From Lunularia cruciata (lineage: Eukaryota > Streptophyta > Marchantiopsida > Lunulariales > Lunulariaceae), in the NCBI GenBank assembly GCA_948567375.1, contig OX419756.1, forward strand, positions 63,626,333-63,690,332: 64,000 nt of DNA. The letters are read 5' to 3'. Below, in pieces: positions 1 to 64,000 of this stretch (positions are counted from its first letter, which is position 1; every line of letters begins with the position of its first letter). Below the pieces are notes generated by a model. That model had not been told where the DNA came from. It saw only the letters and a list, made by a program, of their open reading frames with translations, and did no database searches. The translations under genes and the position numbers were made by a program.

Positions 1-12
1 ATACTATCACCT

Positions 13-3000
13 TGTGACAACCTGGAAAATATCACTTTTGCAGTAATTGGGTAAGTAAAGTTTGTTCCCGCAGAGATACAAGTCAAAATTGGTCAAATAC
101 AAAGCAAAGTAACAATTTAGTTCTTCTTGAGTTCTTCTTTAGTCTCTTAGGTAGAAACTACACCCAGAAGAGAGTAACAAGCACTGATCCACAGTCTTGT
201 CACAAAGTAACACTCCTTAATCACAACTCCATCAAATCTTTCCAAATAATCTTGATTGTGATGAATCAGGCTCTCCCAAAAATGGCACTTCATTGCAAAA
301 CAACTTCACCTCAGAATTGTGTTCCAACCTTCCACTGAAAGCACAACTTCCTCAAACAAAATTGCTTCACATCAACTTTGCATTGCTCTCACAAATGTAG
401 AATACTACCAACACTACAATTCCTCTCAGATCTATCAAGGCATTGCTCCGATTGCACGTCACTCATGATCAACCACACAGAATGAAGATCAAGGCTGCGG
501 AATCCAACATCCAACAAGCACTTTGACTTGCACTTTGAATTTCTTCACACACTCACAAACACAATTGCAAAGCTGATACTTGGAATCAAGCTTAAGCACG
601 AGTACTGCTTCACAACACTTGACTTGATCTATTCTCAAAAATAATGAGCACTGAACAACATAATATTGCAAATGTCACTCTTAAATAGTGAAGCAATTGA
701 CAGTTATCTTCCTAATGTACCTCTTCCTAATGACTCTACAAACCTGCAGATCCGAAATGACAATGCACCTCTTCATATCTGCCTATTCAAATCTCAAATC
801 AGTTTCTAATCCGATCCGATGTCTACTTCTTCCTTGGCTTTCAAACCCAATCCTGAAGTAACTTTACTTCCTACTGCTATGTCCTCGAGTTTCATATCTC
901 CTACATCTTCTACCAGATCCAACAATTCTCTTTCCTGATCTGAAATTTCACTCATGGGTAATCTATCTAACTCCTTATCTCCCGACCCACTCTTCTCTAT
1001 TGTCTTCAATGGTAGCTCCAAAGACATCTGCACTCCTACTTCATCTACTTCGGGTTTGGCTCTAACGTCTTTCCGAAGTTTATCTTTCTCTAATTTCACT
1101 AAGCCTAGTCTAATTGCAATATTATCTTCTACTTCTAATATCTTCCTATCTACACGAGTCTCGAGACTTATTAATAGCACGTTCAAATCTGTGTCTTTCA
1201 CCTGTCTCCTCCTCATCTCCTGCACCAACAACTTCAACTCATGCAGCCTCGTCTCCTCAATCCAAATACTGGCCTCTGTACTTAACATTGCATTCATTTT
1301 GATGACAATCTCCTTCAATGGCTCTAATCGCATCTTCCTTCCCATTCCCAATCTGCAAGCCAATCTTCTCTGTACATTGCCAATTTTGCCTTGAACTCAG
1401 CTTTAACTGTTTCTTTCTCCTTCTCCTTTTGCTCAATCTTCTCCTCATGATTACAAAGTAACTCTCGTAATCTCTCTTCTTCCCTATATCTTACTGTCAA
1501 CTCCCGCTGCCACAGTTGCTTCTTCTCTTCTACACTCTCCATCACTCTATCAAGTTCTTGTTCCTTCACTGCTACCCTCGCCATAGCATGGATAATTTCA
1601 AGTCTGGAATCAGCAAACTGCTACTTCAAGATTTCATTTTCTGCTACTTGTCTTTCCCTTGCTATGTCACTTTTCTTCACAATTTCTTCTTGATACCTTG
1701 CTTCTCTCTTCAAGTCTTCAATCATTTGATTCTATACTACTGCTTCCTCTTGCAGTACTTCCCTTTCCTCCTCACCTTGGGTTATACTCTTCTTCAACTC
1801 CAAGTTCTCTTCTTCCAATCTTGCCAAAACCTGCAACACAATATTCACCTCCGGACATGTCGACTGCATCTCCATCTTCTTGTGCTCCAACTTCACCAAC
1901 AATGGACACATAATCTCCCGTATGTACTCCACTCCACCACTTGCAACTATTTCCTCTTGCGTAGCGATCTCCTTCCTTACTTCTTCACCCAATACTCGCC
2001 TTCTTCTCTATAGTCTTTGTATCAGAATCGACGCCTTATTTCCCGAGCTAGCATTTGCTTCTTCTCTTGCCTTACTCGGACCCACTTCACACTTTGCCTT
2101 GAGTCTTGAACAAACTCCCCTCTAGATTGTAAACTTCTTCTCCTCAGGCTCGGGTATCTCATCCTCCAACTTCTCAATAATTTCTTCTTTGAGCTCCACC
2201 CAAACTTCTTCTTCTTCAGCAGCAACAGCAGGTACCGACGTCATCTCTCCACCTTCATCACTATCGCTACTCGTATCTCCACTTTGCAGCGTGAGCTCTG
2301 GTTTTTCCTTGCGTTCCGAGTCTTTGGACTTGCACTCGGCTTTGCCTTCCGAGTCTTTGTCTGACGTCGCGATCACCACTATGCCTTTCCTCAAGTTTCC
2401 TCTCCTGACTTTCCGAGGTCTTGTCTTGTCTTCGGCTTCTCCTTGATGACTCCGCTTCTTCAACTTTGGAGTACTCACTTCTATCTCCATGCTCTTACAC
2501 GTCTTTGTGTAGTACTCATCCGTGCTCCGGATTTGAAGAATGTATTGCTGCTCCTCCACGTTGACTTCTCTTCTCAAGTCAAGATAAAAGTGAGACACCA
2601 TTCGGTTTTGCTCCACCAAATTGAGCAAATTCAACCCGAGGTAGAAATGTGCTGCAAATGGCATGATGTAGTGTGGAGGCAACTTTTACGCAAATTCCAC
2701 ACCATCAGTCTTGTCTTTCCATAGAAGCACCTTGCCCAATTAATCGGTTCTCTTGCAAATAGCTTATGGAAAAACACCGCTTGGTGTTTCATCACATAAG
2801 TTGTTCTCTCCGGCTTCAAGATCGCCATGAGAGCACTTACAATCCCTCTCTTCACTGGATCCTTGTAACTCTCAACCTTATACCCATTCTTTGTTCTCTT
2901 CAAAGAGAAAGCATCCCTCACTTCTTGAGTCTCTTCTGCTACTTCTCCCTTACCCAAGAATGTGGCACCTTGCTCCGTGCCTACCTCTATCCAGAGCACT

Positions 3001-3786
3001 AATCTCCAATCCAACTTTGTCCAGCGAGCCGGATTTCCTCACTTCCCCTCTTCCTTGTGGCCATCAAGACACTTACTCTCGATTATCTCCATCATGAAAC
3101 CTAGAAAATTGACATTCTAGTTCCACGCCAAGAAGATGATCCAAAGTCGGCTCAAGACTTTGATCCTCGCGATCACATCTAACCTCCGAATTGCATGATT
3201 TCTCACTACAAATTTGGAGTTCTTCTTTCCTCCTCCCATCTCTCCTGCTTTCTCATTGTCTCTCGGTTTCACTCTCTCAAACTCTCCTTTACACACTAGC
3301 ACGTCTTCAACTCTACTTCCCTTCCCACGATCACCTGTAGGACGACTTCTCAACGGCAAAGGAAAATTACTTGACATTGCTTCATTGTTTGCTCAATTTT
3401 TAAAGAGTCATGCTTTCTTCATCTCTCTATAATTTGAGTTTCTACCGAGAAATCACACCTCTTGCATGCGCCTGTCACTGTCAATTGTACTTCACGCGTA
3501 TGGGCCACCGGTTTTGAACAGTCCCTTCTTGAATTTCTTGCCCCGACAAAAGGTTGTTACACTATCTTTGCCTCAGGTTGAGCTCCTCCCGATACGAAGA
3601 CTCCTTACTTTGGGTTGGATGCTGACAGGGCATATCCGAGTACTTTGGCTTGTGACCCAAAGCCTCTTTACCTCAGTTTTCATCCCAAAGACTCTTTTCT
3701 TCACCTTCTTCAGCCATACAAGTGCAATCCGACTTCTCTATACACTTCTTCTTCTCTATTTGAAAAAAAAATTTGTGGGCACCACA
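13..3786 (-). repeat. Solo LTR A0 of family A, inserted in B1
   Basis: On the minus strand it starts with the family A LTR terminus (complement of 3786, TGTGGTGCCC) and ends in TTGTCACA (complement of 13). Its 3774 bp is close to the 3.78 kb of complete A LTRs. No primer site or polypurine tract flanks it, so it is a solo LTR left by LTR-LTR recombination. The bases outside it, CACCT (8-12) and GAACT (3787-3791), align to the uninterrupted site in B2 near 49155 and are read as a decayed 5-bp target duplication. It is clearly more diverged than the LTRs of A1 and A2. Confidence 0.9.
806..3377 (-). pseudogene. LTR-encoded coiled-coil ORF, decayed copy in solo LTR A0
   Basis: This is the same protein as the frame in the LTRs of A1 and A2. 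It begins at the equivalent ATG (MSSNFPLPLRSR) and ends at the equivalent VDIGSD. The N-terminal globular block (3377-2640), the acidic middle (around 2200-2450), the coiled coil (about 2000-1250) and the C-terminal tail are all recognisable. The frame changes at least twice (near 2680 and in the coiled coil) and has stops, so it cannot make a full protein. The span is almost the same length as the 2574 nt of intact-length copies. Function unknown. Confidence 0.8.
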
Positions 3787-4051
3787 GAACTTCATCAACT
3801 AGTTCTCAAGATTAGCAATGGAGATAATCTTTCAACTTATGGATAAACTATCCATGAAGGTTCAATTAATATGCACTCTAGGATTTGATGTTGCTATAGA
3901 AATCTTGGAGCAACCTGAACCTTTTGTGTTCCCTAGGGTGGATTACTCTCAAATGGTGTTATTCATGTATATACTCTATTAGTTATAGAGTGAGAGAAAA
4001 GAAAAGAGAAAAAGAAAAATTGAGAGAAGAGAAAGATAGTGAGAGGTTAAG
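3787..4051 (+). other. B1 region between upstream ORF and gag, with purine-rich tract
   Basis: Positions 3787-3911 match B2 (complement of about 49030-49160), covering the last codons of the upstream zinc-knuckle ORF and the spacer after it. From about 3985 to 4050 the plus strand is almost pure A/G, just before the gag ATG. This stretch is deleted in B2. No gene is seen; it is probably the gag leader. Confidence 0.6.
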
Positions 4052-5500
4052 ATGGGGAAACTTCCGGATTTCTTTGGCAAGGATGGAGAAGATGTGGAGG
4101 CTTTTGTGAGAGACTTCAAGAGAGCTTGCATAGGAAACAATGAGAGGAGGAAGAATGAGTGGGCCTCATTATTACTAGATTTCTTTGAGGATGCAGCACT
4201 TACATGGTATGAGTTAGAATACCAAAAGAAAGAGAGAGGAGAGATGAGGAAGAGGAGTCTTGGGAGACTTTGACTTCAGCACTCATTGAGAACTTTCTTC
4301 CTGATGAGAGTTATGAGAGATTGATGAGTGAAGTAACATTTCTCAAGCAAGGAGATGGAGAGAAAGTGAGAGTCTATGTGGAAAGAGTGGAAAATTTAGA
4401 GTCCAGATTTCGCATAGTGTTGAGGAATGGTGGGGATGATGTGGAGACTATAATGATTGGCATAGGGGCCATGCTCACCAAGAATTTTGTGGAAGGGTTG
4501 AGACCACAAATAAGAAGCAAGGTGAGATATGAGAAACCTTCTTCCAAGGTTGAAGCTATGAAGATTGCAATTCGTATAGAGGAGAGTTTGGAAGGAGATG
4601 AGAGTGATTTGCTGGTGAAGGAGGTTGTGCATCCTCCTCAAGGCTACAAGTATGGTGGAACTTCTGATACTTTGGAGACAAGGGTTGCACCACAAGTAGT
4701 AGTTGCTCCAATTCTTGCACCTCCACCAAAGGATCCACTTCAAACCATCACAGAACAACTTGCGGATCTCAAGATCAATGTGGTGCAACTATGGGAGAAG
4801 AGAGAGGTGGATCAGAATGTAGGGAGAGGGCCTAAGAGTTATGGAAACTATCCATATAGAGGAGTTCAACCAGCCAATAATTTCAATGATAGAAATTGTT
4901 TTGGTTGTGCAGGAAGAGGTCATATCCAAAGGAATTGCCCAAATTCCACTTACCATGGAGGAAGGGGTTATGAGGGAGCCAATAGAGGGAAAGAGGGTGG
5001 TAGTGAAACCCAAGTGGCTCCTAATCCAAACAAAGGTAAGGGGCTAGCATCCATAGATGTGGTTGAGAGCAAGTGTGAGAAAGGAGAGTGCTCAAACTCC
5101 AAGAGTCTTAATTTGGAGCTTTTGGCACAAGAGAAGAGGAGAGCTTGTTTTGCAGATGATGTTCACTCTTCTCAAGGATTTACTCCAAGCAAGGATAATC
5201 TTATGTCTACTAGGAGCACTTGCACCTCAAGACCATCAACAACAAAGACTCCAAGGAAGAAGTTGGAGATGGAGGATTTCTTGATTTCAAAGCAACAATG
5301 GAACTACAATGTGTTGGAGGATGTTGGTAGTCACAAGGCTAACATCACAGTGGGCCAATTAATTGCTTTGAACCCTACCTTGAGAAAGGAGCTTAGAGGT
5401 GGTTTGAGTTCTACAAGGAGCAAGAGGAAGAAGAAGGCAAAAGTTCCAATATCAATGAGGGTGGTGGATGCCAAGCTATCACCATGGGAGGCTTGTGAAT
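4052..5500 (+). pseudogene. gag: B1 gag (retrotransposon capsid/nucleocapsid), frameshifted
   Basis: The ATG at 4052 opens a typical retrotransposon gag (MGKLPDFFGKDGEDVEAFV, then a Trp-Tyr-rich capsid segment), the protein that packages element RNA into cytoplasmic particles. The frame shifts near 4240-4270 and continues in the neighbouring frame. A nucleocapsid CCHC knuckle, CFGCAGRGHIQRNC, is encoded around 4900-4940 and is followed by a Gly/Arg/Lys-rich segment. B2 has lost both the capsid part and the second half of this knuckle, so this is the only family B gag in the window. It runs on into protease without a stop, as expected for a gag-pol fusion. Confidence 0.85.
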
Positions 5501-6237
5501 ATGCCTCCAAGATTGATGTGAGAGTGAATGGTCACAACATCAAGGATGCATTGGTTGATGGAGGATCAGCAATAAATGCCATGTCAGAAAGGTTGATGAA
5601 GAAGTTGGGTATGATACACTCAACACCTTCAACATTTGTGATGAGCATGGCAAACAAGCAACAAGTTTGACCAGTAGGGGTGATGGATAAAGTGGTAGTT
5701 TCAGTTATGGGAGTTCAAAATCTCATGACTTTCCAAGTCTTGAAGGATTCAAGCTATGACTTACTTCTTGGGAGGCCATGGTTGAGAGCAACACGCACAA
5801 CTGATCGATAGCACAATGGGTACTTGAGGATTAGGCCATCAAACCATAGAGTAACAGTTCTTATGAATAACACCACAAACACTTCACATTTAGATACACC
5901 ATCTTTTGATTATTGGGAATCAGATTTTGAAAAAGGAGCTTTAGATGTGGACACAAGCATGGAAGAGGAGACTTCCACAGAGAAGGATGAATCTGAATCT
6001 GATTCAGATGTGTATCCTTTGTGTGTTATGGATTTTGCACCTAAGCCAGAGGTTTTGAAGGACCCAGATAAATCACCATTGACACTTGAGGAAGTAGAAA
6101 GAAGGTTAGCTACCCTCAAGTATGGTCCAAATGTTACCAAGGAGGAGAAGGTGAGATTTGAGGAGATTTTCCGCAAGTTCATCCATGTGTTTGCTTTTAG
6201 TTATAGAAATTTGAAGGAAGTCACCTTGGAGGAGTAA
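5501..6237 (+). pseudogene. pro: B1 aspartic protease region and linker to RT
   Basis: The retropepsin-like motif LVDGGSAINAMS near 5550-5590 replaces the usual DS/TG with DGG; B2 has the same DGG, so this is a family trait. The domain continues to the second strand motif (DLLLGRPWL-like, near 5760) and an acidic linker rich in Glu, Asp and Ser. An in-frame TGA at 5668-5670 corresponds to CGA in B2, and a TAG near 5810 corresponds to TGG in B2. Another stop lies at 6235-6237. The protease would cleave the gag-pol polyprotein. Confidence 0.75.
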
Positions 6238-6972
6238 AAGATAGAGGTGGAGTCACATGCAAGACCATCCGCCAAAAGCAACGTCCCATTAGCCCACCAA
6301 TATCTTTGGTTGTGAAGGGGGAGATTGATAAGCTCAAGGAGGCTGGATTTATCTTTTAGGTAGAGAATTCAGAATGGGTGTCTCCAATTGTCATTGTGAA
6401 GAAAAAGAATGGCAAGCTTTGGGTATGTGTGGATTACAAAAAGCTCAATGTTGTTACCAAGAAGGACTACTACCCATTGCCATTCATTGATGAGATCTTG
6501 GAGGAGGTTGCAAGTCATGAGAGGTACAGTTTTGGAGATGGTTATAGTGGATATTTAGCAAATCAAGATTGCACCAGAGCATCAACAACTCACCACATTC
6601 ACCACACCTTGGGGAACTTACACTTTCAAGGTCATGCCTTTTGGGCTTTGCAATGCTCCAGCCACATTCCAACTGTTCATGAACAAGGTATTTGATTTTT
6701 CCATTGGAAAATTTGTGAGACTTCATTGATGACTTTTGTGTCTATGGGAGCAAGGAGGAGCACTTTGAGCACCTAATCAAAGTCTTGCAATGCTTGGATG
6801 AGGCAAATGCATCACTCAACCCAGAGAAGTGCATTTTTAGATGTGAAGAAGGTCTACTTTTAGGGCACATCATCTCCAAGGATGGAATAGCAATTGATCC
6901 TAAGAAGGTGAGGAAAATGTTAGACCTTCCATTCCTTTCAAGCTCGACAAAGTTACGCCAATTCTAGGGGAT
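6238..6972 (+). pseudogene. pol: B1 reverse transcriptase, N-terminal part, interrupted by A1
   Basis: RT blocks are visible: VSPIVIVKKKNGKLWVCVDY, then DYYPLPFIDEILEEV, a MPFGLCNAPATF-type block spread over two frames (near 6640-6690), and the palm motif FIDDFCVYG near 6725-6750, shifted relative to the preceding KFVR. At least three frameshifts separate these blocks, so no active RT is possible. The sequence stops at 6972, where A1 inserted, and resumes at 20710 (VGYYRRF). Compared with B2, the target lies between the codons for TKLRQ and MVGYYRRF. Confidence 0.85.
6968..6972. repeat. Target site duplication GGGAT, left copy (A1)
   Basis: GGGAT immediately before the 5' LTR of A1 is repeated at 20705-20709 immediately after its 3' LTR. 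The matching site in B2 reads GCGGATGG, confirming that B1 was the target. Five bp is the usual gypsy duplication length. Confidence 0.93.
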
Positions 6973-7359
6973 TGTGGTGCCCACATTCTTGTTTTTTTTC
7001 AAAATAAAGCAGAAGAAGTGTATAGAGAAGTCGGATTGCGCCTGGTTGGCCAAAGAAGACGAAGAAAATTGTCTTCGGGGTGAAACCCGAAGTAAAGTGA
7101 CCTCGGGTCATAAGGTGAAGTACTCTGAAATGCCGTGTCAGCAAACGATACGAAGTAAATTGTCTTTGGATCGGGGGGGAGCTCAACCCGAGGCAAAGAC
7201 AGTCTAACAACCTTTCGTCGGGGCGAGAAATTCAAGAAGGGGCGGTTTCAAAATTGGCGGCTCATATGCGTGAAAGTGGGGCGACAGTAACGGGTGCATG
7301 CAGGAGGTGTGATTTCTCGATAGAAACTCGAAGTGACGGAAGACGAAGAAGTGCAACTC

Positions 7360-7367
7360 TATAAAAA
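7360..7367 (+). promoter_or_regulatory. TATA-like box just upstream of the LTR ORF
   Basis: TATAAAAA sits 27 nt before the ATG at 7387. It is present at the same place in the A1 3' LTR and, on the minus strand, in both A2 LTRs. A start 30-35 nt downstream would fall at or just after this ATG, so either the transcript is nearly leaderless, the next in-frame ATG (7525) is used, or the box is fortuitous. It is the only candidate promoter that would express the LTR frame separately. Confidence 0.35.
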
Positions 7368-7386
7368 TCGAAACTGCAACGACAAA

Positions 7387-9960
7387 ATGTCAAGCAATTT
7401 TCCTTCGCCGTTGAGGAGTCGTCTTGCAGGTGATCGGGGAAAGGGACATAGCGTTGGCCTCGGGTTAGTGCATAAGGGAGAAGTCAAGAGAGAGAAATCG
7501 AGAGACCGAAAGAAAGCAGAAGAGATGGGAGGAGGGAAGAAGAACTCCGAATTTGCAGTGAGAAATCATGCAATTTGGAGATTAGATGTAGTAGCAAGGA
7601 TCGAAGTCTTGAGCCGACTTCGGATCACCTTTCTGGCATGGAATTGGAACATAAGTTTTCCAGGATTCATGATAGAAATCATCAAGAGTAAATGTCTCGA
7701 TGGTCCCGAGGAAGAAGGGAAGAGAGGAAATCCGGCTCGCTGGACAGAGTCGGATTGGAGACTCATACTCGGGAAGGAGGCAGGCTCGGAGCATGGGGCC
7801 ACGTTCTTGGGGAAAGGAGAGATAGCTCAAGAAACGTAGGAGGTGAGAGAAGCCTTCTCATCGAAGAGGACGAAGAATGGGTATAAAGTTGAGAGTTATA
7901 AGGACCCAGTGAGGAGGGGAATTGTGAGTGCACTAATGGCCCTCCTGAAGCCAGAGAGAACTACCTATGTGATGAAACACCAAGCGGTGTTCTTTCACAA
8001 GTTATTTGCAGGAGAACCGATAAATTGGGCAAGGTGCTTTCACGGAAGAACGAGGCAGATGGTGTGGAATCTGCGAGATAAGTTGCCTCCACACTACATC
8101 GTACCATTTGCAGCCCACTTTTACCTCGGGTTAAATCTGCTCAATGTGGCTGAGCGTAATCGAATGGTGTCTCATTTCCATCCTGATTTGAGAAGAGAAG
8201 TCGACACGGAGGAGCAGCAATACATTCTCCAAATCCGGAGCGCAGACGATTACTACGCGAAGACAGGGAAGAGCGTGGAGGTCGTTGAAAGTACCCCGAC
8301 AAAGAAGAGAACTCGGCAAGCAGACGCCGAAGAAAACAAGAAACCTCGGAAGATGCAGAAAAATAACCCGAGGCAAGGAATGGTGGTGATTGAGTCGGAA
8401 GATGAAGACTCAGAAGGCAAAGCCGAGCTCAAGACGGAGGACTCGGAACGTGAGGAGGAACCTGAGCTGACACTGCAGAGTGGAGATACAAGCAGTGATA
8501 GTGAAGACGGTGGAGAAATGACCTCGGCACCAGTGCCTGAAGAATACGAAGAAGAAATTCAAGCCGAAGTAAAAGCCGAAGACAATGCGGCGCTAGAAGA
8601 CGAAGTACCGGTGCTCGAGGAGAAGAAGATTGTAGTATAGCGCGGAATTTGCTCGAGACGTAAGGCGAAGGGTGAAGCGGGACCGAGTAGAGTGAAGGAA
8701 GAGGTAGAAGGAAGCTCGGGCAGTGAGGCATCAATTCCGATACAAAGGCTCCAGAGAAGAAGGCGAGAATCGGGAGAACACAAAGAAAGAAGAGAGACTA
8801 CTCCGAGGGAGGACGAAGGTATCACTAATGGAGTAGATTACCTGCAGATGGTAGTATGCCCGCTGTTGGTGAAGTTGGAGAAGAAGAAGAAGGAGATGCA
8901 GTCAACTTGTCCAGAGGTAAAGACTGTATTGCAGGTGGTATCGAGATTAGAAAAAGAAAACTTGGAGTTGAAGAAGAGTATAACCCGAGGTGAGAAGGAG
9001 AGAGAAGTACTGCAAGTGGAAGCAGTGGAGAGAAGTCAAGTAATCGAAGACCTGAGGAGAGAAGTGAGCTATCGAGAGGATCTTGCGAGGAAGAGTGACG
9101 TCGTAAGGGAGAGACAAGTAGCTGAATTTGAAATCTTGAAGCAGCAGTTTGCTGATTCAAGAGTAGAGCTCATCCATGCTATGGCGAGAGTAGCATCGAA
9201 GGATCAAGAGCTCGATCGAGTGATGGAGAGTATGGAGGAGAAGAAGCAACTTTGGCAGCGAGAGTTGGCTGCGAGATATGGAGAAGAAGAGAGATTACGA
9301 GACTTACTTCGTAATCAGGAAGAAAAGGTTGCACAGAAGGAGAAAGAGAAGGACGCGGTGAAGGCCGAATTTGAAGAAGAGTTGGCGATGTATAGAGAGG
9401 AATGGCTTGCAGATCGGGAACGAGAAAGGAAGACAAGATTAGAGCCATTGCAGGAGATAGTCCTCAGGGTAAATGCGATGTTGAGTACAGAGACCAGCAT
9501 TTGAATTGAAGAAGCGTGTTTGCACGAGTTAAAACTGTTGGTGTAGGAAACAAGGCGAAGACAAGCAAAAGATACAGATTTGAATGCCTTGTTGATTAAA
9601 TTGAGAACTCGTGTAGATAGGAAGATTTTAGAAGTAGAAGACAATATCGCGATTAGATTAGACTTAGTAAGAATAGAGTTAGAAAAGCTTCGGCAGGATG
9701 TTAAAGCAAAACCCGACGTAGATAACATCGGGATCCAAATGTCTTCGGAGTTGGCCTCAGCGACAGTAGAGAAGAGTGGGTCGAAAGATGAAGAGTTAGA
9801 TAGATTGCCCGCTAGTGCAATTTCAGATCAGGAAAGAGAATTGCTAGATCTGGTAGAAGATGTAAGAGTTGTGAAACCCGAGGACAGAATAGTAGGAAGT
9901 AAAGTTACTTTGGGTTCGGGTTTGAAAGCCGAGGAAGAAGTAGACATCGGATCGGATTAG
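7387..9960 (+). pseudogene. LTR (U3)-encoded coiled-coil protein, A1 5' LTR copy with four stops
   Basis: One frame runs from 7324 (after an in-frame TAG) to the stop at 9958-9960. The first ATG shared by all copies is 7387 (MSSNFPSPLRSR), giving 857 codons. Residues about 45-255 look globular (WTESDWRLIL; TYVMKHQAVFFHKLFAGEPI). About 270-430 is acidic and Ser-rich. About 450-700 is a Glu/Lys/Arg-rich heptad coiled coil, and the rest is an acidic tail ending VDIGSD. In-frame stops are at 7837-7839 (TAG), 8638-8640 (TAG), 9502-9504 (TGA) and about 9544-9546 (TAG). Each corresponds to CAG or CGA in a sister copy. There are no frameshifts. Function unknown. It lies where Athila elements carry an env-like ORF, but inside the LTR. 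Confidence 0.85.
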
Positions 9961-10077
9961 TAACCGATTTGAGATTTGAAGGGGCAGATATGAAGAGGTG
10001 CATTGTCATTTCGGATCTGCAGGTTAGAACAGTTGTTGTAGAAACGGTATAGTTGTTAGAATTGTCGATTGCTTCAC

Positions 10078-10086
10078 TATTTAAGA
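10078..10086 (+). promoter_or_regulatory. U3/R TATA box of the A1 5' LTR
   Basis: CTATTTAAG about 670 bp before the LTR end is the probable promoter of the genomic RNA. It is conserved in the A1 3' LTR (near 20028), on the minus strand in both A2 LTRs (near 30195 and 40150), and in the older LTR at 27786-29524 (near 29017). Transcription would begin about 30 bp downstream, so the LTR ORF lies upstream of this promoter in the 5' LTR and at the 3' end of the genomic RNA in the 3' LTR. Confidence 0.6.
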
Positions 10087-10762
10087 GTGCCATTCGTAGG
10101 AACTTGTTGTTCAGTGCTCATTATTTCTGAGAATAGATAAAGTGAAGTGCTGTGAAGTAGTGCTCATCGCTTGAGCTTGATTCCGAGTATCAACTTTGCA
10201 ATTGTGTTTATGAATGTTTGGAGAAATTCGAAGTGCAAGTCAGAGTGCTTGTTGGATGTTGGATTCCACAGCCTTGATCTTCATTCTGTGTGTTTGATCC
10301 TGAGTGAAGTGCAATCAAAGCAATGCCTTGACAGATCTAAGAGGAATTGTAGTGTTGGTAGTATTCTGCATTTGTGAGTGCAGTGCGAAGTTGATGTGAA
10401 GCAATTTTGATCGAGGAAGTTGTGCCTTCAGTGGAAGGGTGGAACACAATTATGAGGCAAAGTCATTTTGCAGTGAAGTGCCGTTTTTGGGAGAGCCTAA
10501 ATCATCACAAATCAAGATTGTTTGGAAAGATTTGATGGAGTTGTGATTATGGAGTGTTAATTTGTGACAAGACTGCGAGTCAGTGCTTGTTACTCTCTTC
10601 TGGGTGTGGTTTCTACCTAAGAGATTAAAGACGCAACCAAGAAGAACTGAAATTGCTACTTTGCTTCGTATTTGGACATTTCTGACTCGTATCTCTGCGG
10701 GAACAAACTTTACTTACCCGATTACCGCAAAGGTGATATTTGTCGGGTTGTCACATGATTTT

Positions 10763-10780
10763 TGGCGCCGCTGCCGGGGA
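10763..10780 (+). other. Primer binding site for tRNA-Asp (A1)
   Basis: TGGCGCCGCTGCCGGGGA, 7 bp after the LTR end, is complementary to the 3' end of plant tRNA-Asp(GTC) including CCA, with one mismatch (C for T at position 9). A2 carries the same site with a different single mismatch. It primes minus-strand DNA synthesis. Confidence 0.85.
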
Positions 10781-10843
10781 TACAAATCTCGGAAGTGGAA
10801 GAATACGAAGCCAAATTGAACATTGGGTATCAAGGCAATATGA

Positions 10844-12990
10844 ATGTCTGGATTGAAAGAACAACGGGAAGAGAGAGCCCGAAGATGAGCACTTCAGCGT
10901 GAAGAAGACAAACGTCTGAACGTCCCATCCATCGTTGACGAAACTGAGCGAGAGGCGTTGGAGTTTCAACTCCTTCATGAAGTGCAAGAAGCCCTACGAG
11001 AACTTGATCACAAGAAACGCAAAGGCGATTGGCAAGGCTACTTCGCATCTCCCTCTTCTTCCAAGAAGAAGAAAGAATCGAGTGGGCAAACATATGCATT
11101 GCGGCCCAGTACCCCAACTTCCCCTAGAGCTGTAAAGGAAGTTGTTTCCTTGAAGACCTTTGTTCGAGAAAAGACAGCACGCACACTTACTGAAGACGAG
11201 TGTCAACATCTTCTACGAACGATTCCTCGGTTGTCCCGAAGGAATTTGGAAGAACTTATTGAAGGTGTTGATCCTGAATCTTCCACTCGGGTTGAAGTCG
11301 ACGCTCTCAGAGTAGAAATTGTCAAAGAAGACCCTGTGTTGAATTTGACGAATTGGAATCCCTGGGCTGACAACACGGTGTCAATTCCAGCCAATTCTTC
11401 CGGTCCGTCAAGTTCTACATTCCCTCAGCCGATCCCAGTGCCTCAAACGATGACTTCGCTTCCTGTCACCCGACACGCCTATCAGAAGTATAAGGGGACG
11501 GAACAAGACGAAGACCCCGATGAATTCATCGAAGAATTCGAAGTCATCTCCTTTGCTAACAAGGAGCATGACTCGGCGGATCGACTAAGAATCTTTCCAA
11601 GTCTGCTTTGCAAGAAAGCTCGGAGCTGGTACACGCATGTGACTCAGAAGGGGTTTGTACCATCGGACTGGGCAGACTTGAGAAACAACTTCCTGGAACG
11701 ATTCCGGGAGGTTGACTATGATACGAGTGTCTTCGCGGCACTAAATGATTAGGACCGGGGCAAGAAGGAGAAGTTGAGAGACTACTCTGAGCGGTTCATG
11801 GCATTACTGAACCGAGTTCCCAAGCAATCGGGGGTGGTGGGATACTCCGATGCCCAAGCCATTACCTGGTTCCTCGGGGGCCTGTCACCAAAGATACAAA
11901 TCTTTGCCAGGGAGAGGAACGTAACTTCCCTCGATAAAGTACTCAAACATGTCGCTCGTTATGAAGCGGCACACTCTCACTCTGCCGGTAACCGGAGAAA
12001 TCGGGAGAAGAAGGGCAAGAAGCCCAGAAGGAGAGCTTCACGCAGTACCTCCCCTTCTTCGGACGAATCCTCTACGTCTTCAAGCTCTTCTTTGGAATCC
12101 GAAGAAGAATCAAAGCCAAGACGAGTCAGAAGACGTGGAGGCAAGAAACCAGTGACGTCACCAGCCAAGAGTGTACATAAGGCGGATACGAAGCTGGATG
12201 CCCTTATCAAGGATTTTTTGGATTTCAAGATCCAGATGATTGGGGCTAAGGACCAAAGAAAGGCCCCCGCATTTGGACGATCTAATGTGTGGTGCACCGC
12301 CTGTGGAAAATCCGGCCACGCCAACACAGAATGCAATACTCGTAATGCATTCCCGATGCAGCAAATTGATTGGGTTCCAGGATGGAACCAAGACAATGAC
12401 GAAGAGGCGGTGTATCAAACTCAAGAGGTACAGCCTCAACCGAGCACATCATATCAAGGTCCGAGGTTGGGACCAGGGAGTATAACCCCAATGCTCCTGC
12501 ACGAAGACCACCGATGAGCAACCAAAATCGCCCTCAGAATGTTGCGCTCGGAGCCTGTTATAATTGTGGCTCGATGGGACATTGGTCTCCAAATTGTCCC
12601 GAGCCAAGAAGGCAAATTGGGTACGTTCCCCTATGTGGAAATTGTAAAGGATCGGGGCATACGGGCAACCAATGCCCTCACCCGCTGAACCCGAAGCCTC
12701 TTGTAAAATATGTACAGACCCCCGCTGAGCGTGCAGCACTTCAGCCGAAGGGAGATACGAATGTGAATTGTATAACTCTGGAGGAAGAAAGACCTCACGA
12801 AGGGAGTCCGGCCTCAGAAGGAGAATGGCCAGACCTTGAAATTTTGAAAGTTGAGACACGCTCCACCAAGAAGAAGTGTGATCCCGAAGAACGGAGTATG
12901 ACCTCGTCGTCTTCCCAAAAGGCAAAGAGATAGCGCCCAAAAGCAATTCTTTCGGCGAAGGAGGAAAAGATCCTTGCAAAAGCTAAAGCT
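10844..12990 (+). pseudogene. gag: A1 gag with three CCHC zinc knuckles, broken
   Basis: The ATG at 10844 (MSGLKEQREE) matches the A2 start. A retrotransposon capsid domain follows (DPDEFIEEFEVISF, then RLRIFPSLLCKKARSWY, about 11500-11720), then an Arg/Ser-rich stretch (11990-12140). Three nucleocapsid knuckles come next: CTACGKSGHANTEC, CYNCGSMGHWSPNC and CGNCKGSGHTGNQC. Breaks: TGA near 10890 (CGA in A2), TAG at 11750-11752, a 1-bp deletion near 12474 relative to A2 that shifts the frame between knuckles 1 and 2, and TAG at 12931-12933 (CAG in A2). Gag forms the particle and binds element RNA. Confidence 0.88.
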
Positions 12991-15900
12991 AAAGCCTTGC
13001 AGAAAGAATTAACGGTGGCATTACTCAGGACTCGGGAACTAAGTTTGGAAGAAGAGACAAAGACGAAGTCTCCAATTTTTCCGGCGGACATCCAATCCAA
13101 AGTAAAGGGTCTGATTCAAGCCGAGGTAGGCCCACCCGAGGAAGCTCAGGTTAAGGCCACCAGCAAGCCCGTCACCATTTTGAAGCGTCCCGAAGTCAAG
13201 AGGGAGCATGGAGAGTCCTCAAACTCAAAGCCGAAGACGAAGACGGTCAAATTGGGAGGAGTTCCCCAATATGATATTATAGCCGACTTGGCCACCACAA
13301 ATGCCAATGTTACATTTAAGCAATTGTGGGAAGATAACAAGCTGTACAAAAGACAGCTTAATTTGACCCTCAAGAAGGTGAGGTCAATGTCAAAGAAGGA
13401 CCTACCTGCTATCTATTGTATTGAACAAGAAGATTTGGGATCTCCCAAGGTAGACGCGGAGATTGCAGGCTGCATGATCACATCGATACCCATTGACTCT
13501 GGGTCCGGTGTGAATGTCATGACTGAAGATACTGCGAATCGACTCGGGTATCATACGTTTGAACCAACACCTCGAGTTTTGAAGTTTGCAGACCAAACCA
13601 AGAGACGGCCCTTGGGCATGCTGTCGAACATTACCACGATCATTGGAGGGGTACCCTTCAAGTTGAATTACATCGTGTTGCGGCCAGTGACAAAAATTGG
13701 TTACCCTCTATTGATCAGCAGACCCTGGTTGTATAGTGCCCAAGTTGTAGTGGATTGGCATCAGCAGAAGTTAAGATTCAAGGACATTTTGTCCAAGGAT
13801 CAGAAGCTGGTGACTGTGAGTTGGACGAAGGTTCCCCATCTTGGGGAAACAAGTTTGTCAGAAGAGGAGGACGAGTCCAAAGTTTCATCGTCTTCGTCTT
13901 CAGACGAATCTAAAGAAGAAGTCCAAGTTAATTACTTGGAATGCTACGAGGTAGAGGCTGACGACGAAGATCCATATGACCTTGCCTCGGGTGAACCTAA
14001 CTTGGAGGGAGGGGGTTTGATGGCCGCTCGCCTCGGGATAAGCCGAGTAAGCCACGTTGAAGGAGTCATCAACCCCGATGACTGTTAAGAGGTGTTACTC
14101 ACTAAAGGAAAAATTTTAAAAATCTCGAAGACAGTTACTTTGGAGGAGTTGGCAGGATACACTGCCCTGTTTATAGAATTCCAGGATGTATTCGCCTGGT
14201 CGATTGATCAAATGCCGGGTATTCCACGAGAATTTGGAGAACACCGGATTGATTTGATTGAAGGTGCAATTCCGGTTCGGCAGCGACAATACCGCTTGAA
14301 CCCGAAGTACTCGCTCTTGGTAAAAGATGAAATCGATAAGTACTTAGGGGCCGGAATCATCTTCCTTGTCTTAAGCAGTGAATGGGTCTCCCCCATTATC
14401 ATTGTCCCAAAGAAGAAAACAGGGAAGATCCGAGTGTGCCAAGACTTCCGAAAATTGAACGCAGTCACAAGGAAAGATCATCATCCCTTGCCTTTTACCG
14501 ATACAATCTTAGACCAGGTGGCTGGGCATCCTTGTTATAGTTTTCTCGATGGATTTTCAGGGTACAATCAAGTATCCATTCGAGAAGAAGACAAGGATAA
14601 AACTACATTCACGACCGATTGGGGCACTTTTGCTTACAATCAAATGCACTTTGGGTTGTGTAATGCTCCCGCTACTTTCCAACGGATGATGAATTCAATC
14701 TTTAAAGATTTCTTGCGCAAATTTGTTGAAGTTTTTATTGATGACTTTTGTGTGTTTGGATGACAGGATGTACATAGAGATTACCTTCGCCAAACATTTG
14801 AAAGGTGTCGTTTTGCCGGCTTGTCATTACACCCGGAGAAATGCTTCTTTGCAATGAAGGAGGGAATTCTTCTGGGGCATCGGGTGTCAAGCCGAGGTAT
14901 TGAAGTCGATGTTGAGAAGGTTAAAATAATCGCAGCTTTGGAATCCCCAAAGAACATCCGGGAGCTGAGAGCCTTCTTGGGACATGTCGGATATTACAGA
15001 CGCTTCGTGTCAAACTATGCAGTGCTTGTTGCACCACTTACAAAGCTTCTGAAGAAATCCAAAGACTATCTGTGGGAAGCACATCAAGAAGAAGCCTTCC
15101 AGGTGTTGAAGAAGAAACTGGTTGAAGCACCAGTCTTGAGGGCCCCGAATTGGGACGTCCCTTTTCATGTGTATGTGGACACTTCGTCCATGGCAATCGG
15201 GGTTGTCTTAAGTCAAAAGGACGAGAAGAAGAAAGACTACCCGATGTATTACGCCAGCCGACAACTTTCAGTTTCTGGAAAGAATTATTCGATGACGGAA
15301 AGAGAAGCACTCGGAATGGTGTATGCCTGCAAGAAATTTCGGCATTATTTGTTGGGGTATGAGTTTGTCTTCTATGTTGACCATTATGCATTGCAACATC
15401 TGGTCAAGAAGGCAGATTTATTGGGACGAATTGCAAGATGGATCTTGTTATTACAAGAGTTCACGTATACTGTACAAGTGAGGAAGGGAGCTTCACATTC
15501 AAATGCGGACTTCCTGTCCAGGTTAGACACTCAAGACCAGGAGTGGGAAATTGACGATCGGTTCCCTGACGAAGAGTTGTATCACTTATCAGCAATGAGA
15601 AGTACGAGGTATGCAGATGAATATAATTATCTAATACTCTCCATTGTCCTGAGGGGATGGATCCGGAACAGCGGGCAGTCTTTCTCCGGAAAATGGGGCC
15701 GTACCAGCTAAAACACAGCATTTTATTTAAGATGGGCGAAGATGAAGTACTTCGGCGATGCTTGGAGTCATACGAAGTAGGAGTAATTGAATCTTTACAC
15801 TCCGAGGCATCGGGAGGACACTATGCTCTGAAGAATACTGTAAAGAAAATTCTTTCGGCAGGGTATTGGTGGCCTACAATGTACAAAGATGTACATGCTC

Positions 15901-16911
15901 ATATTTGAAGCTGTGATGCGTGTCAGAGAACAGGGAAGCCGACGGCCACTTCTCAATGGCCTTTGAAACCAATTTTGCCTTTGGCCCCCTTTGAGAAATG
16001 GGGTATTGATTTTGTGGGTCCCATTCAACCAGTAACCCGAGTCACAAGAAAGCGATATATTTTGGTTTGCACTGATTATGCTACCAAGATGGTTGAAGCG
16101 GAAGCAACTCGCAGAGATGATGCTGAAACTGTGGCGGAATTTTTCTTTCGAAACATCATCTTCCGATATGGGTGTCCTCTGGAATTGGTTAGTGACCGAG
16201 GAACACATTTTTTGAACTCTGTAATGGAGGAGTTAACCAAGTATTTTCAGATTAAACATCGGAAGACGACTCCTTATAACCCAAAAGCGAATGGCTTAAC
16301 GGAAAAAGCGAATGGGTTACTTTGTAAAATTTTGAATAAGGTGATTGTCAATTATGCCTATGACTGGGATACAAAATTACCAGCCGCATTATGGGCCTAT
16401 CGGACAACAGAGAAGATTACAACCAAACAAACTCCATACTTCTTGACATATGGCTTGCACCCCATACTGCCAGTTGAATTTGAAGTTCCAACTTATCGAG
16501 TCCTGTGCGAAGAATGAATGTCGGAAGAGGAAAGTCAGGATCTTTGGATTCAACAACTGATGTGGTTACAAGAGAAACGAGACGATGCAATGCAAACCAC
16601 GAAAGAAGTACAAGCACAACGGAAAGTCAGGCACGATCAGAGAATCAAGCCTGTGACTGTACGAGAAGGGGATTTGGTTTTGTTATATGATAATCGCCGA
16701 ATATTTTTTCCAGGCAAGTTGCATTTGCGATGGATGGGTCCCTATTGAGTTCGTCATCTTTACGAAAATGGATCCATGCAACTCGTCGATTTGGAAGGTA
16801 ATCCTTTTGCCACTCAAGTAAACGGGTGGAGAGTTCGGAGATATTGGACCATAGACTTGGAAGTTTCTAAGACACCCGAGGTCTATGTTCGCGAGGACGC
16901 TCACATTTGAG
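12991..16911 (+). pseudogene. pol: A1 pol: protease, RT, RNase H, integrase, broken
   Basis: Order: aspartic protease with IDSGSGVNVMT (13490-13530); RT with DHHPLPFTDTILDQV, FLDGFSGYNQVS and FIDDFCVFG (14100-14760); RNase H with VDTSSMAIGVVLSQ and the VDHYALQHL region (15170-15520); integrase with a zinc finger ending CDACQ (15910), and a DDE core with CTDYATK, SDRGTHF and NGLTEKANG (16070-16320). The C-terminus is short and has no chromodomain. Breaks: TAA at 14086-14088, TGA at 14761-14763, a 1-bp deletion near 15632, and TGA at 15906-15908, 16515-16517 and 16746-16748. Most are C-to-T relative to A2. The final TGA overlaps the polypurine tract. Confidence 0.92.
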
Positions 16912-16920
16912 GGAGGGGGT
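16910..16920 (+). other. Polypurine tract (A1)
   Basis: GAGGGAGGGGG, 2 bp before the 3' LTR, primes plus-strand DNA synthesis. It overlaps the last bases of the pol stop codon (TGA, 16909-16911). The A2 copy is identical on the minus strand (33312-33322). Confidence 0.88.
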
Positions 16921-16922
16921 AT

Positions 16923-19900
16923 GAAGTGCCCACATTTTTGTTTTTTTTCAAAACAAAGCAGAAGAAGGATATAGAGAAGTCGGGTTGCGCCTGGTTGGCC
17001 GAAGAAGACGAAGAAAACTATCTTTGGGGTGAAACCCGAAGTAAAGTGACCTCGGGTCATAAGGCGAAGTACTCTGAAATGCGGTGTCAGCAAACGATAC
17101 GAAGTAAATTGTCTTCGGATCGGGGGGGAGCTCAACCCGAGGCAAAGACAATCTAACAACCTTTTGTCGGAGCAAGAAATTCAAGAAGGGGCGGTTTCAA
17201 AATTGGCGGCTCATACGCGTGAAGGTGGGGCGACAGTAACGGGTGCATGCAAGAGGTGTGATTTCTCGGTAGAAACTCAAAGTGACGGAAGACGAAGAAG
17301 TGCAACTCTATAAAAATCAAAACTGCAATGACAAAATGTCGAGCAATTTTCCTTCGCCATTGAGGAGTCGTCTTGTAGGTGATCGGGGAAAGGGACATAG
17401 CGTTGGCCTCGGGTTAGTGCATAAGGGAGAAGTCGAGAGAGAGAAATCGAGAGACCGAAAGAAAGCAGAAGAGATGGGAGGAGGGAAGAAGAACTCCGAA
17501 TTTGCAGTGAGAAATCATGCAATTCGGAGATTAGATGTAGTAGCAAGGATTGAAGTCTTGAGCCGACTTCGGATCACCTTTCTGGCATGGAATTGGAACA
17601 TAAGTTTTCCAGGATTCATGACAGAAACCATCAAGAGTAAATGTCTTGATGGTCCCGAGGAAGAAGGGAAGAGAGGAAATCCGGCTCGCTGGACAGAGTC
17701 GGATTGGAGACTCGTACTCGAGAAGGAGGCAGGCTCGGAGCATGGGGCCACGTTCTTGGGGAAAGGAGAGATAGCTCAAGAAACGTAGGAGGTGAGAGAA
17801 GCCTTCTCGTCGAAGAGGACGAAGAATGGGTATAAAGTTGAGAGTTATAAGGACCCAGTGAGGAGGGGAATTGTGAGTGCACTAATGGCCCTCCTGAAGC
17901 TGGAGAGAACTACCTATGTGATGAAACACCAAGCGGTGTTCTTTCACAAGTTATTTGCAGGAGAACCGATAAATTGGGCAAGGTGCTTTCACGGAAGAAC
18001 GAGGCAGATGGTGTGGAATCTGCGAGATAAGTCGCCTCCACACTACATCGTACCATTTGCAGCCCACTTTTACCTCGGGTTAAATCTGCTCAATGTGGCT
18101 GAGCGTAATCGAATGGTGTCTCATTTCCATCCTGATTTGAGAAGAGAAGTCGATGCGGAGGAGCAGCAATACATTCTCCAAATCCGGAGCGCAGACGATT
18201 ACTACGCGAAGATAGGGAAGAGCGTGGAGGTCGTTGAAAGTACCCCGACAAAGAAGAGAACTTGGCAAGCAGACGCCGAAGAAAACAAGAAACCTCGGAA
18301 GATGCAAAAAAATAACCCGAGGCGAGGAATGGTGGTGATTGAGTCGGAAGATGAAGACTCAAAAGGCGAAGCCGAGCTCAAGACGGAGGACTCGGAACGT
18401 GAGGAGGAACCTGAGCTGACACTGCAGAGTGGAGATACAAGCAGTGATAGTGAAGACGGTGGAGAAATGACCTCGGCACCAGTGCTTGAAGAATACGAAG
18501 AAGAAATTCAAGCCGAAGTAAAAGCCAAAGACAATGCGGCGCTGGAAGACGAAGTACCGGTGCTCGAGGAGAAGAAGATCGTAGTACAGCACGGAATTTG
18601 CTCAAGACGTAAGGCGAAGGGTGAAGCGGGACCGAGTAGAGTGAAGGAAGAGATAGAAGGAAGCTCGGGCAGTGAGGCATCAATTCCGATACGAAGGCTC
18701 CAGAGAAGAAGGCGAGAATCGGGAGAACACAAAGAAAGAAGAGAGACTACTCCGAGGGAGGACGAAGGTATCACTAATGGAGTAGATTACCTGCAGATGG
18801 TAGTATGCCCGCTGTTGGTGAAGTTGGAGAAGAAGAAGAAGGAGATGCAGTCGACTTGTCCAGAGGTAAAGACTATATTGCAGGTGGTATCAAGATTAGA
18901 AGAAGAAAACTCGGAGTTGAAGAAGAGTATAACCCGAGGTGAGAAGGAGAGAGAAGTACTGCAAGTGGAAGCAGTGGAGAGAAGTTTGGTAATCAAAGAC
19001 CTGAGGAGAGAAGTGAGCTATCGAGAGGATCTTGTGAGGAAGAGTGACGTCGTAAGGGAGAGACAAGTAGCTGAATTTGAAATCTTGAAGCAGCAGTTTG
19101 CTGATTCAAGAGTAGAGCTCATCCATGCTATGGCGAGAGTAGCATCGAAGGATCAAGAGCTCGATCAAGTGATGGAGAGTATGGAGGAGAAGAAGCAACT
19201 TTGGCAGCGAGAGTTGGCTGCGAGATATAGAGAAGAAGAGAGATTACGAGACTTACTTCATAATCAGGAAGAAAAGGTTGCACAGAAGGAGAAAGAGAAG
19301 GACGCGGTGAAGGCCAAATTCGAAGAAGAGTTGGCGATGTACAGAGAGGAATGGCTTGCAGATCGGGAACGAGAAAGGAAGACAAGATTAGAGCCATTGC
19401 AGGAGATAGTCCTCAGGGTAAACGCGATGTTGAGTACAGAGACCAGCGTTCGAATTGAAGAAGCGTGTTTGCACGAGTTAAAACTATTGGTGTAGGAAAC
19501 AAGGCAAAGACAAGCAAAAGATACAGATTTGAATGCCTTGTTGATTAAATTGAGAACTCGTGTAGATAGGAAGATTTTAGAAGTAGAAGACAATATCACG
19601 ATTAGATTAGACTTAGTAAGAATAGAGTTAGAAAAGCTTTGGCAGGATGTTAAAGCAAAACCCGACGTAGATAACATCGGGATCCAAATGTCTTCGGAGT
19701 TGGCCTCAGCGACAGTAGAGAAGAGTGGGTTGAAAGATGAAGAGTTAGATAGATTGCCCGCTAGTGCAATTTCAGATCAGGAAAGAGAATTGTTGGATCT
19801 GGTAGAAGATGTAAGAGTTGTGAAACCCGAGGACAGAATAGTAGGAAGTAAAGTTACTTCGGGTTCGGGTTTGAAAGCCGAGGAAGAAGTAGACATCGGA

Positions 19901-20704
19901 TCGGATTAGTAACCGATTTGAGATTTGAAGGGGCAGATATGAAGAGGTGCATTGTCATTTCGGATCTGCAGGTTAGAACAGCTGTTGTAGAAACGGTATA
20001 GTTGTTAGAACTGTCGATTGCTTCACTATTTAAGAGTGGCATTCGCATGAACTTATTGTTCAGTGCTCATTATTTCTGAGAATAGATAAAGCGAAGTGTT
20101 GTGAAGCAGTGCTCGTCGCTTGAGCTTGATTCCGAGTATCAACTTTGCAATTGTATTTGTGAATGTTTGGAGAAATTTAAAGTGCAAGTCAGAGTGCTTG
20201 TTGGATGTTGGATTCCACAGCCTTGATCTTCATTCTGTGTGTTTGATCCTGAGTGAAGTGCAATCGAAGCAATGCCTTGACAGATCTAAGAGGAATTGTA
20301 GTGCTGGTAGTATTCTGCATTTGTGAGTGCAGTGCAAAGTTGATGTGAAGCAATTTTGATCGAGGAAGTTGTGCCTTCAGTGGAAGGGTGGAACACAATT
20401 CTGAGGCGAAGTTGTTTTGCAGTGAAGTGCCGTTTTCGGGAGAGCCTGAATCATCACAAATCAAGATTGTTTGGAAAGATTTGATGGAGTTGTGATTATG
20501 GAGTGTTAATTTGTGACAAGACTGTGAGTCAGTGCTTGTTACTCTCTTCTGGGTGTGGTTTCTACCTGAGAGATTAAAGACGCAACCAAGAAGAACTGAA
20601 ATTGTTACTTTGCTTCGTATTTGGACATTTCTGACTCGTATCTCTGCGGGAACGAACTTTACTTACCCGATTACCGCAAAAGTGATATTTGCCGGGTTGT
20701 CACA
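16923..20704 (+). repeat. A1 3' LTR, 3782 bp
   Basis: Starts TGAAGTGCCC, with two substitutions against the family terminus, and ends GGGTTGTCACA. It is colinear with the 5' LTR over its full length, including the ORF, both TATA-like boxes and U5. The junction with B1 at 20705 carries the second GGGAT. Confidence 0.95.
17336..19909 (+). pseudogene. LTR (U3)-encoded coiled-coil protein, A1 3' LTR copy with two stops
   Basis: Same 2574-nt frame as at 7387-9960, with stops only at 17786-17788 (TAG, shared with the 5' copy, CAG in A2) and 19493-19495 (TAG, also CAG in A2). The stretch 17792-19495 is open for 567 codons and spans the globular domain, the acidic region and most of the coiled coil. 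This copy lies downstream of integrase, so it would be part of the 3' end of the genomic RNA and could be reached by splicing or an internal promoter. The stop shared by both LTRs was probably present when A1 inserted. Function unknown. Confidence 0.85.
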
Positions 20705-20709
20705 GGGAT
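20705..20709. repeat. Target site duplication GGGAT, right copy (A1)
   Basis: Matches 6968-6972 exactly; B1 coding sequence resumes here. Confidence 0.93.
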
Positions 20710-21322
20710 GGTTGGATACTATAGGAGGTTCATCTTCTCATTTTCCAACAAGGCTTATGCATTGACCATCTACATGAAGAAGGGTGTAGATTACATGATT
20801 TTGGAGGACAAGGAGGCTCTCAAAGCTTTTGAGGAGCTCAAGCAATCCCTTGTTGTAGCTCCAATTCTTACTAAACCTGATTGGAGTAAGCTTTTCATCC
20901 TCTACACTGATGCTTCTAATGTAGCTATAGGATGCACTCTTAGTCAAATAGACCAAGATGGGCATGATCAACCAATAGCTTATGCTAGTAGGCAGATGGT
21001 TTCAGCAGAGAAGAACTACTCTGTCACGGAGAGAGAAGGGTTGGCAGTGATCTTTGGTCTCAAGAAGTTAAGACACTACTTGATTGGAGAGAAAGACACC
21101 ATTGTCACGGATCACAAGGCTTTGAAGTACATCTTCAACAAGCCTAATGATGAAGGGAGACTAGCAAGGTGGATGATACTCTTGTCTGAGTATGACTACA
21201 CCATTGAGGATAGGCCAAGAAAAATACATGCAAATGCTGATTTGTTATCTAGAGCCTATGATCATGATGGAGATGAGCCAGTGGATGATTCCTTTCCTGA
21301 TGAGGAGCTCATGACAATCTAA
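20710..21322 (+). pseudogene. pol: B1 RT thumb and RNase H, resuming after A1
   Basis: The sequence continues MVGYYRRFIFSFSNKAY after the inserted A1. RNase H is visible as ILYTDASNVAIGCTLSQ, the SAEKNYSVTEREGLAVIFGL block and VTDHKALKYIF. The segment is open to the stop at 21320-21322, where B2 has a lysine codon in place of a stop. The start of this open stretch lies inside the A1 LTR and is not a genuine protein start. Confidence 0.88.
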
Positions 21323-22607
21323 ATCACTCAAGAGGTTCCAATAGAGTACAAGGAGATTGTGGATTTGTGACAAGAGGTAACTATCTAGAAGGGATGCATG
21401 CTAGGGAGAGGAAGGCCCTTACAGCAAGATCTAGACCTTACATAATGGTGGAGGATATTCTTTTTCACCAAGGAGCAGATGGTCTACTTTGAAGAGCAGG
21501 GGATAAGGAAGAGTCTATCCTACTCATAAAGGAGTTTCATGAAGGTTTAGTATGTGGAGGACACTTTGCAGGAAAGGTGATTGCTTTCAAGATTCTAGAT
21601 GCAGGTTACCATTGGAGAGGGATTGTCAAGGATTGTCTTGATTATTGCAAAACTTGTCATGTTTCTCAGGCTTTTGCTAGAAAATCTATATCCACTCCAC
21701 CACATAGATCAATTCCATTGCTAGGACCTTTTGAGAAGTGGGGAATTGATTTTGTAGGTCCTCTCAATAGAACCCAAAGGAACAATCGGTACATTGTGGT
21801 AGTTATTGATTACCTTACCAAGTGGGTTGAGGCTAGACCATTGAGGGACAAGAATGAAGACGAAGTGGGTAGATTTCTTTATGAATGCATTATCACTAGG
21901 TTTGGATGCCCTTTGGAGTTGGTTTCTGATAGAGGAGGAGAGTTTACAGGAAGCATCACTACAGCCATGCTACGACATTTCTCTATCACAGGAGTAACTA
22001 CATCCTATAAGCCAAATCCAATGGCTTGGCAGAGAGAACCAATCAGACCTTGTGCGTGATGTTGGCCAAAGATGTAGAAATGGAGGGGGCTAAACATCAT
22101 TGGGACAAGAGGATTCATGCAGTTTTGTGGGAGTATAGGACAACCATGAAGACTTCTACTGAATATTCTCCATTTCAATTGGTATATGGTATTGAGTCTA
22201 CCTTACCTATTCACTTTGATCTTCCTACCTTCCAAAGCATTCATAGGAGATTGAAGAAAGCACAAGGAGGTGATGCAGAGAAGTCAAGGAAGGATCAACT
22301 CATGGAGTTGGAAGAGGCAAGAGCAGTTGCTATGGTTCGAGTGGAGCAAGCCCAAAGGAAACAAAAGGAGAGCTTTGACAAGAGGCAAGGGAAGAAGAAG
22401 GTGGAGACTTTCAAAGAAGGTGATTGGGTAATGTTGTTTGATTCCATTTAATTCAAGAGAGTGCAAAAGAAGTTTTTGCCTAAGTACTTTGGACCTTTCA
22501 TAGTGGAGAAGGTGTGGAGAAATTACACTTATGATCTCAAGGAGTTGGGAGGAAGATACTTTGATAGGATTAACCATGATAAGTTGAAGATGTACCATAG
22601 AAGGTAG
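21323..22607 (+). pseudogene. pol: B1 integrase, frameshifted
   Basis: A zinc-finger region (YHWRGIVKDCLDYCKTCHVSQ) is followed by a DDE core (PFEKWGIDFVGPL, VVIDYLTKWVEARP, VSDRGGEF). The glutamate-containing block that B2 reads as GLAERSNQT lies across a frameshift near 22020-22030. The C-terminal part (22026-22451, then to 22607) reads FKRVQKKFLPKYFGPFIVEKV and ends near MYHRR. Stops occur at about 21370 and 21490, and one follows DSI at 22451. Dead copy. Confidence 0.87.
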
Positions 22608-22645
22608 AGAGACCTTCACTTTGAGGACAAAGTGAAAAGTTAGCC

Positions 22646-22655
22646 CGGGGGTAAA
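22646..22655 (+). other. Polypurine tract (B1)
   Basis: CGGGGGTAAA lies directly before the B1 3' LTR. The B2 equivalent (complement of about 44765-44775) is AGAGGTAAA. It is weaker than the family A tract. Confidence 0.55.
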
Positions 22656-23347
22656 TGAAACACCCATTTGTGCATGTGTGTGGTATTGTGATATTTAGCT
22701 TGATATTACAAGTACTTAAGAGATATTATTTATATAGAGATAAAGGATGGTTCTATATTAGTCATGGTTAGCTAAAGTTAGTCATAGCTAAGATAGAGGG
22801 AACCTTACTTAAGAGGAAGTAGAAAAGATGAGCACCATTATTTTGGATTTTAGTGTGTTGACTTGGTATTATTCCTAGGTGTTTGGCTTTGAGGAAAGAG
22901 TTGAGAACTCTTGGGCCCGCAAGCCTTTTTGTTTTGGATTCTTCTTTAGTCCAAGGATAGCCCATGTGAAGGAATCCTTGACTTAGTGGTTGGGTCAAGA
23001 TAAGACCACATGCTTAGGGGAATATGCCCATGTGAATGGATATTCCTTTCTAGTTTTTGACTTTACTTGACTTTTAGTCTAGTAACTTGAGTTACTACGG
23101 TAATAAGTAACTTTGGTACATAACTATTTCACAAGTATATAAACAAGGGGTGAGGAGGTACTCATCATCCTTTCATTTGCAACTATCTCTCTCATATTGA
23201 GTTCTCTAGTGAACAATGTCTTGAGTCTTGGAGTGTTAGCCTTGGAGGAGTATGATGGAGTTGGGGTTCCTTGCCTTCTTAGTCCATGGTGCGCTACCAT
23301 AATAGCCATCAGAGGTTCATCCTGAGTGAGAGACAGGCCGGCTCACG
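22656..23347 (+). repeat. B1 3' LTR, about 692 bp
   Basis: Starts TGAAACACCC (B2: TGTAACACCC) and ends CCGGCTCAC followed by G, where B2 has the terminal A. It is colinear with the B2 5' LTR (50477-51167) and the solo LTR at 56412-57093. It is non-coding. A TATATAAA box lies at 23136-23143. The 5' partner is outside the window, so the target duplication cannot be tested. Confidence 0.92.
23136..23143 (+). promoter_or_regulatory. TATA box of the B1 3' LTR
   Basis: TATATAAA lies about 205 bp before the LTR end, placing the expected start near 23165. The B2 5' LTR has a degraded form (complement of about 50681-50688, TATTTAAA). Confidence 0.6.
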
Positions 23348-26193
23348 GGTCATGGGTAACCTTTCTAACTCTTTATCTTTGACACACTCTTCTCTAATGT
23401 CTCAAGTGACAACTCCAAAGACACTTGCACTCCTACTTCTGCTACTTTGGACTTCTTCTCCTCCTTCACACTACTCCTAAGTCTCTATAACTCTGAATTC
23501 ACTAAGTCTTATCTTAGACTTACATTGTCTCCTATCTCAATTATCTTCCTATCTTCTCTTTCCCTCAGACAAATCAGAAGAGTGTTCATATCTACATCTT
23601 TTGCTCTCCTCTTTGAGTTTCCTTCACAAGCAATTTCAATTTGTGCAGTCTCACTTCCTCCAATCTCCCTTTAGAATCAGTGCTCAACATTGCTTGCAAT
23701 CTCCCAACCACTTCTCCTATTGATTTTGATGCATACCTCCAAGATCATTCTGCCTTCAACTCTTCTTGGTACATCTTTAACTCATCTTTGTACTCAATAG
23801 CAAGCATCTTCTTCTATTTGGGATACTTATCACTCTATGTCTCAACACTTCTAACCAAGCCTTGCAATCTTTTCTCCTCTTGGTGTCAAATCACCAACTC
23901 CCTTTGCCATGCTTGATCTTTTTGTTCTGCACTCTTCCTTAGGTTCTCTTAACTCTTGGTCCATCATAGCCGCCATTGCCTCCACATGAATACTTTTGAT
24001 GCAAACTTCATAGACTTCCTCTTTCATCTTTGTCAGAAATACCATCTGCTCGTTCAAGTCTATGGGTTGATTGTGCATCTCTCTTCTCCACTTCTTGAAA
24101 CTCTCCTACAAGTTCTCTAAAGTCTTCTTCTTCAAGACTACATCCACCAGAAGTTCCTTGGCTTCTTCTTCTCTTTGGGTTACACTCTCCTTCAATCACT
24201 TTGTCCAATAGATACTTCACCACCTGCGACTCATTCTTCATCTTCATATGATCTTGCAAGATTACCTTCTTCTATGTATTCAGCAGCTCCAACAATGGAG
24301 TCACAATTTGCATTAAGTATTTTGCTCCCTCAAAGCCTTCTTTGTCTTTGGCTTCATCTTTGCACTTTGCTTCTTCCACCAAAGCTTTCTCCTAGAGTCT
24401 TGATCTTTGTACTTTCAGCAATATTGCTCCAAGCGTTCTTCTTTCTTACAAACTAAGCTCACACTTGCAGGTTCAACTATTAAGGATTCCTTGGGTCTAC
24501 CTCCTTTCTGGTCTTCCTTCTTTAGCTCTTCATCCATTTCCTCCATAGCTAATTCTAAACAAGTGTTATCTCTTCCCTCCATACAATCAATTGTTGCATG
24601 AAATGCCTCATCTTCTTCCACCTTAGTCAATTGTTGGACTTCCTCTTCACCATCACTCTCACTTCCATATTTTTCACTTTGTAGTGTGAGCTTGGCTTCT
24701 TTTGAGTCTCCTTCTCTAGACTCTATCTCTCCTTCAAACTTTGAACTCTGATGTCTCCTCCTTCACCATCTTCTTACCTCACATGTTGAGTCTTTGGGTC
24801 TTTCATTGTGTCTAGGGAAATGCTACCTCTTTGGATTTAGTCCGCTTCTTTGTCTTTGGACTTCTTCCTTCCACCATCTCCCTTTGTCCTATTTTGATGA
24901 AGTGATCATTGTTGGCATGCAATTGTAACATATATTGCTGCTCCTCTTCATCCGCATCTTTTCATAGATCAGGATGGAAATTTGACACCATGTGTTGCTT
25001 CTCTTAGTTGTCAACAAATTAAATCCAAAGTAGAAGTGTGCTGCAAATAGTGAAAAGTAATGTGGAGGTGAATTGGTTCTCCAATTGATGATCATCTTCC
25101 TTGTTTGCTAGTCGAAGCACTTCACCTAATTCACCTTCACTCTTGCAAACATCTGGTGGAAGAAGACTACCTGCTGCATGTTCACGTATGTCATTCTTTT
25201 GAGTTTGAACATAACCATTATCACTTCCACAATGCTCTGCTTGATTGGGTCCCAATAGGACTCCACTTTGGAGCCACTGTTAGCATGTGAGGCAAAGAAC
25301 AAGTTTCTGATTTCCACAATCTCCTTTATAGCATCACACTTTTGATAGAATGTCCCAATTTGCCTCCCTTGCTTCCTTCCCAATACTAAACTCCAATCCG
25401 ACTCAGTCCATTGAGCCGGATTTCCTCTCTTCCGCTTGACTTTGGGGCCTTCCTCACAATTATTGGTAGCTATTGCTGCCATGACGCTTGGAAAATTGAA
25501 ATTCTAGTTCCATGCCAAGAATGTAATCCAAAATCTATTCAAGACCTTGATCCTAGCTATGACATCTAATCTCCAAATTACAAAACTCCTCACAGCGAGT
25601 GCATTCTTAGTCTTCTTAAGCATGATTTGCTCTCTATTTCTTTGGCACTAGAAAACTATCTCCTCTCCTAGACGCAACACCATGATCCCTTCTAGACTTT
25701 GAAAAATTTCACTCTCAATAGGCTTCTTGATGCATATTACTATAGGACTACTACTTAGAGGAACAAGATATTTACTTGACATATTTGATTTTCACCCCAT
25801 GCAATTGCAATTTTATGGTACCCCAAAGTGCAATCATTCTTCAGTCAATTTCAAAATCGACTCCCACTTCTTCTGCATGTTAGTTTCCTATCAATGTCAA
25901 GGTATTCTTCTCCTGCCTCTGCGGTTTCTTGAAGTGTACTTTCTTGCCTAGCCTGACACATAGAGAGGTTGTTACACCGTCTTTGTATCGGCCTTAGCTT
26001 CTTGGTCTAAAGATACCTTTCTTTGAATTTGTCTCTTTGTAATCCAATCCTAGTACTTTTGGTTCCCAACCCAAGGTTGACTTCTTTAGGTTCACTCCAA
26101 AGATAGACAAGTCCATTCTTTCCTTTGTAATTTGGCTTTCTTAATTCACTTCTTCCTCAAAACTTTAACAAAACAAAAAATGTGGGTACTACA
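23348..26193 (-). repeat. Old A-like LTR fragment (target of B1)
   Basis: On the minus strand it begins at 26193 with TGTAGTACCCACA, a variant of the family A terminus, and runs through the first part of U3 and most of the LTR ORF before it is cut by B1 at 23347. It is much more diverged than A0, A1 or A2 and shares the ACCCACATTTTT start with the LTRs at 27786 and 51769, which suggests an older subfamily (A'). Its U5 end would lie beyond the left end of B1. Confidence 0.8.
23400..25500 (-). pseudogene. LTR ORF remnant of the older A' subfamily
   Basis: Homologous to the LTR frame of A1/A2 but strongly diverged and broken into short stretches. The best-preserved part (25482-25126) encodes KRGNPAQWTESDWSLVLG and a segment reading TYVNMQQVVFFHQMFA, matching the globular domain of the younger copies. 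The acidic middle (about 24700-24500) and parts of the coiled coil (24259-23851) can also be followed. Boundaries are approximate. Confidence 0.7.
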
Positions 26194-26626
26194 AAAGAAT
26201 TAAGGATTAATTTGTATGCCATTTAGATGGGAACAATTATTAGAAGTCACATGGAGCTTTTGTATAGAGTACATAGTGATGGTATTGCTCACCGGCCAAA
26301 TACATAAGAGCATGGACCTTCAAATGAGAAGGAATCCTTGGTGGGACCTCAGAAACATACTGAATATATATGGATGGAAGAGAATGTGGTATAAGGGTTA
26401 CCTCCAAGAGGAAAAATCATTAGATGAGGCAACCAAATAAATATTTGAGGACCACTCCTCTTTGACCTTGCTGCCTTTGGAAACCACCAATATGATAAGA
26501 AGGAGGTAAAAAATTTAATTCCATAATAAACCCCTATGTTTGAAGGGTTTTAAAATTTCTCTTACCCATCTTAAATCTTGAGCATTGTAGTTAAATTAGT
26601 AAAGTTTGTGCAACCACCATTATGAG
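26194..26626. other. Unassigned 430 bp between two old LTR fragments
   Basis: No similarity to either element family seen. A 74-codon plus-strand stretch (26216-26440) resembles no family I recognise. This may be the only host or pre-insertion sequence in the left half of the window. Confidence 0.4.
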
Positions 26627-27785
26627 TGTGCCACAACCCAATTTTTCTTTTTGTCCCACTTTATCATAGTCTTATCACAAATCACAACACCAATAATCAC
26701 AATTCATCAAAATCTTTCCAAGTCAATCTTGATTGTGATGATTTAGTTTTCTCAAAGAAGGCTACTTCACCACAAAATGACTTTGCCTTGAAATTGTGTT
26801 CCAACCTTCCACTAAAGGCACAACTTCCTCAATCAAAATTTCTTCACATCAATTGAGAGTTGCACTCACCAATGTAGAATACTACCAATACTACAATTCC
26901 TCACAGATTCCTCAAGGCATTGCTTTGATTGCTATCTACTTAGGATCAAACACACAGAATGGAAATCAAAGCTAAAAAATCCAACATCTAACACACTCAA
27001 ACTTGCAATTTGAACTTCTCCAAACACTCACAAATAGACATACAAGATTGATACTTGGAATTAAGCTAAAATGACAAGCATTGAGTAACAACACTTTGCT
27101 TTAATCAACTTCAAATACATGAATACTAGCAAAATAAATTACAACACTACAAATGCCTCCTTTTAATAAGCAAAGCACTTTGATAATTATCTAACAACAT
27201 AGCATTTCAATCGCTACTTTACCAACCTATAGATAGGTAACCTACTTTACCAACCTGATCTTCTCTATTGCACTCTTCCTTAGGCTCTTTAGTTCTTTCT
27301 CCATCACCATTGCCATCGCTTTTGAATGTAGCATCTCTAAGCATGCATGACCAAATTCTCCTTTCAAATTTTTGAATCATGCCTTTTGCTCCTTCAATTC
27401 TTCAGCTTGTTGTTTCATTTCTTTGTTGCACTTCACATAACTCTCCTTCAAGTTATCAAAGCTCTTCATCCAAAGAACAACATCAAGCCAAAGTTGTTTG
27501 GCTTCTTTCTCTCCTTAGGTTAATTTCCTCTTCAACTCTGAGTTGTCTTTACTCAAGAACTTCAAGACATTGAGCTCATCCATCACTTTTGAATGTTCTT
27601 TCTTCAACTCTTTCTTCTTCTGTTGCTTCTGCATCTACATTGACAAAGGATAGATGATCTTTAATATATAGTCTACTCTAGTGTACTCTCCTTCATCATC
27701 CTTTTTGTCTTCCACTTTAGTCAGTGCTTCTTTGGCTGGTGCCTTACCCCAAAGTCTAGATCTTTGCACCATCAATGTCATGTCA
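26627..27785 (-). repeat. Old A-like LTR fragment (U5 end side)
   Basis: Starts with a TGTG-CCACAACCCA version of the U5 terminus, then has the conserved blocks around 26700-26960 (complement of the R/U5 region with the CTCAGATC-like segment) and a degraded coiled-coil part of the LTR ORF (27280-27780). About 140 bp of U5 is missing near 26645. It is cut at 27785 by the start of the LTR on the other strand. Confidence 0.7.
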
Positions 27786-29524
27786 TGTGGTACCCACATT
27801 TTTCATTTTGGACGAGTTTTGAAGAAGAAATGGCTTGCTAAAACCAAATTGAAACCAAATGGAGAAGAAATGAGTGGAAACTTGTGTTTTGATCAAGCCT
27901 TGAGGAAGTCAATTTCATGTAAGAGGAAGAAGGGCTCAGTTTGGATCAGACCCGAAGAAGCTTACTTCGTGTCAGAGGAGGGAAAAACTCGGATCAGACG
28001 TTAAGGAGGGCAAACCCGAAGGAGAAATAGAAGTTATAGGTCAGGATTCTTGCAGGGGCCATATCTCAGTGACCACAACTCCAAATCAATATTGTTATAT
28101 CTCGTTTGAAACTTCTCGTTCAGTGCTTTCCATTGCCACCATAATCGCAAAGTTTGGAGATGTGTAGAAGAAGTTACAAGCATTTGAAGTTTTGAGAGTA
28201 GATGTACTTCGGGTCAAAGTGTCTTGGGGTCAATGTGACTTCGGACTTCATACTTTGTACTTTGGGTTTACATGACTTTGGGTCTAAAGACTTTGCCTCA
28301 AGATGAAGATGACTAAATCAGAGATAGCCGGACCTCGGAGTGCAGTGAAGGTGTTTTTGGGAGTTTTGCCAGAGGGATCAGAGGAAGTTAGAGTAGGGAA
28401 AAAAGATAGTTAGGATATCTATGACTTCAATTTCAATTCTGATTGAAGATATGATAGAAATTGAAGGAGAAATAATAGTAGTGAATAAACCCGAAGTGCA
28501 GGATCATACAGTAAATGTCTTCGGGTTAGTAACATGAGTGATTAGGGGAAAATGAGTTACAAATTGAATGTGTAGATAGTGTATTCATGCTTTCAATTAC
28601 AATTCTTGATGATGACATAACAGAATTAGTAAAAAATTTGATAATAGTTAGACCTGAAGTAAGAGAGATAGGAGTGCAAGTGTCTTTGGATTTGACATTT
28701 GACACTTTAGAGAAGAGTGGGTCGAGAGATAAAGAATTAGAAGGCTTAACTATGATAGGAATTTCATATCAGGAAAGAGAAATGTTAGAATTAGTGGAGG
28801 AATTAGGAGATCTGAAACCCGAGGACAAAGTAGTAGGAAGTAAGATTACTGCGGGGTTGGGTTTGAAAACTAAGGAAGAAGTAGACATCGGATCGGAGTA
28901 GAAACAGATTTGAGATTTGAAGGGGCAGATATGAAAGATTGCATTGTCATATAGGATCTGTAGGTTAGAAGAGTTGTTGAAGAACGGTATAGTTGTTAGA
29001 ACTGTCGATTGCTTCACTATTTAAGAGTGGCATTTGCAGGAAATTGTTGTTTAGTGTTCATAATTCTTGAGAATAGATAAAGCGAAGTGTTGTGAAGCAG
29101 TGCTCGTCGCTTGAGCTTGATTCCGAGTATCAATTTTGCAATTATGTTTGTGAGTGTTTGGAGAAATTTGAAGTGCAAGTCAATGTGTTTGTTGGATGTT
29201 GGATTCCACAGCCTTGATCTTCATTCTGTGTGTTTGATCCTGAGTGAAGTGCAATCGAAGCAATACCTTGACAGATCTGAGAGGAATTGTAGTGTTGGTA
29301 GTATTCTGCATTTGTGAGGGCAGTGCAAAGTTGATGTGAAGCAATTTTGATCAAAGAAGTTGTGCCTTCAGTGGAGAGGTGGAACACAATTCTAAGGTGA
29401 AGTCGTTTTGCAATGAAGTGCCATTTTTGGGAGTGCCTGAATCATCACAATCAAGATTGTTTGGAAAGATTTGATGGAGTTGTGATTATGGAGTGTTGAT
29501 TTGTGACAAGACTGCGAGTCAGTA
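27786..29524 (+). repeat. A' subfamily LTR, internally deleted, truncated on the right by A2
   Basis: Starts TGTGGTACCCACATTTTTC and has the U3 start region rich in TTCGGGT/CTTCGG motifs. It lacks most of the ORF, keeps the ORF C-terminus, the U3/R TATA box (near 29017) and most of R/U5, and stops about 180 bp before the expected end where A2 begins. The size (1.74 kb against 3.78 kb) reflects a deletion of the N-terminal and coiled-coil coding part. Confidence 0.8.
28587..28901 (+). pseudogene. LTR ORF C-terminal remnant
   Basis: A 104-codon open stretch homologous to the last part of the LTR protein (LEKSGSRDKELEGL, then ISYQEREMLELVEELG, ending KTKEEVDIGSE). It keeps the same end point as the younger copies. 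The N-terminal and middle parts have been deleted. Confidence 0.75.
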
Positions 29525-32500
29525 TGTGACAACCCGGCAAATATCACTTTTGCGGTAATCGGGTAAGTAAAGTTTGTTCCCGTAGAGATACGAGTCAGAA
29601 ATGTCCAAATACGAAGCAAAGTAATAATTTCAGTTCTTCTTGAGTTCTTCTTTAGTCTCTCAGGTAGAAACCACACCCAGAAGAGAGTAACAAGCACTGA
29701 CTTGCAGTCTTGTCACAAATTAACACTCCAAAATCACAACTCCATCAATTATTTCCAAACAATCTTGATTTGTGATGATTCAGGCTCTCCCGAAAACGGC
29801 ACTTCACTGCAAAACAACTTCACCTCAAAATTGTGTTCCACCCTTCCACTGAAGGCACAACTTCCTCGATCGAAATTGCGTCACATCAACTTCGCACTGC
29901 ACTCACAAATGCAGAATACTACCAACACTACAATTCCTCTCAGATCTGTCAAGGCATTGCTTTGATTGCACTTCACTCAGGATCAAACACACAGAATGAA
30001 GATCAAGGCTGTGGAATCCAACATCCAACAAGCACTCTGAATTGCACTTCGAATTTCTCCAAACATTCACAAACACAATTACAAAGTTGATACTCGGAAT
30101 CAAGCTTAAGCGACGAGCACTGCTTCACAGCACTTCGCTTTATCTATTCTCAGAAATAATGAGCATTGAACAACAATTTCCTACGAATGCCACTCTTAAA
30201 TAGTGAAGCAATTGACAGTTCTAACAACTATACCGTTTCTACAACAACTGTTCCAACCTGCAGATCCGAAATGACAATGCACCTCTTCATATCTGCCCCT
30301 TCAAATCTCAAATCGGTTACTAATCCGATCCGATGTCTACTTCTTCTTCAGCTTTCAAACCCAAATCCAAAGTAATCTTACTTCCTACTACTCTGTCCTC
30401 GGGTTTCACAACTCTTACATCTTCTACCAGATCCAGCAATTCTCTTTCCTGATCTGAAATTGTACTAGCAGGTAATCTATCTAACTCTTCATCTTTCAAC
30501 CCACTCTTCTCTACTGTCGCTGAGGCCAACTCGGAAGACATTTGGATCCCGATGTTATCTACGTCGGGTTTTGCTTTAACATCCTGCCGAAGCTTTTCTA
30601 ACTCTATTCTTACTAAGTCTAATCTAATTGCGATATTGTCTTCTACTTCTAAGATCTTCCTATCTACACGAGTTCTCAACTTAATCAACAAGGCATTCAG
30701 ATCTGTATCTTTTGCTTGCCTTCGCCTTGTCTCCTGCACTAACAGCTTCAACTCGTGCAGACGTGTTTCTTCAATTCGAACGTTGGCCTCTGTACTTAGC
30801 ATCGCGTTTACTCTGAGGACTATCTCCTGCAATGGCTCTAATCTTGTCTTCCTTTCTCGTTCCCGATCTGCAAGCCATTCCTCTCTGTACATCGCCAACT
30901 CTTCTTCGAATTCGGCCTTCACCGCGTCCTTCTCTTTCTCCTTCTGTGCAACCTTTTCTTCCTGATTATGAAGTAAGTTTCGTAATCTCTCTTCTTCTCC
31001 ATATCTCGCAGCCAACTCTCGCTGCCAGAGTTGCTTCTTCTCCTCCATACTCTCCATCACTTGATTGAGCTCTTGATCCTTTGATGCTACTCTCGCCATA
31101 GCATGGATGAGCTCTACTCTTGAATCAGCAAACTGCTGCTTCAAGATTTCAAATTCAGCTACTTGTCCTTCCCTTACCACATCACTCTTCCTCGCAAGAT
31201 CCTCTTGATAGCTCAATTCTCTCCTCAGGTCTTCGATTACCTGACTTCTCTCCACTGCTTCCAATTGCATTACTTCTCTCTCCTTCTCACCTCGGGTCAT
31301 ACTCTTCTTCAACTCCGAGTTTTCTTCTTCTAATCTTGATACCACCTGCAATATAGTCTTTACCTCTGGACAAGTCGATTGCATCTCCTTTTTCTTATGT
31401 TCTAACTTTACTAACAACGGACACACCACTTCCCGCAGGTACTCCACTCCATCACTCGGGATTACTTCTTCTCGTGCGGCTACTTCTCTTTGTACTTCGT
31501 GTTCATCCAATACTTGCCTTCTTCTCTGCAGTCTTCATATCGGAATTGATGCTTCACTACCCGAGCTTCCTGCTACTTCTTCTGTCACTCTACTCGGTCC
31601 CGCTTCCCCCTTCGCCTTACGTCTCAAGCGAATTCCTCGCTGTACTGCGATCTTCTTCTCCTTGAGCACCGGTACTTCATCTTCCAGCGCTGCATTGTCT
31701 TTGGCTTTTACCTCGGCTTGAATTTCTTCTTTGTATTCTTTAGGCGTTGGTGCCGAGGTCATTTCTCCATCGACTTCACTATCACTGCTTGTATCTCCAC
31801 TCTGCAGTGTCAGCTCAGGTTCCTCCTCACGTTTCGAGTCCTCCGTCTTCAGCTCGGCTTCGCCTTCTGAGTCTTCATCTTCCGACTCAATCACCACCAT
31901 TCCTCTCCTCAGGTTATTTTTCTGCATCTTCCAAGGTTTCTTGTTTTCTTCGGCGTCTGCTTGCCGAGTTCTCTTCTTCATTGGGGTACTTTCAACGACC
32001 TCCACGTTCTTCCCTGTCTTTGAGTAGTAATCATCTGCGCTCCGGATTTGGAGAATGTATTGCTGCTCCTCCGCATCAACTTCCTTTCGTACATCCGGAT
32101 GGAAGTGCGACACCATCCGATTCCGCTCCGCCGAGTTCAGCAAATTGAGCCCGAGATAGAAATGCGCTGCAAACGGCACAATATAATGTGGAGGGGACTT
32201 CTCCCGTAGATTCCACACCATCTGCCTTGTTCTCCCGTGAAAACACCTCGCCCAATTAATTGGTTCTCCTGCAAACAATTTGTGAAAGAACACCGCTTGG
32301 TGTTTCATCACATAGGTAGTTCTCTCCGGCTTCAGGATTGCCATCAAAGCACTCACAATTCCTCTCTTGACAGGGTCTTTGTAACTTTCTACCTTGTACC
32401 CATTCTTCGTTCTCTTCGACGAGAAGGCATCTCTCACCTCTTGAGTTTCTTGGGCTATCTCCCCTTTCCCCAAGAACGTGGCCCCCCGCTCCGAGCCTGC

Positions 32501-33309
32501 CTCCTTCCCGAGTACGAGTCTCCAATCCGTCTGTGTCCAGCGAGCCGGATTTCCTCTCTTCCCTTCTTCCTCGGGACCATTGAGACATTTACTCTCGATG
32601 ATTTCTGTCATGAATCCTGGAAAACTTATGTTCCAATTCCATGCCAGAGAGGTGATCCGAAGTTGGCTCAAGACTTCGATCCTCGCTACTACATCTAATC
32701 TCAGAATTGCATGATTTCTCACTGCAAATTCAGAGTTCTTCTTTCCTCCTCCCATCTCTTCTGCTTTCTTTTGGTCTCTCGATTTCTCTCTCTCGACTTC
32801 TCCCTTATGCACTAACCCGAGGCCAACACTATGTCCCTTTCCCCAATCACCTGCAAGACGACTCCTCAACGGCGAAGGAAAATTGCTCGACATTTTGTCG
32901 TTGCAGTTTTGATTTTTATAGAGTTGCACGTCTTCGTCTTCCGTCACTTCGAGTTTCTACCGAGAAATCACACCTCCTGCATGCACCCGTTACTGTCACC
33001 TCACCTTCATGCGTATGAGCCGCCAATTTTGAAACCGCCTCTTCTTGAATTTCTCGCCCCGACGAAAGGTTGTTAGACTGTCTTTGCCTCGGGTTGAGCT
33101 CCCCTCCCCGATCCGAAGACAATTTACTTCATATCGTTTGCTGACACGGCATTTCAGAGTACTTCGCCTTATGACCCGAGGTCACTTTACTTCGGGTTTC
33201 ACCCCGAAGACAGTTTTTGTCGTCTTCTTTGGCCAACCAGGCGCAATCCGACTTCTCTATACACTTCTTCGGCTTTATTTTGAAAAAAACAAAAAATGTG
33301 GGCACCACA
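29525..33309 (-). repeat. A2 3' LTR, 3785 bp
   Basis: Full-length family A LTR, minus strand, TGTGGTGCCC to TTGTCACA. It carries the LTR ORF with a single stop. It abuts an A' LTR of opposite orientation at 29524, so the two U5 ends form an inverted repeat with a short spacer. Confidence 0.95.
30320..32893 (-). pseudogene. LTR (U3)-encoded coiled-coil protein, A2 3' LTR copy with one stop
   Basis: The best-preserved copy: 857 codons from the ATG at 32893 (frame open from a GTG at 32947), broken only by TGA at 31535-31537, which is CGA in A1. The N-terminal 450 codons and the C-terminal 396 codons are each open. Residues about 45-255: GNPARWTQTDWRLVLG, YKVESYKDPVKRGIV, TYVMKHQAVFFHKLFA, then PHYIVPFAAHFYLGLNLL. 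Acidic Ser-rich linker with EEEPELTLQSGDTSSDS. Long coiled coil from about 470, with repeated EEK/EKE and REL/EEL heptads. The tail ends EEEVDIGSD. No signal peptide, membrane segment or known catalytic motif seen. Confidence 0.87.
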
Positions 33310-33311
33310 TA

Positions 33312-33322
33312 CCCCCTCCCTC
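33312..33322 (-). other. Polypurine tract (A2)
   Basis: Complement reads GAGGGAGGGGG, overlapping the pol stop (complement of 33321-33323) and 2 bp from the 3' LTR. Identical to A1. Confidence 0.85.
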
Positions 33323-36300
33323 AAATGTGAGCATCCCCGCGAACATAGACCTCGGGTGTTTTAGAAACTTCCAAGTCTATGGTCCAATATCTCCGAACTC
33401 TCCACCCGTTTACTCGAGTGGCAAAAGGATTACCTTCCAAATCGACGAGTTGTAGGGATCCATTTTTGTAAAGATGATGAACTCGATAGGGACCCATCCA
33501 TCACAAATGCAACTTGCCTGGAAAAAATATTCGGCGATTATCATATAACAAAACCAAATCCCCTTCTCGTACAGTCATAGGCTTGATTCTCTGATCGTGC
33601 CTGACTTTCCGCTGTGCTTGTACTTCTTTCGTGGTTTGCATTGCATTGTCTCTTTTCTCTTGTAACCACATCAGTTGTTGAATCCAAAGATCCTGACTTT
33701 CCTCTTCCGACATTCGTTCTTCGCACAAGACTCGATAAGTCGGAACTTCAAATTCAACTGGCAGTATGGGGTGCAAGCCATATGTCAAGAAGTATGGAGT
33801 TTGTTTGGTTGTAATCTTCTCTGTTGTCCGATAGGCCCATAACGCGGCTGGTAATTTTGTATCCCAGTCATAGGCATAATTGACAGTCACCTTATTCAAA
33901 ATTTTACAAAGTAACCCATTCGCTTTTTCCGTTAAGCCATTCGCTTTTGGGTTATAAGGAGTCGTCTTCCGATGTTTAATCTGAAAATACTTGGTTAACT
34001 CTTCCATTACAGAGTTCAAAAAATGTGTTCCTCGGTCACTGACCAATTCCAGAGGACACCCATATCGGGAGATGATGTTTCGAAAGAAAAATTCCGCCAC
34101 AGTTTTAGCATCATCTCTGCGAGTTGCTTCCGCTTCAACCATCTTGGTAGCGTAATCAGTGCAAACCAAAATATATCGCTTTCTTGTGACTCGGGTTACT
34201 GGTTGAATGGGACCCACAAAATCAATACCCCATTTCTCAAAGGGGGCCAAAGGCAAAATTGGTTTCAAAGGCCATTGAGAAGTGGCCGTCGGCTTCCCCA
34301 TTCTCTGACACGCATCATAGCTTTGAATATGAGCATGTACATCTTTGTACATTGTAGGCCACCAATACCCTGCAGAAAGAATTTTCTTTACAGTATTCTT
34401 CAGAGCATAGTGTCCTCCCGATGCCTTGGAGTGTAAAGATTCAATTACTCCTCCTACTTCGTATGACTCCAAGCATCGCCGAAGTACTTCATCTTCGCCC
34501 ATCTTAAATAAAATGATGTGTTTAAGCTGGTACGGCCCCATTTTCCGGAGAAAGACTGCCCGCTGTTTCGGATCCATCCCCTCAGGACAATGGAGAGTAT
34601 TCAGATAATTATATTCATCTGCATACCTTGTACTTCTCATTGCTGATAAGTGATACAACTCTTCGTCAGGGAATCGATCGTCAATTTCCCACTCCTGGTC
34701 TTGAGTGTCTAACCTGGACAGGAAATCCGCATTCGAATGCAAAGCTCCCTTCCTTACTTGTATAGTATACGTGAACTCTTGTAATAACAAGATCCATCTT
34801 GCAATTTGTCCCAATAAATCTGCCTTCTTGACCAGATGTTGCAATGCATAATGGTCAACATAGAAGACAAACTCATACCCCAACAAATAATGCCGAAATT
34901 TCTTGCAGGCATACACCATTCCGAGTGCTTCTCTTTCCATCGTTGAATAATTCTTTTCAGAAACTGAAAGTTGTCGGCTGGCGTAATACATCGGGTAATC
35001 TTTCTTCTTCTCGTCCTTTTGACTTAAGACAACCCCGATGGCCATGGACAAAGTATCCACATACACATGAAAAGGGACGTCCCAATTCGGGGCCCTCATG
35101 ACTGGTGCTTCAACCAGTTTCTTCTTCAACACCTGGAAGGCTTCTTCTTGATGTGCTTCCCACAGATAGTCTTTGGATTTCTTCAGAAGCTTTGTAAGTG
35201 GTGCAGCAAGCACTGCATAGTTTGACACGAAGCGTCTGTAATATCCGACATGTCCCAAGAAGGCTCTCAGCTCCCGGATGTTCTTCGGGGATTCCAAAGC
35301 TGCGATTATTTTAACCTTCTCAACATCGACTTCAATACCTTGGCTTGACACCCGATGCCCCAGAAGAATTCCCTCCTTCATTGCGAAGAAGCATTTCTCC
35401 GGGTGTAATGACAAGCCGGCAAAATGACACCGTTCAAACGTTTGGCGAAGGTAATCTCTATGTACATCCCATCGTCCAAACACACAAAAGTCATCAATAA
35501 AAACTTCGACAAATTTACGCAGGAAATCTTTAAAGATCTAATTCATCATCCGCTGGAAAGTAGCGGGAGCATTACACAACCCAAAGGGCATTTGATTGTA
35601 AGCGAAAGTGCCCCAATCGGTCGTGAATGTAGTTTTATCCTTGTCTTCTTCCCAAATGGATACTTGATTGTACCCTGAAAATCCATCGAGAAAACTATAA
35701 CAATGATGCCCAGCCACTTGGTCTAAGATTGTATCGGTAAAAGGCAAGGGATGATGATCTTTCCTTGTGACTGCGTTCAATTTTCGAAAGTCTTGGCACA
35801 CTCGGATCTTCCCTGTTTTCTTCTTCGGGACAATGACAATGGGGGAGACCCATTCACTGCTTAAGACAGGGAAGATGATTCCGGCCCCTAAGTACTTATC
35901 GATTTCATCTTTTACCAAGAGAGAGTACTTCGGGTTCAAGCGGTATTGTCACTGCCAAACCGGAACTGCACCTTCAATCAAATCAATCCGGTGTTCTCCA
36001 AATTCTCGTGGAATACCCGGCATTTGATCAATCGACCAGGCGAATACATCCTGGAATTCTATAAACAGGGCAGTGTATCCTGCCAACTCCTCCGGAGTAA
36101 CTGTCTTCGAGATTTTAAAAATTTTTCCTTCAGTGAGTAACACCTCTTGACAGTCATCGGGGTTGATGACTCCTTCAACGTGGCTTACTCGGCTTATCCC
36201 GAGGCGAGCGGCCATCAAACCCCCTCCCTCCAAGTCAGGTTCACCCGAGGCAAGGTCATATGGATCTTCGTCGTCAGCCTCTACCTCGTAGCATTCCAAG

Positions 36301-39300
36301 TAATTAACTTGGACTTCTTCTTCGGATTCGTCTGAAGACGAAGACACTGAATCTTTGGACTCGTCCTCCTCTTCTGACGAACTTGTTTCCCCGAGATGGG
36401 GAACCTTCGTCCAACTCACAGTCACCAGCTTCTGATCCTTGGACGAAATGTCCTTGAATCTTAACTTCTGCTGATGCCAATCCACTACAACTTGGGCACT
36501 ATACAACCAGGGTCTGCCGATCAACAGAGGGTAACCAGTTTTTGTCACTGGCCGCAACACGATGTAATTCAACTTGAAGGGTACCCCTCCAATGATCATG
36601 GTAATGTTCGACAGCATGCCCAAGGGCCGTCTCCTGGTTTGGTCTGCAAACTTCAAAACTCGGGGTGTTGGTTCAAACGTATGATACCCGAGTCGATTCG
36701 CAGTATCTTCAGTCATGACATTCACACCGGACCCAGAGTCAATGGGTATCGATGTGATCATGCAACCTGCAATCTCCGCGTCTACCTCGGGAGATCCCAA
36801 ATCTTCTTGTTCAATACGATAGATAGCAGGCAGGTCCTTCTTTGACATTAACCTCACCTTCTTGAGGGCCGAGTTAAGCTGTCTCTTGTACAGCTTGTTA
36901 TCTTCCCACAATTGCTTAAATGTAACATTGGCATTTGTGGTGGCCAAGTCGGCTATAATATCATATTGGGGAACTCCTCCCAATTTGACCGTCTTCGTCT
37001 TCGGCTTTGAGTCCGAGGACTCTCCATGCTCCCTTTTGACGTCGAGACGCTTCAAAATGGTGATGGGCTTGCTGATGGCCTTAACCCGAGCTTCCTCGGG
37101 TTGGCCTACCTCGGCTTGAATGAGACCCTTTACTTCGGATCGGATGTCCGCCGGAAAAATTGGAGACTTCGTCTTCGTCTCTTCTTCCAAACTTAGTTCC
37201 CGAGTCTTGAGTAATGCCTCCGTTAATTCTTTCTACAAGGCTTTAGCTTTAGCTTTTGCAAGGATCTTTTCCTCCTTGGCCGAAAGAATTGCTTTTGGGC
37301 GCTGTCTCTTTGCCTTTCGGGAAGACGACGAGGTCGTACTCAGTTCTTCGGGATCACGCTTCTTCTTGGTGGAGCGTGTCTCAACTTTCAAAATTTCAAG
37401 GTCTGGCCATTCTCCTTCTGAGGCCGGACTCCCTTCGTGAGGTCTTTCTTCCTCAAGAGTTATACAATTCACATTCGTATCCCCCTTCGGCTGAAGTGCT
37501 GCACGCTCAGCGGGGGTCTGTACATATTTTACAAGAGGCTTCGGGTTCGGCGGGTGAGGGCATTGGTTGCCCATATGCCCCGATCCTTTACAATTTCCAC
37601 ACAGGGGAACGTACCCAATTTGACTTCTTGGCTTGGGACAATTTGGAGACCAATGTCCCATCGAGCCACAATTATAACAGGCTCCGGGCGCAACATTCTG
37701 AGGGCAATTTTGGTTGCTCATCGGTGGTCTTCGTGCAGGAGCATTGGGGTTATACTCCCTAGGTCCCAACCTCGGACCTTGATATGATGTGCTCGGTTGA
37801 GGCTGTACCTCCTGAGTTTGATACACCGCCTCTTCGTCATCGTCTTGGTCCCATCTCGGAACCCAATCAATTTGCTGCACCGGGAATGCATTACGAGTAT
37901 TGCATTCTGTGTTGGCGTGGCCGGATTTTCCACAGGCGGTGCACCACACATTAGATCGTCCAAATGCGGGGGCCTTTCTTCGGTCCTTAGCCCCAATCAT
38001 CTGGATCTTGAAATCCAAAAAATCCTTGATGAGGGCATCCAGCTTCGTATCCGCCTTATGTACACTCTTGGCTGGCGACGTCACTGGTTTCTTGGCTCCA
38101 CGTCTTCTGACTCGTCTTGGCTTTGATTCTTCTTCGGATTCCGAAGAAGAGCTTGAAGACGTTGAGGATTCATCCGAAGAAGGGGAGGTACTGCGCGAAG
38201 CTCTCCTTCTGGGCTTCTTGCCCTTCTTCTCCTGATTTCTCCGGTTACCGGCAGAGTGAGAGTGTGCCGCTTCATAACGAGCGTCATGTTTGAGTACTTT
38301 ATCGAGGGAAGTTACGTTCCTCTCCCTGGCAAAGATTTGTATCTCTAGTGACAGGCCCCCGAGGAACCAGGTAATGGCTTGGGCATCGGAGTATCCCACC
38401 ACCCCCGATTGCTTGGGAACTCGGTTCAGTAATGCCATGAACCGCTCAGAGTAGTCCCTCAACTTCTCCTTCTTGCCTTGGTCCAAATCGTTTAGTGCCG
38501 CGAAGACACTCGTATCATAGTCAACCTCCCGGAATCATTCCAGGAAGTTGTTTCTCAAGTCTGCCCAGTCCGATGGTACAAACCCCTTCTGAGTCACATG
38601 CGTGTACCAGCTCCGAGCTTTCTTGCAAAGCAGACTTGGAAAAATTCTTAGTCGATCCGCCAAGTCATGCTCCTTGTTAGCAAAGGAGATGACTTCGAAT
38701 TCTTCGATGAATTCATTGGGGTCTTCGTCTTGTTCCGTCCCCTTATACTTCTGATAGGCGTGTCGGGTGACAGGAAGCGAAGTCATCGTTTGATGCACTG
38801 GGATCGGCTGAGGGAATGTAGAACTTGACGGAATGGAAGAATTGGCTGGAATTGGCGCCGTGTTGTCAGCCCAGGGATTCCAATTTGTCAAATTCAACAC
38901 AGGGTCTTCTTCGACAATTTCTACTCTGAGAGGGTCGACTTCAACCCGAGTGGAAGATTCAGGATCAACACCTTCAATAAGTTCTTCCAAATTCCTTCGG
39001 GACAACCGAGGAATCATTTGTAGAAGATGTTGACACTCGTCTTCAGTAAGTGTGCGTGCTGTCTTTTCTCGAACAAAGGTCTTCAAGGAAACAACTTCCT
39101 TTACAGCTCTAGGGGAAGTTGGGGTACTGGGCCGCAATGCATATGTTTGCCCACTCGATTCTTTCTTCTTCTTGGAAGAAGAGGGAGATGCGAAGTAGCC
39201 TTGCCAACCGCCTTCACGTTTCTTGTGATCAAGTTCTCACAAGGCTTCTTGCACTTCGTGAAGGAGTTGAAACTCCAACGCCTCTCGCTCAGTTTCATCA

Positions 39301-39392
39301 ACGATGGATAGGACGTTCAGACGTTCGTCTTCTTCACGCTGAAGTGCTCGTCTTTGGGCTCTCTCTTCCCGTTCTTCTTTCAATCCAGACAT
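33321..39392 (-). pseudogene. gag-pol: A2 gag-pol polyprotein, single frame of 2024 codons with six stops
   Basis: From ATG 39392 to TGA 33321 with no frameshift. Approximate residues: capsid domain 200-290; knuckles CTACGKSGHANTEC (about 485), CYNCGSMGHWSPNC and CGNCKGSGHMGNQC; protease IDSGSGVNV (about 890); RT with PLPFTDTILDQV and FIDDFCVFG (about 1300); RNase H VDTLSMAIGVVLSQ (about 1430); integrase DDE with CTDYATK (about 1727), SDRGTHF (about 1780) and GLTEKANG (about 1817). Stops: TGA 39237-39239, TGA 38535-38537, TAG 37233-37235, TGA 35949-35951, TAG 35538-35540, TGA 33501-33503. Four are CGA-to-TGA. The integrase zinc finger reads YDACQ where A1 has CDACQ. Gag and pol share one frame, so no frameshift signal is needed. 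Confidence 0.93.
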
Positions 39393-39455
39393 TCATATTG
39401 CCTTGATACCCAGTGTTCAATTTGGCTTCGTATTCTTCCACTTCCGAGATTTGTA

Positions 39456-39473
39456 TCCCCGGCAACGGTGCCA
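39456..39473 (-). other. Primer binding site for tRNA-Asp (A2)
   Basis: Complement reads TGGCACCGTTGCCGGGGA, 7 bp inside the 5' LTR. It matches the 3' end of plant tRNA-Asp with one mismatch, a G-to-A change at position 5 that differs from the mismatch in A1. Confidence 0.85.
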
Positions 39474-39480
39474 AAAATCA

Positions 39481-42400
39481 TGTGACAACCCGGCAAATAT
39501 CACTTTTGCGGTAATCGGGTAAGTAAAGTTTGTTCCCGTAGAGATACGAGTCAAAAATGTCCAAATACGAAGCAAAGTAACAATTTCAGTTCTTCTTGAG
39601 TTCTTCTTTAGTCTCTCAAGTAGAAACCACACCCAGAAGAGAATAACAAGCACTGACTCGCAGTCTTGTCACAAATTCACACTCTTTAATCACAACTCCA
39701 TCAAATCTTTCCAAACAATCTTGATTATGATGATTCAAGCTCTCCCGAAAATGGCACTTCAATGCAAAACAACTTTGCCTCAGAATTGTGTTCCACCCTT
39801 CCACTGAAGGCACAACTTCCTCGATCAAAATTGCTTCACATCAACTTCGCACTGCACTCACAAATGCAAAATACTACCAACACTACAATTCCTCTCAGAT
39901 CTGTCAAGGCATTGCTTCGATTGCACTTCACTCAGGATCAAACACACAGAATGAAGATCAAGGCTGTGGAATCCAACATCCAACAAGCACTCTGACTTGC
40001 ACTTCGAATTTCTCCAAACACTCACAAACACAATTACAAAGTTGATACTCGGAATCAAGCTTAAGCGACGAGCACTGCTTCACAGCACTTCGCTTTATCT
40101 ATTCTCAGAAATAATGAGCACTGAACAACAATTTCATGCGAATGCCACTCTTAAGTAGTGAAGCAATCGACAGTTCTAACAACTATACCGTTTCTACAAC
40201 AACTGTTCCAACCTGCAGATCCAAAATGACAATGCACCTCTTCATATCTGCCCCTTCAAATCTCAAATCGGTTACTAATCCGATCCAATGTCTACTTCTT
40301 CCTTGGCTTTCAACCCTGAACCCGAAGTAATCTTACTTCCTACTATTCTGTCCTTGGGTTTCACAACTCTTACATCTTCTACCAGATCCAGGAATTCTCT
40401 TTCCTGATCTGAAATTGTACTAGCAGGTAATCTATCTAACTCTTCATCTTTCGACCCACTCTTCTCTACTGTTCCTGAGGCCAACTCCGAAGACATTTGG
40501 ATCCCGATGTTATCTACGTCGGGTTTTGCTTTAACATCCTGCCGAAGCTTTTCTAACTCTATTCTTACTAAGTCTAATCTAATTGCGATATTGTCTTCTA
40601 CTTCTAAGATCTTCCTATCTACACGAGTTCTCAACTTAATCAACAAGGCATTCAGATCTGTATCTTTCGCTTGCCTTTGCCTCGTCTCCTGCACTAACAG
40701 CTTCAACTCGTGCAGACGTGTTTCTTCAACTCGAACGTTGGCCTCTGTACTTAGCATCGCGTTTACTCTGAGGACTATCTCCTGCAATGGCTCTAATCTT
40801 GTCTTCCTTTCTCGTTCCCGATCTGCAAGCCATTCCTCTCTGTACATCGCCAACTCTTCTTCGAATTCGGCCTTCACCGCATCCTTCTCTTTCTCCTTCT
40901 GTGCAACCTTTTCTTCCTGATTACGAAGTAAGTTTCGTAATCTCTCTTCTTCTCCATATCTCGCAGCCAACTCTCGCTGCCAGAGTTGCTTCTTCTCCTC
41001 CATACTCTCCATCACTTGATCGAGCTCTTGATCCTTCGATGCTACTCTCGCCATAGCATGGATGAGCTCTACTCTTGAATCGGCAAACTGCTGCTTCAAG
41101 ATTTCAAATTCAGCTACTTGTCGTTCCCTTACGACATCACTCTTCCTCGCAAGATCCTCTCGATAGCTCAATTCTCTCCTCAGGTCTTTGATTACCTGAC
41201 TTCTCTCCACTGCTTCCAATTGCAGTACTTCTCTCTCCTTCTCACCTCGGGTCATACTCTTCTTCAACTCCGAGTTTTCTTCTTCTAATCTTGATACCAC
41301 CTACAATATAGTCTTTACCTTTGGACAAGTCAACTGCATCTCTTTTTTCTTATGTTCTAACTTTACTAACAACGGACACACCACTTCCCGCAGGTACTCC
41401 ACTCCATCACTCGGGATTACTTCTTCTCGTGCGGCTACTTCTCTTTGTACTTCGTGTTCATCCGATACTTGCCTTCTTCTCTGCAGTCTTCATATCGGAA
41501 TTGATGCTTCACTGCCCGAGCTTCCTTCTACTTCTTTTGTCACTCTACTTGGTCCCGCTTCCCCCTTTGCCTTACGTCTCAAGCGAATTCCTCGCTGTAC
41601 TACGATCTTCTTCTCCTTGAGCACCGGTACTTTGTCTTCCAGCGCTGCATTGTCGTTGGCTTTTACCTCGGCTTGAATTTCTTCTTCATATTCTTCAGGC
41701 GTTGGTGCCGAGGTCATTTCTCCACCGACTTCACTATCACTGCTTGTATCTCCACTCTGCAGTGTCAGCTCAAGTTCCTCCTCACGTTTCGAGTCCTCCG
41801 TCTTGAGCTCGGCTTTGCCTTCTGAGTCTTCATCTTCCGACTCAATCACCACCATTCCTCGCCTCGGGTTATTTTTCTGCATCTTCCGAGGTTTCTTCTT
41901 TTCTTCGGCGTCTACTTGCCGAGTTCTCTTCTTCGTCAGGTTACTTTCAACGACCTCCACATTCTTCCCTGTCTTCGAGTAGTAATCGTCTGCGCTCCGG
42001 ATTTGGAGAATGTATTGCTGCTCCTCCGCATCGACTTCCTTTCGCACATCCGGATGGAAGTGCAACACCATCCGATTCCGCTCCGCCGAGTTCAGCAAAT
42101 TGAGCCCGAGATAGAAATGCGCTGCAAACGGCACAATATAATGTGGAGGGGACTTCTCCCGCAGATTCCACACCATCTGCCTCGTTCTCCCGTGAAAACA
42201 CCTCGCCCAATTAATTGGTTCTCCTGCAAACAATTTGTGAAAGAACACCACTTGGTGTTTCATCACATAGGTAGTTCTCTCCGGCTTCAGGATTGCCATC
42301 AAAGCACTCACAATTCCTCTCTTGATAGGGTCTTTGTAACTTTCTACCTTGTACCCATTCTTCGTTCTCTTCGACGAGAAGGCATCTCTCACCTCCTGAG

Positions 42401-43263
42401 TTTCTTGGGCTATCTCCCCTTTCCCCAAGAACGTGGCCCCCTGCTCCGAGCCTGCCTCCTTCCCGAGTACGAGTCTCCAATCCGACTGTGTCCAGCGAGC
42501 CGGATTTCCTCTCTTCCCTTCTTCCTCGGGACCATCGAGACATTTACTCTCGATGATTTCTGTCATGAATCCTGGAAAACTTATGTTCGAATTCCATGCC
42601 AGAAAGGTGATCCGAAGTCGGCTCAAGACTTTGATCCTCGCTACTACATCTAATCTCCGAATTGCATGATTTCTCACTGCAAATTTGGAGTTCTTCTTTC
42701 CTCCTCCCATCTCTTCTGCTTTCTTTTGGTCTCTCGATTTCTCTCTCTCGACTTCTCCCTTACGCACTAACCCGAGGCCAACGCTATGTCCCTTTCCCCG
42801 ATCACCTGCAAGACGACTCCTCAACGGCAAAGGAAAATTGCTCGACATTTTGTCGTTGCAGTTTTGATTTTTATAGAGTTGCACTTCTTCGTCTTCCATC
42901 ACTTTGAGTTTCTACCGAGAAATCACACCTCCTGCATGCACCCGTTACTGTCGCCTCACCTTCACGCGTATGAGCCGCCAATTTTGAAACCGCCCCTTCT
43001 TGAATTTCTCGCCCCGACGAAAGGTTGTTAGACTGTCTTTGCCTCGGGTTGAGCTCCCCTCCCCGATCCAAAGACAATTTACTTCGTATCGTTTGCTGAC
43101 ACGGCATTTCAGAGTACTTCGCCTTATGACCCGAGGTCACTTTACTTCGGGTTTCACCCCGAAGACAGTTTTCGTCATCTTCTTCGGCCAACCAGGCGCA
43201 ATCTGACTTCTCTATACACTTCTTCGGCTTTATTTTAAAAAAACAAAAAATGTGGGCACCACA
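39481..43263 (-). repeat. A2 5' LTR, 3783 bp
   Basis: Colinear with 29525-33309 and differing from it by several substitutions per hundred bases in the U5 stretch I compared. Both share the TGA inside the LTR ORF. Confidence 0.95.
40275..42848 (-). pseudogene. LTR (U3)-encoded coiled-coil protein, A2 5' LTR copy with two stops
   Basis: Same 857-codon frame. Stops: TGA at 41490-41492, shared with the 3' LTR copy, and TAG just before 41300, where other copies have CAG. This copy alone has an additional ATG 17 codons upstream (42899), because the ACG of the other copies is ATG here. The absence of any insertion or deletion over 2.6 kb, as in the other three copies, is notable given the decay of the surrounding DNA. 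Confidence 0.85.
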
Positions 43264-44604
43264 AGCGTTCTTGAGGATACGCATCGGATCCAGTAGGGGA
43301 CATTGCGGGGAAATTACGAGCAATCTTAAGCACGGAGGCTGAAGGAAGATTGGAAGAAGCTCGTCTGCATGAGTTGAAGTTACTTGTGCAAGAGACTCGG
43401 AAGCGAAGAGCCAAGGACGTGGATATGAATACCTTGCTAATTTGGGTGAGAGAACCCGTAGATAGAAAAATGTTGGAGGAAGAAAATAATGTTAGTCTTA
43501 GGCTAGATTTAGTCAATTCAGAGTTAGAGAAAATTTGGAATAGTGTGACAGTGGAAAAGAAACCCGATGTTGCAGATGTAGGAACTCAAGTGTCATCGGA
43601 CTTGAGAATTGACACATTAGAGAAGAGTGGGTCGGGAAATATGAGTGTAGATGGAGTAAACCAGAGTTCAATTACAGATTGCATTAAAGAAGTTGTAGAA
43701 TTAGTGAAGAAATTAGTAGAATCAGTCATACCCAAAGAAGGTGAAATAGCAAGAGGATCATCGGGGTTGGAAGCCGATGATGAGGTCGACATCGGATTGG
43801 GATAGAAGTCAATTCTAAGATAGGAAAGTGCAGATATGAAGAGATAGATTGTTACTTAGGATCTGTAGGTAGGAAGAGATGTTAGGAAGTGGTGCTTAGG
43901 TAGGCAAATCTGCCGTTTGCTTCAGTATTTAAGGGGAGCATTTGCAATACGATGTTATTCAGTATTCAACTTTCTGAAGATAGATAAAGCAAAGTGCTGT
44001 TCTCAGTACTCGTCCCTTAAGCTTAATTCCGAGTGTCAATTTTGTGTTTGTATTTGTGAGTGTGTGGAGAATTCCAAAGAGCAAGTCAGTGTGTCTATGG
44101 ATGTTGGAATCTACAGCCTTGATCTTCATTTTGTGTGTTTGATCCTGAGTGAAGTGCATCGGAGCAATGCCTTGACAGATCTAAGAGGAATTGTAGTGTT
44201 GTTAGTATTCGGCATTGGTGAGTGCAATACAAAGTTGATGTGAAGCAATTTTGATTGAGGAAGTTGTGCCTTCAGTGGAGGGGTGGAACACAATTCTGAG
44301 GCGAAATCGGTCTTCACAGTGAAGTGCCATCTTCGGGAGAATCTGAATCATCACAATCAAGAGTTGTTTAGACAGAATTTACTATGATGTGATTATATGT
44401 GCGTATTCGTGACAAGTTGTCAAGATTGTGAGCTTGTTACTCTCTTCTGGGTGTAGTTTCTACCTGAGAGATTAAAGAAGCCATCAAGAAGAACTGCAAT
44501 TGTGACTTTTGACTTCGTATTTGACCAATTCTGGATAGTATCTCTGCGGGAACAAACTTTACTGACCCGATTACTGCAAAAGTGATATTTGCCGGGTTGT
44601 CACA
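43264..44604 (+). repeat. A-like LTR, 3' part only
   Basis: Begins inside the LTR ORF (coiled-coil/C-terminal border) and runs through the U3/R TATA region (near 43925, AGTATTTAAG) to a clean TTGCCGGGTTGTCACA end at 44604. It is distinct in sequence from the LTR at 27786-29524, whose retained part overlaps it. It cannot therefore be the other half of that LTR after insertion of A2. It abuts the interior of the B2 3' LTR. Confidence 0.85.
43300..43805 (+). pseudogene. LTR ORF C-terminal half remnant
   Basis: Open from about 43300 to the TAG at 43803-43805. It is homologous to the end of the LTR protein: EEARLHELKLLVQETRKRR, then a Leu/Glu-rich stretch, LEKSGSGNMSVDG, and a terminal DDEVDIGLG. 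It lacks stops, but the upstream coding part is missing. Intermediate divergence between the A1/A2 and A' copies. Confidence 0.75.
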
Positions 44605-44764
44605 TCCTCTAAAGTAAAGTCCCCTCTATCTTAGCTATGACTAACTTTAGCTAACCATGACTAATATAGAACCATCCTTTATCTCTATATAAATAATATC
44701 TCTTAAGTACTTGTAATACCAAGCTAAATATCACAATACCACACATGCACAAATGGGTGTTACA
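44605..44764 (-). repeat. B2 3' LTR, truncated (160 of about 691 bp)
   Basis: Complement starts TGTAACACCCATTTGTGCATG at 44764 and matches the B2 5' LTR until 44605, where the A-like LTR terminus (TGTCACA, 44604) takes over. No promoter portion remains. Confidence 0.88.
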
Positions 44765-44811
44765 TTTACCTCTGGACTAAGTTTTCACTTTGTCCTCAAA
44801 GTGAAGGTTCT

Positions 44812-47800
44812 CTACCTTCTATGGTACATCTTCAACTTATCATGGTTAATCCTATCAAAGTGTCTTCCTCCCAACTCCTTGAGATCATAGGTGTAATTGC
44901 CCCACACCTTCTCCACTATGAAAGGTCCAAAGTACTTAGGCATAAACTTCTTTTGCACTCTCTTGAATTGAATGGAATCAAACAACATTACCTAATCATC
45001 TTCTTTGAAAGTCTCCACCTTCTTCTTGCCTTGCCTCTTGTCATAGCTCTCCTTTTGTTTCCTTTGGGCTTGCTCCACTCGAACCATAGCAACTGCTCTT
45101 GCCTCTTCCAACTCCATGAGTTGATCCTTCCTTGACTTGTGTGCATCACCTCCTTGTGCTTTCTTCAATCTCCTATGAATGCTTTGGAAGGTAGGAAGAT
45201 CAAGGTGAATAGGTAAGGTACATTTGATACCATACACCAATTGAAATGGAGAATATCCGGTGGAAGTCTTCATGGTTGTCCTATACTCCCACAAAACTGC
45301 ATGAATCCTCTTGTCCCAATGATGTTTAGCCCTCTCCGTTTCTGCATCTTTGGCCAACATCATGCACAAGGTCTGATTGCTTCTCTCTGCCAAGCCATTG
45401 GAATTTGGCTTATAGGATGTAGTTACTCTATGTGTGATAGAGAAATATCGTAGCATGGCTGTAGTAATGCTTCTTGTAAACTCTCCTCCTCTATCAGAAA
45501 CCAACTCCAAAGGGCATCCAAACCTAGTGATAATGCATTCAAGAAATAAAGAAATCTACCCACTTCATCTTCATTCTTGTCCCTCAATGGTCTAGCCTCA
45601 ACCCACTTGGTAAGGTAATCAGTAACTACCACAATGTACCTATTGTTCCTTGGGGTTCTATAAAGAGGATCTACAAAATCAATTCCCCACTTCTCAAAAG
45701 GTCCTAGCAATGGAATTGATCTAAGTGGTGGAGTGGATGTAGACTTTCTAGCAAAAGCTTGACAAACATGATAAGTTTTGCAATAATCAAGACAATCCTT
45801 GAAAATCCCTCTCCAATGGTAACCTGCATCTAGAATCTTGAAAGCAGTCACCTTTCCTGCAAAGTGTCCTCCACATACTAAACCTTCATGAAACTCAGTT
45901 ATGAGTAGGATAGACTCTTCCTTACCCACTGCTCTTCAAAGTAGACCATCTGCTCCTTGGTGAAAAAGAATATCCTCCACCATTCTGTAAGGTCTAGATC
46001 TTGCTGCAAGGGCCTTCCTCTCCCTAGCATGCATCCCTTTTGGATAGTTACCTCTTGTCACAAAATCCACTATCTCCTTGTACTCCATTGGAACCTCTTG
46101 AGTGATTGAGATTTTCATGAGCTCCTCATCTGGGAAGGAATCATCCACTGACTCATCTCCATCATGATCATAGGCTCTAGATAACAAATCAACATTTGCA
46201 TGTTTCTTTCCTGGCCTATCCTCAATGGTGTAGTCATACTCAGACAAGAGTATCATCCACCTTGCTAGTCTCCCTTCAACATTAGGCTTGTTGAAGATGT
46301 ACTTCAAAGCCTTGTGATCCGTGACAATGGTGGCTTTCCCTCCAATCAAGTAGTGTCTAAACTTCTTGAGACCAAAGATCACTGCCAACCCTTCTCTCTC
46401 CGTGACAGAGTAGTTCTTCTCTGCTGAAACCATCTGCCTACTAGCATAAGCTATTGGATGATCATGCCCATCTTGGTCTAATTGACTAAGAGTGCATCCT
46501 ATAGCTACATTAGAAGCATCAGTGTAGAGGATGAAAGGCTTACTCCAATCAGGTTTAGCAAGAATTGGAGCTACCACAAGGGATTGCTTGAGCTCCTCAA
46601 AAGCTTTGAGAGCCTCCTTGTCCTCCAAAATCACCATGTAATCTACACCCTTCTTCATGTAGATGGTCAATGCATAAGCCTTGATGGAAAATGAGAAGAT
46701 GAACCTCCTATAGTATCCAACCATCCGCAAGAGTTGGCGTAACTTTGTCAAGCTTGAAGAGAATGGAAGGTCTGAGATTTTCCTCACCTTCTTAGGATCA
46801 ACTGCTATTCCATCCTTGGAGATTATGTGCCCCAAAAGTAGACCTTCTTCACATCTAAAAATGCACTTCTCTAGGTTGAGTGATGCATTTGCCTCATCCA
46901 AGCATTGCAAGACTTTAATTAGGTGCTCAAAGTGCTCCTCCTTGCTCCCATAGACACAAAAGTCATCATTGAAGTCTCTCACAAATTTCCCAATGAAAGG
47001 TTCAAATACCTTGTTCATGAACCGTTGGAATGTGGCTGGAGCATTGCAAAGCCCAAAAGGCATGACCTTGAAAGCATAAGTTCCCCAAGGTGTGGTGAAT
47101 GTGGTGAGTTGTTGATGTTGTGGTGCAATCTTGATTTGGTTATATCCACTATAACCATCTCCAAAACTATACCTCTCATGACCTGCAACCTCGTCCAAGA
47201 TCTCATCAATGAATGGCAATGGGTAGTAGTCATTCTTGGTAACAGCATTGAGCTTCTTGTAATCCACACATACCCAAAGCTTGCCATTCTTTTTCTTCAC
47301 AATGACAATTGGAGACACCCATTCTGAATTCTCTACCTCAAAGATAAATCTAGCCTCCTTGAGCTTATGAATCTCCTCCTTCACAACCAAAGATATTGGT
47401 GGGCTGATGTGACGTTGCTTTTGGTGGATTGGTCTTGCATGTGACTCCACCTCTATCTTGTGCTCCTCCAAGGTGACTTCCTTCAAATCCCTGTAACTTA
47501 AAGCAAACACATGGGTGAACTTGTGGAAAATCTCCTCAAATCTCACCTTCTCCTTCTCCTAATTGAGGGTAGATAACCTTCTCTCTAACTCCTCAAGTGT
47601 CAATGATGATTTATCTGGGTCCTTCAAAACCTCTGGCTTAGGTGCAAAATCCATAGCACACAAAGGATACACATGTGAATCAGATTCAGATTCATCCTCC
47701 TTCGTGGAAGTCTCCTCTTCCATGCTTGTGTCCACACCTGAAGCTCCTTCTTCAGAATCTGATTCCCAATAATCAGAAGATGGTGTATCTAAATGTGAAG

Positions 47801-49042
47801 TGTTGGTGGTGTTAGTCACAGGAACTGTGACTCTATGGTTTGATGGCCCAATCCTCAAGTACCCTTTGTGCCATCGATAAGTTGTGCATGCTCCTCTCAA
47901 CCATGGCCTCCCAAGAAGTAAGTCATAGCTTGAATCCTTCAAGACTTGGAAAGTAATGAGATTTTGAACTCCCATAACTAAAACTACCACTTTATCCATC
48001 ACCCCTACTAGTCGAACTTGTTGCTTGTTTGCCATGCTCACCACAAATGTTGAAGGTCTTGAGGGTATCATACCCAACTTCTTCATCAACCTTTTTGACA
48101 TGGCATTTACTGCTGATCCTCCATCAACCAATGCATCCTTGATGTTGTGACCATTCACTCTCACATCAATCTTTTAGGCATATTCACAAACCTCCCATGG
48201 TGCTTGCTTGGCATCCACCACCCCCATTGATACTAGAACTTTTGCCTTCTTCTTCCTCTTGCTCCTTGTAGAACTCAAACCACCTTTAAGCTCCTTTCCC
48301 AAGGTAGGGTTCAAAGCAATCAATTGGCCCACTGTGATGTTAGCCTTGTGACTACCAACATCCCCCAACACATTGTAGTTCCATTGTTGCTTTGAAATCA
48401 AGAAATCCTCCATCCCCAACTTCTTCCTTGGAGTCGTTGTTGTTGATGGTGTTGAGGTGCAAGTGCTCCTAGTAGACATAGGAGTACCCTTGCTTGGAGT
48501 AAATCCTTGAGAAGAGTGAATATCCTCTGCAAAATGAGCTCCCTTCTTCTCTTGTGTCAAAAGCTCCAAATTAAGACTCTTGGAGTTTGAGCACTCTCCC
48601 TTCTCATACTTGCTCTCCACCACATCTATGGATGTTATCCCCTTACCTTGTTTGGATTAGGAGCCACTTGGGTTTCACTACCACCCTCTTTCCCTCTATT
48701 GGCTCCCTCACCCCTTCCTCCACAACCAAAACAACTTCTATCATTGAAATTTTTGGCTAGTTGAACTCCTCTATATGGATAGTTTCCATAATTCCTAGGC
48801 CCTCTCCCTGCATTCTGATCCACCTCTATCGTCTCCCATAGTTGCACCACATTGATCTTGAGATCCGCAAGTTGTTCTATGATGGTTTGAAGTGGATCCT
48901 TTGGTGGAGGTGCAAGAATTGGAGCAACTACTACTTGTGGTGCAACCCTTGTCACCAAAGTATCAGAAGCTTCACCATACTTGTAGCCTTGAGGAGGATG
49001 CACAACCTCCTTCACCACTAAATCACTCCCACAAGGCTCCAA
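44812..49042 (-). pseudogene. pol: B2 pol: linker, protease, RT, RNase H, integrase
   Basis: Residual nucleocapsid (CFGCGGRG, the rest of the knuckle deleted, near 48720), protease LVDGGSAVNAMS (about 48110), acidic linker, then a 536-codon open stretch (47546-45936). That stretch has RT blocks DYYPLPFIDEILDEV and MPFGLCNAPATFQRFMN, palm DFNDDFCVYG, and RNase H TDASNVAIGCTLSQ. Integrase follows with VVTDYLTKWVEARP, VSDRGGEF and GLAERSNQT. The palm motif has Asn where B1 has Ile (FIDD). Frame changes near 48640 and 45500-45540, and stops near 48175, 47560 and 45933, make it inactive. Confidence 0.9.
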
Positions 49043-49131
49043 GATTTCTATAGCAACATCAAATCCTAGAGTGCATATTAATCAAACCCTCATGGATAGT
49101 TTATCCATTAGTTGAAAGATTATCTTCATCA

Positions 49132-49748
49132 CTAATCTTGAGAACTAGCTGATGAAGGTGGTAGTATTTCTGTAGCTGTACTAAAACTCTCTCCAAGATC
49201 CTTCACCAAAGTCTCCAAAAGTGATTTTACTCCACTACACTCATGTCCTTTTGGAAGTCCTTCAACTCCACAAACCTCACACAACTCCTTGGTCTTAGAT
49301 CTTCTCCCTCCCAATCTTGGTGAAGAAGGTCCAACATGCAAACCCAAGTCAAGTAAGCCTCTCCTTTCCCTTAATCTCTTGCTCTCCACACAAAAAGCAC
49401 TTAGACATGAACTTGAATGGACATGAACTTGCCTTATGTCCCTTCTCTCCACACAAAGAGCACTTAGACTCGCTCCTTCCTCCAAGTGGTGTAGGTTTTT
49501 GGATCCTCTCTTCAAATTCTATTGTAAACTCTCTTTTCCTCAAATCCACCCCTACAATCACCTCTAACCCTTGGGAAACCTTGCATAATCTCAATTTCCA
49601 CTCTTGATGACCCTCCATGTTCCCAAGATGAATCTAAACGCTCAAATATGCTTTTTATTGATCTCAAACTCCTCATGCATGAGATCTCCACTCTGCAGAA
49701 TTGACCCTTCCTCACAATGTCACTCAAATCTCCCAACCTGTATAACAC
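49132..49748 (-). pseudogene. B2 upstream ORF with CCHC knuckle, before gag
   Basis: A coding stretch between leader and gag, spread over three frames. It has a clear CCHC knuckle, CSLCGEKGHKASSC (near 49460), a following CFLCGE, and farther on a Cys/His cluster CEVCGVEGLPKGHEC, ending SSASSQD at 49132. Some plant gypsy lineages carry an extra ORF upstream of gag, but I do not recognise this one. In B1 the solo LTR A0 sits inside the last codons of the same ORF. It may instead be an older duplicated nucleocapsid. Confidence 0.6.
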
Positions 49749-50454
49749 AGTCCTTTGAAATTTTTCACAATTGATTACAACTTTAGGGCATCCCTCCCTA
49801 CAAAATTTCAGATCTTTTCATTGAGCCATTTGGCCTAGACACCTCTCTATTCAGCACATCTATTTCAGATTTGGTCTAAAAACCACCCCCCTCACTTCAA
49901 AAAAGCATAAGTCTCTACGCAAGAAAAATATCTCTCTAATTTTTCTGGCAGCAAGTAGGATACAATGCACTGAATTTTCTTGGAATTTTTCAGGGCAATT
50001 CACTGAAAATTGAAGAAATGGCAGACTCTGTACAATTTTCCAAAGAGCATGCAGTTGCGGGAGCACTTTACACTATCAACTTTCAAAAATTCTAGCCCAG
50101 TGCACATAGTAGCTCTCACAACAATTTCAAGTGTGCTAACTGAAAGATAACCCAACTTATTATGTGTAGAAATTTCAAGTCCAGATCTCAAACTTGAGAT
50201 TTTGCCCAAAATCACATTAATCCCCAAAATCTGCAATCCACCTCACACAATTTCTCCAATTCCTCTCATGTGTACAAGATGTACAAAATCACCTCAAAGA
50301 CATCATAATGAACTACATGGTATACAAATAGATCTTGGTTCTCTAACATAAGTTCAGCCCTCTCCTCTCCTAATGTTCTCTCCAAGTGAGCTCTCATAGC
50401 CTCCTTCTGCCTAATGTAGAATGAATGCGGAACATTATCTTGCCTTCTAGGGAG
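49749..50454 (-). other. B2 leader (5' untranslated region)
   Basis: About 700 bp between primer site and the upstream ORF with no open frame of note and no similarity to other parts of the window. It starts, on the minus strand, with CTCCCTAGAAGGCAAG. Confidence 0.55.
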
Positions 50455-50472
50455 GTCCCGGCAATGGAACCA
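50455..50472 (-). other. Primer binding site for tRNA-Glu (B2)
   Basis: Complement reads TGGTTCCATTGCCGGGAC, 4 bp from the LTR end. It matches the 3' end of plant tRNA-Glu including CCA, with one mismatch (A for G). Family A uses tRNA-Asp, so the two families are separable by primer. Confidence 0.75.
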
Positions 50473-50476
50473 AAAA

Positions 50477-51167
50477 TGTGAGCCGGCATGTCTCTCACTC
50501 AAGATGAACCTCTGATGGCTATTATGGTAGCACACCATGGACTAAGAAGGCAAGGAACTCCAACTCCATCATACTCCTCCAAGGCTAACACTCCAAGACT
50601 CAAGACATTGCTCACTAGAGAACTCAATGAGAGAGAGATAGTTGCAAATGAAAGGATGATGAGTATCTCCTCACCCCTTGTTTAAATACTTGTGAAATAG
50701 TTACATACCAAAGTTACTAATTACCGTAGTAACTCAAGTTACTAGACTAAAAGTCAAGTAAAGTCAAAAAGTAGAAAGGAATATCCATTCACATGGGCAT
50801 ATTCCCCTAAACATGTGATCTTATCTTGATCCAACCACTAAGTCAAGGATTCCGTCACATGGGCTATCCTTGGACCAAGAAGAATCCAAAACAAAAAGGC
50901 TTGCGGGCCCAAGAGTTCTCAACTCTTTCCTCAAAGCCAAACACCTAGGAATAATACCAAGTCAACACACTAAAATCCAAAATATTGGTGCTCATCTTTT
51001 CTACTTCCTCTAAAGTAAGGTCCCCTTTATCTTAGCTATGACTAACTTTAGCTAACCATGACTAATATAGAACCATCCTTTATCTCTATATAAATAATAT
51101 CTCTTGAGTTCTTGTAGTACCAAGCTAAATATCACAATACCACACACATGCACAAATGGTTGTTACA
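50477..51167 (-). repeat. B2 5' LTR, 691 bp
   Basis: Complement runs TGTAACAACC to CCGGCTCACA. It is colinear with the B1 3' LTR and the solo LTR at 56412-57093. The TATA position is degraded (TATTTAAA, complement of about 50681-50688). Confidence 0.93.
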
Positions 51168-51769
51168 ATCCTAACTCTCTCTTATGCCTCTTGCAAGATT
51201 CCCAAAGTCATCTTTGTTGCACTCGGAGGTCCAACTATCTAAGATATAGTCATCTTTGTCTTGAGGCAAAGAAGCTTCTAACCCAAAGATGTGTAAACCT
51301 GAAGTCTGAAGTCCGAAGTCTGAAGTCTGAAGTCCAAAGTCCAAAGTCCGAAGTCCGAAGACCGAAGTCCGAAGATGCCAACCCAAAGACACTAAACTAC
51401 TTTGTACATTTACTCCCAAAACTTCAAATACTTATTACTTCTTCTACAGACCTTCAAACTTTGCGATTTTGGTGGCAACAGAAAGCTCTGAACGAGACGC
51501 TTCCAACGAGATATAGCACACTTGATTTGGACTTGTAAAAATTGAGATATAGCCCCTGTAAGAATTTCGACTTGTAACTTTTATTCCTCCTTCGGGTCTG
51601 CACTCTTTCAATCCTGGCTGAGTCCGTCTTCATTTGACACAAAGTCGACTTCTTTGGGCTTGATCAAAATACAAATTTCCTCTCATTTCTTCTCCATTTG
51701 GTTTCAATTTGGTTTCAGCAAGGCACTTCTCTTCAAAACTTGTCCAAAATGAAAAATGTGGGTACCACA
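51168..51769 (-). repeat. A' subfamily LTR fragment (U3 start)
   Basis: Complement begins at 51769 with TGTGGTACCCACATTTTTC and matches the first 0.6 kb of the LTR at 27786. It is interrupted at 51168 by B2. It contains the 7-bp tandem array. It in turn interrupts the plus-strand LTR piece that follows. Confidence 0.8.
51301..51370. repeat. Tandem array, ten 7-bp units of GAAGTCY type
   Basis: Ten consecutive heptamers (GAAGTCT, GAAGTCC, AAAGTCC, one GAAGACC) without an indel, followed by a partial unit. It lies in the U3 start of an A' LTR, where other copies have scattered GACTTCGG/CCCGAAGT motifs, so it looks like a local expansion of an existing U3 motif. Confidence 0.9.
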
Positions 51770-53308
51770 AGTTTAAAGAAAAGGGTGGCAAAGAAAGATA
51801 GAGCTTGGCAAAGGAGTTAGCTACATGGAATGGGGAAGAAGAGTAATTGTGTGGTTTAGTTAGAGGAATAGAAGAGCAACTTGGTCAAAATGTGAAGGAG
51901 AATGAAGCTTTGAAGGCCAAGTTGGAAGATGAAGTAAAAATGTATCATGAGGAGTTGTTAGTAGAGAGAGAGAAGTTGCAGACGTTGAGACAAGAGACAA
52001 TTGAAGAAGTAGTGATGAGGGTGAAGGCAATGCTAGGAATATTGTTTGAGTGTCAATTGGAAGAATCAAGATTGCACAAGTTGAAGTTGATGGTGCAAGA
52101 GATGAGGAAGAAGAAAGCAAAGGATATTTAATTGAAAAAATTATTAATTTGCTTAAGAGATCAAGTATATAAGAAGATGTTAGAAGTAGGAGACAATGTG
52201 TGCCTCAGATTAGATTTAGTACATTTAGAGTTAGAAAAACTTAGAGTAGTGTGAAGAGAGATAATAAGTCCAAAGTTGTAGATGTAGGAGTGCAAGTGTC
52301 TTTGGATCTATTAACCAGAGATATTAGAGTTAGGTGGATCAAAAGATAAAGATGTAGATAGATTACCCATGTCTTTAATTGCAGTATAGCTTGAAGAAGT
52401 AGGACAATTGGTAGAAAATTTAGTGATAATAGATAGATCCAAAGATAGAGAAGTACGCAAAGTTACTTTGGGCTTGGAAGCCAATGTTGAGGTTCATATC
52501 AGATTGGAGTTGTAATAGTTTTGAGATATGAAGAGGCAGATATGAAGAGGTGCATTGTCATTTAGGATCTACAAGTTTGGTAAAGTTGTTGTAGAATGGT
52601 ATGTTAGTTAGATAATTGTTGATTTGCTATGCCTATTTAAATAAGGCATTCAAAGCATAATGTTGTTCAGCATTTGTAATTCTGAAGATAGATAAAGCAA
52701 AGTGTTGGTTCTCACTACTTGTCACTTGAGCTTAATTCCAAGTATCAATCATGTGTTTGTGTTTTTGAGTGTGTGGAGAATTTCAAAGTGCAAGTCAGTG
52801 TGCTTGTTGGATGTTGGATTCTACAACATTGATCTTCATTCTGTGTGTTTGAGCTTTTGTGAAGTGTAATTGAAGCAATGCCTTGATAGATCTGAGAGGA
52901 ATTGTGGTGTTGGTAGTCGTTTGCATTTGTGAGTGTAGCGTAAGATTGATGCAAAGCAATTCTCATCAAGGAAGTTGTGCCTTCACTAGAGGGGTGGAAC
53001 ACAATTCTGAGGCAAAGTCATTTTGCAGTGAAGTAGCAATCTTTAGAAGAATTGAATCATCACAATCAAGATTTGTTTGGATAGAATTGATTGAGTTGTG
53101 ATTAAGGGGTGTTAATGTGTGACAAGACTGCAAATTGGTGCTTGCTACTCTCTTCTAGGTGTGGTTTCTACTTGAGAGATTAAAGATGCAATCAAGAAGA
53201 ACTACACTATGATCATTTTATTTTTTGTTTGACATTTTTGACTCATATCTTTGTAGGATTATTTATTTACCTGAGTACCACAAAAGTGATACTTGTTGGG
53301 TTGTCACA
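51770..53308 (+). repeat. A-like LTR, 3' part
   Basis: Starts inside the LTR ORF and continues through the C-terminus, the U3/R region (TATTTAAATAAGG near 52634) and U5 to GGGTTGTCACA at 53308. Strongly diverged. The 5' part is missing to the left of the inserted minus-strand fragment. Directly after its end comes integrase sequence, so it appears to be a solo LTR in an older A element. Confidence 0.75.
51790..52515 (+). pseudogene. LTR ORF remnant (coiled coil to C-terminus)
   Basis: The coiled-coil block at 51847-52131 (ENEALKAKLEDEVKMYHEEL, ESRLHKLKLMVQEMRKKKA) aligns with the corresponding block of A1 and A2. After that the C-terminal tail can be followed with several stops. Decayed. Confidence 0.65.
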
Positions 53309-53607
53309 AATGATTGTTGGAAGAAGAAAGCCAAGATCTTTGGATCCATCAAATGATGTGGTTAGAAGAGAAAAGAGATGATGCAATGCAAACCACAAAG
53401 GAAGTACAAGAATAGCAGAAAGTCACACACAACAAGCTAATCAAGTTTGTTGTTGTTTAAGAAGGCAATTTAGTATTGTTATATGACAATCACCAAATAT
53501 GTTTTCCAGCAAGCTACACTTACGATGGGTGGGACCATCGTAAGTGTAGCTTCTATGATAATTGCTCTATTCAACTTGTGACCTAGGGGGCAATCCTTTT
53601 GCCACTC
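53309..53607 (+). pseudogene. A-family integrase C-terminus remnant
   Basis: Matches A1 from about 16513 to 16820: EESQDLWI/QMMWLEEKRDDAMQ-like sequence, then the FPGKLHLRWMGP region and NPFAT. Similarity ends at 53607. An inverted duplication (53511-53552) replaces bases after the RWMGP codons. It is the remnant of an old A element into which the LTR at 51770-53308 inserted. Confidence 0.75.
53511..53552. repeat. Perfect inverted repeat, 18-bp arms, 6-bp loop
   Basis: The left arm 53511-53528 and right arm 53535-53552 are exact reverse complements around the loop GTGGGA. The left arm is integrase sequence common to A1 and A2; the right arm has no counterpart there. Confidence 0.95.
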
Positions 53608-55600
53608 ACGTTATTGTACTTTTGTTTTCTCTCTCTAGGAACACATAGGGTGCCTAGTTATGGAGTTAACAAATCAAAGGCTAGAGGTAAACCCATAACT
53701 ACTTGAATGAACATGCATGTGACCCAAATGCCAAAACCATCCTTTCTCGTAACTGATATTCTTACTATCGGCAAGGGTAATGACATGCAACCTAACTTGT
53801 CATCACAACACGCACTCTTGGTCTACTGCTCATCACTTCCAGCATTACCAAGGAGAAGTACAAAGCAATCCTAGAAGAAAACAAACTAAGTGCAACACCC
53901 ACACACCAATCCAAGCCAAATGGGCATACAAACAAGCATGCAAGCATAGAGAGGATCCAATCACAAGAATATGGCAACAACTCTCCGTGCTTTTTTTTTG
54001 GGAAAAGAGCTTCAGAGCCTTCTGCTTTGTCATCAAGCTCATTTCAACCTGAACTTTAAGTCTTATCCAATTTGGACTTCAGATTTCAACAAATTTCTAC
54101 TCCAAGTGGAATATTTCTATGTCTTCTTGATGGGGAAACTTTGTGCAGCTTATATGAACATAACCTTTTTTATATAACTTGGATTCAAGTGTTCTAAGAT
54201 TCAACAAAAATCCTGTGACATAAGCTTTCCAATGACATAAAAAAGGCCTCAATCAGGTCACTACAGCTCCCTTGACAAGCTCTCAAACTTGGCTAGGTTT
54301 TTTGCAACTTTCACCATAATTTTGAAACCCCTATTTTAGGGTTTTCTCCAAGTTCTTGGCAATTTTTCCCCAGATTTTTGACTCAAAAGTACACCTGATC
54401 CTTAAAAACACTCAGGCAATCTGAATCATAGTCACAAGATTGGAAAACTAACATCCAATCAAGATGAAAGACAAAATTGCTCTATTGAGCTTATGACACT
54501 ATTTGCAGCAGAATGTTTTGCATCAGATCTCACTCTCCATGGACCTGGAACCAACCAAAATGTTCACAATAGCTATTTGTGTCTTTTTCTAAAATCCTAA
54601 AAATTTGTGTAGCTTAATCCAACTCCAATCCTTAGATGTGGATCAATTCTTGAGCTAGGCTAACTTGTGAGCTCTACAGACCCAGGTAAACTTGATCCAA
54701 GACCCTAAATTCTTTATTTGAATAATTTACATGAAACCTTTGCACAAAGGTGCACACCTTAACCAAAAACAAGACTGGTAATTTTCATAAGGTAACTCAA
54801 ACCACAACTTGGGGATTGACCAAAACTCCAAACCTAATCATCAGCTCTTCTCCAACACCTTACATCTCAAAAGCTTCAAATTCAATCAATCAGATCTGAA
54901 TTGAGATTAATTCAAAACTACAATTTCTTATGCTCAGAGCTATAATAACTTTTTCTACTCTCCAAGCCCATTGACAAAGCAGAAAAATGTTTCAAGAAGC
55001 TCTTCCAATTGCCTAATTTGTGCTCTTGAGTATGAATTCTACCCCCCTTGACTCAATTGATGATATCCCTCTCAAATTTTGTTCAAATCATCTGATTTAA
55101 GTCTTTAGATTGTAGCCTATCTCCTCTCTCCAACCGTGGTCTTCACTTCCCAAACTTTCTTGATGGTTGAAAAACTCCAGACTCCTTCTCTTGGGACCCA
55201 ATTTCTTGGAAATTTATCTCGTAGTTTCTTCACTTTTTGACACATGGACCCCACAACTCTACTTTGAAGCTTATGTGTAAAAATTCAGGCATTCCTCAAC
55301 TATAGAAGTACATAGATTTTCAAGTCCCAAACATGTTCAGAAATAAGCACTAGAAGGATGATAGGATCTGGGTTTCCCATCACCGACTCCATGAATACTG
55401 CCCCAAAATGTGTCACCATCTAGTCCCATAAGCCATCTCGATGTAAAATCTGGAGTTTGATGAGAAAAGGATTTGGGAGTGGTAGATCAAGAGCATGAGA
55501 CATCAATTCTTCCTCCAATGTTCTAACACTTGCGCTCTACTTCAAATCTCACTCTCAACATCCTCCTCTCCCTTGAGTTTTAGGGGTTTAGGGTTTAGTA
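53608..55600. other. Unassigned 2.0 kb
   Basis: No similarity to either element family, no long open frame and no LTR-like terminus found on either strand. AT-rich and sequence-unique within the window. It separates an integrase remnant from an A-like LTR in the same orientation. It could be the leader or LTR of another element family, or old intergenic DNA. Confidence 0.4.
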
Positions 55601-55614
55601 GTTGACCCAAAGGA

Positions 55615-58560
55615 GTGCATGATGCAAAGCCATCTGAGAGTTTGATGTTTAAAAATCTTGAGGGAGTTAGGATCTTGCATCCAAGAGATGGAAGAATTAT
55701 TTTCCAACTAGTCCAAGTAAGAGATCGCACAATGGTAATGAAGGGCAAGAAGATTTCCTCACTTTTAGTAAGAAATCTTGTGGTTTGGAGGTTAGATATG
55801 ATCACAAGGATCAAAGTTATCAGTAGACTTTGGACCACTTTTCTAGCCTCAAATTGGAACTTGAGTTTTCCAAGTTTCATGGCAAAAGTAGATATGAGTG
55901 ATTGTGAGGAGAGCTTGAGGAAGAAGGGAAGAGAGGCAATCCGGCTTGATGGACAAAGTCAGATTGGAGATTAGTTATATGGAGAGACACTGGTGAGGAA
56001 ACCAGGGCTACATTTCTTGGGAAGGGAGAGTATGCAGAGGAGATTGCAAAAATCCACAATTCCTTCATTGCTTTGTGTATGAAGAACGTGTATAAGGTCA
56101 ATACCTATTAAGACCCAATAAGGAAAAGTATTATTGGGGCAATGATGGCACTCTTCAAGCTAGATCAAACCACGTACGTGATGAAGCACCAAGTAGTATT
56201 TTTCCACCAAATGTTTGCAAGAGCATGGATGAAGTGGGCAAAGTGTTTTCATTAGCAACAAATGGTGTGGAGTTGGAGAGATTGAGTAGCTCCACATTAT
56301 TTGGTGCCTTTTGTAGCACATTTCTACTTTGGGTCGAATTTAATGAAGAAGACAAAGCGGAAGAAGATGGTATCTCACATTCATCTAGTGGTTAAGAAGG
56401 AGTAGTAGTATTGTGAGCCGGCCTGTCTCTCACTAAGGATGAACCTCTGATGGCTATCATGGTAGCGCACCATGGACTAAGAAAGAAAGGAACCCCAACT
56501 CCATCACACTCCTAAAAGGCTAACACTCCAAGACTCAAGACATTGCTCACTAGAGAACTCAATGAAAGAGAGATAGTTGCAAATGAAAGGATGATGAGTA
56601 CCTCCTCACCCCTTGTTTATATACCTATGAAATAGTTATGCACCAAAGTTACTAATTACTAGAGTAACTCAAGTTACTAGACTAAAAGTCAAGTAAAGTC
56701 AAAAAGTATAAAGGAATATCCATCCACATGGGCATATTCCACTAAGCATGTGATCTTATCTTGACCCAACCACTAAGTCAAGGATTCTTTCACATGGTCT
56801 ATCCTTGGACTACAGAAGAATCCAAAACAAAAAGGCTTGCGGGCCCAAGACTTCTCAATTCTTTCCTCAAAGCCAAACACCTAGGAATAATATCAAGTCA
56901 ACACACTAGAATCCAAAATAGTGGTGCTCATCTTTTCTACTTCCTCTAAAGTAAGGTCCACTCTATCTTAGCTATGACTAATTGTAGCTAATGTAGAACC
57001 ATCCTTTATCTCTATATAAATAATATATCTCAAGTACTTGTAATACCAAGCTAAATATCACAATACCACACACATGCACAAATAGGTGTTATAGTACATC
57101 CAACATATCCAAAGTAGTGATGAGCACTATGCAAGAATAAGCCAACACATGAAGGAAGTGTTGACTATTCCAAAGACAAAGAAGAGAGGTTGTCCCAAGG
57201 AGATGGCATCACCAATTTAGCCCAAAAAGACAAGGAAGGTGAACCCAAAGCATGAAATTGTAGTGATCAATGAGTTGTTGGCAGGAAAAGAATCAGAAGA
57301 AGAAGCTGAGTATAAGTCAGAGGACTTGGGCAAAGAGGCAAGGAAGAACCAAAGCTCACGTTACAAAGTGAAGAGTTGAGCAGTGGAAGTGAGGATGAAC
57401 ATGAAGTTCAACAATAAGGAGAGAACAATGTTGAGGAAGAAGATCAAGAGTTCCATGCCATGATTGACTGCATGGGAGGAGGGGATATTCCTTGGCTAGA
57501 ATTGCCATGGATGGAGATTGAAGAAACCCAAGAAGCCAAACCAAAGTTGGGGTTTCAAAAAGAGATGAGATCAAAGAGAAATGCATAGACCGCAATTGCA
57601 GAACCAAGTAAAGTGAGTCCAGTACATGAAGAAGGAGAAAGCTTGGATGAAATCCTCTAAGAGTAAGAAGATTGAGACTTGGAGTAAAGCTCAAGTAGAA
57701 GAAGTGAAGGAGGTAGAGCCCAAAGATCAAGAAACTATAGGAGACTTTGATGGGGTGGAATACTTGTCAAAGATTGTCTATCCATTGTTATTGCAATTGA
57801 AGAAGAAGAGAGAAGAGTTAAGTGGAAGTCATTTAGGGTTGAAGGATGAATTGAGAGTAGTACAATATATGAGTGAAGAAAGTTTGGAGTTGAGAAGGAG
57901 GTTAATCTGAGGAGAAAAGGAAGTCAAAGAACTTTGGACTGAGGCAAAACTAAAAAGGAAGGAATTTGAGAGCTTGATAGAAGACTTTGTGCATTGAGGC
58001 AAAGCAATGGCAAAGCAAGAAGAAGATCAAAGGGAGCAATTGGCAAAGACTAAAACATTAAAGGCGGAAGTGCATGATGCTCAAGTAGAAGTTATTCATT
58101 TGAAGGCTATGGCAACAATGATTGGACAAGAATTTGATAGCTTGGAAACAAGAGCGGCAAAGAAAGATCAAGCTTGGCAAAGAGAATTGACTGTGCAAAA
58201 TTTAGAGGAGGAAAGATTGTGAGGTTTAATCAAAGGAATGGAAGTGCAATTCAATAGAAAGCAAAGGAGAAGGAAGCATTGAAAGCCAAGTTGGAAGATG
58301 TAAAGGGAGGAGTTGTAGGTGGAGAGAAAAAATTTAAAAGATACCTAGGCCGGAGATAGTTGAGGAAGTAGTAAAGAGAGTGAAGGTAATGCTTAGTACA
58401 GAATCAAAAGTTTAGTTGGAGGAAGCAAGACTACATGAATTGAAATTGTTAGTGCACAAGATGAGGAAGAAGAAGTAAAGGATGTGAATTTGAATAAGTT
58501 ATTGATTAGTTTAAGGGAGAGAGTAGATAGGAAGATGTAGAAGCAGGAGAGAATGCTTGT
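55615..58560 (+). pseudogene. LTR ORF remnant of A3, interrupted by a solo B LTR
   Basis: The N-terminal domain at 55615-56400 is readable (VVWRLDMITRIKVISRLW; further on TTYVMKHQVVFFHQMFARAW). After the B LTR there is an acidic segment, then coiled coil at 57626-57910 and 58007-58222 (EVIHLKAMATMIGQEFDSLE-like). Many stops and frame changes. It independently supports the conserved WTxSDWxLV and TYVMKHQxVFFHxxFA blocks. Confidence 0.7.
56412..57093 (-). repeat. Solo LTR of family B
   Basis: About 682 bp. The complement starts TATAACACCT and ends GCCGGCTCACA. It is colinear with the B1 and B2 LTRs, with no primer site or internal sequence on either side. Possible target duplication AGTAT (56407-56411) and AGTAC (57093-57097) if the LTR end is placed one base inward. 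It lies inside the LTR ORF of an A-like LTR. Confidence 0.88.
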
Positions 58561-58578
58561 CTCAGATTAGATTTAACG

Positions 58579-59178
58579 TGTGACAACTTGGCAAATTGCG
58601 GTAATCAGGTAAGTAAAGTTTGTTCCCACAAAGATACAAATCACAATTGCGGTAATCAGGTAAGTAAAGTTTGTTCACACAAAGATACAAATCAGACACG
58701 ATCAAATACAAAGACAAATGGTAACAAGTGGTTCTTCTTGGTTGCATCTTTAGTCTTTCAAGTAGAAACCACACCTAGAAGAGTAACAAGCATTGATTTG
58801 CAGACTTGTCACAAATTGACACTCACTAATCACAACTCATTCAAATCTTTCCAAACAAACTTGATTGTGATAATTTAGATTCTTCCAAAGATGGCTACTT
58901 AATTGCAAGGCACCATTGCCTCAGGATTGTGTTCTACCCTTCCACAAGGCACAACTTCCTTGATCAAAATTGCTTCACATCAACCTTACGTTGCACTCAC
59001 AAATGCAAAATACTACCAACACACAATTCCTCTCAGATCTATCAAGGCATTTCTCTGATTGCACTTCACTCAAGATCAAACACACAAAATGAAGATCAAG
59101 GCTGTGGAATCCAACATCCAACAAGCACACTGACTTGCAGTTCAAATTTCTCCAAACACTCACAAACACAAACACAGA
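58579..59178 (-). repeat. Inverted A LTR end (R/U5), adjacent to its plus-strand copy
   Basis: Starts at the LTR terminus TGTGACAACTTGG and matches the reverse complement of about 59238-59792. Together with that stretch it forms a 1.2 kb inverted repeat with a spacer of about 60 bp (59179-59237). It also contains a 51-bp tandem duplication. Confidence 0.85.
58594..58695. repeat. 51-bp tandem duplication within U5
   Basis: Two consecutive copies of a unit containing GCGGTAATCAGGTAAGTAAAG and AAGATACAAATCA (copies at 58594-58644 and 58645-58695) with a few differences. All other LTRs in the window have it once. Confidence 0.9.
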
Positions 59179-59799
59179 ACAAAGTGTTGTGAAGCAGTGC
59201 TTGTCACTTGAGCTTGATTTCTAAGTATCAACTTTGTGTCTATGTTTGTGAGTGTGTGGAGAAATTCAAAGTGCAAGTCAGTGTGCCTATTGGATGTTGG
59301 ATTCCGCAGCCTTGATCTTCATTTTGTATGTTTGATCCTGAGTGAAGTGCAATCGGAGCAATGCCTTGACAGACCTGAGAGGAATTGTAGTGTTGGTAGT
59401 ATTCTGCATTGGTGAGTGCAGCGCAAAGTTGATGTGAAGCAATTTTGATCAAGGAAGTTGTGCCTTTGGTGGAGGGGTGGAACACAATTCTGAGGCAAAG
59501 TCATTTTGCAATGAAGTGTTGTTTTTGGGAGAGCCTGAATCATCACAATCAAGATTGTCTAGAAAGATTTGATGTAGTTGTGATAAGGGAGTGTTAATTT
59601 GTGACAAGACTGCAAATTAGTGCTTGTTTTTCTCTTTTGGGTGTGGTTTCTACTTGAGAGATTAAAAATGCAACCAAGAAGAACTGAAATTGTTACTTTG
59701 CTTTGTATACGGACATTTTTGACTTGTATCTCTACGGGAACAAACTTTACTTACCCGAGTACCACAAAAGTAATATTTGCCGGATTGTCACATGATTTT

Positions 59800-59817
59800 T
59801 GGCGCCGCTGCCGGAGA
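59800..59817 (+). other. Primer binding site for tRNA-Asp (A3)
   Basis: TGGCGCCGCTGCCGGAGA, 7 bp after the LTR end. Same site as A1 with one further change. Confidence 0.8.
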
Positions 59818-59880
59818 TACAAATATCAAAAGTGGAAGAATATGAAGCCAAATTCAAAACTAGGTATCAAAGCAATATGA

Positions 59881-61690
59881 ATGTCTGCATTGAGAGAACA
59901 ACGGGAAGAGAAGAGTTCAAACACTAGCGTTGCATTATGAAGAAGACAAACATCAGAAGATCCAAGCCACTTTTGACAAAACCAAACAAGAGGCATTGGA
60001 CTTTCAACTCCTTCACAAAGTGCAAGAAGCCCTGCGAGAACTTGACCAAAAGAAACGTAAAGGCGGTTGGCAAGGCTACTTTGCATCCCTCTCTTCAAAG
60101 AAGAAGAAAGACTAGAGCGGCCAGACATATGCATTACGGCCCAGTACACCGACTTCCCCTAGAGCTGTAAAGGAAGTCTCATCTTTAAAGAACTTTGTTT
60201 GAGAAAAGACAACACATACACTGACCGGAGAAGAGTGTCAACATCTTCTATGAACGATTCCTCGGTTGTCTCGAAGGAATTTTGAAGAACACATTGAAGG
60301 TGTTGAGCCTGATTCATCCAAACGGGTTGAAGTCGATACCCTCATAGAAGAACATGTCAAAGAAGACCCTACCTTGAATTTGACAAATTAGAACTCCTGG
60401 GCTGTCAACATGGCGTCAATTCTAGCTTGTTCCTTGGTTCCATCAAGTTCAAATTTACCCCCGCCAATCCCATCAAATCAAACAATGACTTTGCTGCATG
60501 TCACCCGACACGCCTATCAAAAGTACAAGGAGACAGAACAAGACAAAGACCCCAAAGACGTGGGGATAAGAAACCAATGACTCCTCCAACAAAGAGTGTA
60601 CATAAGGTGTACATACTAAGCTGGACGTCCTCATCAAGGAGTTTTTGGATTCAAGATCCAGATGATTGGGGCTAAGGACAAAAGGAAGGCCCCAGCATTT
60701 GGCAGATCCAATGTATGGTGCACCGCATGTGGCAAGTCAAGCCATGCAAACACGGAATGCAATACTCGTAATGCATTCCCGGTGCAGTAGATTGATTGGG
60801 TTCTAGGATGGAACTAGGAAGAGGAAGAAGAGGCGGTGTACAAAACCCAAGAGGTACAACCTCAAGCGAGCACATCGTATCAAGGTCCAAGGTACGGACC
60901 AAGGGAGTAAAATTCCAATGCTCCTCCACAAAGACCACCAATGAGCAACCAAAATCAACCTCAGAATGTTGCACCCAAGGCATGTTACAATTGTGGCTCG
61001 ATGGGACATTGGTCTCCAAACTGTTCGGAGCCAAGAAGGCAAATTGGGTACATTCCCTTGTGCGGAAATTGCAAAGGATTGGGCCCTATAGGCAACCAAT
61101 GCTCTCACCCACCAAACCTGAAGCCGCCTGTAAAATATGTATAGACCCCCGCTGAGCACGCAACACTTTAGGCAAAGGGTGATACTAATGTAAATTGTAT
61201 AACACTTGAGGAGGAGAGACCTCAGGAAGGGAGTCCGGCCTCGGAAGGAGAATGGCCAGACCTTGAAATTTTGAAGGTTGAGACACGAGCAAGTAAGAAG
61301 AAGCATGACCCTGAAGAGGTGAGTATGACCTCATCGTCTTCCAAAAAGGCAAAGAGACTACGCCTAAAGGCAATTCTTTCTGCCAAGGAGGAAAAGATCC
61401 TTGCTAAAGCCAAAGCTAAAGCCTTCCAGAAAGAACTTAAGGAAGTGATACTCAGAAGTCGGGAAATGAGTTTGGAGGAGGAGACTAAGATGAAGTCTCC
61501 AGTTTTTCACACGGACATTCCATCCAAAGTAAAGGGTCTGATCCAAGCCAAGGTAGGCCAACCCGAGGAACCTTGGGTCAAGACCACTAGCAATCCCGTC
61601 ACCATTCTGAAGCGTCCCAAACTCAAAATCAAACATGGACAGACTTTGAACCTGAAGCCAAAGGCGAAGACGGTCAAATTGGGATGAGTA
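59881..61690 (+). pseudogene. gag: A3 gag, with an internal deletion
   Basis: The ATG at 59881 matches the A1/A2 start. Near 60550 the sequence jumps from the start of the capsid domain (EDPDEF equivalent) directly to the Arg-rich region before knuckle 1; about 0.6 kb present in A1 (about 11519-12127) is absent. Knuckle 1 reads CTACGKSSHANTEC, knuckle 2 CYNCGSMGHWSPNC, and knuckle 3 CGNCKGLGPIGNQC, with the zinc-binding His replaced by Pro. Several stops (for example near 60113, 60790 and 61142). Confidence 0.85.
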
Positions 61691-64000
61691 CCCCAATACA
61701 ACATTGTAGCGAATTTGGCAGCCACAAATGCCAACGTCACATTATAGCAATTGTGAGAAGACAACAAGTTGTTATAGAGGCAGCTGAATTTGGCCATCAA
61801 GAAAGTAAGGTCGATGTCAAAGAAAGACATGCCCGCTATATATCGTATTGAGCAAGAAGATCTGGGATCTCCCAAGGTCGACATAAAGATTGTGGGGTGC
61901 ATGATCACATCGATACCCATTAATTCGGGTTCCGGTGTGAATGTCATGACCAAAGATACTACAAATCAACTAGGGTATCATATGTTTGAGCCAACATCTC
62001 GAGTCTTGAAATTTGCAGACCAAACCAGGAGACGGCCCTTGGGCATGCTGTCAAACATTACCACGATCATTGGAGGGGTGCCCTTCAAGTTGAACTACAT
62101 TGTGTTGCAACCAGTGACCAAGACTGGTTACCCTCTATTGATTGGAAGACCTTGGTTGTACAATGCCCAAGTTGTGGTGGATTGGCACCAGCAGAAGTTG
62201 CGGTTCAAGGACATTTCATCCGAAGACCAAAAGCTGGTGACTATGAGTTGGACAAAGGTTCCTCATCTTGGGGAAACTAGTTTGTTAGAAGATGAGGACA
62301 AATCCAAGATTCATCGTCTTTGTCCTCAAATGAATCCGAAGACAAAGTCCAAGTCAATTACTTGGAATGCTACGAGGTGGATGTTGAAGACAAAGATTCA
62401 TATGACCTTGCCTTGGGTGAACCTGACTTGGAGGAAGGGGGTTTGATGGTAGCTCACCTTGGGTTAAGCCAAGTAAGCCACGTTGAAGGAGTCATCAACC
62501 CCGATGATTGTCAAGATGTTGTTTTGAATGAGGGGAAAATTTTAAAATTTTTGAAGACATTCACTTTGGAGGAGTTGGCAGGATACATTGCCCTGTTTAT
62601 AGAATTCTAGGATGTATTTGCCTGGTCTATTGATCAAATGTCGGGTATTCCACAAGAATTTGGAGAACACCGGATTGATTTGGTTGAAGGTGTAGTTCCG
62701 GTTTGGCAGAGATAATGCCGCCTGAGCCCGAAGTACTCTCTTTTGGTGAAAGATGAAATTGACAAGTACTTAGGGGCCGGAATCATCTTCCTTATCTTAA
62801 GCAATGAAAGGTCTCCCCAATTGTCATTATCCCAAAGAAGAAAATAGGGAAGATCCGAGTGTGCCAAGACTTCCGTAAGTTGAATGCAGTCACAAGGAAG
62901 GATCATCATCCCTTGCCTTTTACCGATACAATTCTAGACCAAGTAGCTGGTCACCCTTATTATAGTTTTCTCGATGGATTCTCAGGGTACAATCAAGTAT
63001 CCATCCAAGAAGAGGACAAGGATAAAACTACATTCACGACCAATTGGGGCACTTTCACTTCAATCAAATTCCCTTTGGTTTGTGTAATGCTCTTGCTACT
63101 TTCCGATGGATGATGAATTCAATCTTCAAGGATTTCTTGCACAAATTTATGGAAGTGTTCATTGATGATTTTTGTGTGCTTGGGCAAAGAGATGTACATT
63201 TGGATTACCTGCTCGTTTTGCCGGATTGTCATTACACCCAGAGAAAGGCTTCTTTGTAATGAAGGAGGGAATTCTTTTGGGGCATCGGGTATCAAGCCAA
63301 GGTATTGAAGTCGATGTCGAGAAGGTTAAAGTAATCACAGCTTTGGAATCCCCGAAGAACATCCGGGAGCTAAGAGCCTTCTTGAGACATGTCGGATACT
63401 ACAGACGCTTTGTGTCAAACTATGTGGTGCTTGCTGCACCCCTTACAAAGCTTCTGAAGAAATCCAAAGACTACTTGTGGGAAGCAAATCAAGAAGAAGC
63501 TTTCCAAGTGTTGAAGAAGAAACTGGTTGAAGCACCAGTTATGAGGACCCAAATTGGGACGTCCCTTTTCATGTTTATGTTGACACTTCATCCATGGCCA
63601 TTGGCGTTGTCTTAAGTCAGAAGGACAAGAAGAAGAAGGACTACCCGGTGTATTATGCCAGCTGACAACATTTAGTTTCTGAAAAGAACTATTCGATGAC
63701 TGAAAGAGAAGCACTCGGAATGGTGTATGCTTGCAAGAAATTTTACCACTACCTACTGAGATATGAGTTTGTCTTTTATGTTGACCATTATGCATTGCAA
63801 CATTTGGTCAAAAAGGTAGATTTATCCGGGCAAATTGCAAGATGGATCTTGTTGTTACAAGAATTCACATATATTGTACAAGTAAGGAAGGGAGCTTTGC
63901 ATTCAAATGCGGACTTCTTGTCCAAGTTAGAAACTCAAGACCAAGAGTGGGAAATTGACAATCGGTTCCTTGATGAAGAGTTATATCAATTAACAGCAAT
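61691..64000 (+). pseudogene. pol: A3 pol, protease to RNase H, broken, off-window
   Basis: The protease motif reads INSGSGVNVMT (near 61920), with the catalytic Asp changed to Asn. RT has DHHPLPFTDTILDQV and FLDGFSGYNQVS (62880-63000), a frameshift near 63050, and FIDDFCVLG (63160-63180). The thumb and connection follow (63200-63600), then RNase H across another frameshift to the window end. Stops and indels throughout. The order and spacing match A1. Confidence 0.88.

Follow-up and report, generated by a model that had tools for sequence, protein, structure and literature searches.

Plant LTRs are usually regarded as non-coding repeats with a regulatory role, and a review (PMC7264820), in its passages on where extra ORFs are placed, speaks of the internal region. 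The locus described here raises the question of whether a long sense frame in the U3 of an LTR retrotransposon family of Lunularia cruciata is a genuine protein gene and, if so, how it came to lie there and how it might be expressed. We analyzed a stretch of 64,000 nucleotides, which we call the window (C2:63626333-63690332 of a 566-Mb assembly, whose eight large contigs sum to about 558 Mb). Our answer is that the frame is a real, old and selected gene in a plant LTR, a kindred layout being already known from mouse mammary tumour virus (MMTV); among the listed titles and abstract openings of open-licence PMC papers, none reports an ORF resident in a plant LTR.

Self-comparison reveals that the window holds two full elements, A1 on the plus and A2 on the minus strand, plus an LTR copy, A0 (Table 1). 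In both full elements the LTRs measure 3.78 kb and the internal region 6.17 kb; A1 is flanked by a TSD, and none was seen in the junction sequences of A2. The gag-pol region is a single frame with a few stops in A2 and is frame-shifted as well in A1, and Pfam searches of internal-region pieces recovered RT (A1), RNase H (A1 and A2), integrase (A2) and a zinc knuckle (A2), along with a weak gag match (A1) and weak protease matches (A1 and A2), the latter below cut-off. Combined, the TSD, PPT, PBS, self-comparison and Pfam domains indicate that the LTR limits of A1 are correct and that the frame under study, 2628 nt from stop to stop, lies inside the LTR. Downstream of the frame a TATTTAA box is present in 12 of 12 aligned LTRs from several subfamilies, and if this is, as we presume, the promoter of the genomic RNA, then U3 measures ~3.1 kb and is mostly filled by the frame.

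Table 1. Features of the locus, in positions of the window.
Feature	Position	Strand	Remarks
A0 LTR copy, decayed gene	13..3786	-	self-comparison, junction sequences
A1 TSD GGGAT	6968-6972 and 20705-20709		both flanks
A1 5' LTR	6973..10755	+	TGTGG...TCACA; self-comparison, junction sequences
T-rich tract ending in AG, candidate splice acceptor (inferred)	6986..7012	+	just inside LTR start
TATA box candidate P1, TATAAAA	7360..7366	+	27 nt before ATG
U3 gene, A1 5' LTR copy	7387..9960	+	ATG 7387, TAG 9958-9960; stop-to-stop frame from 7333
Core cassette	about 7818-8196	+	two haplotypes, diverged by about 14-17%, chiefly at third positions
Second recombining cassette	8748..8883	+	in charged C-terminal half
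TATTTAA, presumed promoter P2 for genomic RNA	10078..10084	+	about 120 nt past U3 gene stop
PBS TGGCGCCGCTGCCGGGGA	10763..10780	+	begins after seven bases past A1 5' LTR
Gag-pol region	10958..16910	+	start approximate; pol stop TGA 16908-16910
PPT GAGGGAGGGGG	16909..16919	+	shares two bases with pol stop; A1 3' LTR begins two bases later
A1 3' LTR	16922..20704	+	self-comparison, junction sequences
U3 gene, A1 3' LTR copy	17336..19909	+	frame and stops
Older decayed gene copy	23392..25782	-	protein-level match
Further decayed gene relative	27703-27251	-	
Further decayed gene relative	28641-28895	+	
A2 3' LTR	29525..33309	-	self-comparison, junction sequences
U3 gene, A2 3' LTR copy	30320..32893	-	one internal stop
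A2 5' LTR	39481..43263	-	self-comparison, junction sequences
U3 gene, A2 5' LTR copy	40275..42848	-	frame and stops
C-terminal remnant	43287..43796	+	abuts R/U5-like stretch 43761-44605
C-terminal remnant	51811..52500	+	abuts R/U5-like stretch 52498-53320
Older decayed gene copy	55744..58537	+	limits from tblastn

As the initial annotation had proposed, the sense frame runs through all four LTRs of A1 and A2 (7333-9960 and 17282-19909 on the plus strand, 30320-32947 and 40275-42902 on the minus strand), giving each full element two gene copies, one in each LTR, and the mutual alignment of the four is gap-free. The claim that stops arise in them by substitution only also proved right, since at these places CAG, CAA or CGA stands in others of the four copies; besides the terminal TAG there are four stops in the A1 5' copy, two in A1 3', one in A2 3' and two in A2 5', and every A1, A2 and A0 copy in the window carries at least one internal stop, as do most of the older pieces that were translated. 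A PPT and LTR start lying downstream of the ORF had been envisaged as the contrary outcome, and at each junction examined (A1, A2 and the copies L019 and L022) both lie upstream of it. The ATG of the gene coincides with the start of homology, and the motif MSS(N/K)(F/Y)P.PL is conserved in older subfamilies, with the core in the same frame as this ATG in 23 of 32 N-termini, in another frame in five and unrecognised in four; a 30-nt gap sets the A family apart from the other N-termini. Simple read-through from pol can be rejected, as the U3 gene frame is offset from the pol frame by two bases. The base composition here is purine-skewed.

An LTR retrotransposon provides an unusually clear internal control for selection on such a frame. 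An element inserts with two identical LTRs, so that any difference between them dates from after insertion and is neutral, whereas differences common to both A1 LTRs versus both A2 LTRs arose in the active lineage; the pair thus records neutral decay, and the comparison between elements records selection on the same frame. We found that the fixed A1/A2 differences fall at codon positions 1/2/3 as 40/22/99, whereas those within LTR pairs are spread as 21/20/20 (A1) and 23/29/36 (A2). Using a null that keeps the base-change spectrum, the fixed changes, 98 synonymous, 60 nonsynonymous and 3 stop, compare with 44.9 synonymous expected, a count of 98 being reached in 0 of 2000 simulations (omega 0.25), while the within-pair changes number 54 synonymous, 87 nonsynonymous and 4 stop (omega 0.79; 220 of 2000 simulations). 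Raw NG86 gives 0.19 for the A1 versus A2 frame against 0.42-0.47 within LTR pairs, which is the neutral yardstick of the method here, and by the same raw measure omega is 0.04-0.07 for positions 7843-8301. Read in shifted phases the whole frame yields 0.76-1.14 (again raw NG86), with 0.80 and 1.14 for its two shifted readings, and some short shifted-frame segments stray both ways (0.22 to 3.12), which is to be expected where changes are few. A similar partition appears among eleven A-family copies, in which variants found in at least three copies are distributed 31/24/86 over the codon positions, singletons 52/53/63 and other patterns 19/13/25; in 25 copies of the A0 subfamily, over 801 nt in and around the acidic linker, the codon bias is less pronounced, with shared variants at 62/59/90 and singletons at 43/24/27. 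While its lineage was active the U3 gene was maintained by purifying selection, and once inserted its copies decay neutrally.

We also observe that the coding sequence of the U3 gene is pieced together from diverged cassettes, a mosaic pattern that the gag-pol of A1 and A2 lacks. Their gag-pol regions are 2.9% different in an even spread (mean 5.7, variance 5.4 per 180 nt; dS 0.053, omega 0.43), an amount that decay since insertion would roughly explain by itself, whereas the differences between their LTRs are uneven (mean 14.0, variance 90.3 per 180 nt) and are held mostly in two blocks, the core and second cassettes of Table 1. Over the 2.2 kb compared, 75 sites distinguish the core haplotypes; 55 lie in the core cassette and 54 of the 75 are third positions, and this preponderance of third-position differences indicates that the donor had been diverging for a long time while selection kept the protein the same. 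Three of the four possible cassette combinations occur among 11 copies: core1/coil1 in both LTRs of A1, L002 and L004; core2/coil1 in L003, L005, L006 and L008; and core2/coil2 in both LTRs of A2 and L007. We infer that template switching between co-packaged RNAs probably made this mosaic, which goes beyond the initial annotation, as do the TATA box ahead of the gene and the surplus of LTR ends relative to internal junctions described below.

The absence of indels is in itself weak evidence of coding, because neutral LTR pairs are nearly gap-free too, their 111 and 128 mismatches being accompanied by just 0 and 2 gap positions. In the A family (11 copies) one distinct gap, of one base, is found in about 1.8 kb of frame, and six in the 0.4 kb before the frame. 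When an 801-nt query was used, 28 of 33 copies kept the A1/A2 length modulo three, at lengths of 802 to 817, where the 33 are those rows out of 41 that span the whole query, the query itself excluded, and are related copies and so not independent. Within the A0 subfamily 7 of 12 distinct gaps in the 801-nt stretch are multiples of three and 5 of 12 are not.

Decayed versions of the gene lie in A0 and at older places of the window much as had been claimed, three more turning up at 51811-52500, 28641-28895 and 27703-27251, and protein-level recognition extends to A0 and six such places (Table 1). Moreover, each of the 20 regions taken around older-subfamily copies contains a recognisable version of the frame, mostly at 26-60% protein identity, and protein similarity between subfamilies reaches E values down to 1e-102; codon-position bias and this similarity are together strong evidence for the gene. 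That the frame is instead a chance opening or compositional artefact of purine-rich, low-stop, non-coding sequence, as its skewed composition and want of a database homologue might suggest, is extremely improbable and in our judgement ruled out by a codon bias confined to pre-insertion changes, by the simulations, by length changes that are mostly in-frame and by the resemblance between subfamily proteins. The U3 frame is a real protein gene wholly inside the LTR, upstream of the conserved TATTTAA box.

The same layout is found well beyond A1 and A2. Within regions L013-L032, which were picked by presence of the gene and are hence biased, 3 of 3 PBS-bearing R/U5 ends have the C-terminal part of the gene at most 400 nt upstream. 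In a second sample, for which the gene was not used to choose (every sixth of 100 LTR-end/PBS junctions listed, out of 1443; exact matches, two contigs), 15 of 17 LTRs have the C-terminal part directly before R/U5. The exceptions are L061, which is truncated, and L065, which has R/U5 and no detectable gene, apparently through an internal deletion, and which indicates that the gene can be absent in cis. Genome-wide, allowing three mismatches, we counted 1443 LTR-end/PBS junctions, 1462 PPT/LTR-start junctions and 9671 LTR ends, with 0 for each reversed control. LTR ends are thus more than sixfold commoner than internal junctions (9671 vs about 1450), as expected if many LTRs are solo, a status that is putative for any single case. 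The layout is common to every subfamily for which a PBS-joined LTR was examined, and it is old.

The predicted protein has about 857 residues from the ATG and begins with a conserved N-terminal domain (roughly residues 47-295), which is followed by an acidic linker and then by a C-terminal half that is long and charged; of five segments tested for a heptad signal, only one is significant (436-560, p 0.009, uncorrected). No relative was found in PDB, IMG/VR or a 5.8-billion protein set, the last evidently without this plant, as even the gene's own copies were not found there. There is likewise no credible Pfam match: weak ones to protein pieces (E 0.0025-0.46) agree on no one family and are below their cut-offs wherever a cut-off is given, none of PF03078 (Athila ORF-1), PF04195 and PF10536 was matched by hmmscan in window and genome pieces, and no superantigen family is among the Pfam matches up to E 1 in one scan and E 10 in the others. 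A hydropathy scan, which is not a dedicated TM predictor, shows no obvious membrane segment (best 19-residue value 1.06), leaving an env-like protein unsupported.

The element looks like a member of the Athila-like Ty3/gypsy lineage. A PBS for tRNA-Asp is a mark of the Athila lineage, to which the PBS here may correspond. Gag, protease, RT, RNase H and integrase stand in gypsy order without a chromodomain (Pfam reported none in a 660-aa A2 piece), an arrangement that fits all non-chromovirus gypsy elements and not Athila alone. An additional RNase H (aRH) is described, in the part of PMC6317226 concerned with it, as marking Tat, the sister clade of Athila; in the pieces scanned here only the RT-linked RNase H was seen, where a diverged aRH could escape Pfam. 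Similar to soybean Diaspora of the Athila clade, an env-less element with an LTR of 2524 bp and a pol that ends 128 bp from the PPT, as given in the portion of PMC1142308 describing it, our element has an unusually long LTR, a pol end near the PPT and no env-like gene. However, its LTR is 3.78 kb long and holds an 857-codon gene, and its pol stop overlaps the PPT; for Diaspora the same portion of PMC1142308 states that the other five frames gave no lengthy ORF. Athila4, Calypso and Bagy-2 share with it an extra sense ORF 3' of pol, although theirs is internal, between pol and the 3' LTR and before the PPT (PMC7264820, PMC1142308, in the sections on these elements), whereas here the ORF lies past the PPT, in the LTR, and has no obvious membrane segment. 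Retand, Grande and RIRE2 are plant Ty3/gypsy elements that likewise carry conserved extra ORFs in their 3' part, which in the corresponding section of PMC7264820 are antisense and internal, unlike the sense gene in the LTR seen here.

These comparisons bring up the origin of the gene. In the initial annotation the ORF had been selected over a long period and became part of the LTR, and the first part of this proposal stands, since omega between A1 and A2 is well below 1 and purifying selection acted while the elements were active. The second part, engulfment of an ORF once between integrase and LTR, lacks support, as no internal arrangement was seen. In its specific form the frame would be an Athila-lineage ORF3 of the env-like kind, taken into the LTR by a shift of the PPT upstream to where pol ends, a history that would account for the shared orientation and order, pol then ORF, and for a pol stop that now overlaps the PPT. 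We consider it unlikely, because the protein has no obvious transmembrane segment and, in a comparison made through Pfam profiles, matches no family credibly, not even Athila ORF-1, and because no gene copy lies between pol and PPT at the four junctions of A1, A2, L019 and L022, where a sense ORF of the kind found in Athila env-like ORF3 elements is absent, or within 16 PBS-PPT distances, hand-matched among the matches listed and spanning 5.97-6.2 kb, A2 included. We read the layout as MMTV-sag-like and independently evolved. In MMTV the whole sag frame lies in a U3 with several promoters, and an unspliced sag mRNA comes from a promoter immediately ahead of the 3' LTR (PMC12789967, in the passages on sag expression); similarly, the plant element has a complete ORF in U3, in both LTRs, upstream of what its TATTTAA box suggests is the genomic-RNA promoter. 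The likeness is one of layout only, no sequence relationship to sag having been found: MMTV is an animal retrovirus whose sag is a type II membrane protein (PMC12789967, same passages), none being obvious here, and the plant element, unlike MMTV, has no env and no Pfam match.

How the gene might be expressed is suggested by the sequence just before it. We found TATAW ahead of the ATG in 29 of 32 distinct N-termini (30 of 33 before merging L010 and L013, which are one place), at -25 to -34, a count that takes in only N-termini findable by blastn and leaves out more decayed ones; the three others have CATAA (two) or TTTAA (one). It lies at -27/-28 in A-family copies and in L026, which is A-like, and at -33/-34 (one -25) elsewhere, and because the distance to the ATG varies by 6-7 nt between subfamilies the TATA does not belong to a single frame extended upstream. 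When 32 stretches were aligned and the A family was given less weight, CTATAA came out as the upstream hexamer with the highest conservation (0.944, against a mean column of 0.71 and 0.908 for ATGTCA). The simplest reading is that this box, P1, which is separate from the downstream TATTTAA box, is the gene's own candidate promoter.

Two other readings of this region, each of which we hold to be appreciably short of an even chance, bear on that proposal. A/T-rich hexamers also act as plant poly(A) signals, and CTATAA might be a 3'-end or RNA-structure signal of the element and not a promoter, which would suit a TATA that is only 25-34 nt from the ATG, where a transcript starting at the usual distance has almost no 5' UTR and the spacing is tighter than expected of a leader-bearing mRNA driven by a TATA box; however, that spacing is nearly fixed despite diverged flanks. 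About equally plausible is a spliced mRNA whose acceptor is the T-tract and AG at the LTR start, with an upstream TATA that has no promoter role and with 5' and solo LTR copies as silent by-products. Such a tract followed by AG was seen in A0, A1, A2, L019 and L022, and the gene sits after pol like the env-like ORFs of Athila elements (PMC7264820, PMC1142308, in the sections cited above). Conserved upstream ATGs between this candidate acceptor and the gene nevertheless count against a spliced leader, and splicing leaves unexplained why CTATAA is the most conserved upstream hexamer amid diverging flanks.

At a probability of about 60%, we favour the reading that a real protein gene in the LTR of an Athila-like Ty3/gypsy lineage encodes an accessory product, expressed from a transcript of its own TATA box or from a spliced one. 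If the TATTTAA box drives the genomic RNA, the gene would lie in U3 and its 3' LTR copy would be the last gene of that RNA; reverse transcription would copy U3 into both LTRs, so that each new insertion would begin with two identical gene copies, and LTR-LTR recombination would leave a solo LTR bearing the gene. Transcripts would begin at the TATA box just before the ATG and end at the poly(A) site of the same LTR or, alternatively, would derive from genomic RNA spliced to the T-tract/AG acceptor at the LTR start. The protein may be an accessory, non-enzymatic, non-envelope factor acting in trans, and here we can only guess at a role in binding the element's RNP or Gag or in acting against LTR silencing. 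Rather doubtful is the further idea that the LTR is a self-contained mobile protein gene, with its own TATA promoter, 857-codon gene, genomic-RNA promoter and poly(A) region in one 3.8-kb unit, which solo LTRs would keep after gag-pol loss and which would multiply independently of the element and evolve by cassette swaps in reverse transcription. Possibly such swaps alter the RNA seen by small-RNA silencing while the protein is kept.

With two copies per insertion and one per solo LTR the gene can outlive its element, and many LTR copies across the genome each hold the gene or a remnant of it. A selected gene in U3 would go unnoticed in surveys of internal regions and would be masked by repeat annotation. 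The cassette mosaic, which the LTR shows and the gag-pol of A1 and A2 does not, is evidence that lineages active at the same time have recombined, and in a genome with thousands of LTR copies the role of extra retrotransposon proteins in plants becomes testable.

We found that the gene lying inside the LTR (the U3 gene) contains diverged cassettes that are shuffled between LTRs otherwise near-identical, including those of A-family copies elsewhere in the genome (L002-L008), and that a comparable mosaic is absent from gag-pol when the two full Athila-like elements, A1 and A2, are compared. Both in A1 and in the regions drawn around older-subfamily copies (L013-L032), a TATA box stands upstream of the ATG of this gene at a nearly fixed spacing, and it is more strongly conserved than the hexamer with which the coding sequence opens. 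Moreover, near residue 12 a TGA is common to the older copies L018, L019, L020, L024, L025 and L027, the remaining copies having CAA or other codons at this site; the shared TGA perhaps reflects the loss of a methylated CpG.

Coordinates of the features discussed (window positions)
Feature	Position	Strand
U3 gene cassettes	7818-8196; 8748-8883	
TATA box	7360-7366	
gag-pol	10757-16907	
A2 LTRs	39481-43263; 29525-33309	
Second gag-pol element, copy 1	4602-6975 with 20706-22820	opposite to copy 2
Second gag-pol element, copy 2	49028-44602	opposite to copy 1
Inverted repeat	58647-59767	

Both LTR ends of A2 are intact, and no target-site duplication is visible at its flanks (ACGCT / TACTG). Its gag-pol is one single frame, with stops about as dense as in the U3 gene. 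A1 is inserted inside copy 1 of a second gag-pol element, whose two copies are 93-95% identical. A large inverted repeat is built of LTR-end segments (82% identical).

Among LTRs sampled through their LTR-end/PBS junctions, L065 retains the PBS and R/U5, and its U3 gene was apparently lost by internal deletion. Across the genome, LTRs without an internal region are in large excess (9671 LTR ends versus 1443 PBS and 1462 PPT junctions).
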